Of a stretch of DNA of 64,000 nt, positions 1 to 64,000 are shown in pieces. Location: NCBI GenBank assembly GCA_949126835.1, contig OX421494.1:434001-498000 (forward strand), given 5' to 3'. The stretch is from Anisus vortex. Its lineage: Eukaryota; Mollusca; Gastropoda; Planorbidae. Under the pieces are notes generated by a model. It saw only the letters and a list, made by a program, of their open reading frames with translations, was not told the origin of the DNA and made no database searches. The translations under genes were made by a program, and so were the position numbers. The stretch's first letter is position 1; each line of letters begins with the position of its first letter.

Positions 1-50
1 GTTCCTTCTAGCTAGAAAATTGGTACGTGCCAAAACTCTTGCAGGGCGGC
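1..50 (-). repeat. SINE tail fragment
   Basis: The first 50 bases match, with substitutions, the tail of the SINE at 18493-18652 in the same orientation: a TTCCTTCTAG word, then CCAAAACTC and TGCAGGGC. It is cut by the window start, so the body cannot be seen. Confidence 0.5.
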
Positions 51-692
51 ATTTGACAAATGATTTGTTACTTGTACACCATTACACAAAGTAATAACAC
101 AAATCACGTGCTTTTTGTCACGTGATTGCAAACGCCATATACGATGCAAATATTATTGTAATTAAACAAAATGAACCATATGTCGTTTTGTGGGTCTATT
201 ATAGGTCTACATACCGTTATTATGTTGCGAATTTTTTTTATATCTTTCCTTCTAAAGTTACATAGGGCCTAACCAATATCGCTTTTGCCGCTCACAGCCT
301 TCGGAAAATTCGATGGAACATTGCTTATAGCATTATGTGGGTAACAAAACCAAGTCTTATAACTTATAACTCAATCTTACTCTTTGTTCTAGTTCTTACA
401 GAAGAAGCAAACCAATAGAAGCGTAGGACGCAATAATCTTCTTTATAGAAGGAGCGTCTGTAATGTATAAGATAAGTAAAGTCTACACAAACAAAAATAC
501 CTAAACACTCCTTGTTATATAGACCTATAGGTATAAGTGTGGTTATTGAACCTTTGCCAAGAATAAAAACAAAATCACAATAAACTGAGTATGTTACAAT
601 AGACAAAGACCTTTTGTACTGTGAATGTGAACTGTATGTTGGCCTATCTAGGGTTCAGTGGTCAATAGTGCAGCCGTGTTTGCTTGACTGGA
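51..692. other. gene-free stretch
   Basis: AT-rich non-coding sequence. Apart from a SINE-tail word at 421-475 I see no coding region, tRNA or promoter that I can support. Short open frames here have no recognisable protein features. Confidence 0.6.
421..475 (+). repeat. dispersed SINE-tail word
   Basis: Contains GCGTAGGACGCAATAATC followed by a small hairpin (TTCT-TTATAGAA type) and GAGCGTCTGTAATG. Near-identical words occur at 17598-17640 and 19631-19684, and in reverse orientation as the tail of the SINE at 18493-18652. It is a dispersed interspersed-repeat end. Confidence 0.55.
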
Positions 693-1436
693 TTGGGAGG
701 GGGCGGGATTGTACGTGTGTTTGTAAGAAGGGGGCGGGGATTGTACGTGTGTTTGTAAGAAGGGGGGGATTGTACGTGTGTTTGTAAGAAGGGGGCGGGG
801 ATTGTACGTGTGTTTGTAAGAAGGGGGGGATTGTACGTGTGTTTGTAAGAAGGGGGCGGGGGATTGTACGTGTGTTTGTAAGAAGGGGGGGATTGTACGT
901 GTGTTTGTAAGAGGGGGGGGATTGTACGTGTGTTTGTAAGAAGGGGGGGATTGTACGTGTGTTTGTAAGAAGGGGGCGGGATTGTACGTGTGTTTGTAAG
1001 AGGGGGGGATTGTACGTGTGTTTGTAAGAAGGGGGGGATTGTACGTGTGTTTGTAAGAAGGGGGCGGGATTGTACGTGTGTTTGTAAGAAGGGGGGGGAT
1101 TGTACGTGTGTTTGTAAGAAGGGGGGGATTGTACGTGTGTTTGTAAGAAGGGGGGGGGATTGTACGTGTGTTTGTAAGAAGGGGGGGATTGTACGTGTGT
1201 TTGTAAGAAGGGGGCGGGGGATTGTACGTGTGTTTGTAAGAAGGGGGGGATTGTACGTGTGTTTGTAAGAAGGGGGCGGGGGATTGTACGTGTGTTTGTA
1301 AGAAGGGGGGGATTGTACGTGTGTTTGTAAGAAGGGGGCGGGGATTGTACGTGTGTTTGTAAGAAGGGGGGGATTGTACGTGTGTTTGTAAGAAGGGGGG
1401 GGGGGATTGTACGTGTGTTTGTAAGAGGGGGGGGGG
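693..1436. repeat. G-rich minisatellite, about 27-31 bp unit
   Basis: About 26 copies of a unit built from GATTGTACGTGTGTTTGTAA plus GA and a run of five to nine G, sometimes broken by a single C. Unit length varies mainly through the G-run. The + strand is strongly G-rich with G-tracts at every unit. The proline-rich frames on the - strand are by-products of the repeat. Confidence 0.95.
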
Positions 1437-2942
1437 ACAGCCCATACAGCGTGTTCATTCTGAACTGGTGCACAATTTCAGTCTAATGTAAAAATGTTGA
1501 TAAACTAAATCTAATATTTCATTAAATTCTCAATAGTTAAAACAAAAACATTCAATTGTCTAAATATTTCAAAATTTTTAATTTCTTTTTTTTTTTTAAA
1601 GAAAAGTATATAGTCTATTGTAGGCCAAATGAGGCAAAGCATATGCTATAATTATTTTTAAAAAAAATAACACAGCACTGACACAGTTGATGGATAGTCA
1701 AAAAATAGGCCTATATGGAGCGTGTTTAAAAACATTTAAATGGAAACTTAAATAGTTAGACCATCGAGAGCAACATAATATAATCATAAATTATATTCAA
1801 GTAAATAGGGACATAGGTGAAGCCTAATGGGATTTTTTAAAATGTGAATAGGCCTACTTAAAAAAGAAAGACTAACGAATTGACAATTGTGTCAGAAGCT
1901 GTCCATAAATAATGTCACGCAATTATGCTAAATTTGCAGAATTTACATTTTTTTTAGAACTGTCATCACACTGTTTAAATAATTTAACCGACACAATTCG
2001 ATTACCTAGATCCCTTCCATAGAAAAGTGGCGTAATTTATTGACTTTATCTATATAATATAGGCTACAACTGTATAGCCTACTAAACTAGCGGTAGTTGA
2101 TTGTGCGCTGTAACAGTAATAGTGATTGTGTAACTGTGAGTGTGTAAAGGACGGATTAATAATAAACTGACTGAGACTTAGTGACTAGTGACACACGCAT
2201 TGGACTGTACTACTGTACTGTATTATGACCGGACGGTGACATGAGAGGTCTGTGTTATTGTGTATGTGACTGGCTGGACTTAGTTCATGGATGTCTCGTG
2301 AATGTCTCGTGGAGTTATAGGAACAGGGGGTGAATGGCGGTGATGTGCCAATTTAATGTAGGCCTACTATAAAAGGATTGTTGGAATGAGAAAAAAATTA
2401 TGTTGTTAAACCAAGCTAGCGTGTTAAAGAATTACTTGTACATGGTGTCAGTTGGACAGACTCCACACGCCACAACTCACAACCGCTTGAATTGACGGGA
2501 AATGTTGCTGAACACGGGAAAATATTTAAGCAGTCATTTCAGATCTACAAGATAGCCAGTGGATTACAAAATAGCCAGTGGATTGGACAACAAAAGCAAA
2601 GATGTGCAGAGCATGACATTACTACATGAAATAGGTCAAGAGGAAGTAGAAATCTACAACACATTACAATAATACAGTCCATATGTGAGTCTCAGTCAGT
2701 TTAGGATTAAAATTATTCCGTCCCTTACACACTCACAGTTACACTTACACACTCACAGTTACACAGCCACTATTACAAATAAAAATCGGTAACGCGTCAT
2801 GTAAACGTTTCCATTTACAAAAAATAAAGTAAGAAACATAAACTAAAGCAACAGAAACAACAACTCTGTATTAGATGCACTACATATTACTTGTAGGTTA
2901 TATAATTATTGACATTAATTGGAAATAGGGTTTATGTGAAAG
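1437..2942. other. gene-free stretch with an inverted repeat
   Basis: AT-rich non-coding sequence. It holds an inverted repeat (arms near 2116-2158 and 2718-2785) described separately. No coding features are visible. Confidence 0.55.
2116..2785. repeat. inverted repeat, candidate foldback or MITE
   Basis: The left arm reads GTGTAACTGTGAGTGTGTAA then AGGACGGA. The right arm near 2718-2785 carries the reverse complement twice (TTACACACTCACAGTTACAC, duplicated within the arm) plus CCGTCCCTT. Arms are 600 bp apart. I could not define target-site duplications, so the element boundaries are uncertain. Confidence 0.45.
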
Positions 2943-3567
2943 TAAGGTTTATGTGAAAGTAAGGTTTATGTGAAAGTAAGGCTTATGTAAAAGTTAGTTT
3001 TAAGTGAAAGTAAAGTTTATGTGAAAGTAAGGTTTATGAGAAAGTAATGTTATGTGAAAGTAAGGTTTATGTGAAACTAAGGCTTATGTGAAAGTTAGGT
3101 TTATGTGAAAGTAAAGTTTATGTTAAAGTAAGGTTTATGTGAAAATATATAGGTTTATGTGAAAGTTAGGTTTATGTGAAAGTAAGGTTTATGTGAAACT
3201 AAGACTTATGTGAAAGTTAGGTTTATGTGAAAGTAAGGTTTATGTGAAAGTAAGGTTTATGTGAAAGTAAGGTTTATGTAAAAATAAGGTTTATGTGAAA
3301 GTTAGGTTTATGTGAAAGTAAGGTTTATGTGAAAGTAAGGTTTATGTGAAAGTAAGGTTTATGTGAAAGTTAGGTTTTTGTGAAAGTAATTTGTATGTGA
3401 AAGTAAGGTTTATGTGATAGTAAGGTTTATTTGAAAGTAAGGTTTATGTGAAAGTAAGGTTTATTTGAAAGTAAGGTTTATGTGAAAGTAAGGTTTATGT
3501 GAAAGTAAGGTGTATGTGAAAGTATGGTTTATGTGAAATAATTTAAGGTTTATGTGAAAGTAAGGTT
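2943..3567. repeat. 17-bp minisatellite
   Basis: About 36 imperfect copies of GTGAAAGTAAGGTTTAT, with more sequence variation than most other arrays in the window (TTAGG for TAAGG, short insertions). It ends shortly before the MULE-like element. Confidence 0.93.
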
Positions 3568-3624
3568 TATTTTACAAAAATCTAGAGATTGAAATTTTGT
3601 TTCCATAGAAACATTTATCTAACT

Positions 3625-4328
3625 GGGAGGCGTTATAAGGCGGATCCGCCGTATAACGCTCAGCGTTATACGGCGGATTTTTTGCGTGAACTCGTGACCT
3701 ATATTATACAGGATATTTTTTACTGCCTACAACGCGAAGCACTAATTTTTGGGAAGCGTTATTCAAACAGCCGAAAGTGTATAATACCGAATTTACGAAA
3801 AATTGTGAGAGTTAGGCTATACTTATGACTTAAAACTTTATATTCTATTCTATAGTCTATAGTGACTCTATAGGCTTTTAATTAGGATCATATTCCTAGC
3901 TAAGTCCTAAACCTAACCGGGCCTAACCGTAAAATCAATTTCTAATTGTGATTAAGAGACATAGGCCATAAAAATAGAGTAACCTTTATGTTTGAATTAA
4001 TTATAAACAATGACAAACAAAACACGAATTTAACTAAAAAATATTTATCGTTTTACTATAATTGAACGGAGTGATTACGGTGTATTTTTATATAATACTA
4101 AAAAAAAAAATTAGCGGAGCTGGCTGGATTTGAACCTGCGTCACCCCTGTTGACAGCGCAAGCTACTAACCATTGGGCCAATAAACCTTGTTCTTATAGT
4201 CGAAAAAATAGTAATTAAGCATATAGGACCAGATAAACAATTATGTATAATATAGGTCAGGATTTGACGCAAAAATCCGCCGAATAACGCTGAGCGTTAT
4301 ACGGCGGATCCGCCGTATAATCACTTCG
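3625..4328. mobile_element. MULE-like non-autonomous TIR element with foldback ends
   Basis: A 704-bp element flanked by the same 9 bases, TATCTAACT, at 3616-3624 and 4329-4337, read as a target-site duplication. About 75 bp at each end match in inverted orientation, with sub-terminal words GGCGGATCCGCC and TGCGT and the inner end TATATTATACA. Each inverted repeat is itself palindromic: arms ATCCGCCGTATAACGCT and AGCGTTATACGGCGGAT sit around a single C. A 9-bp duplication and long TIRs fit Mutator-like elements. No transposase is present. The interior carries a tRNA-like unit (4114-4187). Confidence 0.75.
4114..4187 (-). other. tRNA-like sequence with pol III boxes
   Basis: On the - strand, TGGCCCAATGG fits a pol III A box and GGTTCAAATCC fits a B box at tRNA spacing. 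A candidate anticodon loop lies between them. A run of ten T follows on the same strand, as a pol III terminator would. The acceptor-stem halves (GGTTTAT and CAGCTCC) do not pair well and the T stem has a mismatch, so a tRNA pseudogene or SINE head is more likely than a functional tRNA. Confidence 0.55.
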
Positions 4329-4337
4329 TATCTAACT

Positions 4338-6111
4338 TTATGTTTGACTATAAATATTTTTGATACAATAGTTTAGGTGGAAATTTGTGGGGAATTTGAG
4401 AATTAGCTTTCTATTTCCACCGTTCGTTCAGTTTTCTCTCTTGCATTATTGCCCCTCCCCCATCCCCAATTTAATCATATGCCTACTAGTTGCCATTCCT
4501 ATCCATCTAAGACTTACCTGTCTTACCTTGCACTATTTTCACCCCCCCCCCCCCCAACCTGAATACGCTACGGTAATTATAAATTTTTACCTCAAAATTT
4601 TTTTTCAGAAAATTCGAAATTAATATTTTGAGGTTATGAAATAGAACTACGGTATTTAAATGATTTAATTGTAACGTTTCACAGTTAATAAAAATAGATT
4701 AATTTGGGCCTATATATCTATATAAGAATAAACCTCTTAGGCTATTACCCTCTTGCCGTGCACAATTCCCCTATCCCCCAACAACACACACATGAATAGT
4801 ACTAATCCCCTCCCCACATTTTCATACATGCTCCTTGTCCTTATAGAACCCCCCCACACACACTTTTTTTCATAATTACTGGGCGACCCCTTAGCCTAGA
4901 AAATTAAATTTGAGCACAACCGTTGTGAAATCTTTTCGTAGGTTTAAACTCAATGCTTGCAGGTTTTGCCAATACGCGTACAATCCTGCCCGCATGAAAA
5001 TTTTAGCAACTGAAGTTGGCCTACAAATCAAATTCCCCCCAAAGTAGCGCATTTTACCAATTAAAGACTGTAGGGGTATACATAACATGCAATAGATAAA
5101 ATAAATCCGGCAACATGCCTTATCTTCCAGACGTGAGATGGCGAAGGAGAAACAAAAAAAAAACACTCTTATTAGCAGTTAAATTTTCCAGCTGATCGAT
5201 AAAATAGGTCGTTTCAGGACAACAAAGAAAAGTTCTTAGGCGTGTTGTGTCTAATGGATAATAATCTACCTACATTCAGCTCTGGTCTTAAGGAAGAGAC
5301 ACAAATGCAGTAATTATAATTACTACTTTACTCTTTGCCCTTCTGTCCTCTGGTGTTTCTAGGTTTAGTGATTTTACTAATGGTGTTACTCTTGTTAATT
5401 GGGAATATTCTGCCCCATGTTATAGACCGAACACGTTTAGGTCGGCGGCTCGATGTCCGAAAATCTCTTTTATTGGTAGGCGCCGGTAGTTGGAATACAA
5501 TGGAATGAATATAGGCCTTTGCAAAAAACTTTGCAATGAGTTCACGTTAACCCTGTTGAGGAAATACGACGAAAAATTTTTTAGTTTCATAATTATATTA
5601 TTGAACCTGAACTGGAAAAAACAAGCGTGTCCTTATCGTTTGTGCTCGGCTAATGTCCTCGACATTTGAGACTTCTGACTAGGGACGAAACTAAACGACT
5701 CGTCTTGCACTCATGTGTGCTTTGCGTCCTGATATACAGTGGACGGAGACACCTCTTGTGTCCGGGTTTTTCAAAAATTGTCAGGGCTTGAAAGACTTCA
5801 GGCGAAATACCTGCGTCCCGGCCTGACGGGCTGCGACATGAAGGTGGCCGACCAGAAGGATTAGCTAGAGATTTTCTTTGCTGCTGTAAGGATCTACGGC
5901 TCAACTCGCTGCAGCATACAAGTGTATTACAAGTGCCCTTTGATGAGACACCATGTTGTGGCTACTGGAAATTTTATCCAGCAAGATAGAATACAAAGTC
6001 TGCCTACAGATGTAAAAAATGTTAGATTCGGCAAAACACCATCAAATACTGGGTAAATGATCAACGACCATGCGGAACAGCTTAAAAGCTGGATTGAACA
6101 CTGACACTAGC
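4338..6111. other. gene-free stretch, partly LINE 3' flank
   Basis: No supported gene. It contains a C-run (near 4543-4554) and CCCC-rich, A-rich low-complexity patches. The lower half, roughly 5450-6111, is less AT-rich and lies downstream of the RNase H frame on the - strand, so it may be the 3' untranslated part of that LINE. I could not locate its 3' tail. Confidence 0.4.
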
Positions 6112-7009
6112 CTATATACTTGGTACTTTCTTTTTTTTACAACAGTTAACACAGTCACGATACCGTTTTAGACAACACCAGACTAGAGCTGGGAGTATTA
6201 TTCCCTTGTCCAAGAACTCAGCCGTGCGTTTGAGCACGTCTCTATCTCCGTAGAGATCAGTGGATAGTGGGTCACCCGTCCCATCTCCTCGATCGACGAG
6301 ACGGGGGCACTCCCGCAGGATATGCTCCACTGTCTCCTCCTCCTCCCCACAGTGGCGACACCGCGAGTCGTAATTAGGCCGGAACCTGGCAAAGTATGCC
6401 CCAATGGGGCAGTGGCCAGTGCGGAATTGAGATATGATACTCTGTTCCGACCTATTTAGGCACCACCATGGGTCGGCGCGGTTAGGGCGGGACAAATGCC
6501 GCCATACTTCTCGGCCCTTGTCAGAGCTGTCCCAGCTCTCGTTCCACTTTTCTGTCTCCCACCTCCGGATCAATGTACGGGCCTTATGCCCCGGGACCCA
6601 CTGCAGTAGCACGCGGTCTCCAAAGCGCTGGCTTAGCTCGTCTGAAGCCAGTAGAATTTTCTCTATCTGAGGGGGCCAGTTGCTCAGATTCTCAGTAACC
6701 TGGAGCACCGACAACGCATCAGTCAGGATAATGACGGTTGTAGAGCCGAGGGTGCCTTCGAGAGCCCGACTGATGGCCTCGATCTCTGCGCCGTAGTTGC
6801 AGAGACCATCGCAAGGCCCCCATAGTTCGTCTCTATTCGGGTTGCTTGGGTACTCTATGTAAACACCAAAGCCGGCGGTACCGGTGTCTGCATTAGCCGA
6901 CCCGTCGGTGGGCAACATCACAGACATGCCGCCTAATATGAAAGGACTAGATGCTATGCCCACTAAGGGAGAGCTCAAGCTCAACAAAGCTCCATATTTG
7001 TTGTCAATA
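6112..7009 (-). pseudogene. LINE C-terminal remnant: RNase H and zinc knuckle
   Basis: The open frame to the stop at 6112 encodes the C-terminal end of a non-LTR retrotransposon polyprotein. Visible RNase H motifs are TDGSAN (first catalytic Asp), AEIEAISRAL (Glu) and ILTDALSVLQ (Asp), followed by QWVPGHKA. Intact relatives continue after WVPGH to a segment with the fourth acidic residue. Here the protein jumps straight to RTLIRRWETEKWNESW, so that Asp and about 40 residues appear deleted. A CRHCGEEEETVEHILREC zinc-knuckle-like motif follows, typical of LINE ORF2 ends. There is no reverse transcriptase upstream: the sequence runs directly into the 20-bp satellite at about 7009. It is a 5'-truncated, internally deleted copy. 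No initiator ATG is needed or seen. Confidence 0.75.
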
Positions 7010-9575
7010 TCTAGTGCTACTAACCGCTATCTAGTGCTACTAACCGCTATCTAGTGCTACTAACCGCTATCTAGTGCTACTAACCGCTATCTAGTGCTAC
7101 TAACCGCTATCTAGTGCTACTAACCGCTATCTAGTGCTACTAACCGCTATCTAGTGCTAATAACCGCTATCTAGTGCTACTAACCGCTATCTAGTGCTAC
7201 TAACCGCTATCTAGTGCTACTAACCGCTATCTAGTGCTAATAACCGCTATCTAGTGCTACTAACCGCTATCTAGTGCTACTAACCGCTATCTAGTGCTAC
7301 TAACCGCTATCTAGTGCTACTAACCGCTATCTAGTGCTACTAACCGCTATCTAGTGCTACTAACCGCTATCTAGTGCTACTAACCGCTATCTAGTGCCAC
7401 TAACCGCTATCTAGTGCCACTAACCGCTATCTAGTGCCACTAACCGCTATCTAGTGCCACTAACCGCTATCTAGTGCCACTAACCGCTATCTAGTGCCAC
7501 TAACCGCTATCTAGTGCTACTAACCGCTATCTAGTGCTACTAACCGCTATCTAGTGCTACTAACCGCTATCTAGTGCTACTAACCGCTATCTAGTGCTAC
7601 TAGCCGCTATCTAGTGCTACTAGCCGCTATCTAGTGCTACTAACCGCTATCTAGTGCTACTAACCGCTATCTAGTGCCACTAACCGCTATCTAGTGCCAC
7701 TAACCGCTATCTAGTGCCACTAACCGCTATCTAGTGCCACTAACCGCTATCTAGTGCCACTAACCGCTATCTAGTGCCACTAACCGCTATCTAGTGCTAC
7801 TAACCGCTATCTAGTGCTACTAACCGCTATCTAGTGCTACTAACCGCTATCTAGTGCTACTAACCGCTATCTAGTGCTACTAACCGCTATCTAGTGCCAC
7901 TAACCGCTATCTAGTGCCACTAACCGCTATCTAGTGCCACTAACCGCTATCTAGTGCCACTAACCGCTATCTAGTGCTACTAGCCGCTATCTAGTGCTAC
8001 TAACCGCTATCTAGTGCTACTAACCGCTATCTAGTGCTACTAACCGCTATCTAGTGCTACTAGCCGCTATCTAGTGCTACTAACCGCTATCTAGTGCTAC
8101 TAGCCGCTATCTAGTGCTACTAACCGCTATCTAGTGCTACTAGCCGCTATCTAGTGCTACTAACCGCTATCTAGTGCTACTAACCGCTATCTAGTGCTAC
8201 TAACCGCTATCTAGTGCTACTAACCGCTATCTAGTGCTACTAACCGCTATCTAGTGCTACTAACCGCTATCTAGTGCTACTAACCGCTATCTAGTGCTAC
8301 TAACCGCTATCTAGTGCTACTAACCGCTATCTAGTGCTACTAACCGCTATCTAGTGCTACTAACCGCTATCTAGTGCTACTAACCGCTATCTAGTGCTAC
8401 TAGCCGCTATCTAGTGCTACTAACCGCTATCTAGTGCTACTAACCGCTATCTAGTGCTACTAGCCGCTATCTAGTGCTACTAGCCGCTATCTAGTGCTAA
8501 TAACCGCTATCTAGTGCTACTAACCGCTATCTAGTGCTACTAACCGCTATCTAGTGCTACTAGCCGCTATCTAGTGCTACTAGCCGCTATCTAGTGCTAC
8601 TAACCGCTATCTAGTGCTACTAACCGCTATCTAGTGCCACTAACCGCTATCTAGTGCCACTAACCGCTATCTAGTGCCACTAACCGCTATCTAGTGCCAC
8701 TAACCGCTATCTAGTGCTACTAACCGCTATCTAGTGCTACTAACCGCTATCTAGTGCCACTAACCGCTATCTAGTGCCACTAACCGCTATCTAGTGCCAC
8801 TAACCGCTATCTAGTGCCACTAACCGCTATCTAGTGCCACTAACCGCTATCTAGTGCTACTAACCGCTATCTAGTGCTACTAACCGCTATCTAGTGCTAC
8901 TAACCGCTATCTAGTGCTACTAACCGCTATCTAGTGCTACTAACCGCTATCTAGTGCTACTAACCGCTATCTAGTGCTACTAACCGCTATCTAGTGCTAC
9001 TAACCGCTATCTAGTGCTACTAACCGCTATCTAGTGCTACTAACCGCTATCTAGTGCTACTAACCGCTATCTAGTGCTACTAACCGCTATCTAGTGCTAC
9101 TAACCGCTATCTAGTGCTACTAACCGCTATCTAGTGCTACTAACCGCTATCTAGTGCTACTAACCGCTATCTAGTGCTACTAACCGCTATCTAGTGCTAC
9201 TAACCGCTATCTAGTGCTACTAACCGCTATCTAGTGCTACTAACCGCTATCTAGTGCTACTAACCGCTATCTAGTGCTACTAACCGCTATCTAGTGCTAC
9301 TAACCGCTATCTAGTGCTACTAACCGCTATCTAGTGCTACTAACCGCTATCTAGTGCTACTAACCGCTATCTAGTGCTACTAACCGCTATCTAGTGCTAC
9401 TAACCGCTATCTAGTGCTACTAACCGCTATCTAGTGCTACTAACCGCTATCTAGTGCTACTACCGCTATCTAGTGCTACTAACCGCTATCTAGTGCTACT
9501 AACCGCTATCTAGTGCTACTAACCGCTATCTAGTGCTACTAACCGCTATCTAGTGCTACTAACCGCTATCTAGTG
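7008..9575. repeat. 20-bp satellite, left part
   Basis: About 128 head-to-tail copies of CTAGTGCTACTAACCGCTAT. Variant units (GTGCCAC, TAGCCGC, GTGCTAA) are clustered in runs, showing local spreading of variants. One single-base deletion lies near 9462. The array is interrupted at 9576 by the LTR element and resumes at 15913. Confidence 0.97.
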
Positions 9576-10199
9576 TGTTATGGCCCTCTATATGATGACT
9601 ATTAGTACGACTCGTTAAATCGGATTCAATGCATATAGTTGTATCTTTATTAGAAGTCTCTAGATTCTGCTAATCTGTAGCCCAAGCTAGGGGTTCCTTG
9701 ACTGACAGGTCTATGCAGTAATGTAGTTATTTTCGTGATAATTATCTTCAACACCTTTCTCAACAATGATAGATCAAACAACTCCAGTTGTTGAATAAAC
9801 AATTTTATTTAAATTGTAGACTCAATATAAACGATCAATAAACTTCATCAACTGATGGCAACATAAGTTTCAATAAAATGACATTATATGTACAAGTATT
9901 AATATAGCGACTTCACTCTACAAACGTTTAAACTGAACTAACTTTAAGGAGGTCGGGACTTTACAAAGAAAACTATCATCGAAGATTCTACAGGGTCTTA
10001 ATACGCATTTTAACCTCTTTCTCTATAATTACTACGATCCAGAATTATCCTCCAATTTCCACGGGGTTGGACGAATTATTTTATTTAAACTGCCCTCAGG
10101 GCACAAAGGTCAAACCTTGGTCGCCTTGGACTCTGATACGCACTTGTTAAGAGGTCAATGCCTTACTACGTCATTCATTTATGACCGATATTCGTAACA
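9576..10199 (-). repeat. LTR, 3' copy relative to the element
   Basis: 624 bp, starts TG and ends CA with inverted ends TGTTA and TAACA. It appears identical to the copy at 15289-15912. The element is transcribed on the - strand, so this is its downstream LTR. The adjoining - strand sequence AAGGGTGG could be part of a polypurine tract, but this is weak. Confidence 0.93.
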
Positions 10200-12370
10200 C
10201 GACCACCCTTAAAAAGTTTTATAATTATTTCTTTTACATTTTAACAATACAAAAAATTTTTAATTTTAAGGAATAATTATAAAAGAAAATATTCCGGGGA
10301 AAAATACAGTTCAATTGGCTATTCCACTAATTCAATCAAACTGATAACAATAACATATAATATATGCAATATAAGTTAATCTTATCAAATGGCTTAACTA
10401 CAGTCATTCAATCATTCAATTTTAATTCAAAACAATGGACAATTAAATTGTTTATCTAAATCTTGTATACAAGAAAAATACATAGGGTTAAATATTATTT
10501 AACATTCCACGTTAATAAAAACTCTCGCGTCTATTTAATTATAAACAAATATCTTTTACATTTGTGATTAAACAACAAGAAAAAAAATCACTTAATGTCT
10601 ATTCAGACGCGACTTATTTTTTCATAAGGAGAAAAAACCCAAACGCTCTGATAGAACACATACTAGACCTGACCTAATTACACGTTACAACAAAAATATT
10701 ATTGCTCGTGTAGACAGTTTTTTTTTTTCAAGCCTGTAGGCTGACTAACAGTAACACATTATACAACTGTCTGTGACGGGACACAGAAATTTAGGTCAAT
10801 TCCGCACTCTCTCTCTCTATTCCTTCTTTCACCCTCTCATTCTCAATTGATTCTAACGATGTTAACATCGCTATGCAAATTTACCCCATTTACCGCTTAG
10901 GTAAAAAATTTTGCTACGCGAGAAAAAAGTTATCTTGACTAAATGAGCATTATTTAACAACTATTATCTCAATATTAAATTCATTTATGTTAGTTTAAGG
11001 AAATTAAACTTAGTCTGTTCCAGAATTAAAATAGTTTATAGACAATTTCATTAAAAATATTTCAATCTTTCATTTTACCATGACCTTTCGACGTCATTAT
11101 TTTCTTTTTAAAAGAGTTCACATCGTAGCAGTCTTAAATTGAAACATTCTATCTTTCATGCAGACATGGATTTACTTAAAACAAATTGGTTAATTTACTT
11201 AATTAACTATCAATTAAAGCAAATTATCATCGGCATACAATCTTAGTACTACACAGTAAGTACTTATTTTCTTTTAATTACATTAAAGACATTTCAAATC
11301 AATATTATTTACGTACAAAAGATTAAAGACTTTAAAAGAGCATAGACTATTCATCATTTTTTTTTTTCAGACAGAAATCAATTTAACAATTTTTACAAAA
11401 CAATTGCTGGTCTGAATGGTTCCATCTCCCAGCTTTTCAGTTAATAAGGTTGGAATCCATTGCTCTTTTCCACGTTCCACAAAAGGTTTTATTCATTATT
11501 CATAGATTCTAGGTTCTCCTGTTCCTCACAGTGTTCAGGTCTACCCAATCTTTTGATTGTCAGTACAATTCATTCAATCTATTTTAACTAATACAAAAAA
11601 AATAATAGATTAGTTTTACAATCTTGACATGAAATCCTTAATTAATAATACATTTGTTGAACATTGGTATGTCAACATTATAAATTCTCAACCATGAAAT
11701 TCTCAACCATTCTGGTTTACAGTGTCAAGTCAGTGGCACATCCTAAATTTATACAAAACAAGGATACAAAGTTTACATTAGTTTCACTTCTGGTCTGCTT
11801 TTCATGTAACAGTATCCTAAAAATGAAAAATCATATATAATACAATTCTTGGAATTCTTTTTAGTCATAGTTCTGTCTTGCAGCAACTATTTTTACCCTA
11901 CATTATCATACATTCAATGATAATATTACAAATGAATAAATTCACATAGAAGAAATTTGCATACTGACTCAGTGCAATTATTTCAACAACAGTACATGAT
12001 AAAATGAATTTCCATAGTACAATAATAAAACATTTCTCAATACTTTAGTGATAGAAAAATTCTCTTTTCTTAAAACCATTTACATCTTTTTCAATCAAAT
12101 TATCCTCTCTGCCAAATGTTTCAATTATCATTTCCAGAGATTCTCAAACATATCTTATAATCAGTCCACATTTATAATGTCCTCTGATTTAGAAACCAAT
12201 TCTGCGGATAAAACTGATCTTTTTCTCTTATAGCAATTATTTTAAATGCTCAACCTAACAAGTTTGTTTAGAAATATCACAGTATAATGATATCTACTCT
12301 AACAATACTTTTACTCAGTCCTTTTTCATCACAAGTAAGGGATTTAGTTTTAAAATAGTAAGTTTGGTAA
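10200..12370 (-). other. non-coding 3' internal region of the LTR element
   Basis: AT-rich sequence between the gag stop and the downstream LTR, in the place where pol would normally lie. I see no frame longer than about 60 codons on the - strand and no RT, RNase H or integrase motif in any frame. A few poly-A and poly-T tracts are present. Confidence 0.6.
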
Positions 12371-15115
12371 CTAACTATCGGTGAATTTGTCATTCAATTC
12401 ATCCTGTACTCCAGGCATAAATTTTACAAATAAGAGTAACAATGTTAACAACATCAAGCTTATTCCAATTGTTTTCAGAAGGTAAGGCTTTATCATTTTC
12501 AAATGATATAATATTTTTGCCTTTCTTTCATCACACAACAATGGCATCTGCATGTGAGCAGTGTACAATTTTTTTCTAACAAATACAGTTATGTCAGACA
12601 AAAATTTTATGTACTTATCTAGGTACTTGCTCAGCCCAAGGAGATCCAATTCGGTCTGCCATGCTTCTTGAAGTAGTTTGGGTGGTCCTCGGACAGTGGG
12701 TCCAAAGATTGGTCCATAGGCTCCTCGACTTTCCGGATAGGATTCAGTTGTCACCTCCTGCTCCAGGCATAAGTTCTTTTGGACTGGATTGAAGAGTTCC
12801 GGGGCGAAGTTGGTCCTTCGATCTGTCGGTATGGATTGTGGTAACGCATAGCTTTTGGTAGTTTCGGTCCAGTTCTCAGCACTCGTTTCTTCAGTGATGC
12901 TCCTCCAATCTTCATCTGTACCGGCCACTGCAGGTTTGCATTGTTGTTTGTTCATGCTGTGGTCTATCTGTTCATAGACATCAGTAGTAGGAGTTTCTTC
13001 CTTGTCGACAGCTTTCTCATGTAGCTGTAATAACTCTGGGTCTACTTTCTGTTCAGCAATCAATTCATTTTGTGATGACTTCTTTGATTGTTCATTTCCT
13101 TTCGGACAATCATCAATCTTGGAGAAAATAGTAGTATCAAGTTCCACTTCTTCTTCCTCTTTCTTCTCTCGTGGGAGAATTTCTTCTTTCTTTTTCTTTT
13201 CTTGTGAGAGAATTTCTTCTTTCTTTTTCTGTGGTGTCATACCTTTTATGACATCACCTACAGGATAAAGTTCTTTTTCTTTTCCTGTCTCCACAATAGG
13301 ACTAGGGTCTGGATTTTCCTTCACAATCAGTTCAGGTCTCACCCTCCCTTTCGCCAAATCATTTGCTAGGATAACAGATATGCCCTCAACAGGAAGTTTT
13401 GATATTACTCCAACTGTCACATATCCTGTCACCAAGTCAGATGAGAGGTATATCCTATGTAGAGGTATTTCTTCTTTCCATTCAAAACCTCTCAATAGGA
13501 CAGTCTGTCCTGTCAATGTATTCACATTCAATGGTAATACATCTTTAAGCAGCAGGGTTAATGATGCTCCTGTGTCTCGTAATATTTTTACGGACTTCAG
13601 TGGTCCTTCCTTTTGTAAGGCCACACAACCTTCACTAATGAACGGTTGAAAACTGCACAGGGTCTCTGTGTCAATTTTATTCTTCCCTTGACCATGACTT
13701 TCGGGTGTTTTTTCATCTTTCGATGGCTTCAGACTCTTGTTCGAGTCAAAAATACTTTGGTCTACTTTCTCGTCTCTGTGGACTTGGACAATTAATCCAA
13801 TAGTAGCCATTCTGTATTTATAATCAGGATATTTATCCTCATTGTCTTCAGTTGTAGATTTCTCTACCTTCTGACTTTTGCTCTCAGGCAAATCCACCCT
13901 CAGTGTTTCTGGTTTAGAAGAATCTTTCTTCGAATTCAGTTCGTTTGTATTTTCGCTTTCTTGTACATTTTGTATTGGTGCATGTCTGACGCACATTACC
14001 ACTTTATTAGGTCCTTTTTCTTTCCTTATACTCCAACAGTCTTCAATGCTATGTCCTGTTCTTTTACAAAAAGTACATTGGACGTTTTTGTTGACAGGTT
14101 TCTTATTAACATCATTTTGTTTCACAAAATGCTCCTTTTCACGATGTTGTTGTGGTGTGTTTTCTGCTTGCCGTTGTGCCCTATTAAAATTCTTTTCACC
14201 AGCTGTCCTATGACACAGTGTATACTGTTCCGCTAAATCAGCAGCCTTATGTGGGTCAGTGATGTCACGCTCGGATAAATACATTCTTATATCCGGCCTC
14301 ACTTTGTTAATAAAATCCTCTAACAGAATGATATCTTTCATTTCTTTTAATGTGGAGATATTTCTGGATTTTATCCACTGATCCATTAACTTTTCTTCTG
14401 CTCGAAGGAAGTCTAAGTGTGTTTGGTAAGGGGACATTGTGTACTGACGGAACCTTTTCCGATAACTTTCAGGTATTTGGTTGTACGCTTTCAGTACAGA
14501 ATCTTTGATGATTTCATAATCATTTGAATGCTCCTCTTTTAACAATAGAACACAATCTCTTGCCCTTCCCTGAGTAAAAGCTGTTCTGACTAATATTCCC
14601 CATTTATCTTCTGGAAACTTAAAATCTCTGCAAGAAATTTCAAAGGTCTGGAAGAAATTAGCTATTTCACTTTCTTTATCAATGTAGGTAGGGACTAGCT
14701 TTTTCCATCTGGCCATCTCTACATCATTATGAGATTCTTTTTTAGTAGCTCCTATCTTCGCTAGCTCTATTCTTTCCTGACTTTCTCTTTGACTTTTCTT
14801 ATCTTCCATTTCACGATCAAGACGTTTTTCTTCTATCTCACGATCAAGACGTTTTTCTTCAATCTCCATCCGTTTCATTTCTAGTTGAAATCGGAACTGT
14901 TCAGACATCTGACCTTCAACTTGATATCCCTCCGCGCTTGATTCTACTTTCAACTTGCCACTCGCAATCAACACATCTTTTATCTGCTGTGTCAACACAA
15001 TTCTGGATGGTGTAGTCTCCGTAACTTCTATCTTCAAGATCTCAGCGATCTCTTTTAACTTCTTTATTGATAAAGTTTTCAGAACTTCTTCTTCTGGATT
15101 TTCAATAAATTCCAT
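12371..15115 (-). CDS. Gag-protease polyprotein of LTR element, with C-terminal membrane segment
   Basis: 914 codons from ATG at 15115. Residues about 10-50 resemble a SAP-like helical module. About 75-125 is a charged coiled coil with the repeated word EEKRLDRE. About 140-310 is a gag capsid region resembling SCAN domains, as in Gmr1-like Gypsy elements (FRQYTMSPYQTHLDFLRAEE). A CCHC zinc knuckle, CTFCKRTGHSIEDC, spans 347-360 and would bind nucleic acid. A retropepsin motif, DTGAS, lies at 514-518 in the context KILRDTGASLTLL. About 640-680 is Lys/Glu-rich. Near the C-terminus is one strong hydrophobic helix, about 882-900 (TIGISLMLLTLLLLFVKFM), unusual for a gag protein. The stop follows 14 residues later. 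The frame is uninterrupted, fitting a young copy. No RT follows. The roles given come from family knowledge. Confidence 0.85.
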   Translation of the reverse strand: MEFIENPEEEVLKTLSIKKLKEIAEILKIEVTETTPSRIVLTQQIKDVLIASGKLKVESSAEGYQVEGQMSEQFRFQLEMKRMEIEEKRLDREIEEKRLDREMEDKKSQRESQERIELAKIGATKKESHNDVEMARWKKLVPTYIDKESEIANFFQTFEISCRDFKFPEDKWGILVRTAFTQGRARDCVLLLKEEHSNDYEIIKDSVLKAYNQIPESYRKRFRQYTMSPYQTHLDFLRAEEKLMDQWIKSRNISTLKEMKDIILLEDFINKVRPDIRMYLSERDITDPHKAADLAEQYTLCHRTAGEKNFNRAQRQAENTPQQHREKEHFVKQNDVNKKPVNKNVQCTFCKRTGHSIEDCWSIRKEKGPNKVVMCVRHAPIQNVQESENTNELNSKKDSSKPETLRVDLPESKSQKVEKSTTEDNEDKYPDYKYRMATIGLIVQVHRDEKVDQSIFDSNKSLKPSKDEKTPESHGQGKNKIDTETLCSFQPFISEGCVALQKEGPLKSVKILRDTGASLTLLLKDVLPLNVNTLTGQTVLLRGFEWKEEIPLHRIYLSSDLVTGYVTVGVISKLPVEGISVILANDLAKGRVRPELIVKENPDPSPIVETGKEKELYPVGDVIKGMTPQKKKEEILSQEKKKKEEILPREKKEEEEVELDTTIFSKIDDCPKGNEQSKKSSQNELIAEQKVDPELLQLHEKAVDKEETPTTDVYEQIDHSMNKQQCKPAVAGTDEDWRSITEETSAENWTETTKSYALPQSIPTDRRTNFAPELFNPVQKNLCLEQEVTTESYPESRGAYGPIFGPTVRGPPKLLQEAWQTELDLLGLSKYLDKYIKFLSDITVFVRKKLYTAHMQMPLLCDERKAKILYHLKMIKPYLLKTIGISLMLLTLLLLFVKFMPGVQDELNDKFTDS

Positions 15116-15288
15116 TCTTTAATTAAGAGATTTATAAAGTGGTAAATTTTTCCAACTTACGTTTTTCCAATCGGAAGAATACTTCAGCGTTATTAGGCTT
15201 GCTCAGTAGGTCACTGCTCCAACACACAACACAACACAACTTGAATATATGCTTCACTATACAACTATATCGGACGTAGCCCGCAAAT
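15116..15288 (-). other. 5' leader of the LTR element
   Basis: This stretch lies between the upstream LTR and the gag ATG. The - strand sequence next to the LTR reads ATTTGCGGGCTACGTCC. I could not match it confidently to the 3' end of a tRNA, so no primer-binding site is assigned. Confidence 0.5.
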
Positions 15289-15912
15289 TGTTATGGCCCT
15301 CTATATGATGACTATTAGTACGACTCGTTAAATCGGATTCAATGCATATAGTTGTATCTTTATTAGAAGTCTCTAGATTCTGCTAATCTGTAGCCCAAGC
15401 TAGGGGTTCCTTGACTGACAGGTCTATGCAGTAATGTAGTTATTTTCGTGATAATTATCTTCAACACCTTTCTCAACAATGATAGATCAAACAACTCCAG
15501 TTGTTGAATAAACAATTTTATTTAAATTGTAGACTCAATATAAACGATCAATAAACTTCATCAACTGATGGCAACATAAGTTTCAATAAAATGACATTAT
15601 ATGTACAAGTATTAATATAGCGACTTCACTCTACAAACGTTTAAACTGAACTAACTTTAAGGAGGTCGGGACTTTACAAAGAAAACTATCATCGAAGATT
15701 CTACAGGGTCTTAATACGCATTTTAACCTCTTTCTCTATAATTACTACGATCCAGAATTATCCTCCAATTTCCACGGGGTTGGACGAATTATTTTATTTA
15801 AACTGCCCTCAGGGCACAAAGGTCAAACCTTGGTCGCCTTGGACTCTGATACGCACTTGTTAAGAGGTCAATGCCTTACTACGTCATTCATTTATGACCG
15901 ATATTCGTAACA
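15289..15912 (-). repeat. LTR, 5' copy relative to the element
   Basis: 624 bp, apparently identical to 9576-10199. It is upstream of gag on the - strand and therefore carries the element's promoter. The promoter itself was not resolved. It is followed by AGTG, the right copy of the target-site duplication. Confidence 0.93.
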
Positions 15913-16850
15913 AGTGCTACTAACCGCTATCTAGTGCTACTAACCGCTATCTAGTGCTACTAACCGCTATCTAGTGCTACTAACCGCTATCTAGTGCTAC
16001 TAACCGCTATCTAGTGCTACTAACCGCTATCTAGTGCTACTAACCGCTATCTAGTGCTACTAACCGCTATCTAGTGCTACTAACCGCTATCTAGTGCTAC
16101 TAACCGCTATCTAGTGCTACTAACCGCTATCTAGTGCTACTAACCGCTATCTAGTGCTACTAACCGCTATCTAGTGCTACTAACCGCTATCTAGTGCTAC
16201 TAACCGCTATCTAGTGCTACTAACCGCTATCTAGTGCTACTAACCGCTATCTAGTGCTACTAACCGCTATCTAGTGCTACTAACCGCTATCTAGTGCTAC
16301 TAACCGCTATCTAGTGCTACTAACCGCTATCTAGTGCTACTAACCGCTATCTAGTGCTACTAACCGCTATCTAGTGCTACTAACCGCTATCTAGTGCTAC
16401 TAACCGCTATCTAGTGCTACTAACCGCTATCTAGTGCTACTAACCGCTATCTAGTGCTACTAACCGCTATCTAGTGCTACTAACCGCTATCTAGTGCTAC
16501 TAACCGCTATCTAGTGCTACTAACCGCTATCTAGTGCTACTAACCGCTATCTAGTGCTACTAACCGCTATCTAGTGCTGCTAACCGCTATCTAGTGCTGC
16601 TAACCGCTATCTAGTGCTACTAACCGCTATCTAGTGCTGCTAACCGCTATCTAGTGCTACTAACCGCTATCTAGTGCTACTAACCGCTATCTAGTGCTGC
16701 TAACCGCTATCTAGTGCTACTAACCGCTATCTAGTGCTACTAACCGCTATCTAGTGCTACTAACCGCTATCTAGTGCTACTAACCGCTATCTAGTGCTAC
16801 TAACCGCTATCTAGTGCTACTAACCGCTATCTAGTGCTACTAACTGCTAT
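15913..16850. repeat. 20-bp satellite, right part
   Basis: About 47 more copies of the same 20-bp unit as 7008-9575, continuing the interrupted array. A private variant, GTGCTGC, occurs in four units around 16577-16695. The last unit degrades at TAACTGCTATC. Confidence 0.97.
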
Positions 16851-18492
16851 CATTAACCTTTTCATATTAGTTTACTTCTGTATATGGTTTTCTTTCAGAA
16901 TGTAAGCTTACAAAATTGGTTTCTTTTTAATATGTTTGCTGATGTTTGATGTTTCAACAAAAATTCTAGATGTTTAATTTATTTTAAATCTATGAATTTG
17001 TTTTTATTTCATTTTAAAATTTATTTCACACTAAATGGTTGTCCACCCTTCTGGGAGAGATGGTCATATTGTTAGATTCGAAACGTAATAATTTGACTCA
17101 ATCAATCAAATTAAAAGAGGCCTACATTTTAAGGTGTAAATATAAATTAGACAAAATATCGTGGAATTTTACTGAAATATATTTGTATTTAAATGAATCA
17201 TAACTATATTTTATTATTTGAGAATAATTTACAATGGTAATGACAATGGTGGTTATTTATCTATATCAGTGATTGTTTCATAAAATGGCGGAAGTTTAAG
17301 AATGCTACTTCCTTGCCTAATCCATTCATTTTATAGATCAGTGAGTAGATCTAAATGAAAAATTGGCATTTTTAAAAAATATTTAAGTTGGCATCTATGT
17401 TGTTTTTTTTTGTTTGTTGTCATTTTAGTCATTTAAGTTTCCTGGCACATTGTTGTGATATATATTATATTCTTTTGTAAGTGATTTTATTTCCGTATCA
17501 AACAGAATGTGTAAACATCATTTCTGACTACAACCATTATAATGATAATATCATCATACCAATCATACTCTACACATAGAATAGTGATGTGACATAGTCA
17601 ATAATCAATAATCTTCTTTATAGAAGGAGCGTCTGTAATGCAGCCTCCAGGCTCCTAGTAACCTAGTAGTAGTATTAAATAAAAGTATAACTTAGTAAAA
17701 GATAAGAATAGTCACAGACCCAGACATTTTTTTATGATCCGTTAAAGTAGTTTTTCGTGTCAACTGACCTTTTACTTTTATTCGTTTTCTCCCATTCTCT
17801 TCTCTTGTGATTAACTGGTCACTGTACTGAAGTGTACTGGGTAGCCTACAAGACGTCAGACCCTAATCCTAACCCTAAAATCATGAAATCACGAGCTCAA
17901 ACTGACACACCACAATAATGTCTAAATTGTCTAAACTAGGTCTAGGAGTCTAGGTTCAAAGTAGGCCTTGAGAGGATAAGGCCATCAAGGCGAGGGCATC
18001 CCTGTGCCAGACAAAATTTACTCGGCCAATGCCCAATCAGCCCAATGTTATTGCTATATTACTAGACCTATATTACTATATTATAAATAGTTATTATTGT
18101 TATTATATAGGCTACAATATTCTATTCTATATAATAATATAGGTTTAAAATTACATAACGCAAAAAACTTGTATTCTATTCTTATATAATAAAACTTGTT
18201 TAGTCTGCTTATCTATATTAAATTATCTTATTATCGTTTTCACAAAATTTGAAAGTCGAATATATAGACAATATAGTCTAATAACTTTCAAAATATAATT
18301 ATTATTTACTGAAAATATTTTGGAAAGTAATTTAAAATAAATATTCAATATTTGTATTGTGATCAGATCGGACGGTTAAAAATAGACAATTTTTATTTCA
18401 CAAATAGCTAAATTGCCCTGCTTTGCCAGTGGAAAAAAATACATAAGTATGTATAACATAGATATTTAAGCCCATAGTATATCTTAAAGTTT
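16851..18492. other. gene-free stretch
   Basis: AT-rich intergenic sequence upstream of the IKK gene. It holds one SINE-tail word (17598-17640) and an AAAATGGCGGAAG word near 17282 that resembles YY1/ETS-type promoter motifs. Any untranslated first exon of the IKK gene could lie here, but I cannot place one. A short CCTAATCCTAACCCTAA stretch lies near 17862. Confidence 0.45.
17598..17640 (+). repeat. dispersed SINE-tail word
   Basis: AATAATCTTCTTTATAGAAG followed by GAGCGTCTGTAATG, nearly the same as 421-475 and 19631-19684. It appears as an isolated tail fragment without a recognisable tRNA-like head. Confidence 0.5.
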
Positions 18493-18652
18493 ACAGACGT
18501 TCCTTCTAGGTAGAAGATTATTACGTCCACTAGGGCCCGCCCAAAACTCCTGCAGGGCTACAGGGATCCGTCGGTGGCAGGGATAGAATTCGCGACCTGT
18601 CAGTTTATTTTTGGTTGACAGTCGGTGAACTAACCCCTGGACCAGCCGGCTT
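18493..18652 (-). mobile_element. tRNA-derived SINE
   Basis: Read on the - strand: a head with TGGTCCAGGGG (A-box fit) and GGTCGCGAATTCTATCC (degenerate B box), then CCCTGCAGGAGTTTTGGGC and the hairpin tail with AGAAGGAACGTCTGTAA. The tail matches the dispersed words at 1-50, 421-475, 17598-17640 and 19631-19684, so this is the most complete copy of the family in the window. Confidence 0.6.
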
Positions 18653-18837
18653 CATATATAGGCCCTACAGTATTATACAGATAAAAATTGTATCAACTAC
18701 AATGAATAGAAATCTATAGTCCTAATAATTTTAAAATTAGAATTATTATTTATTTACTGAAAAGATTAAAAAAGAAAGTAATTTTAAATAAATATTGTAA
18801 TCGGGTTAAAAAAAAGCATGTCTTTTTATTTAACAAA

Positions 18838-18892
18838 AAGTGGGACTATCCCTGTCATGAGAATCGAACACCTTTCTCCCGCATGCGTCTGA
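18838..18892 (-). repeat. tRNA-like (SINE) remnant
   Basis: On the - strand, GTGTTCGATTCTC fits a B box and is followed by ATGACAGGGATAGTCCCAC. The A box is not clear. It is probably a decayed SINE head. Confidence 0.4.
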
Positions 18893-19021
18893 AATATAAT
18901 TATTTAGATTTAACTTGCTGATAACATTTGAGGAAAGCTTAAAGTCCTAAAATTCCTTACAATCTTAAAAAAAAAAAGTAATACTACTGGAAATTTAAAA
19001 AAAAATAGAAAAAGAAAGCTA

Positions 19022-19078
19022 TCAGTGGGGAACCCAGGTTGCCCCCATGGTAGTCGATACACTAACCCCTACCTAGAG
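19022..19078 (-). repeat. tRNA-like (SINE) remnant
   Basis: On the - strand, TAGGTAGGGGTTAGTG resembles an A-box region and CCTGGGTTCCCC resembles a B box, at tRNA-like spacing. Same strand as the neighbouring SINE copies. Confidence 0.4.
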
Positions 19079-19630
19079 AAGTCAAATTTCAGAAGTGAGA
19101 TCGCAAAGTAAAATATGAGACAATAATTAAAGTCACATGTCTTTAAATTAACCAATGGGACTCGGATAACACACACACGGACTACTTTATATATATAGAT
19201 TATTAAATATCAAATAGGCCTATAATGTAAAATATTAAATTTCAAAATGGCATTATATTTATTAAATCTTTTGTTTAGAAATGAACATTATTGAAAGTTT
19301 TTAAAAATTCTTTCAGTTGTTTGTTTAAGTAAATTTGTTTAGAAATGAACATTATTGAAAGTTTTTTTTAATTCTTTCAGTTGGTTGTTTAAGTACATTT
19401 GATTAGAAATGAACATTATTGAAAGTTTTTGTGTTTTTATTATCTCATTATTTGTCTCTTTACTTAAAGTATGTTTCATTTTATTCTAACTACTTTTAGT
19501 AGACTGAAGTAGACTGTCATGGACCGAGCCATACAAAAATGATAATTAGCCCATAATGACAGGAGCTACTGGCATGGGTTAGGGTGTATCATCAGTCTAA
19601 ATGTACGGACTAGACTCGGACCACGGATGA

Positions 19631-19684
19631 GCGTAGGACACAATAATCTTCTTTATAGAAAGAGCATCTGTAATGTATAAGATA
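19631..19684 (+). repeat. dispersed SINE-tail word
   Basis: Starts GCGTAGGACACAATAATC and ends GTAATGTATAAGATAA. Almost the same as 421-475, over about 55 bases. Confidence 0.55.
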
Positions 19685-19849
19685 ATATAAAAAAATAAAA
19701 TATTCTTGTCTGACCAATTTGAAATGTAGGTCCTGTACAACAGAGTTAACACGTTTCTAAGGCCACAAGACACACCATTTAAATTAAATTCTGTGGTTAT
19801 GTTTATAAAAATAGATTTAAGGCAACATTAGACGTCCACAGCTTAAATG

Positions 19850-20665
19850 TAAAGTTGATATTTGAATTTCTCTACACTTCTGTTTAAAATGAAAATGAAT
19901 TGTTACCACAGATCTGAGTTTGTTTTAAATATAAAGTTGATGTTTGAATTTCTCTACACTTCTGTTTAAAATGAAAATGAATTGTTATCACAGATCTGAG
20001 TTTGGTTTAAATATAAAGTTGATATTTGAATTTCTCTACACTTCTGTTTAAAATGAAAATGAATTGTTATCACAGATCTGAGTTTGGTTTAAATATAAAG
20101 TTGATATTTGAATTTCTCTACACTTCTGTTTAAAATTAGAATGAATTGTTACCACAGATCTGAGTTTGGTTTAAATGTAAAGTTGATATTTGAATTTATC
20201 TACACTTCTGTTTAAAATGAAAATGAATTGTTATCACAGATCTGAGTTTGGTTTAAATATAAAGTTGATATTTGAATTTCTCTACACTTCTGTTTAAAAT
20301 GAAAATGAATTGTTATCACAGATCTGAGTTTGGTTTAAATATAAAGTTGATATTTGAATTTCTCTACATTTCTGTTTAAAATGAAAATGAATTGTTATCA
20401 CAGATCTGAGTTTGGTTTAAATATAAAGTTGATATTTGAATTTCTCTACACTTCTGTTTAAAATGAAAATGAATTGTTATCACAGATCTGAGTTTGGTTT
20501 AAATATAAAGTTGATATTTGAATTTCTCTACACTTCTGTTTAAAATTAGAATGAATTGTTACCACAGATCTGAGTTTGTTTTAAATGTAAAGTTGATGTT
20601 TGAATTTCTCTACACTTCTGTTTAAAATGAAAATCAATTGTTATCACAGATCTGGGTTTAAAAGA
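19850..20665. repeat. 82-bp minisatellite ending at IKK exon 1
   Basis: Ten copies of an 82-bp unit containing CACAGATCTGAGTTTGG, AAAGTTGATATTTGAATTTC and CACTTCTGTTTAAAATG. The last copy runs to within a few bases of the IKK start codon at 20671. The word TTATCACAG could be a 3' splice site for a 5'-untranslated exon, and it would then be repeated in every unit. Confidence 0.9.
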
Positions 20666-20670
20666 CAAAT

Positions 20671-20760
20671 ATGGATGAGAGAGGGGATGATGGGAAGTGG
20701 ATACAAAAACAAGTTTTGGGCCAAGGAGCATTTGGTTGTATAACTCTCTGGCAGAATGAG
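20671..20760 (+). CDS. IKBKB/CHUK: IKK exon 1 (residues 1-30)
   Basis: Starts at the ATG of [17 protein letters not shown]. Carries the glycine loop LGQGAFG. The donor is GAG/GTAAGA, phase 0. It is the first ATG in this frame next to the kinase homology. Confidence 0.88.
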
Positions 20761-23700
20761 GTAAGATTTGAAGATAAACAAATCCAGTAGTGTGTGTACA
20801 TTAGTTTAAGTATTTAGACAGTCATCACTTCATTCATCAAACATTGGGTACACAATAGGAAGACAATAATTTAACAGGCTTCAAACCTTAAGGAAAATGT
20901 AGGATTAATTCAAATCATGGATTAGCAAAGGATACAATAAAACTCTGTAAAATACAAGATATTATAAATGAGCTAAGTTTAGTTTACACATAGACTGATT
21001 TAGTTAACACATAGACTGATTTAGTTTACACATAGACTGATTTAGTTTACACATAGACTGATTTAGTTTACACATAGACTGATTTAGTTTACACAGACTG
21101 ATTTAGTTTACACATGGACTGATTTAGTTTACACATAGACTGATTTAGTTTACACATGGACTGATTTAGTTTACACATAGACTGATTTAGTTTACACATA
21201 GACTGATTTAGTTTATATGTGGACTGATTTAGTTTACACATAGACTGATTTAGTTTACACATAGACTGATTTAGTTTACACATAGACTGATTTAGTTTAC
21301 ACATAGACTGATTTAGTTTATATGTGGACTGATTTAGTTTACACATAGACTGATTTAGTTTACACATAGACTGATTTAGTTTACACATAGACTGATTTAG
21401 TTTACACATGGACTGATTTAGTTTACACATGGACTGATTTAGTTTACACATAGACTGATTTAGTTTACACATGGACTGATTTAGTTTACACATAGACTTA
21501 TTTAGTTTACACATAGACTGATTTAGTTTACACATAGACTGATTTAGTTTACACATAGACTGATTTAGTTTACACATAGGCTGATTTTTCACCAACAGAA
21601 GACCAAAAAGAATATCGCTATCAAGATGTGTCGCCACAAGGATGACTTGCCAGATAAGACGTCAGATAGATGGAAAATGGAAGTGTACATCATGGGGAGA
21701 TTGAATCATGATAATGTCATTAGGGCAGTCCCACTTCCAGATCAACTGCTGCCCAGACCAGGGGAATTGCCCATTTTAGCAATGGAATATTGTGAAGGAG
21801 GAGATTTGAGAAAGGTGAGTCCAACACTCTATGTTCACCTGTATTGTAATTACAGTGTACAATGTAATAGAGTATATACTTACATATAGTATAGGTAGAA
21901 CTATTTGGACCAAACATTTCCCCCAGATTTAGGGTTACAACCTATCCACTGAACACAGTTGTTGAAAAAATTTAAAAACAGTACTACTCTGTCATTACGT
22001 TTAAAAAACAAATGTGTATGAAAGTACACACTAAATTCCAAGAGACCATCATCATGTCATGATTGCCGAAAAGCAAATGTTGCATGTCTTAACAAGAAAT
22101 ATTGGTAAAGAGATGAACGCTGACCTAAAGACAAATATATTTAAAACTTCTGTGACAAAATACATAAATATCAGATCTATGTCTTGAGCAAAAATCTTTG
22201 TTTTGATCACTCCAGTTTGTTTTGCTTGTTTACTAGTTTCACAATTTGTTTTAATGCATACAGTAATTAATATAAGTAGCTTGCTTGCAGCTTAAAAAGG
22301 GAAAAAAGTGACTAAAAATGTTATCAGGGTTGTGGAGTCTGTAGATAAATGCTCAGACTCCAACTCCTCAGTTTTTTGTACTGCTGACTCCAACTCTGAC
22401 TCCAGGCACCCAAAATTTCCTCCGACTCCACAGCCCTGAATGTGATTGTTCATGTAAGGAAGGTAGGCCTAAATGACTAAGAAAAGTAAATAGTGAACCT
22501 CTGGTAAACAATGACTTTGTGAGTTTTGATATAAAATTACTTCTTTAAGACTGTATTATTTTCTTTAAACAATTTGAAATGAAGGCCCGAAGGCCTGTGT
22601 GGCCTGTGTGGCCCGTGTTTTACCTGGAATAAAAATATATTTTACAATTAATTAAATCATCAAAATGTTTAAGTTTGCAGACCCTTCCTCCCTCCCTCAT
22701 CCCACCAATATCAAATTGCCGTAGTGTTTGCCTAAGGAGACAATTTGTATATTGATTGTAAAATACTGGGAAAAGCTGGAAATGTAAAACATATCTAGAT
22801 CTTAAGGAACAAAATATTTTTTTTTTAAATTTACTATTTTGTAAGAGCTTTGATTTTTTGTTTAGTTTTTTTTTCTCCTCATGCTTAAGGTTAGAAAGGC
22901 AACTTTTATTTGTTTGCCAGGGTAAGCTCACAGTTTCATGTGACAAACATTTATCAAATTTTTTGCCACTTTAGTACATATAAAAAAAAGCTGTTGAAAA
23001 TTATCTTTTTTAAACATTTCTGGGGAGGCTTAACCCCCGCAGCCCCCCTCGTGGCTTTGCCCCTGGCTAAGGGTGAAACCTTTTTACTCATGCGGTCTTC
23101 GCTATATTTATTTATATATTATTGTCACTAAAGAATAATAACTATTTTTAAAATATATAAATTGTATTTTCTTACTGGATAGAAAATTACTACCTATACA
23201 AAAAAAGACTCTCAAAATAGAATTTGCTTTTTTCCAGGTTTTAAACCGTCCAGAAAATTGTTGTGGTCTAAAAGAGAGTGAGATTCGTCAGCTGGTCAGC
23301 GGGGTTGGCAGTGCTATTGAATACCTGCACAGCAATCGCATCATTCATAGAGACTTGAAGCCAGAGAACATTGTATTGAAACCCATTGAAAATAACAGGG
23401 TAAGTCTTTTTTACCTTGAAAAAAAAACTAATACATCCTATTGAAACAGATACATTGACTTGAAACCATTTAGTTTGGGTTAGCTCTTTACCTTGACTGA
23501 AGTACTTGTAATTATTTGTTTCTTTTTCTTGGATAATCTCAACAGTTGGCACTTTTCAGGGTGAAAATAGATAATACTTAATAATACATTTAGATTTCCA
23601 TGTTTTGAGAAAACTAAAAAAAAAAAAATGAATAACATCTGTATTACTTCTATTATGTTACTTTGATACATTTTGTAAAAAAACAAAATGTTTTCAGATT

Positions 23701-26700
23701 GGTTTAAGATATAGGTGACATAATAGGAGACTGTGTGGACGACACATTTCAACTCTTAACTCAAAACCTCCAAAAATGACTTAGGCAATTAATTGTGAAA
23801 TGACTGTGACATAATGTATGTCATAAATTAGAAATAGTAGAGGCCCTTGTGGAACTCCTGAATTTACAGTTATGGTGATGATTGAGTGCCATAAATTATT
23901 ACACTTGTTCTCTACCTATCAGAAAGTCTTGAATCCACTGATGTAAGGAACCAAAGATGACAACATATTTTTTTTTTTATAGTAAACTAGTATGGTGAAC
24001 TTTATTGAATGCTTTGAAAAAATCTAGTTCTATAACATCAATTGGGTAGTTAGTCCCCTAGACTAGTCATATATTAACTCTGTTAGTTGTGCACATCACA
24101 TAATGTTTGTCTAGGTGATTTACTATACTACTTTATATTATATTCATAAGTATTTTCATGTTGTGCTTGTTAAAGTAATTTCCGGGGTCTACTTTTTAGA
24201 AAAGGGGGGTTACATTGCCTAATTTCCAATCTTTGGGCACTTTACTTTGATTTAGAGAGGCCTGAAAAAGTATTTGTAAAAATTTGAGATCATTATATTT
24301 CTGTCAAATATTTATTAATAGAATCTCAATGTGTATAGTAGTATTTGTTTATTATGATATTTCTCTCTTCTTTGTGTTTGATATCTGTACACAAAATTGA
24401 TATTTGTCCCACCTAACATTTGAGTCAGGCAGTCATTAGCCCTGACTCCATGTGCACTCAGTCAGGCTGACATTAGCCCTGACTCCATGTGCACTCAGTC
24501 AGGCAGTCATTAGCCCTGACTCCATGTGCACTAAGTCAGGCAGACATTAGCCCTGATTCCATGTGCACTCAGTCAGGCAGACATTAGCCCTGACTCCATG
24601 TGCACTCAGTCAGGCACTCATTAGCCCTGACTCTATGTGCACTCAGTCAGGCAGTCATTAGCCCTGACTCCATGTGCACTCAGTCAGGCAGACATTAGCC
24701 CTGACTCCATGTGCACTCAGGCAGTCATTAGCCCTGACTCCATGTGCACTCAGTCAGGCAGTCATTAGCCCTGATTCCATGTGCACTCAGTCAGGCAGTC
24801 ATTAGCCCTGACTCCATGTGCACTCAGTCAGGCAGACATTAGCCCTGATTCCATGTGCACTCAGTCAGGCAGTCATTAGCCCTGATTCCATGTGCACTCA
24901 GTCAGGCAGTCATTAGCCCTGATTCCATGTGCACTCAGTCAGGCACTCATTAGCCCTTATTCCATGTGCACTCAGTCAGGCAGTCATTAGCCCTGATTCT
25001 ATGTGCACCCAGTCAGGCACTCATTAGCCCTGATTCCATGTGCACCCAGTCAGGCACTCATTAGTCCTGATTCCAAGTGCACTCAGTCAGGCAGTCATTA
25101 GCCATGATTCCATGTGCACTCAGTCAGGCACTCATTAGCCCTGATTCCATGTGCACTCTGTCAGGCTGTCATTAGATTCCATGTGCACTCAGTCAGGCAC
25201 TCATTAGCCCTGATTCCATGTGCACTCAGTCAGGCAGTCATTAGATTCCATGTGCACTAAGTCAGGCAGTTATTAGATTCCATGTGCGCTAAGTCAGACA
25301 GTCATTAGATTCCTGTGCACTCAGTCAGGCAGTCATTAGATTCCTTGTGCACTCAGTCAGGCAGTTTTTAGATTCCACGTGCACTCAGTCAGGCAGTTCT
25401 TAGATGCCATGTGCACTCATTCAGGCAGTCATTAGATTCCATGTGCACTCATTCAGGCAGTCATTAGATTCCATGTGCACTCAGTCAGGCAGTTATTAGA
25501 TTCCATGTGCACTCAGTCAGGCAGTTATTAGATTCCATGTGCCCTCAGTCAGGCAGTTTTTAGATTCCATGTGCCCTCAGTCAGGCAGTTTTTAGATTCC
25601 ATGTGCCCTCAGTCAGGCAGTTTTTAGATTCCATGTGCCCTCAGTCAGGCAGTTATTAGATTCCATGTGCACTCAGTCAGGCAGTTATTAGATTCCATGT
25701 GCACTCAGTCAGGCAGTTATTAGATTCCATGTGCACTCATTCAGGCAGTTATTAGATTCCATGTGCACTCAGTCAGGCAGTTATTAGATTCCATGTGCAC
25801 TCAGTCAGGCAGTTATTAGATTCCATGTGCACTCAGTCAGGCAGTTATTAGATTCCATGTGCACTCAGTCAGGCAGTTATTAGATTCCATGTGCACTCAG
25901 TCAGGCAGTTATTAGATTCCATGTGCGCTAAGTCAGACAGTTATTAGATTCCATGTGCACTCAGTCAGGCAGTTATTAGATTCCATGTGCATTCCTCAGA
26001 TCTTGTTTAAAACTTTTTTTCTTTTTAATTTTTACACATTTTGTAAAGAAATAAGTGATAATGGGTAATTTATATTCAACTTAAAGAATGTTTTTGTTAG
26101 TTATTGAGTTGACTCTCTGGTTTTTTGTTGTATTCCATGACCACACCGACAATAGTCAGTAAAATAGAATTATAGTTTGTCACACATAATCTCCCATTTA
26201 TGACTGAAACTCAAAGTGAAATGTTAAAAGAATTTATTTGTTTATTTTAATGATATCTTTTGTTTGTTTGTGTCCACAGATACTGTATAAAGTGATTGAT
26301 TTGGGTTATGCCAAGGAATTGGATGTGAACAGTATTTGTAACTCCTATGTTGGTACAATGCAATATTTAGTAGGTCACTTTCAACTTTTGTTACTCCTAA
26401 TTTATACTCAAGAACTTTTGACCAACTTAGAAAAAATGTGTAGTTACTGTTTTTGTAAACAAATTTTTGTTCAATAACAATAATAAATGATTTGTTTCAT
26501 ATATTGTTATACATTTTAATTGTCCATATGATTAATGTAATCAAGTTAATTTCCATTTGTTTGAATCAATAAAGTAATCTAATCTTATTTCAACTTGAAA
26601 TATTTTGATGCCATTTCAGGCTCCGGAATTATTTGTGTCCAAACCTTACACAAAAACTGTTGACTATTGGTCATTTGGAAGTTTAGTCTTTGAATGTATT

Positions 26701-29700
26701 GCAGGATTTAGACCCTTTTTACCCTCTCTGCCACCAGTAGAATGGTAAGTACTATAGAATACTCAACAGTACTAACTAGTGTAATGATTCATGAAGATAT
26801 GTAGCCACAAACTAGAACAAAATGTTTTTTGATGTATCAGATTTTTAATATCATGAACATAATTAATTAGCTTGAGCAGCAAGTGTATATCTTATTGGCA
26901 TGCATGAAATAACTCATACATGTCAATTGTCCTGCCTTTAGTGTCTGCTAACAGACTTTCCTTTAAATATGTAGTTTTCTGTTTTTATAGAAAGTATTGT
27001 AGAGATTTGCAAATGTTTACTGACTTAGAGGAAACCAAAATTATTTTTAAAAAACATACTAGCGTTGTTTCCTGATAACAGGCACAGACCTGCCAACCCT
27101 TCTGATTTTATCAGAGTTTTACTGATTTTTACCCCTCAGTCCGAACATCCAACAAAGCCCTTAAAACTCAAATTTTCAAACATTAAAAGTTTTTTTTTTT
27201 TAACCACTATAAAAATCTGAAAACTAAAATCAATGATGCAGCAAGTGTTTAGACTAATGCCACTTTTGTTTTTTTCTTTCATATGTCCGTTATTGAGAGC
27301 GTGTTGGGGGCTGATTAAATTACTTTCATGGTTTGCATCGTAGGCCTATGCTAATATTGATAGCCAAACCTGTTAGTTACGAAGCATTTTCGTGTTAAAA
27401 CATGGCCGCCAAACTCGTTTACAACTTATTTTCATTAAAAAATGTAGCGATTTCAAAAACATCTCTGTACTATAAACACATATTACTCTTTTACTTTTTG
27501 ACTGACTTTTAAAAAACAAAATGGTATACTAGAGAAAAACCTTTTTTTTTTCCAAAAAAACTACGGAATATATTTTATGAAAAAATATGTAGGCCTAGCC
27601 TATAGCATAGCAGATCCTGTTGCTCACTATTATCTAGTACTAGGTTAGGTATAGGCCTATGGCAATATACGGTATAAATATGATTAGGTCTGCTACTAGC
27701 ATTTTTAGTAGTAAGTAAAGTACCCTTTGGACCAAACTGGTCATAGCATTTTTAGTAGGCCTACTAGTTCTTAGTACTATTTAGACCTACTACTAGGCTA
27801 TAGAGCCTTTATTACAGTATTTAGCAGTTATACTTGCGTTGTTTCCTGTTACCTGACATAATGCAGTTATACTTGCGTTGTTTCCTGTTACCTGACATAA
27901 TGCAGTTATACTTGCGTTGTTTCCTGTTACCTGACATAATGCAGTTATACTTGCGTTGTTTCCTGTTACCTGACATAATGCAGTTATACTTCTGTTGTTT
28001 CCTGTTACCTGACATAATGCAGTTATACTTGCGTTGTTTCCTGTTACCTGACATAATGCAGTTATACTTGCGTTGTTTCCTGTTACCTGACATAATGCAG
28101 TTATACTTGCGTTGTTTCCTGTTACCTGACATAATGCAGTTATACTTCTGTTGTTTCCTGTTACCAGACATAATGCAGTTATACTTGCGTTGTTTCCTGT
28201 TACCTGACATAATGCAGTTATACTTCTGTTGTTTCCTGTTACCAGACATAATGCAGTTATACTTCTGTTGTTTCCTGTTACCTGACATAATGCAGTTATA
28301 CTTGCGTTGTTTCCTGTTACCAGACATAATGCAGTTATACTTCTCTTGTTTCCTGTTACCTGACATAATGCAGTTATACTTCTGTTGTTTCCTGTTACCT
28401 GACATAATGCAGTTATACTTCTGTTGTTTCCTGTTACCTGACATAATGCAGTTATACTTGCGTTGTTTCCTGTTACCAGACATAATGCAGTTATACTTCT
28501 GTTGTTTCCTGTTACCTGACATAATGCAGTTATACTTCTGTTGTTTCCTCTTACCTGACATAATGCAGTTATACTTCTGTTGTTTCCTGTTACCTGGCAT
28601 AATGCATTTATACTTCTGTCGTTTCCTGTTACCTGACATAATGCAGTTATACTTCTGTCGTTTCCTGTTACCTGACATAATGCAGTTATACTTCTGTTGT
28701 TTCCTGTTACCAGACATAATGCAGTTATACTTGCGTTGTTTCCTGTTACCTGACATAATGCAGTTATACTTCTGTTGTTTCCTGTTACCAGACATAATGC
28801 AGTTATACTTCTGTTGTTTCCTGTTACCTGACATAATGCAGTTATACTTGCGTTGTTTCCTGTTACCAGACATAATGCAGTTATACTTCTGTTGTTTCCT
28901 GTTACCTGACATAATGCAGTTATACTTCTGTTGTTTCCTGTTACCTGACATAATGCAGTTATACTTCTGTTGTTTCCTGTTACCTGACATAATGCAGTTA
29001 TACTTGCGTTGTTTCCTGTTACCAGACATAATGCAGTTATACTTCTGTTGTTTCCTGTTACCTGACATAATGCAGTTATACTTCTGTTGTTTCCTGTTAC
29101 CTGGCATAATGCATTTATACTTCTGTCGTTTCCTGTTACCTGACATAATGCAGTTATACTTCTGTCGTTTCCTGTTACCTGGCATAATGCAGTTATACTT
29201 CTGTTGTTTCCTGTTACCTGGCATAATGCAGTTATACTTCTGTTGTTTCCTGTTACCTGGCATAATGGAGTTATACTTCTGTTGTTTCCTGTTACCAGAC
29301 ATAATGCAGTTATACTTCTGTTGTTTATTGTTACCAGACATAATGCAATTATACTTCTGTTGTTTCTTATTATCAGGCATAATGCAGTTCGCAAAAAGTC
29401 ACCTGATGACATCACTGCTTACTTTGATGACAAAAAAGAAATGAAATTTTCTAGGAAATTGCCTCAGAATCAATTGTGCAAGTAAGTTATCTAAAAATTA
29501 CAACTTAATAATATATGAAACAAAAAACTATAATACTCTCTTTGTCTGTCATATTGATGGGTATTACAACTAATCATTAAGGTTTAAATAACTTTAACTT
29601 GATGATTTAACTTTACTGTTGTTATTGCATTAAGTTAAATTTTGTTTATTTCAGGCATATGCAAAACTATTTTGAACAATGGCTGCAGCTGATGTTACGC

Positions 29701-32700
29701 TGGGAGCCTAAGACTAGAGGGGGTGGAGTCATCCAAATAGACGGCACTGAAAGACCAAAGTGTTTTTGTCTGTTAGAAAAAATTATTGACTTAAAGGTGA
29801 TTCATTGTTAAAAAAAATAATTTTTGAAAGAGATTATTTCAATATTTGTGATTGATCTAATGAATGTTGCCATAAATATTTCAATATTTGTGATTGATCT
29901 AATGAATGTTGCCATAAATATTTCAATATTTGTGATTGATCTAATGAATGTTGCCATAAATATTTCAATATTTGTGATTGATCTAATGAATGTTACCATA
30001 AATATTTCAATATTTGTGATTGATCTAATGAATGTTGCCATAAATATTTCAATATTTGTGATTGATCTAATGAATGTTACCATAAATATTTCAATATTTG
30101 TGATTGATCTAATGAATGTTGCCATAAATATTTCAATATTTGTGATTGATCTAATGAATGTTGCCATAAATATTTCCACTGACATTATTTGAGTGCTAGT
30201 CCCTTTTTTCTTTTTATGAGACTCTGAAATGTCCAGTGAGTTATTCTGTAATTCAAGATTGTTCTATTGATTGCCCATTCCTCTCTCAGTTCCTACGTAT
30301 ACTTCATGTAGAGGTCAACACTGTGTTGTCCTATCCAGTCAATGACACCTATATCATGCAAGATGTATTTAATGCTTTACAAGAAGTGACAAATATTCCT
30401 ATTGAACAACAATATATCATCCATGCCGATGGAACAAAACTTGAATCCAATGATCCGGCTGAATTAGGATGCTGTAATCCTGTAAGTGTTTCTTTATATT
30501 TTACAATTTATTATATTTCAATATTGAGAATGTGGGGACAGAAAAGTTGAATTGTATTAATTTATTTTCTTACTTTTCATAGAATTGTTTGCCCTATATA
30601 TGACCTGGGTCTAGACTTGTATTGCCCTATATATGACCTGAGTCTAGACTTGTATTGCCCTATATATGACCTGAGTCTAGACTTGTATTGCCCTATATAT
30701 GACCTGAGTCTAGACTTGTATTGCCCTATATATGACCTGAGTCTAGACTTGTATTGCCCTATATATGACCTGAGTCTAGACTTGTATTGCCCTATATATG
30801 ACCTGAGTCTAGACTTGTATTGCCCTATATATGACCTGAGTCAAGACTTGTATTGCCCTATATATTACCTGAGTCTAGACTTGTATTTTACTGCCAATTG
30901 CCAAATCTACAGCTCTATACATTTACTTTATAAATAATTTTTCAAATTTTTCTTTTTGTTTCAGAACTTTGAAGACTTGTATGTGTTTTTATTTAAACTT
31001 GGTCCAATGCAAGTTCAGAAAAAGTCTGGCAAGAAGCTACCGGCCCAGGTGCAGGCTATAGCTAAAGAACCGCATACTCTGTTACCAGCTAAAGTAAATA
31101 TCAAACATTGCATTAATCAGATTAAAATTGGATTATTTGCCTATTATACAAATTTAAACTCTAAATTGCATCCACTTATAATCACCAAATAAGAATTTTT
31201 TAAAAGAAAGTTTCTGACTGCTGGTTTCTCTGACTATGACATAAAATGACTGACAAAGATTTTTCTTTGAAAACTTTGCATCATGCATCAAGCTTGTAGA
31301 CTAGTAGCTTAAGATGTATACATGCCTAGGCTTATCACACTAGGCAGTGTTTAGCATTCCAAGAAAACTGTGTCACAACTAGGATCAACTAATTTCAGGA
31401 CATTTTGGGAAAACCCTGCACTCTTACTCTCAAACGTTTTTTTTTTTCAAATCTATATAGAAACAATGCTTTTATTTTTTCCTTACTTGTATGTAACAGA
31501 TGAAAAAACAACTTATTGCTGGTCTCGAAAAGAGATAGGTAGTGAACAGAGTAAATATAACTAGGTAGTGAACAGAGTAAATATAACTAGGTAGTGAACA
31601 GAGTAAATATAACTAGGTAGTGAACAGAGTAAATATAACTAGGTAGTGAACAGAGTAAATATAACTAGGTAGTGAACAGAGTAAATATAACTAGGTAGTG
31701 AACAGAGTAAATATAACTAGGTAGTGAACAGAGTAAATATAACTAGGTAGTGAACAGAGTAAATATAACTAGGTAGTGAACAGAGTAAATATAACTAGGT
31801 AGTGAACAGAGTAAATATAACTAGGTAGTGAACAGAGTAAATATAACTAGGTAGTGAACAGAGTAAATATAACTAGGTAGTGAACAGAGTAAATATAACT
31901 AGGTAGTGAACAGAGTAAATATAACTAGGTAGTGAACAGAGTAAATATAACTAGGTAGTGAACAGAGTAAATATAACTAGGTAGTGAACAGAGTAAATAT
32001 AACTAGGTAGTGAACAGAGTAAATATAACTAGGTAGTGAACAGAGTAAATATAACTAGGTAGTGAACAGAGTAAATATAACTAGGTAGTGAACAGAGTAA
32101 ATATAACTAGGTAGTGAACAGAGTAAATATAACTAGGTAGTGAACAGAGTAAATATAACTAGGTAGTGAACAGAGTAAATATAACTAGGTAGTGAACAGA
32201 GTAAATATAACTAGGTAGTGAACAGAGTAAATATAACTAGGTAGTGAACAGAGTAAATATAACTAGGTAGTGAACAGAGTAAATATAACTAGGTAGTGAA
32301 CAGAGTAAATATAACTAGGTAGTGAACAGAGTAAATATAACTAGGTAGTGAACAGAGTAAATATAACTAGGTAGTGAACAGAGTAAATATAACTAGGTAG
32401 TGAACAGAGTAAATATAACTAGGTAGTGAACAGAGTAAATATAACTAGGTAGTGAACAGAGTAAATATAACTAGGTAGTGAACAGAGTAAATATAACTAG
32501 GTAGTGAACAGAGTAAATATAACTAGGTAGTGAACAGAGTAAATATAACTAGGTAGTGAACAGAGTAAATATAACTAGGTAGTGAACAGAGTAAATATAA
32601 CTAGGTAGTGAACAGAGTAAATATAACTAGGTAGTGAACAGAGTAAATATAACTAGGTAGTGAACAGAGTAAATATAACTAGGTAGTGAACAGAGTAAAT

Positions 32701-35700
32701 ATAACTAGGTAGTGAACAGAGTAAATATAACTAGGTAGTGAACAGAGTAAATATAACTAGGTAGTGAACAGAGTAAATATAACTAGGTAGTGAACAGAGT
32801 AAATATAACTAGGTAGTGAACAGAGTAAATATAACTAGGTAGTGAACAGAGTAATTATAACTAGGTAGTGAACAGAGTAAATATAACTAGGTAGTGAACA
32901 GAGTAAATATAACTAGGTAGTGAACAGAGTAAATATAACTAGGTAGTGAACAGAGTAATTATAACTAGGTAGTGAACAGAGTAAATATAACAAGGTAGTG
33001 AACAGAGTAAATATAACTAGGTAGTGAACAGAGTAAATATAACTAGGTAGTGAACAGAGTAAATATAACTAGGTAGTGAACAGAGTAAATATAACTAGGT
33101 AGTGAACAGAGTAAATATAACTAGGTAGTGAACAGAGTAAATATAACTAGGTAGTGAACAGAGTAAATATAACTAGGTAGTGAACAGAGTAAATATAACT
33201 AGGTAGTGAACAGAGTAAATATAACTAGGTAGTGAACAGAGTAAATATAACTAGGTAGTGAACAGAGTAAATATAACTAGGTAGTGAACAGAGTAATTAT
33301 AACTAGGTAGTGAACAAAGTAAATAAAACTAGGTAGTATAGAGAAAAAAAATGAACAAGGTAGTGTAGAAAATACAATGAACAAGGTAGTGTAGAAAGTA
33401 AACTGAACAAGGTAGTGTAGAAAAGAACAAGGTAGTGTAGAAAGTAAACTGAACAAGGTAGTGTAGAAAATAAAATGAACAAGGTAGTGTAGAAAGTAAA
33501 ATGAACAAGGTAGTGTAGAAAGTAAAATGAACAAGGTAGTGTAGAAAAGAACAAGGTAGTGTAGAAAGTAAACTGAACAAGGTAGTGTAGAAAATAAAAT
33601 GAACAAGGTAGTGTAGAAAGTAAAATGAACAAGGTAGTGTAGAAATTAAAATGAACAAGGTAGTGTAGATAAGAACAAGGTAGTGTAGAAAGTAAAATGA
33701 ACAAGGTAGTGTAGAAAGTAAAATGAACAAGGTAGTGTAGATAAGAACAAGATAGTGTAGAAAAGAACAAGGTAGTGTAGATAAGAACAAGGTAGTGTAG
33801 AAAATAAAATGAACAAGGTAGTGTAGAAAGTAAAATGAACAAGGTAGTGTAGAAAGTAAAATGAACAAGGTAGTGTAGATAAGAACAAGGTAGTGTAGAA
33901 AAGAACAAGGTAGTGTAGACAATAAAAAGAACAAGGTAGTGTAGAAAGTAAAATGAACAAGGTAGTGTAGAAAGTAAAATGAACAAGGTAGTGTAGATAA
34001 GAACAAGATAGTGTAGAAAAGAACAAGGTAGTGTAGATAAGAATAAGGTAGTGTAGAAAGTAAACTGAACAAGGTAGTGTAGAAAATAAAATGAACAAGG
34101 TAGTGTAGAAAGTAAAATGAACAAGGTAGTGTAGAAAGTAAAATGAATAAGGTAGTGTAGATAAGAACAAGGTAGTGTAGAAAAGAACAAGGTAGTGTAG
34201 AAAGTAAAATGAACAAGGTAGTGTAGATAAGAACAAGGTAGTGTAGAAAAGAACAAGGTAGTGTAGAAAATAAAATGAACAAGGTAGTGTAGAAAGTAAA
34301 ATGAACAAGGTAGTGTAGAATGTAAAATGAACAAGGTAGTGTAGAAAAGAACAAGGTAGTGTAGAAAGTAAAATGAACAAGGTAGTGCAGAAAGTAAAAT
34401 GAACAAGGTAGTGTAGAAAATAAAATGAACAAGGTAGTGTAGAAAGTAAAATGAACAAGGTAGTGTAGTAAAGAACAAGGTAGTGTAGAAAGTAAATTGA
34501 ACAAGGTAGTGTAGAAAGTAAATTGAACAAGGTAGTGTAGAAAAGAGCAAGGTAGTGTAGAAAGTAAATTGAACAAGGTAGTGTAGAAAAGAGCAAGGTA
34601 GTGTAGAAAAGAACAAGGTAGTGTAGAAAGTAAAATGAACAAGGTAGTGTAGAAAGTAAAATGAACAAGGTAGTGTAGAAAATAAAATGAACAAGGTAGT
34701 GTAGAAAAGAACAAGGTAGTGTAGAAAGTTTTGATCATGTTATAAATGTTCAAAGATCATAGAGGTATTCAAATTCATTTCCTAGACATACAAAAACACA
34801 TTCTGCCTTATAAATATCTAAATAGACAGAAAGCACATGTCTTAGTAAACTATTCAAGAAATAATTATCTTCTCTCAATTATGTATCAATGATTTCATTA
34901 TTATATGCACAGAGGCCCAGCCGCAGAGTGCTCCTAACTTGAAGGTGATTGGCTGGGATTTGTTCCCAGATCTTGAGGGTCTACCTGAGTTGGGGGATAA
35001 GTAAGGTGGCTGGGCATTGTGCTTTGTGCTGGCCACACATCCTCTTGTATGCATTGGCTGCATAAACTTGTGAAAGCTGCTTCTTAAGTCCGAAGGCTTA
35101 CTATACATAGGTGTTAGATTTTAGGCTTTGATCATCTTGGGTAAAATTTAAAATAAAATGAATCCATTGTGAAGAACTTAGTAGATTTGCTAGTCATGAA
35201 TAAATTCATCTTATGTTTAGATTTGCTAGTCATGAATAAATTCATCTTCTGTTTAGATTTGCTAGTCATGAATAAATTCATCTTCTGTTTAGATTTGCTA
35301 GTCATGAATAAATTCATCTTCTGTTTAGATTTGCTAGTCATGAATAAATTCATCTTCTGTTTAGATTTGCTAGTCATGAATAAATTCATCTTCTGTTTAG
35401 ATTTGCTAGTCATGAATAAATTCATCTTCTGTTTAGATTTGCTAGTCATGAATAAATTCATCTTCTGTTTAGATTTGCTAGTCATGAATAAATTCATCTT
35501 CTGTTTAGATTTGCTAGTCATGAATAAATTCATCTTCTGTTTAGATTTGCTAGTCATGAATAAATTCATCTTCTGTTTAGATTTGCTAGTCATGAATAAA
35601 TTCATCTTCTGTTTAGATTTGCTAGTCATGAATAAATTCATCTTCTGTTTAGATTTGCTAGTCATGAATAAATTCATCTTCTGTTTAGATTTGCTAGTCA

Positions 35701-38700
35701 TGAATAAATTCATCTTCTGTTTAGATTTGCTAGTCATGAATAAATTCATCTTCTGTTTAGATTTGCTAGTCATGAATAAATTCATCTTCTGTTTAGATTT
35801 GCTAGTCATGAATAAATTCATCTTCTGTTTAGATTTGCTAGTCATGAATAAATTCATCTTCTGTTTAGATTTGCTAGTCATGAATAAATTCATCTTCTGT
35901 TTAGATTTGCTAGTCATGAATAAATTCATCTTCTGTTTAGATTTGCTAGTCATGAATAAATTCATCTTCTGTTTAGATTTGCTAGTCATGAATAAATTCA
36001 TCTTCTGTTTAGATTTGCTAGTCATGAATAAATTCATCTTCTGTTTAGATTTGCTAGTCATGAATAAATTCATCTTCTGTTTAGATTTGCTAGTCATGAA
36101 TAAATTCATCTTCTGTTTAGATTTGCTAGTCATGAATAAATTCATCTTCTGTTTAGATTTGCTAGTCATGAATAAATTCATCTTCTGTTTAGATTTGCTA
36201 GTCATGAATAAATTCATCTTCTGTTTAGATTTGCTAGTCATGAATAAATTCATCTTCTGTTTAGATTTGCTAGTCATGAATAAATTCATCTTCTGTTTAG
36301 ATTTGCTAGTCATGAATAAATTCATCTTCTGTTTAGATTTGCTAGTCATGAATAAATTCATCTTCTGTTTAGATTTGCTAGTCATGAATAAATTCATCTT
36401 CTGTTTAGATTTGCTAGTCATGAATAAATTCATCTTCTGTTTAGATTTGCTAGTCATGAATAAATTCATCTTCTGTTTAGATTTGCTAGTCATGAATAAA
36501 TTCATCTTCTGTTTAGATTTGCTAGTCATGAATAAATTCATCTTCTGTTTAGATTTGCTAGTCATGAATAAATTCATCTTCTGTTTAGATTTGCTAGTCA
36601 TGAATAAATTCATCTTCTGTTTAGATTTGCTAGTCATGAATAAATTCATCTTCTGTTTAGATTTGCTAGTCATGAATAAATTCATCTTCTGTTTAGATTT
36701 GCTAGTCATGAATAAATTCATCTTCTGTTTAGATTTGCTAGTCATGAATAAATTCATCTTCTGTTTAGATTTGCTAGTCATGAATAAATTCATCTTCTGT
36801 TTAGATTTGCTAGTCATGAATAAATTCATATTCTGTTTAGATTTGCTAGTCATGAATAAATTCATCTTCTGTTTAGATTTGCTAGTCATGAATAAATTCA
36901 TCTTCTGTTTAGATTTGCTAGTCATGAATAAATTCATCTTCTGTTTAGATTTGCTAGTCATGAATAAAGTCATCTTCTGTTTAGATTTGCTAGTCATGAA
37001 TAAATTCATCTTCTGTTTAGATTTGCTAGTCATGAATAAATTCATCTTCTGTTTAGATTTGCTAGTCATGAATAAATTCATCTTCTGTTTAGATTTGCTA
37101 GTCATGAATAAATTCATCTTCTGTTTAGATTTGCTAGTCATGAATAAATTCATCTTCTGTTTAGATTTGCTAGTCATGAATAAATTCATCTTCTGTTTAG
37201 ATTTGCTAGTCATGAATAAATTCATCTTCTGTTTAGATTTGCTAGTCATGAATAAATTCATCTTCTGTTTAGATTTGCTAGTCATGAATAAATTCATCTT
37301 CTGTTTAGATTTGCTAGTCATGAATAAATTCATCTTCTGTTTAGATTTGCTAGTCATGAATAAATTCATCTTCTGTTTAGATTTGCTAGTCATGAATAAA
37401 TTCATCTTCTGTTTAGATTTGCTAGTCATGAATAAATTCATCTTCTGTTTAGATTTGCTAGTCATGAATAAATTCATCTTCTGTTTAGATTTGCTAGTCA
37501 TGAATAAATTCATCTTCTGTTTAGATTTGCTAGTCATGAATAAATTCATCTTCTGTTTAGATTTGCTAGTCATGAATAAATTTATCTTCTGTTTAGATTT
37601 GCTAGTCATGAATAAATTCATCTTCTGTTTAGATTTGCTAGTCATGAATAAATTCATCTTCTGTTTAGATTTGCTAGTCATGAATAAATTCATCTTCTGT
37701 TTAGATTTGCTAGTCATGAACAAATTCATCTTCTGTTTAGATTTGCTAGTCATGAACAAATTCATCTTCTGTTTAGATTTGCTAGTCATGAATAAATTCA
37801 TCTTCTGTTTAGATTTGCTAGTCATGAATAAATTCATCTTCTGTTTAGATTTGCTAGTCATGAATAAATTCATCTTCTGTTTAGATTTGCTAGTCATGAA
37901 TAAATTCATCTTCTGTTTAGATTTGCTAGTCATGAATAAATTCATCTTCTGTTTAGATTTGCTAGTCATGAATAAATTCATCTTCTGTTTAGATTTGCTA
38001 GTCATGAATAAATTCATCTTCTGTTTAGATTTGCTAGTCATGAATAAATTCATCTTCTGTTTAGATTTGCTAGTCATGAATAAATTCATCTTCTGTTTAG
38101 ATTTGCTAGTCATGAATAAATTCATCTTCTGTTTAGATTTGCTAGTCATGAATAAATTCATCTTCTGTTTAGATTTGCTAGTCATGAATAAATTCATCTC
38201 TGTTTAGATTTGCTAGTCATGAATAAATTCATCTTCTGTTTAGATTTGCTAGTCATGAATAAATTCATCTTCTGTTTAGATTTGCTAGTCATGAATAAAT
38301 TCATCTTCTGTTTAGATTTGCTAGTCATGAATAAATTCATCTTCTGTTTAGATTTGCTAGTCATGAATAAATTCATCTTCTGTTTAGATTTGCTAGTCAT
38401 GAATAAATTCATCTTCTGTTTAGATTTGCTAGTCATGAATAAATTCATCTTCTGTTTAGATTTGCTAGTCATGAATAAATTCATCTTCTGTTTAGATTTG
38501 CTAGTCATGAATAAATTCATCTTCTGTTTAGATTTGCTAGTCATGAATAAATTCATCTTCTGTTTAGATTTGCTAGTCATGAATAAATTCATCTTCTGTT
38601 TAGATTTGCTAGTCATGAATAAATTCATCTTCTGTTTAGATTTGCTAGTCATGAATAAATTCATCTTCTGTTTAGATTTGCTAGTCATGAATAAATTCAT

Positions 38701-41700
38701 CTTCTGTTTAGATTTGCTAGTCATGAATAAATTCATCTTCTGTTTAGATTTGCTAGTCATGAATAAATTCATCTTCTGTTTAGATTTGCTAGTCATGAAT
38801 AAATTCATCTTCTGTTTAGATTTGCTAGTCATGAATAAATTCATCTTCTGTTTAGATTTGCTAGTCATGAATAAATTCATCTTCTGTTTAGATTTGCTAG
38901 TCATGAATAAATTCATCTTCTGTTTAGATTTGCTAGTCATGAATAAATTCATCTTCTGTTTAGATTTGCTAGTCATGAATAAATTCATCTTCTGTTTAGA
39001 TTTGCTAGTCATGAATAAATTCATCTTCTGTTTAGATTTGCTAGTCATGAATAAATTCATCTTCTGTTTAGATTTGCTAGTCATGAATAAATTCATCTTC
39101 TGTTTAGATTTGCTAGTCATGAATAAATTCATCTTCTGTTTAGATTTGCTAGTCATGAATAAATTCATCTTCTGTTTAGATTTGCTAGTCATGAATAAAT
39201 TCATCTTCTGTTTAGATTTGCTAGTCATGAATAAATTCATCTTCTGTTTAGATTTGCTAGTCATGAATAAATTCATCTTCTGTTTAGATTTGCTAGTCAT
39301 GAATAAATTCATCTTCTGTTTAGATTTGCTAGTCATGAATAAATTCATCTGTTTAGATTTGCTAGTCATGAATAAATTCATCTTCTGTTTAGATTTGCTA
39401 GTCATGAATAAATTCATCTTCTGTTTAGATTTGCTAGTCATGAATAAATTCATCTTCTGTTTAGATTTGCTAGTCATGAATAAATTCATCTTCTGTTTAG
39501 ATTTGCTAGTCATGAATAAATTCATCTTCTGTTTAGATTTGCTAGTCATGAATAAATTCATCTTCTGTTTAGATTTGCTAGTCATGAATAAATTCATCTT
39601 CTGTTTAGATTTGCTAGTCATGAATAAATTCATCTTCTGTTTAGATTTGCTAGTCATGAATAAATTCATCTTCTGTTTAGATTTGCTAGTCATGAATAAA
39701 TTCATCTTCTGTTTAGATTTGCTAGTCATGAATAAATTCATCTTCTGTTTAGATTTGCTAGTCATGAATAAATTCATCTTCTGTTTAGATTTGCTCATGA
39801 ATAAATTCATCTTCTGTTTAGATTTGCTAGTCATGAATAAATTCATCTTCTGTTTAGATTTGCTAGTCATGAATAAATTCATCTTCTGTTTAGATTTGCT
39901 AGTCATGAATAAATTCATCTTCTGTTTAGATTTGCTAGTCATGAATAAATTCATCTTCTGTTTAGATTTGCTAGTCATGAATAAATTCATCTTCTGTTTA
40001 GATTTGCTAGTCATGAATAAATTCATCTTCTGTTTAGATTTGCTAGTCATGAATAAATTCATCTTCTGTTTAGATTTGCTAGTCATGAATAAATTCATCT
40101 TCTGTTTAGATTTGCTAGTCATGAATAAATTCATCTTCTGTTTAGATTTGCTAGTCATGAATAAATTCATCTTCTGTTTAGATTTGCTAGTCATGAATAA
40201 ATTCATCTTCTGTTTAGATTTGCTAGTCATGAATAAATTCATCTTCTGTTTAGATTTGCTAGTCATGAATAAATTCATCTTCTGTTTAGATTTGCTAGTC
40301 ATGAATAAATTCATCTTCTGTTTAGATTTGCTAGTCATGAATAAATTCATCTTCTGTTTAGATTTGCTAGTCATGAATAAATTCATCTTCTGTTTAGATT
40401 TGCTAGTCATGAATAAATTCATCTTCTGTTTAGATTTGCTAGTCATGAATAAATTCATCTTCTGTTTAGATTTGCTAGTCATGAATAAATTCATCTTCTG
40501 TTTAGATTTGCTAGTCATGAATAAATTCATCTTCTGTTTAGATTTGCTAGTCATGAATAAATTCATCTTCTGTTTAGATTTGCTAGTCATGAATAAATTC
40601 ATCTTCTGTTTAGATTTGCTAGTCATGAATAAATTCATCTTCTGTTTAGATTTGCTAGTCATGAATAAATTCATCTTCTGTTTAGATTTGCTAGTCATGA
40701 ATAAATTCATCTTCTGTTTAGATTTGCTAGTCATGAATAAATTCATCTTCTGTTTAGATTTGCTAGTCATGAATAAATTCATCTTCTGTTTAGATTTGCT
40801 AGTCATGAATAAATTCATCTTCTGTTTAGATTTGCTAGTCATGAATAAATTCATCTTCTGTTTAGATTTGCTAGTCATGAATAAATTCATCTTCTGTTTA
40901 GATTTGCTAGTCATGAATAAATTCATCTTCTGTTTAGATTTGCTAGTCATGAATAAATTCATCTTCTGTTTAGATTTGCTAGTCATGAATAAATTCATCT
41001 TCTGTTTAGATTTGCTAGTCATGAATAAATTCATCTTCTGTTTAGATTTGCTAGTCATGAATAAATTCATCTTCTGTTTAGATTTGCTAGTCATGAATAA
41101 ATTCATCTTCTGTTTAGATTTGCTAGTCATGAATAAATTCATCTTCTGTTTAGATTTGCTAGTCATGAATAAATTCATCTTCTGTTTAGATTTGCTAGTC
41201 ATGAATAAATTCATCTTCTGTTTAGATTTGCTAGTCATGAATAAATTCATCTTCTGTTTAGATTTGCTAGTCATGAATAAATTCATCTTCTGTTTAGATT
41301 TGCTAGTCATGAATAAATTCATCTTCTGTTTAGATTTGCTAGTCATGAATAAATTCATCTTCTGTTTAGATTTGCTAGTCATGAATAAATTCATCTTCTG
41401 TTTAGATTTGCTAGTCATGAATAAATTCATCTTCTGTTTAGATTTGCTAGTCATGAATAAATTCATCTTCTGTTTAGATTTGCTAGTCATGAATAAATTC
41501 ATCTTCTGTTTAGATTTGCTAGTCATGAATAAATTCATCTTCTGTTTAGATTTGCTAGTCATGAATAAATTCATCTTCTGTTTAGATTTGCTAGTCATGA
41601 ATAAATTCATCTTCTGTTTAGATTTGCTAGTCATGAATAAATTCATCTTCTGTTTAGATTTGCTAGTCATGAATAAATTCATCTTCTGTTTAGATTTGCT

Positions 41701-44700
41701 AGTCATGAATAAATTCATCTTCTGTTTAGATTTGCTAGTCATGAATAAATTCATCTTCTGTTTAGATTTGCTAGTCATGAATAAATTCATCTTCTGTTTA
41801 GATTTGCTAGTCATGAATAAATTCATCTTCTGTTTAGATTTGCTAGTCATGAATAAATTCATCTTCTGTTTAGATTTGCTAGTCATGAATAAATTCATCT
41901 TCTGTTTAGATTTGCTAGTCATGAATAAATTCATCTTCTGTTTAGATTTGCTAGTCATGAATAAATTCATCTTCTGTTTAGATTTGCTAGTCATGAATAA
42001 ATTCATCTTCTGTTTAGATTTGCTAGTCATGAATAAATTCATCTTCTGTTTAGATTTGCTAGTCATGAATAAATTCATCTTCTGTTTAGATTTGCTAGTC
42101 ATGAATAAATTCATCTTCTGTTTAGATTTGCTAGTCATGAATAAATTCATCTTCTGTTTAGATTTGCTAGTCATGAATAAATTCATCTTCTGTTTAGATT
42201 TGCTAGTCATGAATAAATTCATCTTCTGTTTAGATTTGCTAGTCATGAATAAATTCATCTTCTGTTTAGATTTGCTAGTCATGAATAAATTCATCTTCTG
42301 TTTAGATTTGCTAGTCATGAATAAATTCATCTTCTGTTTAGATTTGCTAGTCATGAATAAATTCATCTTCTGTTTAGATTTGCTAGTCATGAATAAATTC
42401 ATCTTCTGTTTAGATTTGCTAGTCATGAATAAATTCATCTTCTGTTTAGATTTGCTAGTCATGAATAAATTCATCTTCTGTTTAGATTTGCTAGTCATGA
42501 ATAAATTCATCTTCTGTTTAGATTTGCTAGTCATGAATAAATTCATCTTCTGTTTAGATTTGCTAGTCATGAATAAATTCATCTTCTGTTTAGATTTGCT
42601 AGTCATGAATAAATTCATCTTCTGTTTAGATTTGCTAGTCATGAATAAATTCATCTTCTGTTTAGATTTGCTAGTCATGAATAAATTCATCTTCTGTTTA
42701 GATTTGCTAGTCATGAATAAATTCATCTTCTGTTTAGATTTGCTAGTCATGAATAAATTCATCTTCTGTTTAGATTTGCTAGTCATGAATAAATTCATCT
42801 TCTGTTTAGATTTGCTAGTCATGAATAAATTCATCTTCTGTTTAGATTTGCTAGTCATGAATAAATTCATCTTCTGTTTAGATTTGCTAGTCATGAATAA
42901 ATTCATCTTCTGTTTAGATTTGCTAGTCATGAATAAATTCATCTTCTGTTTAGATTTGCTAGTCATGAATAAATTCATCTTCTGTTTAGATTTGCTAGTC
43001 ATGAATAAATTCATCTTCTGTTTAGATTTGCTAGTCATGAATAAATTCATCTTCTGTTTAGATTTGCTAGTCATGAATAAATTCATCTTCTGTTTAGATT
43101 TGCTAGTCATGAATAAATTCATCTTCTGTTTAGATTTGCTAGTCATGAATAAATTCATCTTCTGTTTAGATTTGCTAGTCATGAATAAATTCATCTTCTG
43201 TTTAGATTTGCTAGTCATGAATAAATTCATCTTCTGTTTATATTGTTTTCCTCTAGGAACATCGCAAAGCTTGGGCTCAGGCAGTTCATTGGTTCTGTGA
43301 AATTAACACTGAATATAAGAGACTTGTTTCAGCACACAGAGCAGCACAGTAAGTAGTCTAGCAGTAGAAAATAGTTACTTCATATGACACTACAACCACA
43401 AGCAGTCTGATTCGAGATTCTAAGACAATGCATCTTCGCAATAAGATTGAGAGCGCCGACTCATCTCGGGTGCTGTTTAAAATAACTACAGAGATGTTGG
43501 GTGGTGCAGGTAAACCTGTACTACCTTGTTCCATTCCACCTGCCGACCTCCCTGACTCCTTTAATCAATTTTTCACAGACAGGATCAAGAAAATTAGGGA
43601 AGACCTGGACAATCAAACAAGTCTGCTCCACAATGATCCAGTCTTCCAGGGTTCTCACCTCAGTGAGTTTCACTCAATATCTGAAGCATCTGTTAAGGAA
43701 ATTGTTAGTAAGATGACTAAATCGTCTTGCGAACTCGATCCCATCCCTGTCTCCCTCTTCAATGATTGTATCAACGAACTAATACCTTCGATCACTACGA
43801 TGATGAATGCTTCATTAGCTTCAGGTATTGTGCCTCAATCAATGAAAAATGCACTGGTTAAGCCCCTCTTAAAGAAGCCTAGCCTCGATCCTGAGTGCTT
43901 AAAAAACTATCGGCCTGTGTCCAACCTTCCATTCCTTTCGAAAGTCTTGGAGCGCATTGTGCTAAAACAGTTATTGCCTCACTTGGAGCAGCACTGCCTC
44001 TTGGAGCAGTTTCAGTCCGCCTATCGAAAGAGTCATAGCACGGAGACGGCATTGGTCAGGGTTGTCAACGACCTACTATGCACATCGGACTCGGGTCATG
44101 TGTCTATTCTGGCAATGCTTGACCTGTCTCCCGCTTTTGACACTCTTGACCATGAGATCCTGATTGACAGGCTTGCAACCACATTTGGCTGCTCAGGCTG
44201 TGTTCTTCGTTGGTTTAGGTCATACCTGTCTGAGCGCACTCAAAGTGTTGCTATAGATGAGTTCCTCTCGGCACCTTCAACGCTGAAATATGGAGTGCCC
44301 CAAGGATCTGTTCTAGGACCAGTGATGTTTGCAATGTACGTGTATCCACTCGGCCAGGTCATCAAACCGTTCGAAATTTCGTATCACTTCTACGCCGATG
44401 ACACGCAACTGTACGATCATGCGGTCCCTCTTGATGCCCCTAGACTCGCTGAAAAGGTCAGTAGTGCAATCGCCAACGTCTATTCGTGGTCGGGGAGAAA
44501 TGGGCTTAAAATGAATGAGGAAAAAACAGAGATAATCCGAATTGGAACCAAGAGAAATTTGGTCAAATTCACCGGTTCAGAGTCCATCACCGTGATAAAC
44601 TGCCAGGTGCCTTTTGTTAACAAAGTGAAGAATCTTGGTGTTTTACTGGATCCCACGCTGTCTTTCGACCAACATATATCTCATATGTGCAGATGTCTAT

Positions 44701-47700
44701 ATCTACAGTTGCGTAGACTGGGCCAAATACGTCCCTATTTGTCCACTGACTCTGCAAAGACACTGGCAGTCGCTCTGATACTTTCCCGTATCGACTATTG
44801 TAACTCCCTGCTAGTCGGCCTGCCCGAAGACAAAATCGCCAGGCTACAGAGAATACAGACCAGTACTGCGCGCTTGGTCATGCGCAAATCAAGGCGAGAC
44901 TCGGGAACCGCCCTTCTTCGCTCGCTCCATTGGCTCCCCGTGAAAGCCAGAATTGAGTATAAAGTGGCGCTACTTTGCCATCAGTGCATTTTTAATAACG
45001 AGTTTCCGTCCTATCTCAAAGAACTCATCACACCATATGTCCCTCAAAGAACACTTCGTTCTGCCAACTCATCGCTTCTGGAAGAGCACCGTTTCTCTCT
45101 GACGACCGTTGGCCTTAGAGCCTTCTCAGTATCCGGTCCGAAGGTGTGGAATCTACTTCCCATTCAACTCAGGCAAACAAGCTCCATTGATTCCTTCAAA
45201 AAGAACTTAAAAACTCATTATTTCAATATTTATCTTAATTAACATGCTTTGAGCCCTACTGTCTTACTTTTATGTTAGGTCGGTTATTTTGTTTCGGTTG
45301 TTTGATTTGTTCCATGTTTGTAAAGTTTTGAATCATTATTTAGTTGTTTTTTTTTAGTTTTTTTTTATTTTTTTTTTTTTATTTTTTTTTTTTTTTTTTT
45401 ATATCTCTTAGCCTATAGATTGTATCCGTGTTCTGAGTTGTATGTTAAATGCGCTCTGAGCTTGCATTATGCTTGTTGGCAGCGCTATACAAATGTCATT
45501 ATTATTATTAATACATTATGTTTTAGCCACAGAATAGGTAGAGAAAAGTATGTTTTAATCCCTTTATGCCCAGTCACTAAAAGTGAAGCTCGGCTTCTGT
45601 CATTTTCTTTTGATTCAAGGCAGCGGTCACTAGAAACGCTACTATAAAATGAGAAAGGCTTAATTTATTACTGATAGCTAGTCTTAGTAAGCTTAGGAGT
45701 AAAGCAAGGCTACTAATATTAAGTAATTTGAGGTTACAACTTTTTGTTGTTTATCATTTACAGGGTCAGGAAAGACATGTAGTTTGACATGCTTATTTGT
45801 ACAATAATCAATCGTTTTCGCATCATTGTTGCAGTTTATTACACAACAGCATTTGTACATTTTGCTTGAAACATTAGCTTTGGGTGTTCGAAATTGTAGA
45901 TTTGATGAAAAAGACATTGTAAATAAGCATAAATATATAGTGTAACCAAGACCGCTGCGTTTAAAAAGTATGGCGTCGGTATTACTTCCGGAAACAGAAC
46001 AAAATGTGATTGCGCATTCTGTTATATATTTATTCTGTGATTATAGATAAGTACATTTAGGAAAAACAAAACTGCTTGGTCAATGAAATTGTAACCAGAG
46101 TTGGCACCATTTTGTCAACTTTACATTTTATGTTGCAGACTGAACTTGATGAAAAATATAACAATACTCATGAAATTAAAATCTCAAGTTGGCAGTGAAA
46201 TTGGCAAGTTGATGGCTTGTAAAGAACTTTTTCAGACAAGGTTTGTTTTCTTTTTACACTTCATAGGCAAAATATCTGATGAGCCAAAGTAATCATTAGT
46301 TTATATTGTTTATTAACTGACTAGGAAATAAAACTTATAAGTTCTAGGCACCTTTACACAGTACAGTAATCCCTTGGCACCTATACACAGTACAGTAATC
46401 CATTGGCACCTATACACAGTACAGCATTCCATTGGCACCTATACACAGTACAGTAATCCATTGGCACCTATACACAGTACAGTAATCCATTGGCACCTAT
46501 ACACAGTACAGTAATCCATTGGCCCCTATACACAGTACAGTAATCCATTGGCACCTATACACAGTACAGTAATCCATTGGCCCCTATACACAGTACAGTA
46601 ATCCATTGGCACCTATACACAGTACAGTAATCCATTGGCACCTATACACAGTACAGTAATCCATTGGCACCTATACACAGTACAGCAATCCATTGGCACC
46701 TATACACAGTACAGTAATCCATTGGCACCTATACACAGTACAGCAATCCATTGGCACCTATACACAGTACAGCATTCCATTGGCACCTATACACAGTACA
46801 GTAATCCATTGGCACCTATACACAGTACAGCAATCCATTGGCACCTATACACAGTACAGTAATCCATTGGCACCTATACACAGTACAGCAATCCATTGGC
46901 ACCTATACACAGTACAGCATTCCATTGGCACCTATACACAGTACAGTAATCCATTGGCACCTATACACAGTACAGCATTCCATTGGCACCTATACACAGT
47001 ACAGTAATCCATTGGCACCTATACACAGTACAGTAATCCATTGGCACCTATACACAGTACAGCATTCCATTGGCACCTATACACAGTACAGTAATCCATT
47101 GGCCCCTATACACAGTACAGTAATCCATTGGCACCCGATACACAGTACAGTAATCCATTGGCACCTATACACAGTACAGTAATCCATTGGCCCCTATACA
47201 CAGTACAGTAATCCATTGGCACCTATACACAGTACAGTAATCCATTGGCACCTATACACAGTACAGTAATCCATTGGCACCTATACACAGTACAGCAATC
47301 CATTGGCACCTATACACAGTACAGCAATCCATTGGCGCCTATACACAGTACAGCAATCCATTGGCACCTAAACACAGTACAGTAATCCATTGGCCCCTAT
47401 ACACAGTACAGTAATCCATTGGCACCTATACACAGTACAGCATTCCATTGGCACCTATACACAGTACAGTAATCCATTGGCCCCTATACACAGTACAGTA
47501 ATCCATTGGCACCTATACACAGTACAGTAATCTCATGAAATATAAAGAATCTACATATCCTGGAAGAAAATCTACACAGTATCAAGTTTGCAATAAGAAA
47601 ACCCTGTAGTGGCGATGATTACTGTAAAATGAAATGGTATTAGTATTAAGTGCAAGATTATATTATTTTTACATTGAAATTCTACAAATATATAAATGAA

Positions 47701-50700
47701 TATAAGTAAAATATATTTTTAATGATGAAGTAAATTGTGTGTTTCAGTTTGGAATTCGATCTAAAACAATATCAAGAGATTTTACACAGTAAGTAAAGCC
47801 CAATTGTTTATAAATAGTTTTTATTTTGATCACAATACTGATCACATGTAGCTGTTTCATTTTATGTGTGAGTTCCTCTAGTTTATTAATTTCTCTCAAT
47901 GTTCTTACGTTCCAAGTAGCTTTTGCAATGTTTTTTCTGGCATTGATTCTGTCAATTGTTTAAACAGTAGCATACTTTCCACCTCCCAGATGGTTGGTGC
48001 GGCCCTTGGTAACCGGGGCAATGGGTGAGCCGGTATGTGTTGTGGATCGGTGTTCATATTTGTGTCTAGAGCAGGCGGCGCCCATCCCTATCCTTACCCG
48101 ACCACAGCCGGGTGCCTCCAACTAGGTGGTGTGCTGCCTTGGTCATGAACACTGGGTCGTTTAAATTTGTCTGTGAACTCTTGCCCACTGGCTGGTAACC
48201 TGCATAGAGGAGGTTCTACGCCCAGTGGAGCCGTCTTAACATCACCCTTTCACATGGTTTGGTCTGCCAGCTGAAACAGTTTGCCTGGGTATGGCACTTG
48301 GAGCCACATGTAAGAGATTTAGATGATTGCTGAGGACCAGTGATTCTGTCCACCCGAAGGTGCAGCATGCCAGACATTGAAAGGTACTACCTCTACCCAG
48401 AGCCCCCTATACCCCTGTGAATATCAAGAAGTTTAAAAAGAGAATAACAATTACTTTCTTAAAGTTGTTACAGCTATGCAAATCAAAAAAAGCCTTTTAA
48501 ACTCCATTTCTATTTGTGTTCTAGTCAGCTGTTTGACCAAATGAATTGTATATTTCAGATGTTCCAAGAAGTCATGTGTTCTAGTCAGCTGTTTGATGAA
48601 ATGAATTGTATATTTCAGATGTTCCAAGAAGTCATGTGTTCTAGTCAGCTGTTTGATGAAATGAATTGTATATTTCAGATGTTCCAAGAAGTCATGTGTT
48701 CTAGTCAGCTGTTTGACAAAATGAATTGTATATTTCAGATGTTCCAAGAAGTCATGTGTTCTAGTCAGCTGTTTGACAAAATGAATTGTATATTTCAGAT
48801 GTTCCAAGAAGTCATGTGTTCTAGTCAGCTGTTTGATGAAATGAATTGTATATTTCAGATGTTCCAAGAAGTCATGTGTTCTAGTCAGCTGTTTGATGAA
48901 ATGAATTGTATATTTCAGATGTTCCAAGAAGTCATGTGTTCTAGTCAGCTGTTTGATGAAATGAATTGTATATTTCAGATGTTCCAAGAAGTCATGTGTT
49001 CTAGTCAGCTGTTTGATGAAATGAATTGTATATTTCAGATGTTCCAAGAAGTCATGTGTTCTAGTCAGCTGTTTGATGAAATGAATTGTATATTTCAGAT
49101 GTTCCAAGAAGTCATGTGTTCTAGTCAGCTGTTTGATGAAATGAATTGTATATTTCAGATGTTCCAAGAAGTCATGTGTTCTAGTCAGCTGTTTGATGAA
49201 ATGAATTGTATATTTCAGATGTTCCAAGAAGTCATGTGTTCTAGTCAGCTGTTTGATGAAATGAATTGTATATTTCAGATGTTCCAAGAAGTCATGGAAT
49301 ATTTCAGCAGTGGACTCAAATGGCTGAAGCTATTAGTAACTATAACAATTTGGTAAGTTAATTTATTGGAATAAGTAGTTGTCAACTGTATAGTCAAGTC
49401 ATCAGAAATGTGTATAGTCAAGTCATCAGAAATGTGTATAGTCAAGTCATCAGAAATGTCTATAGTCAAGTCATCAGAAATGTGTATAGTCAAGTCATCA
49501 GAAATGTGTATAGTCAAGTCATCAGAAATGTGTATAGTCAAGTCATCAGAAATGTGTATAGTCAAGTCATCAGAAATGTGTATAGTCAAGTCATCAGAAA
49601 TGTGTATAGTAAGTCATCAAAAATGTGTATTTAAATACAAAAGAGTGACTCTGAACTTAAGTCAATGAAGTCATATTCTGTATTTTTCTTCACTTTTATA
49701 TGTATGTATATTTCTGGGTGACTTTGGATGGCTAAATTGACCTATTTCCCCATATCTTATTGAGCTGAAACATGACACACAGATGTTAAAACCATGACAC
49801 ACAGATGTTAAAACCATGACACACAGACAGGGTTCCCGCGGCCTCCTGAAATTTCAGGATGTCCTGAAATCCTCCTGAAATGGCAAAAAAGGGCAAAAAC
49901 TCCTGAAAACCTCCTGAAATTTGAAATAATCTCCTTAAATGTCCTGAAAAATTGAGCTGACCCCTATTTTTTCCTTCTCCAACACGTGTCCCTAGTTCAA
50001 CAGCCCCACCTCCCGCTTGTTCGCTTACGCCAAGCCAATCCCGTCTCGGTAAAGATGGTATACATACATTTACAGCTCTTCCTCCTCTTTCGCTCCCTCT
50101 CCCACAGTTTGGTGTCTGCTAGATTAGATAATGATAAGGACTAAGGTGCCTATTTTCGCGATCAATGTTGAGAATGCCTGATTACGCTACGCGCGGCGCC
50201 TACTAGTCTACTTGGGTTCAGCGAACCGACACATTTTGCCAAATTGATTTATTTTGAAATATATTTATATCAAAATGCACAGAAATAGGTCTTTTTATTA
50301 GTTAAAAAGAAAACGATGACGTTTAAGACGCTATCTAATATCATATGCTAAAAATTCCAGTATGCCTATTTAGCTAGCCCTACTAGAGGAGTTATTCGCG
50401 ATGTAAGCCTACGCCGATATCATTATCCACTTTTTAAAGGTGCAGGCCCTACATGGTTTTACTAATTATTAAATCGTATGGGTAGGCCTACAATGTGGTT
50501 TTTTTTAATCAATGTGGGAAATGTAGGCAGACGATTTTGGGTCTAGGCAGAGGCCTAGCCGGTGTGGCCCTAGGTCTATCAGTTTATCAGTCTAATCTAG
50601 AAGTCTAAGTCATTTTATTCACCAATACATTGATGAAATGCACTCAATGTTGAATATATCTGACTAGAAATCATTACAAACAAAGTTAATGGTAATTAGG

Positions 50701-53700
50701 TTAGGGCACTTGTATAATGCGTCATCAAAATCGCGTCATCAAAACCGGCGCCGTTCTGTCTAGAAAGCATAGGCAGGCCTACTTCAAAAGACTTTTTTTT
50801 TTGGGTAGACCCACTATAGTGTTAGCCTACTATAGGGATAGGAACGTGAGTATGGACAGTGACTTAGATGTAGAAACAGATAGTTTACTTTCCCTTATGA
50901 CTAATGGCTGTATTGATCGGTTGTTTTAAATAAGTGAAGCGCTGTGTATGCCTTATATGCATGATTGAAACCATTTTTTTAAGGAAAGTTTTCAAATTAT
51001 AGTGAATATTTTGTAACTTTTAAGTTTAAATGGTATGAATTTTTGAGAAGTTAAAAGGCAGTATGCAACTTATCTACAGGTGTTGTGTTTTTTTTAATAC
51101 CGTAGTTTAGGGAGATATTATATGCACCAGTTCAGAATCAGCTACTCCCTCCCCCCTTGCACTATATTTGCCCCTCCTTACCTGCTGTAAGTTTTGTTTT
51201 TTTTTGTAGCAGGATTTTAATAGGCCTAATGGATTATGATCCTAATGATTTGAAAGTAATCAAATAGGATTATCTAGTTGTCCTTTACAATAGCAGTTTT
51301 TTTTCTTGTCAAAGTGATAGTTTTTTTTAACTTGTAAATCTGTAAGCTTTCTATATACTTTTCAATGTAGGCCCATATAAATATTTTCTCTATACTTGTT
51401 AATGTAACACTCTATGTTACAGATGCCCCTATACAGGATACTATATTTCCATTCTCTACCTCCCCCCCCCCTTTTATTTTCATAAACCAAATTTCTTTTT
51501 TTTTGTACTTTTTTTTTTTAAATTATAAGATTTCTAAAGACAATTAAAAGACTCTATATAATGAACATAGCTTAATGGTACATATTTAGCTTCCACATTG
51601 TAATGCCCTTAAAAATATTTTATTTAATTTTATTTGTATCTGAGTCATTGTTTAGTGATGTAGTGAATTCAGTTTTGCCGCGCCTCCTGAAATTTTAGAT
51701 TTTCTCCTGAAAAACTCCTGAAAACCTCCTGAAATTTTGATTTGAGTTTGGTGCAGGAACCCTGCACAGAGGTTCAAACCATGACACACAGATGTTAAAA
51801 CCATGAGACACAGATGTTAAAACCATGACACACAGATGTTAAAACCATGACACACAGATGTTAAAACCATGACACACAGATGTTAAAACCATGACACACA
51901 GATGTTAAAACCATGACACACAGATGTTAAAACCATGACACACAGATGTTAAAACCATGACACACAGATGTTAAAACCATGACACACAGATGTTAAAACC
52001 ATGACACACAGATGTTCAAACCATGACACACAGATGTTCAAACCATGGCACACAGATGTTCAAACCATGACACACAGATGTTCAAACCATGACACACAGA
52101 TGTTCAAACCATGACACACAGATGTTCAAACCATGACACACAGATGTTCAAACCATGACACACAGATGTTCAAACCATGACACACAGATGTTCAAACCAT
52201 GACACACAGATGTTCAAACCATGACAACACATAATTTCACATTTTTCAGCCACATCCCCCCATCCTGTCACAAAAATCTATTTTTTGAATGTGTTTTTTC
52301 ATCACACTATGATGTCCATTTTTGAATTCCTTAATGAGTGCACCATTTATATATTTTCCCCTTTCTGCTGTTAAAATTATGTTTTCTTTCTTTGTGGTTG
52401 GCAAAGGGCAAAGAAAACTTTATTTTTAGGAGAAACTTTGTTTTTAGGAGAAACTTTGTTTTTAGGAGAAACTTTGTTTTTAGGAGAAACTTTGTTTTTA
52501 GGAGAAACTTTGTTTTTAGGAGAAACTTTGTTTTTAGGAGAAACTTTGTTTTTAGGAGAAACTTTGTTTTTAGGAGAAACTTTGTTTTTAGGAGAAACTT
52601 TGTTTTTAGGAGAAACTTTGTTTTTAGGAGAAACTTTGTTTTTAGGAGAAACTTTGTTTTTAGGAGAAACTTTGTTTTTAGGAGAAACTTTGTTTTTAGG
52701 AGAAACTTTGTTTTTAGGAGAAACTTTGTTTTTAGGAGAAACTTTGTTTTTAGGAGAAACTTTGTTTTTAGGAGAAACTTTGTTTTTAGGAGAAACTTTG
52801 TTTTTAGGAGAAACTTTGTTTTTAGGAGAAACTTTGTTTTTAGGAGAAACTTTGTTTTTAGGAGAAACTTTGTTTTTAGGAGAAACTTTGTTTTTAGGAG
52901 AAACTTTGTTTTTAGGAGAAACTTTGTTTTTAGGAGAAACTTTGTTTTTAGGAGAAACTTTGTTTTTAGGAGAAACTTTGTTTTTAGGAGAAACTTTGTT
53001 TTTAGGAGAAACTTTGTTTTTAGGAGTGAAACGTATATTAGATTACTTCACTATCTATGTCAGTGACGTGTATGTATTCACTGAACTATATATATATGGA
53101 GTGCTCAAGCAATTAAATTGTTGGAGAAAATGCGGACTTTTAAATATAGCTTAGTGTATTGTATGGCACTGAGCTATATATGCATGTCTAAATAATAAAT
53201 ATTCATTAAAATTACTTACTCCCTTCCTGTATTGACCTTCATATTTGCGATGTATACCTTCAGTCCCAGCCATTATTTTACTAATTATTCCCTCCATCCC
53301 AGACATTTTTTCAGAATGGCTGAGACATCGATAGGGTTCCGAAATTATTTTTTTTACTTTTTTGTTGGTAAAAATTGATGGTAACACGAAGAGAGTAAAT
53401 TGCTAGAAACATAATAACTTACCTTATTAGAATAATCTAATTCATAAAGTACCGGTAATTGTATTCATTTGTAATATTAATCCATAAGAAAAAGTCTCAT
53501 CAACATGTACCGCCATAATAACGGAAGGTAATTCGGTAGCGTCCATTAAGACCGCACTTTCAATTTCACAAAAAAAAACTCAATAATTGGTCAATTTTCA
53601 TAATTTAAAAATCGAAATAAAATTCAACTATTCCGCTATCGAATAAATATTTTGCCCGAGACTATGGTGAAAGGTCAAATCCTTTTTTTTAATCTTTAAA

Positions 53701-56700
53701 TATCTTCCTTGAGGGAAATATACGTGGCTGGGATTTCAGGAGATTTCATATTTGGGGGGAAATATACGACAATATACGTGTCTGGGTTTGAGGGAGAGAA
53801 ATAGTTAGAGGAAAATATACGCGACCAGGGCTGTAAGGGTTAACATATATTAAATGCATTATCCATAAAAATCATCAACCATTTTTTTTTATACTTCGAC
53901 ATTAAATGAATGAATCCGGTACTCATTAAAATTAACACAATTTACTCGTATGAGAGAGTATATATAAATATATAAATATAATGTATATAATGTATATAAT
54001 GTATATAATGTATACAAGAGTTCATTTTTAGAAAATTTCAATGACACAATTAGGAAAATTTTGAAAATTTTTGGTACTTCCAGGTATATAGCTCAGTGCC
54101 ATACAGTGCACTTATCTATATTTAAAAGTCCGCATTTTCTCCCATTTTTTCTTCTCCAATTTAATTGCTTGAGCACTCCATGTATATATAGCTCAGTGTA
54201 TGTATTAGATTACTACACTATCTATCTCAATGACTGAAATCTTTGAAAAAGTCAATGTTCTCTTTTGTTAGAGAGAGAGAGTGGAACAACTAGACAACAG
54301 AGGTCAAGGCATTGTCAGTGAAATTGGAGAATTGCAGAAAAAACCAAACACTGGGACAGAGCTGGAAGAATTGTGAGAATTTTTGTTTCCCTTTATTGGA
54401 TAAATTTGGTAAAAATTTTCATTTCATTAACATAAAGCTTGAACTTTTTTTTTCAGTGAAACAGAATCTAAAAGGTTATATGGTCAACTTTTGCAAAGCT
54501 CACAAGGTATATTAGAGCATTTAAACTTTTATAAAGCTGACAATATAGGGTTGATTTGTGAGCTATATAATATAATATAAAAATAAAATAGCATGCTAAA
54601 GTGCATTAAACACACAAATGCATGGTTGATCATTTGCGTTATTAGAGATTTATTAGAGATTTATTAGAGATTTATTCGAGATTTATTAGAGATTTATTAG
54701 AGATTTATTAGAGATTTATTAGAGATTTATTAGAGATTTATTAGAGATTTTTTAGAGATTTTTTAGAGATTTATTAGAGATTTATTAGAGATTTATTAAT
54801 GGACACTAGAACTATAAAACGTAAAGGAAAAATATTTGAACAATTTTTATGTTGTCGTGGTCGGTGCAAAAGGTTGAAAATTTGATGTAATGTATGGTCC
54901 AGGGCATAGCAACTATGTGCCTGGTTTTAGCTCAATAGCATATTGGGATGTGGGTGAATTCGCCATCTAAAGGTCAAGTCAGTTGGTCACTAGCCAGTCA
55001 GAAAAGTTCATAGAAAATGTTAAATATAGAAAATGTTAAAAATAGAAAATGTTGAAAATTCAAAGTTTAATATAACATACAAAAACTTTATACATTAAAT
55101 AAATAAATAAATGTAAAGAATTTTTCTAGTTAGAAAATTAAATCTCATTTTTTAATAGGATTTCCAGACTTATTAAAAAATGTATTTTAGCAAATGTTTT
55201 ATTCTCTATGTATAGGCAATGGTTCCTTTGACATGACAGAACATCACAAGATAGTTGACCTTGTTAGCAAATGTTTTATTAGGAGAGATGAATGTACCAG
55301 AGTGCTGTACAAACATTTAAGGTACACATTGATCAGATATACAAAACTACTTCATGATTTTATTACTTAACTAAAAATACACAGTATTGGCAGAACTTTT
55401 TAGCACCTTTCTATCAGTTGGCTCACTATTTTGAATTCTAGCAACTAACGTCTTGTGAATCTGTTTAATTGTTGTTGTTTTTATTTTGTAGCAAAATTCT
55501 TGAATGTTTGGAAAAACTTCAACCTCTCCTCCCCGACTTGGAAATGGCATTATATGAAATAGAAGCAGCCAGCACACAGCTTAAAACAATGCAGTGTAAA
55601 CGTCAAGCAGATCTCTGGAAACTCTTAGCTAATCTTGTAAGTACCGGTAGCTAAATAGCTGAAAACTGTTAGCTCATTTTGTAAGTAGCTAAAAAGCTGG
55701 AAACTGTTAGCTCATTATGTAAGTAGCTAAATAGCTGGAAACTGTTAGCTCATTATGTAAGTAGCTAAATAGCTGGAAACTGTTAGCTCATCTTGTAAGT
55801 AGCTTAACATCTGGAAACTGCTAGTTGAAACAATTTTATTCAAATGTATATCAATCATAAAGTAAGTAAATTTTTTTACTAACTTGTATTTCAGAACCGT
55901 TCTATTGTTGATGGTGCAGAAATGTCTTAATTTGTATTTCAGAATCGTTCTATTGTTGATGGTGCAGAAATGTCTTAATTTGTATTTCAGAATCGTTTTA
56001 TTGTTGATGGTGCAAAAAAGTCTTAATTTGTATTTCAGAATCGTTCTATTGTTGATGGTGCAGAAATGTCTTAATTTGTATTTCAGAATCGTTCTATTGT
56101 TGATGGTGCAGAAATGTCTTAATTTGTATTTCAGAATCGTTTTATTGTTGATGGTGCAGAAATGTCTTAATTTGTATTTCAGAATCGTTCTATTGTTGAT
56201 GGTGCAGAAATATCTTAATTTGTATTTCAGAATCGTTCTATTGTTGATGGTGCAGAAATGTCTTAATTTGTATTTCAGAATCGTTCTATTGTTGATGGTG
56301 CAGAAATGTCTTAATTTGTATTTCAGAATTGTTCTATTGTTGATGGTGCAGAAATGTCTTAATTTGTATTTCAGAATCGTTCTATTGTTGATGGTGCAGA
56401 AATGTCTTAATTTGTATTTCAGAATCGTTCTATTGTTGATGGTGCAGAAATGTCTTAATTTGTATTTCAGAATCGTTCTATTGTTGATGGTACAGAAATG
56501 TCTTAATTTGTATTTCAGAATCGTTCTATTGTTGATGGTGCAGAAATGTCTTAATTTGTATTTCAGAATCGTTCTATTGTTGATGGTGCAGAAATGTCTT
56601 AATTTGTATTTCAGAATCGTTTTATTGTTGATGGTGCAGAAATGTCTTAATTTGTATTTCAGAATCGTTCTATTGTTGATGGTGCAGAAATGTCTTAATT

Positions 56701-59700
56701 TGTATTTCAGAATCGTTCTATTGTTGATGGTGCAGAAATGTCTTAATTTGTATTTCAGAATCGTTCTATTGTTGATGGTGCAGAAATGTCTTAATTTGTA
56801 TTTCAGAATCGTTCTATTGTTGATGGTGCAGAAATGTCTTAATTTGTATTTCAGAATCATTTTATTGTTGATGGTGCAGAAATGTCTTAATTTGTATTTC
56901 AGAAACGTTCTATTGTTGATGGTGCAGAAATGTCTTAATTTGTATTTCAGAATCGTTCTATTGTTGATGGTGCAGAAATGTCTTAATTTGTATTTCAGAA
57001 TCGTTTTATTGTTGATGGTGCAGAAATGTCTTAATTTGTATTTCAGAATCGTTTTATTGTTGATGGTGCAGAAATGTCTTAATTTGTATTTCAGAATCGT
57101 TCTATTGTTGATGGTGCAGAAATGTCTTAATTTGTATTTCAGAATCGTTCTATTGTTGATGGTGCAGAAATGTCTTAATTTGTATTTCAGAATCGTTTTA
57201 TTGTTGATGGTGCAGAAATGTCTTAATTTGTATTTCAGAATCGTTTTATTGTTGATGGTGCAGAAATGTCTTAATTTGTATTTCAGAATCGTTCTATTGT
57301 TGATGGTGCAGAAATGTCTTAATTTGTATTTCAGAATCGTTGTATTGTTGATGGTGCAGAAATGTCTTAATTTGTATTTCAGAATCGTTCTATTGTTGAT
57401 GGTGCAGAAATGTCTTAATTTGTATTTCAGAATCGTTCTATTGTTGATGGTGCAGAAATGTCTTAATTTGTATTTCAGAATCGTTCTATTGTTGATGGTG
57501 CAGAAATGTCTTAATTTGTATTTCAGAATCGTTTTATTGTTGATGGTGCAGAAATGTCTTAATTTGTATTTCAGAATCGTTCTATTGTTGATGGTGCAGA
57601 AATGTCTTACTTTGTATTTCAGAATCGTTCTATTGTTGATGGTGCAGAAATGTCTTAATTTGTATTTCAGAATCGTTTTATTATTGATGGTGCAGAAATT
57701 TCTTAATTTGTATTTCAGAATCGTTCTATTGTTGATGGTGCAGAAATGTCTTAATTTGTATTTCAGAATCGTTCTATTGTTGATGGTGCAGAAATGTCTT
57801 AATTTGTATTTCAGAATCGTTTTATTGTTGATGGTGCAGAAATGTCTTAATTTGTATTTCAGAATCGTTCTATTGTTGATGGTGCAGAAATGTCTTAATT
57901 TGTATTTCAGAATCGTTCTATTGTTGATGGTGCAGAAATGTCTTAATTTGTATTTCAGAATCGTTCTATTGTTGATGGTGCAGAAATGTCTTAATTTGTA
58001 TTTCAGAATCGTTCTATTGTTGATGGTGCAGAAATGTCTTAATTTGTATTTCAGAATCGTTTTATTGTTGATGGTGCAGAAATTTCTTAATTTGTATTTC
58101 AGAATCGTTCTATTGTTGATGGTGCAGAAATGTCTTAATTTGTATTTCAGAATCGTTCTATTGTTGATGGTGCAGAAATGTCTTAATTTGTATTTCAGAA
58201 TCGTTTTATTGTTGATGGTGCAGAAATGTCTTAATTTGTATTTCAGAATCGTTCTATTGTTGATGGTGCAGAAATGTCTTAATTTGTATTTCAGAATCGT
58301 TCTATTGTTGATGGTGCAGAAATGTCTTAATTTGTATTTCAGAATCGTTCTATTGTTGATGGTGCAGAAATGTCTTAATTTGTATTTCAGAATCGTTCTA
58401 TAGTTGATGGTGCAGAAATGTCTTAATTTGTATTTCAGAATCGTTGTATTGTTGATGGTGCAGAAATGTCTTAATTTGTATTTCAGAATCGTTTTATTGT
58501 TGATGGTGCAGAAATGTCTTAATTTGTATTTCAGAATCGTTCTATTGTTGATGGTGCAGAAATGTCTTAATTTGTATTTCAGAATCGTTCTTTGTTGATG
58601 GTGCAGAAATGTCTTAATTTGTATTTCAGAATCGTTCTATTGTTGATGGTGCAGAAATGTCTTAATTTGTATTTCAGAATCGTTCTATTGTTGATGGTGC
58701 AGAAATGTCTTAATTTGTATTTCAGAATCGTTCTATTGTTGATGGTGCAGAAATGTCTTAATTTGTATTTCAGAATCGTTCTATTGTTGATGGTGCAGAA
58801 ATGTCTTAATTTGTATTTCAGAATCGTTCTATTGTTGATGGTGCAGAAATGTCTTAGTTTGTATTTCAGAATCGTTCTATTGTTGATGGTGCAGAAATGT
58901 CTTAATTTGTATTTCAGAATCGTTCTATTGTTGATGGTGCAGAAATGTCTTAATTTGTATTTCAGAATCGTTCTATTGTTGATGGTGCAGAAATGTCTTA
59001 ATTTGTATTTCAGAATCTTTCTATTGTTGATGGTGCAGAAATGTCTTAATTTGTATTTCAGAATCGTTCTATTGTTGATGGTGCAGAAATGTCTTAATTT
59101 GTATTTCAGAATCGTTCTATTGTTGATGGTGCAGAAATGTCTTAATTTGTATTTCAGAATCGTTCTATTGTATAATTGTTGATGGTGCAGAAATGTCTTA
59201 ATTTGTATTTCAGAATCGTTCTATTGTTGATGGTGCAGAAATGTCTTAATTTGTATTTCAGAATCGTTCTATTGTTGATGGTGCAGAAATGTCTTAATTT
59301 GTATTTCAGAATCGTTCTATTGTTGATGGTGCAGAAATGTCTTAATTTGTATTTCAGAATCGTTCTATTGTTGATGGTGCAGAAATGTCTTAATTTGTAT
59401 TTCAGAATCGTTCTATTGTTGATGGTGTAGAAATGTCTTAATTTGTATTTCAGAATCGTTCTATTGTTGATGGTGCAGAAATGTCTTAATTTGTATTTCA
59501 GAATCGTTGTATTGTTGATGGTGCAGAAATGTCTTAATTTGTATTTCAGAATCGTTCTATTGTTGATGGTGCAGAAATGTCTTAATTTGTATTTCAGAAT
59601 CGTTCTATTGTTGATGGTGCAGAAATGTCTTAATTTGTATTTCAGAATCGTTCTATTGTTGATGGTGCAGAATCTTCCCCTGTGATGGTTCCCTCTAACC

Positions 59701-59785
59701 AAAGAATGACCACAATGTTTGACTCTTACGGATCAAATCTTGAGTCTATCAAGCTCATGGATGATAATACAACCTATACTCAAAG
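20671..59785 (+). CDS. IKBKB/CHUK: IKK-alpha/beta-type inhibitor of NF-kappa-B kinase (18 exons, 3' end beyond window)
   Basis: Cytosolic serine/threonine kinase that phosphorylates I-kappa-B and so releases NF-kappa-B. The spliced frame gives about 700 codons. The kinase domain (about 10-305) has glycine loop G17, G19, G22, catalytic Lys39, HRDLKPEN at 139-146, DLG at 163-165, activation-loop Ser174 and Ser178 in the IKK-type SxxxS spacing, and APE at 187-189. A ubiquitin-like domain spans about 311-395, then a helical scaffold/dimerisation domain to about 655. Conserved strings such as PENCCGL, DYWSFG and ENWLQLML-like EQWLQLML place it with animal IKK-alpha/beta. It shares features with both vertebrate paralogues, so it probably predates their split. 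Human family members have about 745-756 residues. The NEMO-binding C-terminus is not found before 64000. All junctions are GT-AG and in phase. Introns are packed with tandem arrays, some built from the splice sites themselves. Confidence 0.93.
20985..21585. repeat. 21-bp minisatellite in intron 1
   Basis: About 28 copies of a unit containing ACTGATTTAGTTTACACATA plus G. Variants include ACATGGACT and ATATGTGGACT. It ends 13 bases before the exon 2 acceptor. Each unit has a CATAG word, and reading from it in the exon 1 phase meets TAG again after six codons. Confidence 0.95.
21599..21814 (+). CDS. IKBKB/CHUK: IKK exon 2 (residues 31-102)
   Basis: Acceptor CACCAACAG/AAG, donor AAAG/GTGAGT, 72 codons in phase 0. 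Contains the catalytic lysine in NIAIKMCRH and the hinge region [13 protein letters not shown], both typical of IKK. Confidence 0.93.
22325..22438. mobile_element. hAT-like MITE, 114 bp
   Basis: Inverted ends CAGGGTTGTGGAGTC and GACTCCACAGCCCTG. Flanks AATGTTAT (22317-22324) and AATGTGAT (22439-22446) agree at 7 of 8 bases, fitting the 8-bp duplication of hAT elements. The interior is rich in GACTCC words. Lies in intron 2. Confidence 0.78.
23238..23399 (+). CDS. IKBKB/CHUK: IKK exon 3 (residues 103-156)
   Basis: Acceptor TTTTTTCCAG/GTT, donor AACAG/GGTAAG read as AGG/GTAAGT, phase 0. Encodes [12 protein letters not shown] and the catalytic loop [13 protein letters not shown]. Confidence 0.94.
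23815..24300 (-). pseudogene. decayed CR1-like LINE reverse transcriptase
   Basis: Read on the - strand in broken frames: [15 protein letters not shown], then after an interruption [20 protein letters not shown], then [11 protein letters not shown] and GVPQGPL. These are the ordered core motifs of a CR1-type reverse transcriptase. Multiple frameshifts and stops make it a dead fossil. Lies in intron 3. Confidence 0.65.
24424..25990. repeat. 37-bp to 32-bp minisatellite in intron 3
   Basis: About 46 units. The left part has units of about 37 bp with ATTAGCCCTGACTCCATGTG and CACTCAGTCAGGCAGTC. From about 25170 the units shorten to about 32 bp by losing the GCCCTG block, giving GCAGTTATTAGATTCCATGT. 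It is a clear succession from one unit type to another within one array. Confidence 0.93.
26280..26369 (+). CDS. IKBKB/CHUK: IKK exon 4 (residues 157-186)
   Basis: Acceptor TGTCCACAG/ATA, donor TTA/GTAGGT (a weaker donor), phase 0. Encodes the magnesium-binding DLG and the activation loop with Ser174 and Ser178 before YVGTMQYL. Confidence 0.92.
26620..26744 (+). CDS. IKBKB/CHUK: IKK exon 5 (residues 187-228)
   Basis: Acceptor CCATTTCAG/GCT, donor TG/GTAAGT. Ends after two bases of the Trp228 codon. Encodes [25 protein letters not shown] and PPVEW. Confidence 0.93.
27083..27827. other. candidate insertion at the left edge of the exon-6 array
   Basis: A lone, diverged array-like copy (GCGTTGTTTCCTGATAACAG) lies at 27063-27082. 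The array proper begins at 27828. The roughly 745 bp between is unlike the array, has a GACCTGCCAACCCTTCTG start and AGGCCTA-rich end, and no coding. I could not define terminal repeats. Confidence 0.35.
27828..29376. repeat. 39-bp minisatellite carrying the exon 6 acceptor junction
   Basis: About 40 copies of a 39-bp unit containing GTTGTTTCCTGTTACCTGAC then ATAATGCAGTTATACTT. The unit spans the equivalent of the exon 6 splice junction. Ten copies read TTACCAG/ACATAATGCAG and so keep an AG. Others read CCTGA or CCTGG. The last copy reads TTATCAG/GCATAATGCAGTT and is the real acceptor. Long frames on both strands result from the period being divisible by three. Confidence 0.95.
29377..29481 (+). 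CDS. IKBKB/CHUK: IKK exon 6 (residues 228-263)
   Basis: The acceptor TTATTATCAG/G is the last unit of the preceding array. G completes Trp228, then [16 protein letters not shown]. Donor TGCAA/GTAAGT, phase 2. It aligns with the WHSKVRQK-like segment of the kinase C-lobe in relatives. Confidence 0.9.
29655..29796 (+). CDS. IKBKB/CHUK: IKK exon 7 (residues 263-310)
   Basis: Acceptor TTTATTTCAG/G, donor AAG/GTGATT, phase 0. Encodes [20 protein letters not shown], the last kinase helices, and [13 protein letters not shown]. Confidence 0.92.
29836..30175. repeat. 42-bp minisatellite in intron 7
   Basis: Eight copies of a 42-bp unit with TTTCAATATTTGTGATTGAT and CTAATGAATGTTGCCATAAA. Starts about 40 bases after the exon 7 donor. 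It does not include the splice site. Confidence 0.94.
30290..30481 (+). CDS. IKBKB/CHUK: IKK exon 8 (residues 311-374), ubiquitin-like domain
   Basis: Acceptor CCTCTCTCAG/TTC, donor CCT/GTAAGT, 64 codons in phase 0. Encodes [16 protein letters not shown], a first ubiquitin-like strand pair, and the helix region [15 protein letters not shown]. Confidence 0.9.
30592..30885. repeat. 33-bp minisatellite in intron 8
   Basis: About nine copies of a 33-bp unit with TTGCCCTATATATGACCTGA and GTCTAGACTTGTA. Ends about 80 bases before exon 9. Confidence 0.94.
30965..31093 (+). CDS. IKBKB/CHUK: IKK exon 9 (residues 375-417)
   Basis: Acceptor TTGTTTCAG/AAC, donor AAA/GTAAAT, 43 codons in phase 0. Encodes [13 protein letters not shown], the end of the ubiquitin-like domain, and the linker to the scaffold helices. 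Confidence 0.88.
31094..31534. other. unique part of intron 9
   Basis: About 440 bp of ordinary AT-rich intron between the exon 9 donor and the first array of the intron. I see nothing coding in it. Confidence 0.6.
31535..33320. repeat. 26-bp minisatellite in intron 9
   Basis: About 68 copies of a 26-bp unit containing AGGTAGTGAACAGAGTAAAT then ATAACT. Almost no variation, apart from a few TAATTATAA units and one CAAGG. It runs directly into the related 26/20-bp array. Confidence 0.96.
33321..34728. repeat. mixed 26-bp and 20-bp minisatellite in intron 9
   Basis: Derived from the same ancestor as the preceding array: the core is AAGGTAGTGTAGAAAGTAAA plus ATGAAC (26 bp), mixed with a shorter AAGGTAGTGTAGAAAAGAAC form (20 bp) and a GATAAGAAC form. 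Units are interspersed in an irregular order. The Tyr/Leu-rich frames on the - strand are by-products. Confidence 0.94.
34729..35179. other. unique spacer between arrays in intron 9
   Basis: 450 bp. The part 34905-35100 is less AT-rich than its surroundings (GTGATTGGCTGGGATTTG, GTGGCTGGGCATTGTG) and may be an interspersed-repeat fragment of a kind I cannot name. No coding seen. Confidence 0.45.
35180..43240. repeat. 36-bp minisatellite, about 224 copies, intron 9
   Basis: An 8.06-kb array of a 36-bp unit made of TTTGCTAGTC, the near-palindrome ATGAATAAATTCAT and CTTCTGTTTAGA. I see only a handful of deviations: a 2-bp deletion near 38199, 3-bp deletions near 39350 and 39796, and single substitutions near 35213, 36830, 36969, 37582, 37717 and 37757. 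It ends 16 bases before the exon 10 acceptor. Frames of over 1,000 codons on both strands arise only because 36 is divisible by three. Confidence 0.98.
43257..43348 (+). CDS. IKBKB/CHUK: IKK exon 10 (residues 418-448)
   Basis: Acceptor TTTTCCTCTAG/GAA, donor GCACA/GTAAGT, phase 2 at the end. Encodes [20 protein letters not shown] and the RAAQ that matches the QRAA of relatives: the start of the scaffold helices. Confidence 0.9.
43395..45518 (+). mobile_element. L2-type LINE, 5'-truncated
   Basis: Begins about 50 bases after the exon 10 donor and carries the reverse transcriptase frame 43428-45242, then a 3' untranslated region with long T-runs and the end GCGCTATACAAATGTC followed by (ATT)n, the characteristic L2/CR1-type tail. 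The endonuclease half is missing, as is usual for 5'-truncated copies. Same strand as the host gene. Confidence 0.8.
43428..45242 (+). CDS. L2-like LINE reverse transcriptase, partial ORF2
   Basis: 604 codons with no stop. RT motifs in order: [18 protein letters not shown] (Asn160 onward), [32 protein letters not shown] (motif with catalytic Asp), [10 protein letters not shown] (from 289), [10 protein letters not shown] with the YADD box at 322-325, then [12 protein letters not shown], and a C-terminal [20 protein letters not shown] block seen in L2/Rex-type proteins. The apurinic-like endonuclease that should precede it is absent, so the first ATG is only the first Met of a truncated frame. 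The intact frame implies a fairly recent insertion or recent purifying selection in its source. It polymerises cDNA for its own family and has no role in the IKK gene. Confidence 0.85.
   Translation: MHLRNKIESADSSRVLFKITTEMLGGAGKPVLPCSIPPADLPDSFNQFFTDRIKKIREDLDNQTSLLHNDPVFQGSHLSEFHSISEASVKEIVSKMTKSSCELDPIPVSLFNDCINELIPSITTMMNASLASGIVPQSMKNALVKPLLKKPSLDPECLKNYRPVSNLPFLSKVLERIVLKQLLPHLEQHCLLEQFQSAYRKSHSTETALVRVVNDLLCTSDSGHVSILAMLDLSPAFDTLDHEILIDRLATTFGCSGCVLRWFRSYLSERTQSVAIDEFLSAPSTLKYGVPQGSVLGPVMFAMYVYPLGQVIKPFEISYHFYADDTQLYDHAVPLDAPRLAEKVSSAIANVYSWSGRNGLKMNEEKTEIIRIGTKRNLVKFTGSESITVINCQVPFVNKVKNLGVLLDPTLSFDQHISHMCRCLYLQLRRLGQIRPYLSTDSAKTLAVALILSRIDYCNSLLVGLPEDKIARLQRIQTSTARLVMRKSRRDSGTALLRSLHWLPVKARIEYKVALLCHQCIFNNEFPSYLKELITPYVPQRTLRSANSSLLEEHRFSLTTVGLRAFSVSGPKVWNLLPIQLRQTSSIDSFKKNLKTHYFNIYLN
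45693..45917 (-). CDS. possible antisense THAP-domain first exon or remnant
   Basis: The open frame contains [12 protein letters not shown], then [16 protein letters not shown], matching the first part of THAP zinc-finger domains (C-x2-4-C near the N-terminus, later a HxFP word). The domain is not completed: the frame runs into non-THAP residues after QQK and stops. A donor-like GT after CAACAAAAA could end an exon. Upstream on the same strand, CCGGAAGTAATACC and GCCATACTT resemble ETS- and YY1-type promoter words. It could be the first exon of a nested gene or a fragment of a THAP-bearing transposase. Weak call. Confidence 0.35.
   Translation of the reverse strand: MSFSSNLQFRTPKANVSSKMYKCCCVINCNNDAKTIDYCTNKHVKLHVFPDPVNDKQQKVVTSNYLILVALLYS
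46139..46240 (+). CDS. IKBKB/CHUK: IKK exon 11 (residues 448-482)
   Basis: Acceptor TGTTGCAG/A completes Gln448, donor ACAAG/GTTTGT. Encodes [18 protein letters not shown] and the KELFQT that matches the KLDFFKTS block of relatives. Confidence 0.88.
46348..47532. repeat. 29-bp minisatellite in intron 11
   Basis: About 41 copies of a 29-bp unit containing GGCACCTATACACAGTACAG then TAATCCATT. Variants GGCCCC, CAGCAATCC and CAGCATTCC are mixed. Includes one CACCCGATAC unit near 47135. Confidence 0.95.
47748..47788 (+). CDS. IKBKB/CHUK: IKK exon 12 (residues 482-496)
   Basis: A 41-bp micro-exon. Acceptor GTGTTTCAG/T completes Ser482, donor CACA/GTAAGT. Encodes [13 protein letters not shown], matching the IQIDLEKYSEQ block of relatives. 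Its short size is unusual, but phase and homology both fit. Confidence 0.88.
47865..48410 (-). pseudogene. LINE 5' end remnant with start of endonuclease
   Basis: On the - strand, after a GC-richer leader, the sequence encodes [20 protein letters not shown], the typical N-terminus of an apurinic-type LINE endonuclease as in RTE-like or craniofacial-protein-2-like elements. The homology stops at about 47865, so only the leader and the first endonuclease strand remain. Retaining the 5' end rather than the 3' end is unusual for a LINE and suggests later deletion. Lies in intron 12. Confidence 0.6.
48500..49300. repeat. 60-bp minisatellite carrying the exon 13 acceptor junction
   Basis: Thirteen copies of a 60-bp unit. 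Each has TGTTCTAGTCAGCTGTTTGA, ATGAATTGTATATTTCAG and ATGTTCCAAGAAGTCATG. The last of these words is the start of exon 13. AG positions run from 48558 to 49278 at exact 60-bp steps. Small variants are GACCAA, GACAAA and GATGAA. Confidence 0.96.
49279..49352 (+). CDS. IKBKB/CHUK: IKK exon 13 (residues 496-520)
   Basis: The acceptor TATATTTCAG/AT is the last copy in the array. Donor TTG/GTAAGT, phase 0. Encodes [20 protein letters not shown], matching the GITSDKLLLAWREMEQA block. This is a different frame from the open frame that runs through the array. Confidence 0.85.
49388..49632. repeat. 24-bp minisatellite in intron 13
   Basis: Ten copies of a 24-bp unit containing TATAGTCAAGTCATCAGAAA then TGTG. 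It begins 36 bases after the exon 13 donor. Confidence 0.95.
49765..52225. repeat. 22-bp minisatellite in intron 13, split by an hAT-like element
   Basis: Copies of a 22-bp unit containing CATGACACACAGATGTTAAA plus AC. Three lie at 49765-49827 and about 20 at 51765-52225, where the second half reads GTTCAAACC instead of GTTAAAACC. The element at 49828-51764 separates the two parts. Confidence 0.94.
49828..51764. mobile_element. hAT-like non-autonomous element, 1.9 kb
   Basis: Ends are inverted: CAGGGTTCCCGCGG at the left and GTGCAGGAACCCTG at the right. CACAGA lies on both sides. Since the host is a CACAGA-containing array, the true duplication length cannot be fixed. Both sub-termini are packed with CCTCCTGAAAT and CTCCTGAAAA words, a layout familiar from hAT elements with CAGGGTTCC ends. 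The 1.9-kb interior has C-runs and T-runs but no transposase frame. Confidence 0.75.
52226..52411. other. unique intron 13 spacer
   Basis: About 190 bp of ordinary intron between two arrays. It contains a TTTTTT-rich patch and no recognisable feature. Confidence 0.5.
52412..53030. repeat. 18-bp minisatellite in intron 13
   Basis: About 34 perfect or near-perfect copies of AGGAGAAACTTTGTTTTT. Each unit contains CTTTGTTTTTAG, which resembles a 3' splice site. In the exon 13 phase the next unit supplies an in-frame TAG. Confidence 0.96.
53079..54198. mobile_element. TIR element, 1.1 kb, 8-bp duplication
   Basis: Starts CACTGAACTATATATATATG and ends CATGTATATATAGCTCAGTG. The 8 bases TATGTATT flank it on both sides (53071-53078 and 54199-54206). 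About 100 bp match in inverted orientation at the two ends, including GGAGTGCTCAAGCAATTAAA and GAGAAAATGCGGACTTTTAA. The word CACTGAGCTATATA recurs at the inner edge of the left repeat. The 8-bp duplication suggests an hAT or P-like origin. No transposase seen. Confidence 0.75.
54272..54372 (+). CDS. IKBKB/CHUK: IKK exon 14 (residues 521-554)
   Basis: Acceptor CTTTTGTTAG/AGA, donor GAATT/GTGAGA. Encodes [20 protein letters not shown] and [14 protein letters not shown], matching the LVERMMALQTDIVDLQRSP block. The exon opens with AGAGAGAGAG, so several AG positions lie next to each other. Confidence 0.87.
54457..54506 (+). CDS. IKBKB/CHUK: IKK exon 15 (residues 554-571)
   Basis: 50-bp exon. 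Acceptor TTTTTTTTCAG/T, donor CAAG/GTATAT. Encodes [16 protein letters not shown], matching the EEQARELYRRL block of the scaffold helices. Confidence 0.85.
54640..54800. repeat. 11-bp microsatellite-like array in intron 15
   Basis: About 14 copies of TTAGAGATTTA, with two TTTTTAGAG variants and one TTCGAG. Confidence 0.93.
54801..55215. other. unique part of intron 15
   Basis: AT-rich intron with three TAGAAAATGTTAAA-type tandem words near 55012-55050 and no coding feature. Confidence 0.5.
55216..55321 (+). CDS. IKBKB/CHUK: IKK exon 16 (residues 571-606)
   Basis: Acceptor TATGTATAG/GC, donor TTAAG/GTACAC. Encodes [20 protein letters not shown] and [11 protein letters not shown], matching the long helix before the CKQK block in relatives. 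Confidence 0.87.
55492..55636 (+). CDS. IKBKB/CHUK: IKK exon 17 (residues 606-654)
   Basis: Acceptor TATTTTGTAG/C completes Ser606, donor AATCTT/GTAAGT, phase 0. Encodes [20 protein letters not shown] and [14 protein letters not shown], matching the ELLPKVE and KRQKELWNLLKIA blocks at the end of the scaffold domain. Confidence 0.9.
55637..55830. repeat. 38-44-bp array repeating the exon 17 donor junction
   Basis: Four extra copies of the exon 17 end and its donor lie downstream: GT positions at 55637, 55681, 55719, 55757 and 55795 (steps 44, 38, 38, 38). Each copy reads GGAAACTGTTAGCTCAT, two or three bases, then GTAAGTAGCT. The exon counterpart is GGAAACTCTTAGCTAATCTT. Confidence 0.9.
55878..59680. 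repeat. 48-bp minisatellite carrying the exon 18 acceptor junction
   Basis: 79 acceptor-bearing copies at 48-bp steps from 55894 to 59645. The total offset of 3,751 bases equals 78 units plus 8 inserted bases near 59170 and minus 1 base near 58591. The unit holds TTGTATTTCAG, then AATCGTTCTATTGTTGATGG TGCAGAA, the first nine codons of exon 18, then ATGTCTTAA. Variants are mostly single substitutions. Confidence 0.97.
59646..59785 (+). CDS. IKBKB/CHUK: IKK exon 18 (residues 655-701, last exon seen)
   Basis: The acceptor is the last array copy, TTGTATTTCAG/AAT. The donor is CAAAG/GTTTGT. Encodes [20 protein letters not shown] then [18 protein letters not shown], a Ser-rich linker that corresponds to the variable region before the NEMO-binding tail. 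Phase 2 at the end. No further exon was found before 64000. Confidence 0.82.
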
Positions 59786-60044
59786 GTTTGTTATATACTC
59801 AAAGGGCTGTTATATACTCAAAGGATTGTTATATACTCAAAGGTTTGTTATATACTCAAAGGGCTGTTATATACTCAAAGGGTTGTTATATACTCAAAGG
59901 TTTGTTATATACTCAAAGGGCTGTTAAATACTCAAAGGGTTGTTATATACTCAAAGGGCTGTTATATACTCAAAGGGTTGTTATATACTCAAAGGTTTGT
60001 TATATACTCAAAGGGCTGTTATATACTCAAAGGGTTGTTATATA
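59786..60044. repeat. 19-bp array repeating the exon 18 donor junction
   Basis: About 13 copies of a 19-bp unit, GTTTGTTATATACTCAAAG. The CTCAAAG end of each unit copies the end of exon 18, so the junction CAAAG/GTTTGT recurs in four copies. Other copies read GGCTGT, GGTTGT or GATTGT and lose the GT or weaken the donor. A last copy, GAAAGGTTTGTTATAT, lies beyond the inserted element at 61226-61241. Confidence 0.93.
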
Positions 60045-61222
60045 GGGGAGAGGGGGGTCACGTTGATACACATTTTACATTTATTTACATTAATTGCAAA
60101 CCATTACATTTAGAGTGGATATAAATACTTTTATTTGTTCCCCTGGGTATCCTGCTTCTTTTTATCTACAAATTTTATTCATTAGAATATATTTAAAATA
60201 AATATAGACTCTAGCTCTAAATGCAATGTAAAATAATTTGTATCATCTCGCCCCGTGCAGGGGCAAGATGATACTCACTATGAAGTAAGTTGATACATTG
60301 AATTAGATTTAATAATAACACTAATACAATGACAATTTAACAAAGTAAACAACCCAAAACTATTATTTTATTGTTTATTTTATTACTGAGAACAATTCTG
60401 GTCAATAAAGCTTCTATCGTAACCCCATGTTAAGGCTTTCTTTTACATCTTCGCACCATCTGAAATTACAATTAAAAATGACAATTAAAAAAAATTAATA
60501 TCCCTGGTAATTTAATACTTTTTAACTAAATTTCAAAATCACAATAATCGTAAAATAATATGATAAATAATAGTTAAATAGTAATGATTTAATTAAATCT
60601 TTTTATTAGATGCCTGTATAATGCCTAAGCATTAAAGTTAAACCCCTAAGCTAAGTTCTAAATAGGAATAACCCTAGCTAGACATTATAAAAAGTAAAGC
60701 AAAAATAAAGAAAATGATTTAAATGTAAGCTAAACTCAATGAACCTAACACTCTATTTTTGTAAAAAAAAATATTCTTCTATTTTTAAATGCTTTTCCAA
60801 AGGGGTAAATAGGTAATTGTATCAATGTGCCTCGAGTCGTCTGTATCAACTTGCTCCACTACACCACATTGCATTAATTCGACTACATTAAAAACAAGAC
60901 ACAAAATTTAAATTAAATAAAAGTATTCAGGAATCCCTATTTAACCTAAATAAAAAGATGATAAAATAAAAGTACTTACCGTGTCTGTGAAATCTCTTAC
61001 GTAATAGTAAGTAAGTAAGTCAATATTTTTCAAAAGTCGCTCAAATTTCAATTTTCCTCACAGTATTATCAATTTTGATACGAGCGAAGCCATTTTTATA
61101 TCGAAAGTAGGGGAAGTAAAAAGCTATTTCCCATACTAACTCTTCTGCGCATACGTAGTATAATAGCTGTAAAAAACAATTTGTATCAACCTGCACCTGC
61201 TTCAACCTGCCCCCATCTCCCC
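60045..61222. mobile_element. TIR element flanked by TA, 1.2 kb
   Basis: Inverted ends GGGGAGAGGGGGGTCACG and the reverse complement of CCTGCCCCCATCTCCCC, with sub-terminal GTTGATACA and TGTATCAAC words. TA on both sides. It sits inside the 19-bp array. An internal palindrome lies at 60240-60277: GTATCATCTCGCCCC and GGGGCAAGATGATAC around a short spacer. TA flanks fit a Tc1/mariner-like or related element. No transposase frame. Confidence 0.72.
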
Positions 61223-61241
61223 TACTGAAAGGTTTGTTATA

Positions 61242-61393
61242 TAAAATCTAAACCTGCTGTGATAAGAACTAGTCTAAAGAGTTTTAGTTTATTCAAATGT
61301 TTGCTAATGATGTTTGCAATTTAATCTTTGGCTACATTTAAACTTATGTTTTTTGTAATTAAGTTTTGTAATTTGTGTGTATTACTAAGTATT
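61242..61393. other. unique sequence
   Basis: 150 bp of AT-rich sequence between the TIR element and the last array. No exon with IKK C-terminal homology found. Confidence 0.5.
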
Positions 61394-64000
61394 ATAATTG
61401 ATTACTTCTAGTGAATTTTAGGGAGACTAAATGCCTTATAATTGATTACTTGTAATAAAGTTAATGGAGACTAAATGCCTTGAAATTGATTTCTTGTAAT
61501 AAAGTTAATGGAGACTAAATGCCTTATAATTGATTACTTGTAATAAAGTTAATGGAGACTAAATGCCTTATAATTGATTACTTCTAATGAAGTTAATGGA
61601 GACTAAATGCCTTATAATTGATTACTTGTAATGAAGTTAATGGAGACTAAATGCCTTATAATTGTTTACTTCTAATGAAGTTAATGGAGACTAAATGCCT
61701 TATAATGGTTTACTTCTAATGAAGTTAATGGAGACTAAATGCCTTATAATTGATTACTTGTAATGAAGTTAATGGAGACTAAATGACTTATAATTGATTA
61801 CTTGTAATGAAATTAATGGAGACTAAATGCCTTATAATTGATTACTTGTAATGAAGTTAATGGAGACTAAATGACTTATAATTGATTACTTGTAATGAAA
61901 TTAATGGAGACTAAATGCCTTATAATTGATTACTTGTAATGAAGTTAATGGAGACTAAATGACTTATAATTGATTACTTGTAATGAAATTAATGGAGACT
62001 AAATGCCTTATAATTGATTACTTGTAATGAAGTTAATGGAGACTAAATGACTTATAATTGATTACTTGTAATGAAATTAATGGAGACTAAATGCCTTATA
62101 ATTGATTACTTGTAATGAAGTTAATGGAGACTAAATGACTTATAATTGATTACTTGTAATGAAGTTAATGGAGACTAAATGACTTATAATTGATTACTTG
62201 TAATGAAATTAATGGAGACTAAATGCCTTATAATTGATTACTTGTAATGAAGTTAATGGAGACTAAATGACTTATAATTGATTACTTGTAATGAAATTAA
62301 TGGAGACTAAATGCCTTATAATTGATTACTTGTAATGAAGTTAATGGAGACTAAATGACTTATAATTGATTACTTGTAATGAAATTAATGGAGACTAAAT
62401 GCCTTATAATTGATTACTTGTAATGAAGTTAATGGAGACTAAATGACTTATAATTGATTACTTGTAATGAAATTAATGGAGACTAAATGCCTTATAATTG
62501 ATTACTTGTAATGAAGTTAATGGAGACTAAATGACTTATAATTGATTACTTGTAATGAAATTAATGGAGACTAAATGCCTTATAATTGATTACTTGTAAT
62601 GAAGTTAATGGAGACTAAATGACTTATAATTGATTACTTGTAATGAAATTAATGGAGACTAAATGCCTTATAATTGATTACTTGTAATGAAGTTAATGGA
62701 GACTAAATGACTTATAATTGATTACTTGTAATGAAGTTAATGGAGACTAAATGCCTTATAATTGATTACTTGTAATGAAGTTAATGGAGACTAAATGACT
62801 TATAATTGATTACTTGTAATGAAATTAATGGAGACTAAATGCCTTATAATTGATTACTTGTAATGAAGTTAATGGAGACTAAATGACTTATAATTGATTA
62901 CTTGTAATGAAGTTAATGGAGACTAAATGCCTTATAATTGATTACTTGTAATGAAGTTAATGGAGACTAAATGACTTATAATTGATTACTTGTAATGAAA
63001 TTAATGGAGACTAAATGCCTTATAATTGATTACTTGTAATGAAGTTAATGGAGACTAAATGACTTATAATTGATTACTTGTAATGAAGTTAATGGAGACT
63101 AAATGCCTTATAATTGATTACTTGTAATGAAGTTAATGGAGACTAAATGACTTATAATTGATTACTTGTAATGAAATTAATGGAGACTAAATGCCTTATA
63201 ATTGATTACTTGTAATGAAGTTAATGGAGACTAAATGACTTATAATTGATTACTTGTAATGAAGTTAATGGAGACTAAATGCCTTATAATTGATTACTTG
63301 TAATGAAGTTAATGGAGACTAAATGACTTATAATTGATTACTTGTAATGAAATTAATGGAGACTAAATGCCTTATAATTGATTACTTGTAATGAAGTTAA
63401 TGGAGACTAAATGACTTATAATTGATTACTTGTAATGAAGTTAATGGAGACTAAATGCCTTATAATTGATTACTTGTAATGAAGCTAATGGAGACTAAAT
63501 GACTTATAATTGATTACTTGTAATGAAATTAATGGAGACTAAATGCCTTATAATTGATTACTTGTAATGAAGTTAATGGAGACTAAATGACTTATAATTG
63601 ATTACTTGTAATGAAGTTAATGGAGACTAAATGCCTTATAATTGATTACTTGTAATGAAGTTAATGGAGACTAAATGACTTATAATTGATTACTTGTAAT
63701 GAAATTAATGGAGACTAAATGCCTTATAATTGATTACTTGTAATGAAGTTAATGGAGACTAAATGACTTATAATTGATTACTTGTAATGAAGTTAATGGA
63801 GACTAAATGCCTTATAATTGATTACTTGTAATGAAGTTAATGGAGACTAAATGACTTATAATTGATTACTTGTAATGAAGTTAATGGAGACTAAATGCCT
63901 TATAATTGATTACTTGTAATGAAGTTAATGGAGACTAAATGACTTATAATTGATTACTTGTAATGAAATTAATGGAGACTAAATGCCTTATAATTGATTA
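61394..64000. repeat. 44-bp minisatellite with 88-bp higher-order dimers, runs off the window
   Basis: About 59 copies of a 44-bp unit with TAATTGATTACTTGTAATGA and TTAATGGAGACTAAATG. From about 61750 the units alternate between an A type (GAAGTT...ATGACTTA) and a B type (GAAATT...ATGCCTTA), forming an 88-bp dimer. In places a four-unit pattern appears. The first units are more variable, and the array is not finished at 64000. Confidence 0.96.

Follow-up and report, generated by a model that had tools for sequence, protein, structure and literature searches.

Does a gene in which the 3' splice site of one exon has been multiplied to 79 tandem copies merely tolerate the surplus, or does it put it to use? 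The question is raised by a predicted IKK gene in a snail genome of 863 Mb. The window, meaning the whole 64,000 nucleotide stretch of DNA analysed here, covers 434-498 kb of a 57.6 Mb contig and contains all but the last exon of this gene, exon 19 being found beyond it, from C3:499152 onward.

The gene and its relatives

The gene model, a prediction made by tblastn with mollusc IKKs and by reading of splice sites, comprises 19 exons with introns that are all GT-AG, phases that agree and 727 codons followed by a stop. This frame fits the preliminary description of the locus, which had placed an IKK gene and its exon 18 within the window. The predicted protein has the arrangement of an IKK alpha/beta kinase, with a kinase domain (Pfam PF00069, residues 12-284, E 3.5e-49) followed by the scaffold dimerization domain IKBKB_SDD (PF18397, residues 395-651, E 6.4e-58), and 654 of its residues are encoded by exons 1-17. 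Given the open 727-residue frame, a pseudogene is rejected. A genome search with the protein, in which 61 of 126 candidates were scored, gave 54 matches, the IKK-like ones all at this locus and the remainder kinases at ≤45% identity; these 54 matches included neither a second IKK copy nor a spliced retrocopy that could serve as a record of past splicing, and the predicted gene is single-copy.

Identity over the alignment is highest to Biomphalaria glabrata protein P0122, at 70%, with 64% to Lymnaea, 58% to Candidula and just 52% to B. pfeifferi, the last because its annotated N-terminus differs; the snail is accordingly placed close to Biomphalaria. The order of exons 17, 18 and 19 is present in the proteins of Bulinus, B. 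glabrata and Lymnaea, which differ from one another in the first codons of exon 18; the later part of the exon (ESx.LMDD..TYTQ) is kept in relatives, and the C-terminal tail motif KEQ.ESL.Y.S is conserved in five snail sequences. Searches of protein collections for isoforms, one of them covering the best 120 of 2226, gave no entry from this species.

Table 1. Features of the IKK gene and its tandem arrays (positions in the window)
Feature	Position	Strand	Basis or remark
IKK coding region, exons 1-18	20671..59785	+	predicted model; ATG at 20671; Pfam domains
IKK exon 17	55492..55636	+	phase 0 at donor; matches human IKK alpha 605-649
IKK exon 18	59646..59785	+	140 nt; started by acceptor copy 79; gene model
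48 bp boundary-spanning array	55880..59672	+	TRF; 79 acceptors (78 decoys and the copy starting exon 18)
38 bp array at exon 17 donor	55617..55824 (left limit approximate)	+	TRF 55647-55824 and donor sites; exonic part of the unit at the left
19 bp array at exon 18 donor	59775..60044	+	14 copies, 4 with intact GTTTGT
60 bp array at exon 13 acceptor	48515..49296	+	13 TATATTTCAG acceptors
39 bp array at exon 6 acceptor	27824..29389	+	takes in first exon bases
82 bp array at exon 1 5'UTR acceptor (predicted only)	19843..20659	+	ten TTAYCACAG sites
44 bp array before exon 19	61392..64000 and 1148 bases beyond the window	+	stops 4 bases short of exon 19
36 bp intron 9 array	35182..43244	+	224 copies; stops 13 bases short of exon 10
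21 bp intronic array	20978..21587	+	stops 12 bases short of exon 2

Structure of the 48 bp array

Each unit combines the last part of intron 17 with the first nine codons (27 nt) of exon 18. TRF counts 78.9 copies with 97% matches, and a site scan finds 79 TATTTCAG acceptors, the last bases of which run from 55894 to 59645 at spacings of 48 bp in 76 of 78 cases, with one of 47 and one of 56; the unit, the number of acceptors and their extent are as first described. When 25 bases of the unit were compared with the 863 Mb genome, allowing ≤3 mismatches, all 79 matches fell inside this array (a reversed-pattern control gave 1 match). An origin from a transposon or dispersed repeat is rejected, as the unit occurs only in this array genome-wide.

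The 79 copies are not uniform: 20 distinct units occur, two variants differ in length, and private variants are scattered through the array. The 76 decoy units that are 48 bp long carry 33 substitutions in all, of which 17 fall at position 8 and none in the last 12 positions; the chance of all 12 variable positions lying within the first 36 is P = 0.018. The acceptor 12-mer itself does not vary in any of the 79 copies, which hints at constraint and is not what pure neutrality would predict, although the hint is weak because the copies of an array are not independent.

A crude matrix built from the gene's 17 other acceptors gives copy 79 a score of 6.3, copies 2-79 scores from 6.3 to 7.9 and copy 1 a score of 5.6; the real acceptors, each scored with a leave-one-out matrix, range from -5.5 to 12.6 with a median of 8.0. 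At the score of the third-lowest real site, 156 AGs pass in the 48 bp array (two per unit), as do 223 in the 36 bp intron 9 array and 67 in an 18 bp array at 52415-53026. The sole TACTAAC branch-point consensus of intron 17 immediately precedes copy 1, at 55877. Shuffled sequences fold at least as well as three units of the array (z 1.04), giving no sign of an RNA structure that loops out the array, and recursive splicing at the decoys can be rejected, since reading the sequence reveals no GT at the joined exon 17-decoy junction.

Arrays at other junctions

Arrays span five further junctions of the gene: the acceptors of exons 1 (predicted), 6 and 13, and the donors of exons 17 and 18 (Table 1). 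Five GTAAGT sites lie in the exon 17 donor array: the real one, which follows 55636, and four decoys, all four of which read into a stop (...NLVSTGS-stop). At the exon 18 donor, the intact GTTTGT sites are the real one and three decoys, two of which would add 19 or 38 residues in frame, while the third meets a stop. All 12 exon 13 decoys would encode NVPRSHVF and then a stop, and the upstream copies at exon 6 retain their AG in 10 of 39 cases and have TG in the other 29. As for arrays that end before the junction, the 44 bp array resembles the intron end and has CAG at 0 of 84 upstream TTACTT sites, and most copies of the 36 bp array contain an acceptor-like TTCTGTTTAG of low score (2.2).

An exon 6 array may exist in another genus too. 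In the annotated B. pfeifferi protein P0123, six CKKSPDDI blocks at the N-terminal end stand ahead of IKK sequence that begins at exon 6. The true start of the exon, R-HNVV, precedes four of these blocks, and the main repeat is 20 residues long (HNVVCKKSPDDINVFYLSSR). The N-terminal stretch reads as translated repeats of the B. pfeifferi exon 6 boundary, in which an AGG codon would mean an intact AG. If so, the exon 6 junction would harbour an array there too, with a different unit (60 versus 39 bp), and the entry would exemplify how boundary arrays can mislead annotation.

When the 22 arrays of the gene are seeded at random on its 18.2 kb of unique sequence, 0.9-1.1 are expected to span a junction, and six do (P 0.00005-0.0005, depending on setting); the test is post hoc and limited to one gene, and among the six arrays is the one at the predicted UTR acceptor. 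Arrays cover 61% of the IKK gene, 28% of the window before it and 25% of the 49 kb after it, compared with 3.7% in CCT-family loci (116 kb), 5.5% mid-chromosome (16 kb) and 23.5% at a distance of 450 kb from eight contig starts (16 kb). Since both 16 kb samples are small, each consisting of eight 2 kb stretches with five arrays, a link between array density and chromosome ends is put forward as a suggestion. Junction arrays are not a genome-wide rule: in 14 Cpn60/TCP1 family loci, no array overlaps an exon match (49 of 50 matches, leaving out one single-exon-like match on C8), the loci having a 13 bp array just upstream of an acceptor and an 18 bp array 24 bases from the end of a match.

Coding consequences and interpretation

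Joined to exon 17, each of the 78 upstream copies would lead to an in-phase stop, and only copy 79 to the full-length protein. The upstream copies had been described as all encoding one peptide that ends at TAA after 11 codons; the stop holds throughout, the exact 15-residue reading is shared by 52 of the 78, and the distance of 11 codons applies to 75 (74 with TAA, one with TAG), the exceptions being copies 36, 57 and 69, with stops after 27, 199 and 5 codons. A stop after 11 codons would give a product of 665 residues without the tail, ending 14 residues past the dimerization domain.

The array is probably a hyper-expanded boundary-spanning minisatellite of the mirage kind, tolerated rather than required. 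The segment across the boundary of intron 17 and exon 18 would have been tandemly duplicated and amplified to 79 copies, by unequal exchange or slippage, in a repeat-dense region near a chromosome end where other junctions of the gene were likely hit in the same way. Each decoy heads a 27 nt exon remnant followed by another acceptor. Productive mRNA would join the first exon 17 donor to copy 79, as we infer from this copy alone adjoining the exon body, 140 nt from the exon 18 donor; the strong last-acceptor choice proposed in the preliminary description is, for the same reason, nearly forced if the gene makes full-length protein. The probable rule, use of the exon-proximal splice site at every array, would explain why the arrays are tolerated. 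Under exon definition, a decoy at a great distance from the exon 18 donor should be a poor competitor. Use of copies 76, 77 and 78, which would give exons of 284, 236 and 188 nt, could be compatible with such definition, and some leakage into the last few decoys is to be expected, which would produce stop-bearing RNA, a target of nonsense-mediated decay (NMD) by the usual junction rule, or the 665-residue tail-less protein.

Tolerance of a mirage-like array is supported by the 79 sites of like strength, the open frame with its kinase and SDD domains, the lack of a second IKK locus among the matches, the exon 17-18-19 order in relatives, the five other junction arrays, the high array coverage of the gene and the amphioxus and globin precedents described below. 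Several points count against it: branch-point scanning, if it decided the choice, would favour the first decoy because of the TACTAAC at copy 1; copies 76-78 would make exons of acceptable length; the invariant acceptor 12-mer weakly hints at constraint; and duplication may carry a cost, given that splicing of the globin constructs is described as very inefficient.

A built-in unproductive outlet had also been suggested, whereby a fixed fraction of the IKK pre-mRNA is spliced to a decoy, meets a stop after 11 codons and is degraded, the array lowering IKK output. The stops in all 78 exon 18 decoys and all 12 exon 13 decoys would suit such a role, as would the constancy of the acceptor 12-mer, although a shuffled unit of the same composition contains an in-phase stop with a probability of 0.73 (48 bp) or 0.81 (60 bp), so that the stops are expected by chance and are no sign of design. 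Furthermore, the loss of AG from most exon 6 copies and the two in-frame decoys at the exon 18 donor argue against a common design across the arrays. The outlet is left without positive support, and we regard it as unlikely. Quite unlikely, too, is a length-coded splicing rheostat, in which identical, constrained acceptors compete for the exon 17 donor and copy number sets the ratio of full-length to degraded or tail-less product; if true, it would imply that the strength of innate immune signalling varies heritably, and perhaps somatically.

It is decidedly improbable that decoy use provides an alternative protein end, a stable 665-residue IKK that has the kinase and dimerization domains and omits the conserved tail. 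The decoy stop does fall just past the folded part, because the SDD match ends at residue 651 and exons 1-17 encode 654, and the tail is the part conserved in the five snail sequences. However, for most copies the exon 18-19 junction lies kilobases downstream, a classic situation for NMD, and protein searches (one covering the best 120 of 2226) found no such truncated protein from this or related species, a weak objection. Least credible is an assembly artefact with a far smaller real copy number, for even though long arrays are open to misassembly, and a supplement legend describes a globin mirage as aberrantly assembled in the amphioxus draft, the 20 distinct units, private variants and two length variants make this unlikely, and many unrelated arrays surround the 48 bp one.

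In intron 17, each of five GTAAGT donors can in principle be paired with any of 79 acceptors of similar score, which makes 395 pairings, one of which leads to full-length protein. Because the sequence around each acceptor is nearly identical, the array constitutes a natural experiment on how 3' splice site choice depends on the exon body, on the order of the sites and on how far away the next donor lies.

Comparison with known systems

A 1995 paper reportedly described a minisatellite with multiple splice donor sites in the human gene IFI6/G1P3 (6-16). The likeness lies in repeats that multiply one splice site of an immune gene, and the nearest match is the exon 18 donor array with its in-frame decoys. 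IFI6/G1P3 concerns donors, whereas the 48 bp array multiplies acceptors; multiplied 5' splice sites are found here in the exon 17 and exon 18 donor arrays.

Identical tandem acceptors have been studied in beta-globin pre-mRNA in vitro, where, according to the relevant passage of PMC5389562 (citing Reed and Maniatis 1986), splicing of duplicated 3' sites was at the distal site only and very inefficient, with 14, 55 or 205 nt of exon sequence placed after the upstream site. The short exon piece after the upstream acceptor and the use of the distal site are shared with the proposed splicing of the snail gene; those were test constructs with two sites, compared with 79 in a gene. According to PMC2812944, novel introns may arise in humans from tandem repeats located at boundaries. 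Among gastropods, the abalone TSSK1-like gene contains a similarly long intronic minisatellite, length-polymorphic, with a 27 bp unit and 62 repeats in a figure legend (PMC6905558); unlike the snail array, it is not said to span a splice junction in the available part of that source. A search of open-access literature found no molluscan junction-spanning minisatellite, nor is one reported in the accessible sections of PMC6905558, PMC6171432 and PMC3862624.

The array had initially been judged unusual. The exon 13 array and the four other junction arrays of the gene qualify this, and the mirages of amphioxus show that its kind is already known; it stands out as a very large case. The Adh3 mirage paper is reportedly that of Canestro (2002). 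The available portions of PMC3087553 and PMC3902484 describe mirages as minisatellite-like tandem repeats that straddle the border between exon and intron, at a 5' or a 3' splice site, with many units retaining AG or GT; by these accounts they can occur at more than one junction and do not interfere with regular splicing. Length that is unstable between haplotypes or tissues is a further feature of mirages. The amphioxus genes concerned are Adh3, the globins BflGb6 and BflGb9, and troponin C, with similar repeats in PGBD5. The snail array likewise has a unit spanning the boundary, in 79 copies, and its units keep their splice signals (79 of 79 here, 13 of 13 at exon 13 and 10 of 39 upstream at exon 6), with several junctions affected. 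By contrast, the BflGb6 haplotypes in those portions have 6 and 3 units of 150-160 bp, compared with 79 of 48 bp in the single snail haplotype analysed, and the amphioxus cases were followed by RT-PCR, whereas the snail gene is known from DNA alone. The IKK locus thereby brings boundary-spanning minisatellites to a mollusc, with several arrays in one immune gene.

Other repeats and open frames

Two further tandem arrays within the window have acceptor-like units. In the longer, most copies of the 36-bp unit carry the acceptor-like TTCTGTTTAG, and exon 10 of the IKK kinase gene starts 13 bases past the end of the array; the 18-bp unit of the shorter, AAACTTTGTTTTTAGGAG, is likewise acceptor-like, and this array lies at no predicted exon. 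The 20-bp unit common to another two arrays includes the branch-point consensus TACTAAC. Each of these is preceded by a near-identical stretch, with the same frames around 9932-10194 and 15645-15907, and the region is therefore a duplicated segment. The open reverse-transcriptase frame belongs to a non-LTR-like element.

Additional features of the window
Feature	Position	Location	Size	Domain match
20-bp-unit array	7008-9575		128 copies	
Open frame	12377-15118	Upstream of IKK, minus strand	914 aa	SCAN, E 7e-10
20-bp-unit array, same unit	15913-16851		47 copies	
36-bp array	35182-43244	IKK intron 9	224 copies, 8 kb, 99% matches	
Open reverse-transcriptase frame	43371-45239	IKK intron 10	623 aa	RVT_1, E 5.1e-30
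18-bp array of AAACTTTGTTTTTAGGAG	52415-53026		34 copies	

Comparison with Biomphalaria IKK proteins

One Biomphalaria glabrata IKK entry (P0003) is 228 aa long, its C-terminal end (...VEW) coinciding with the exact end of exon 5. As reading through the exon 5 donor in the window yields W and then a stop, this entry may stem from a retained intron or from a gene model that was cut short. The annotated IKK of Biomphalaria pfeifferi (P0123) is without the kinase N-terminus. In its place stand six CKKSPDDI blocks, and these resemble repeats of the protein's own exon 6 boundary translated as exon.
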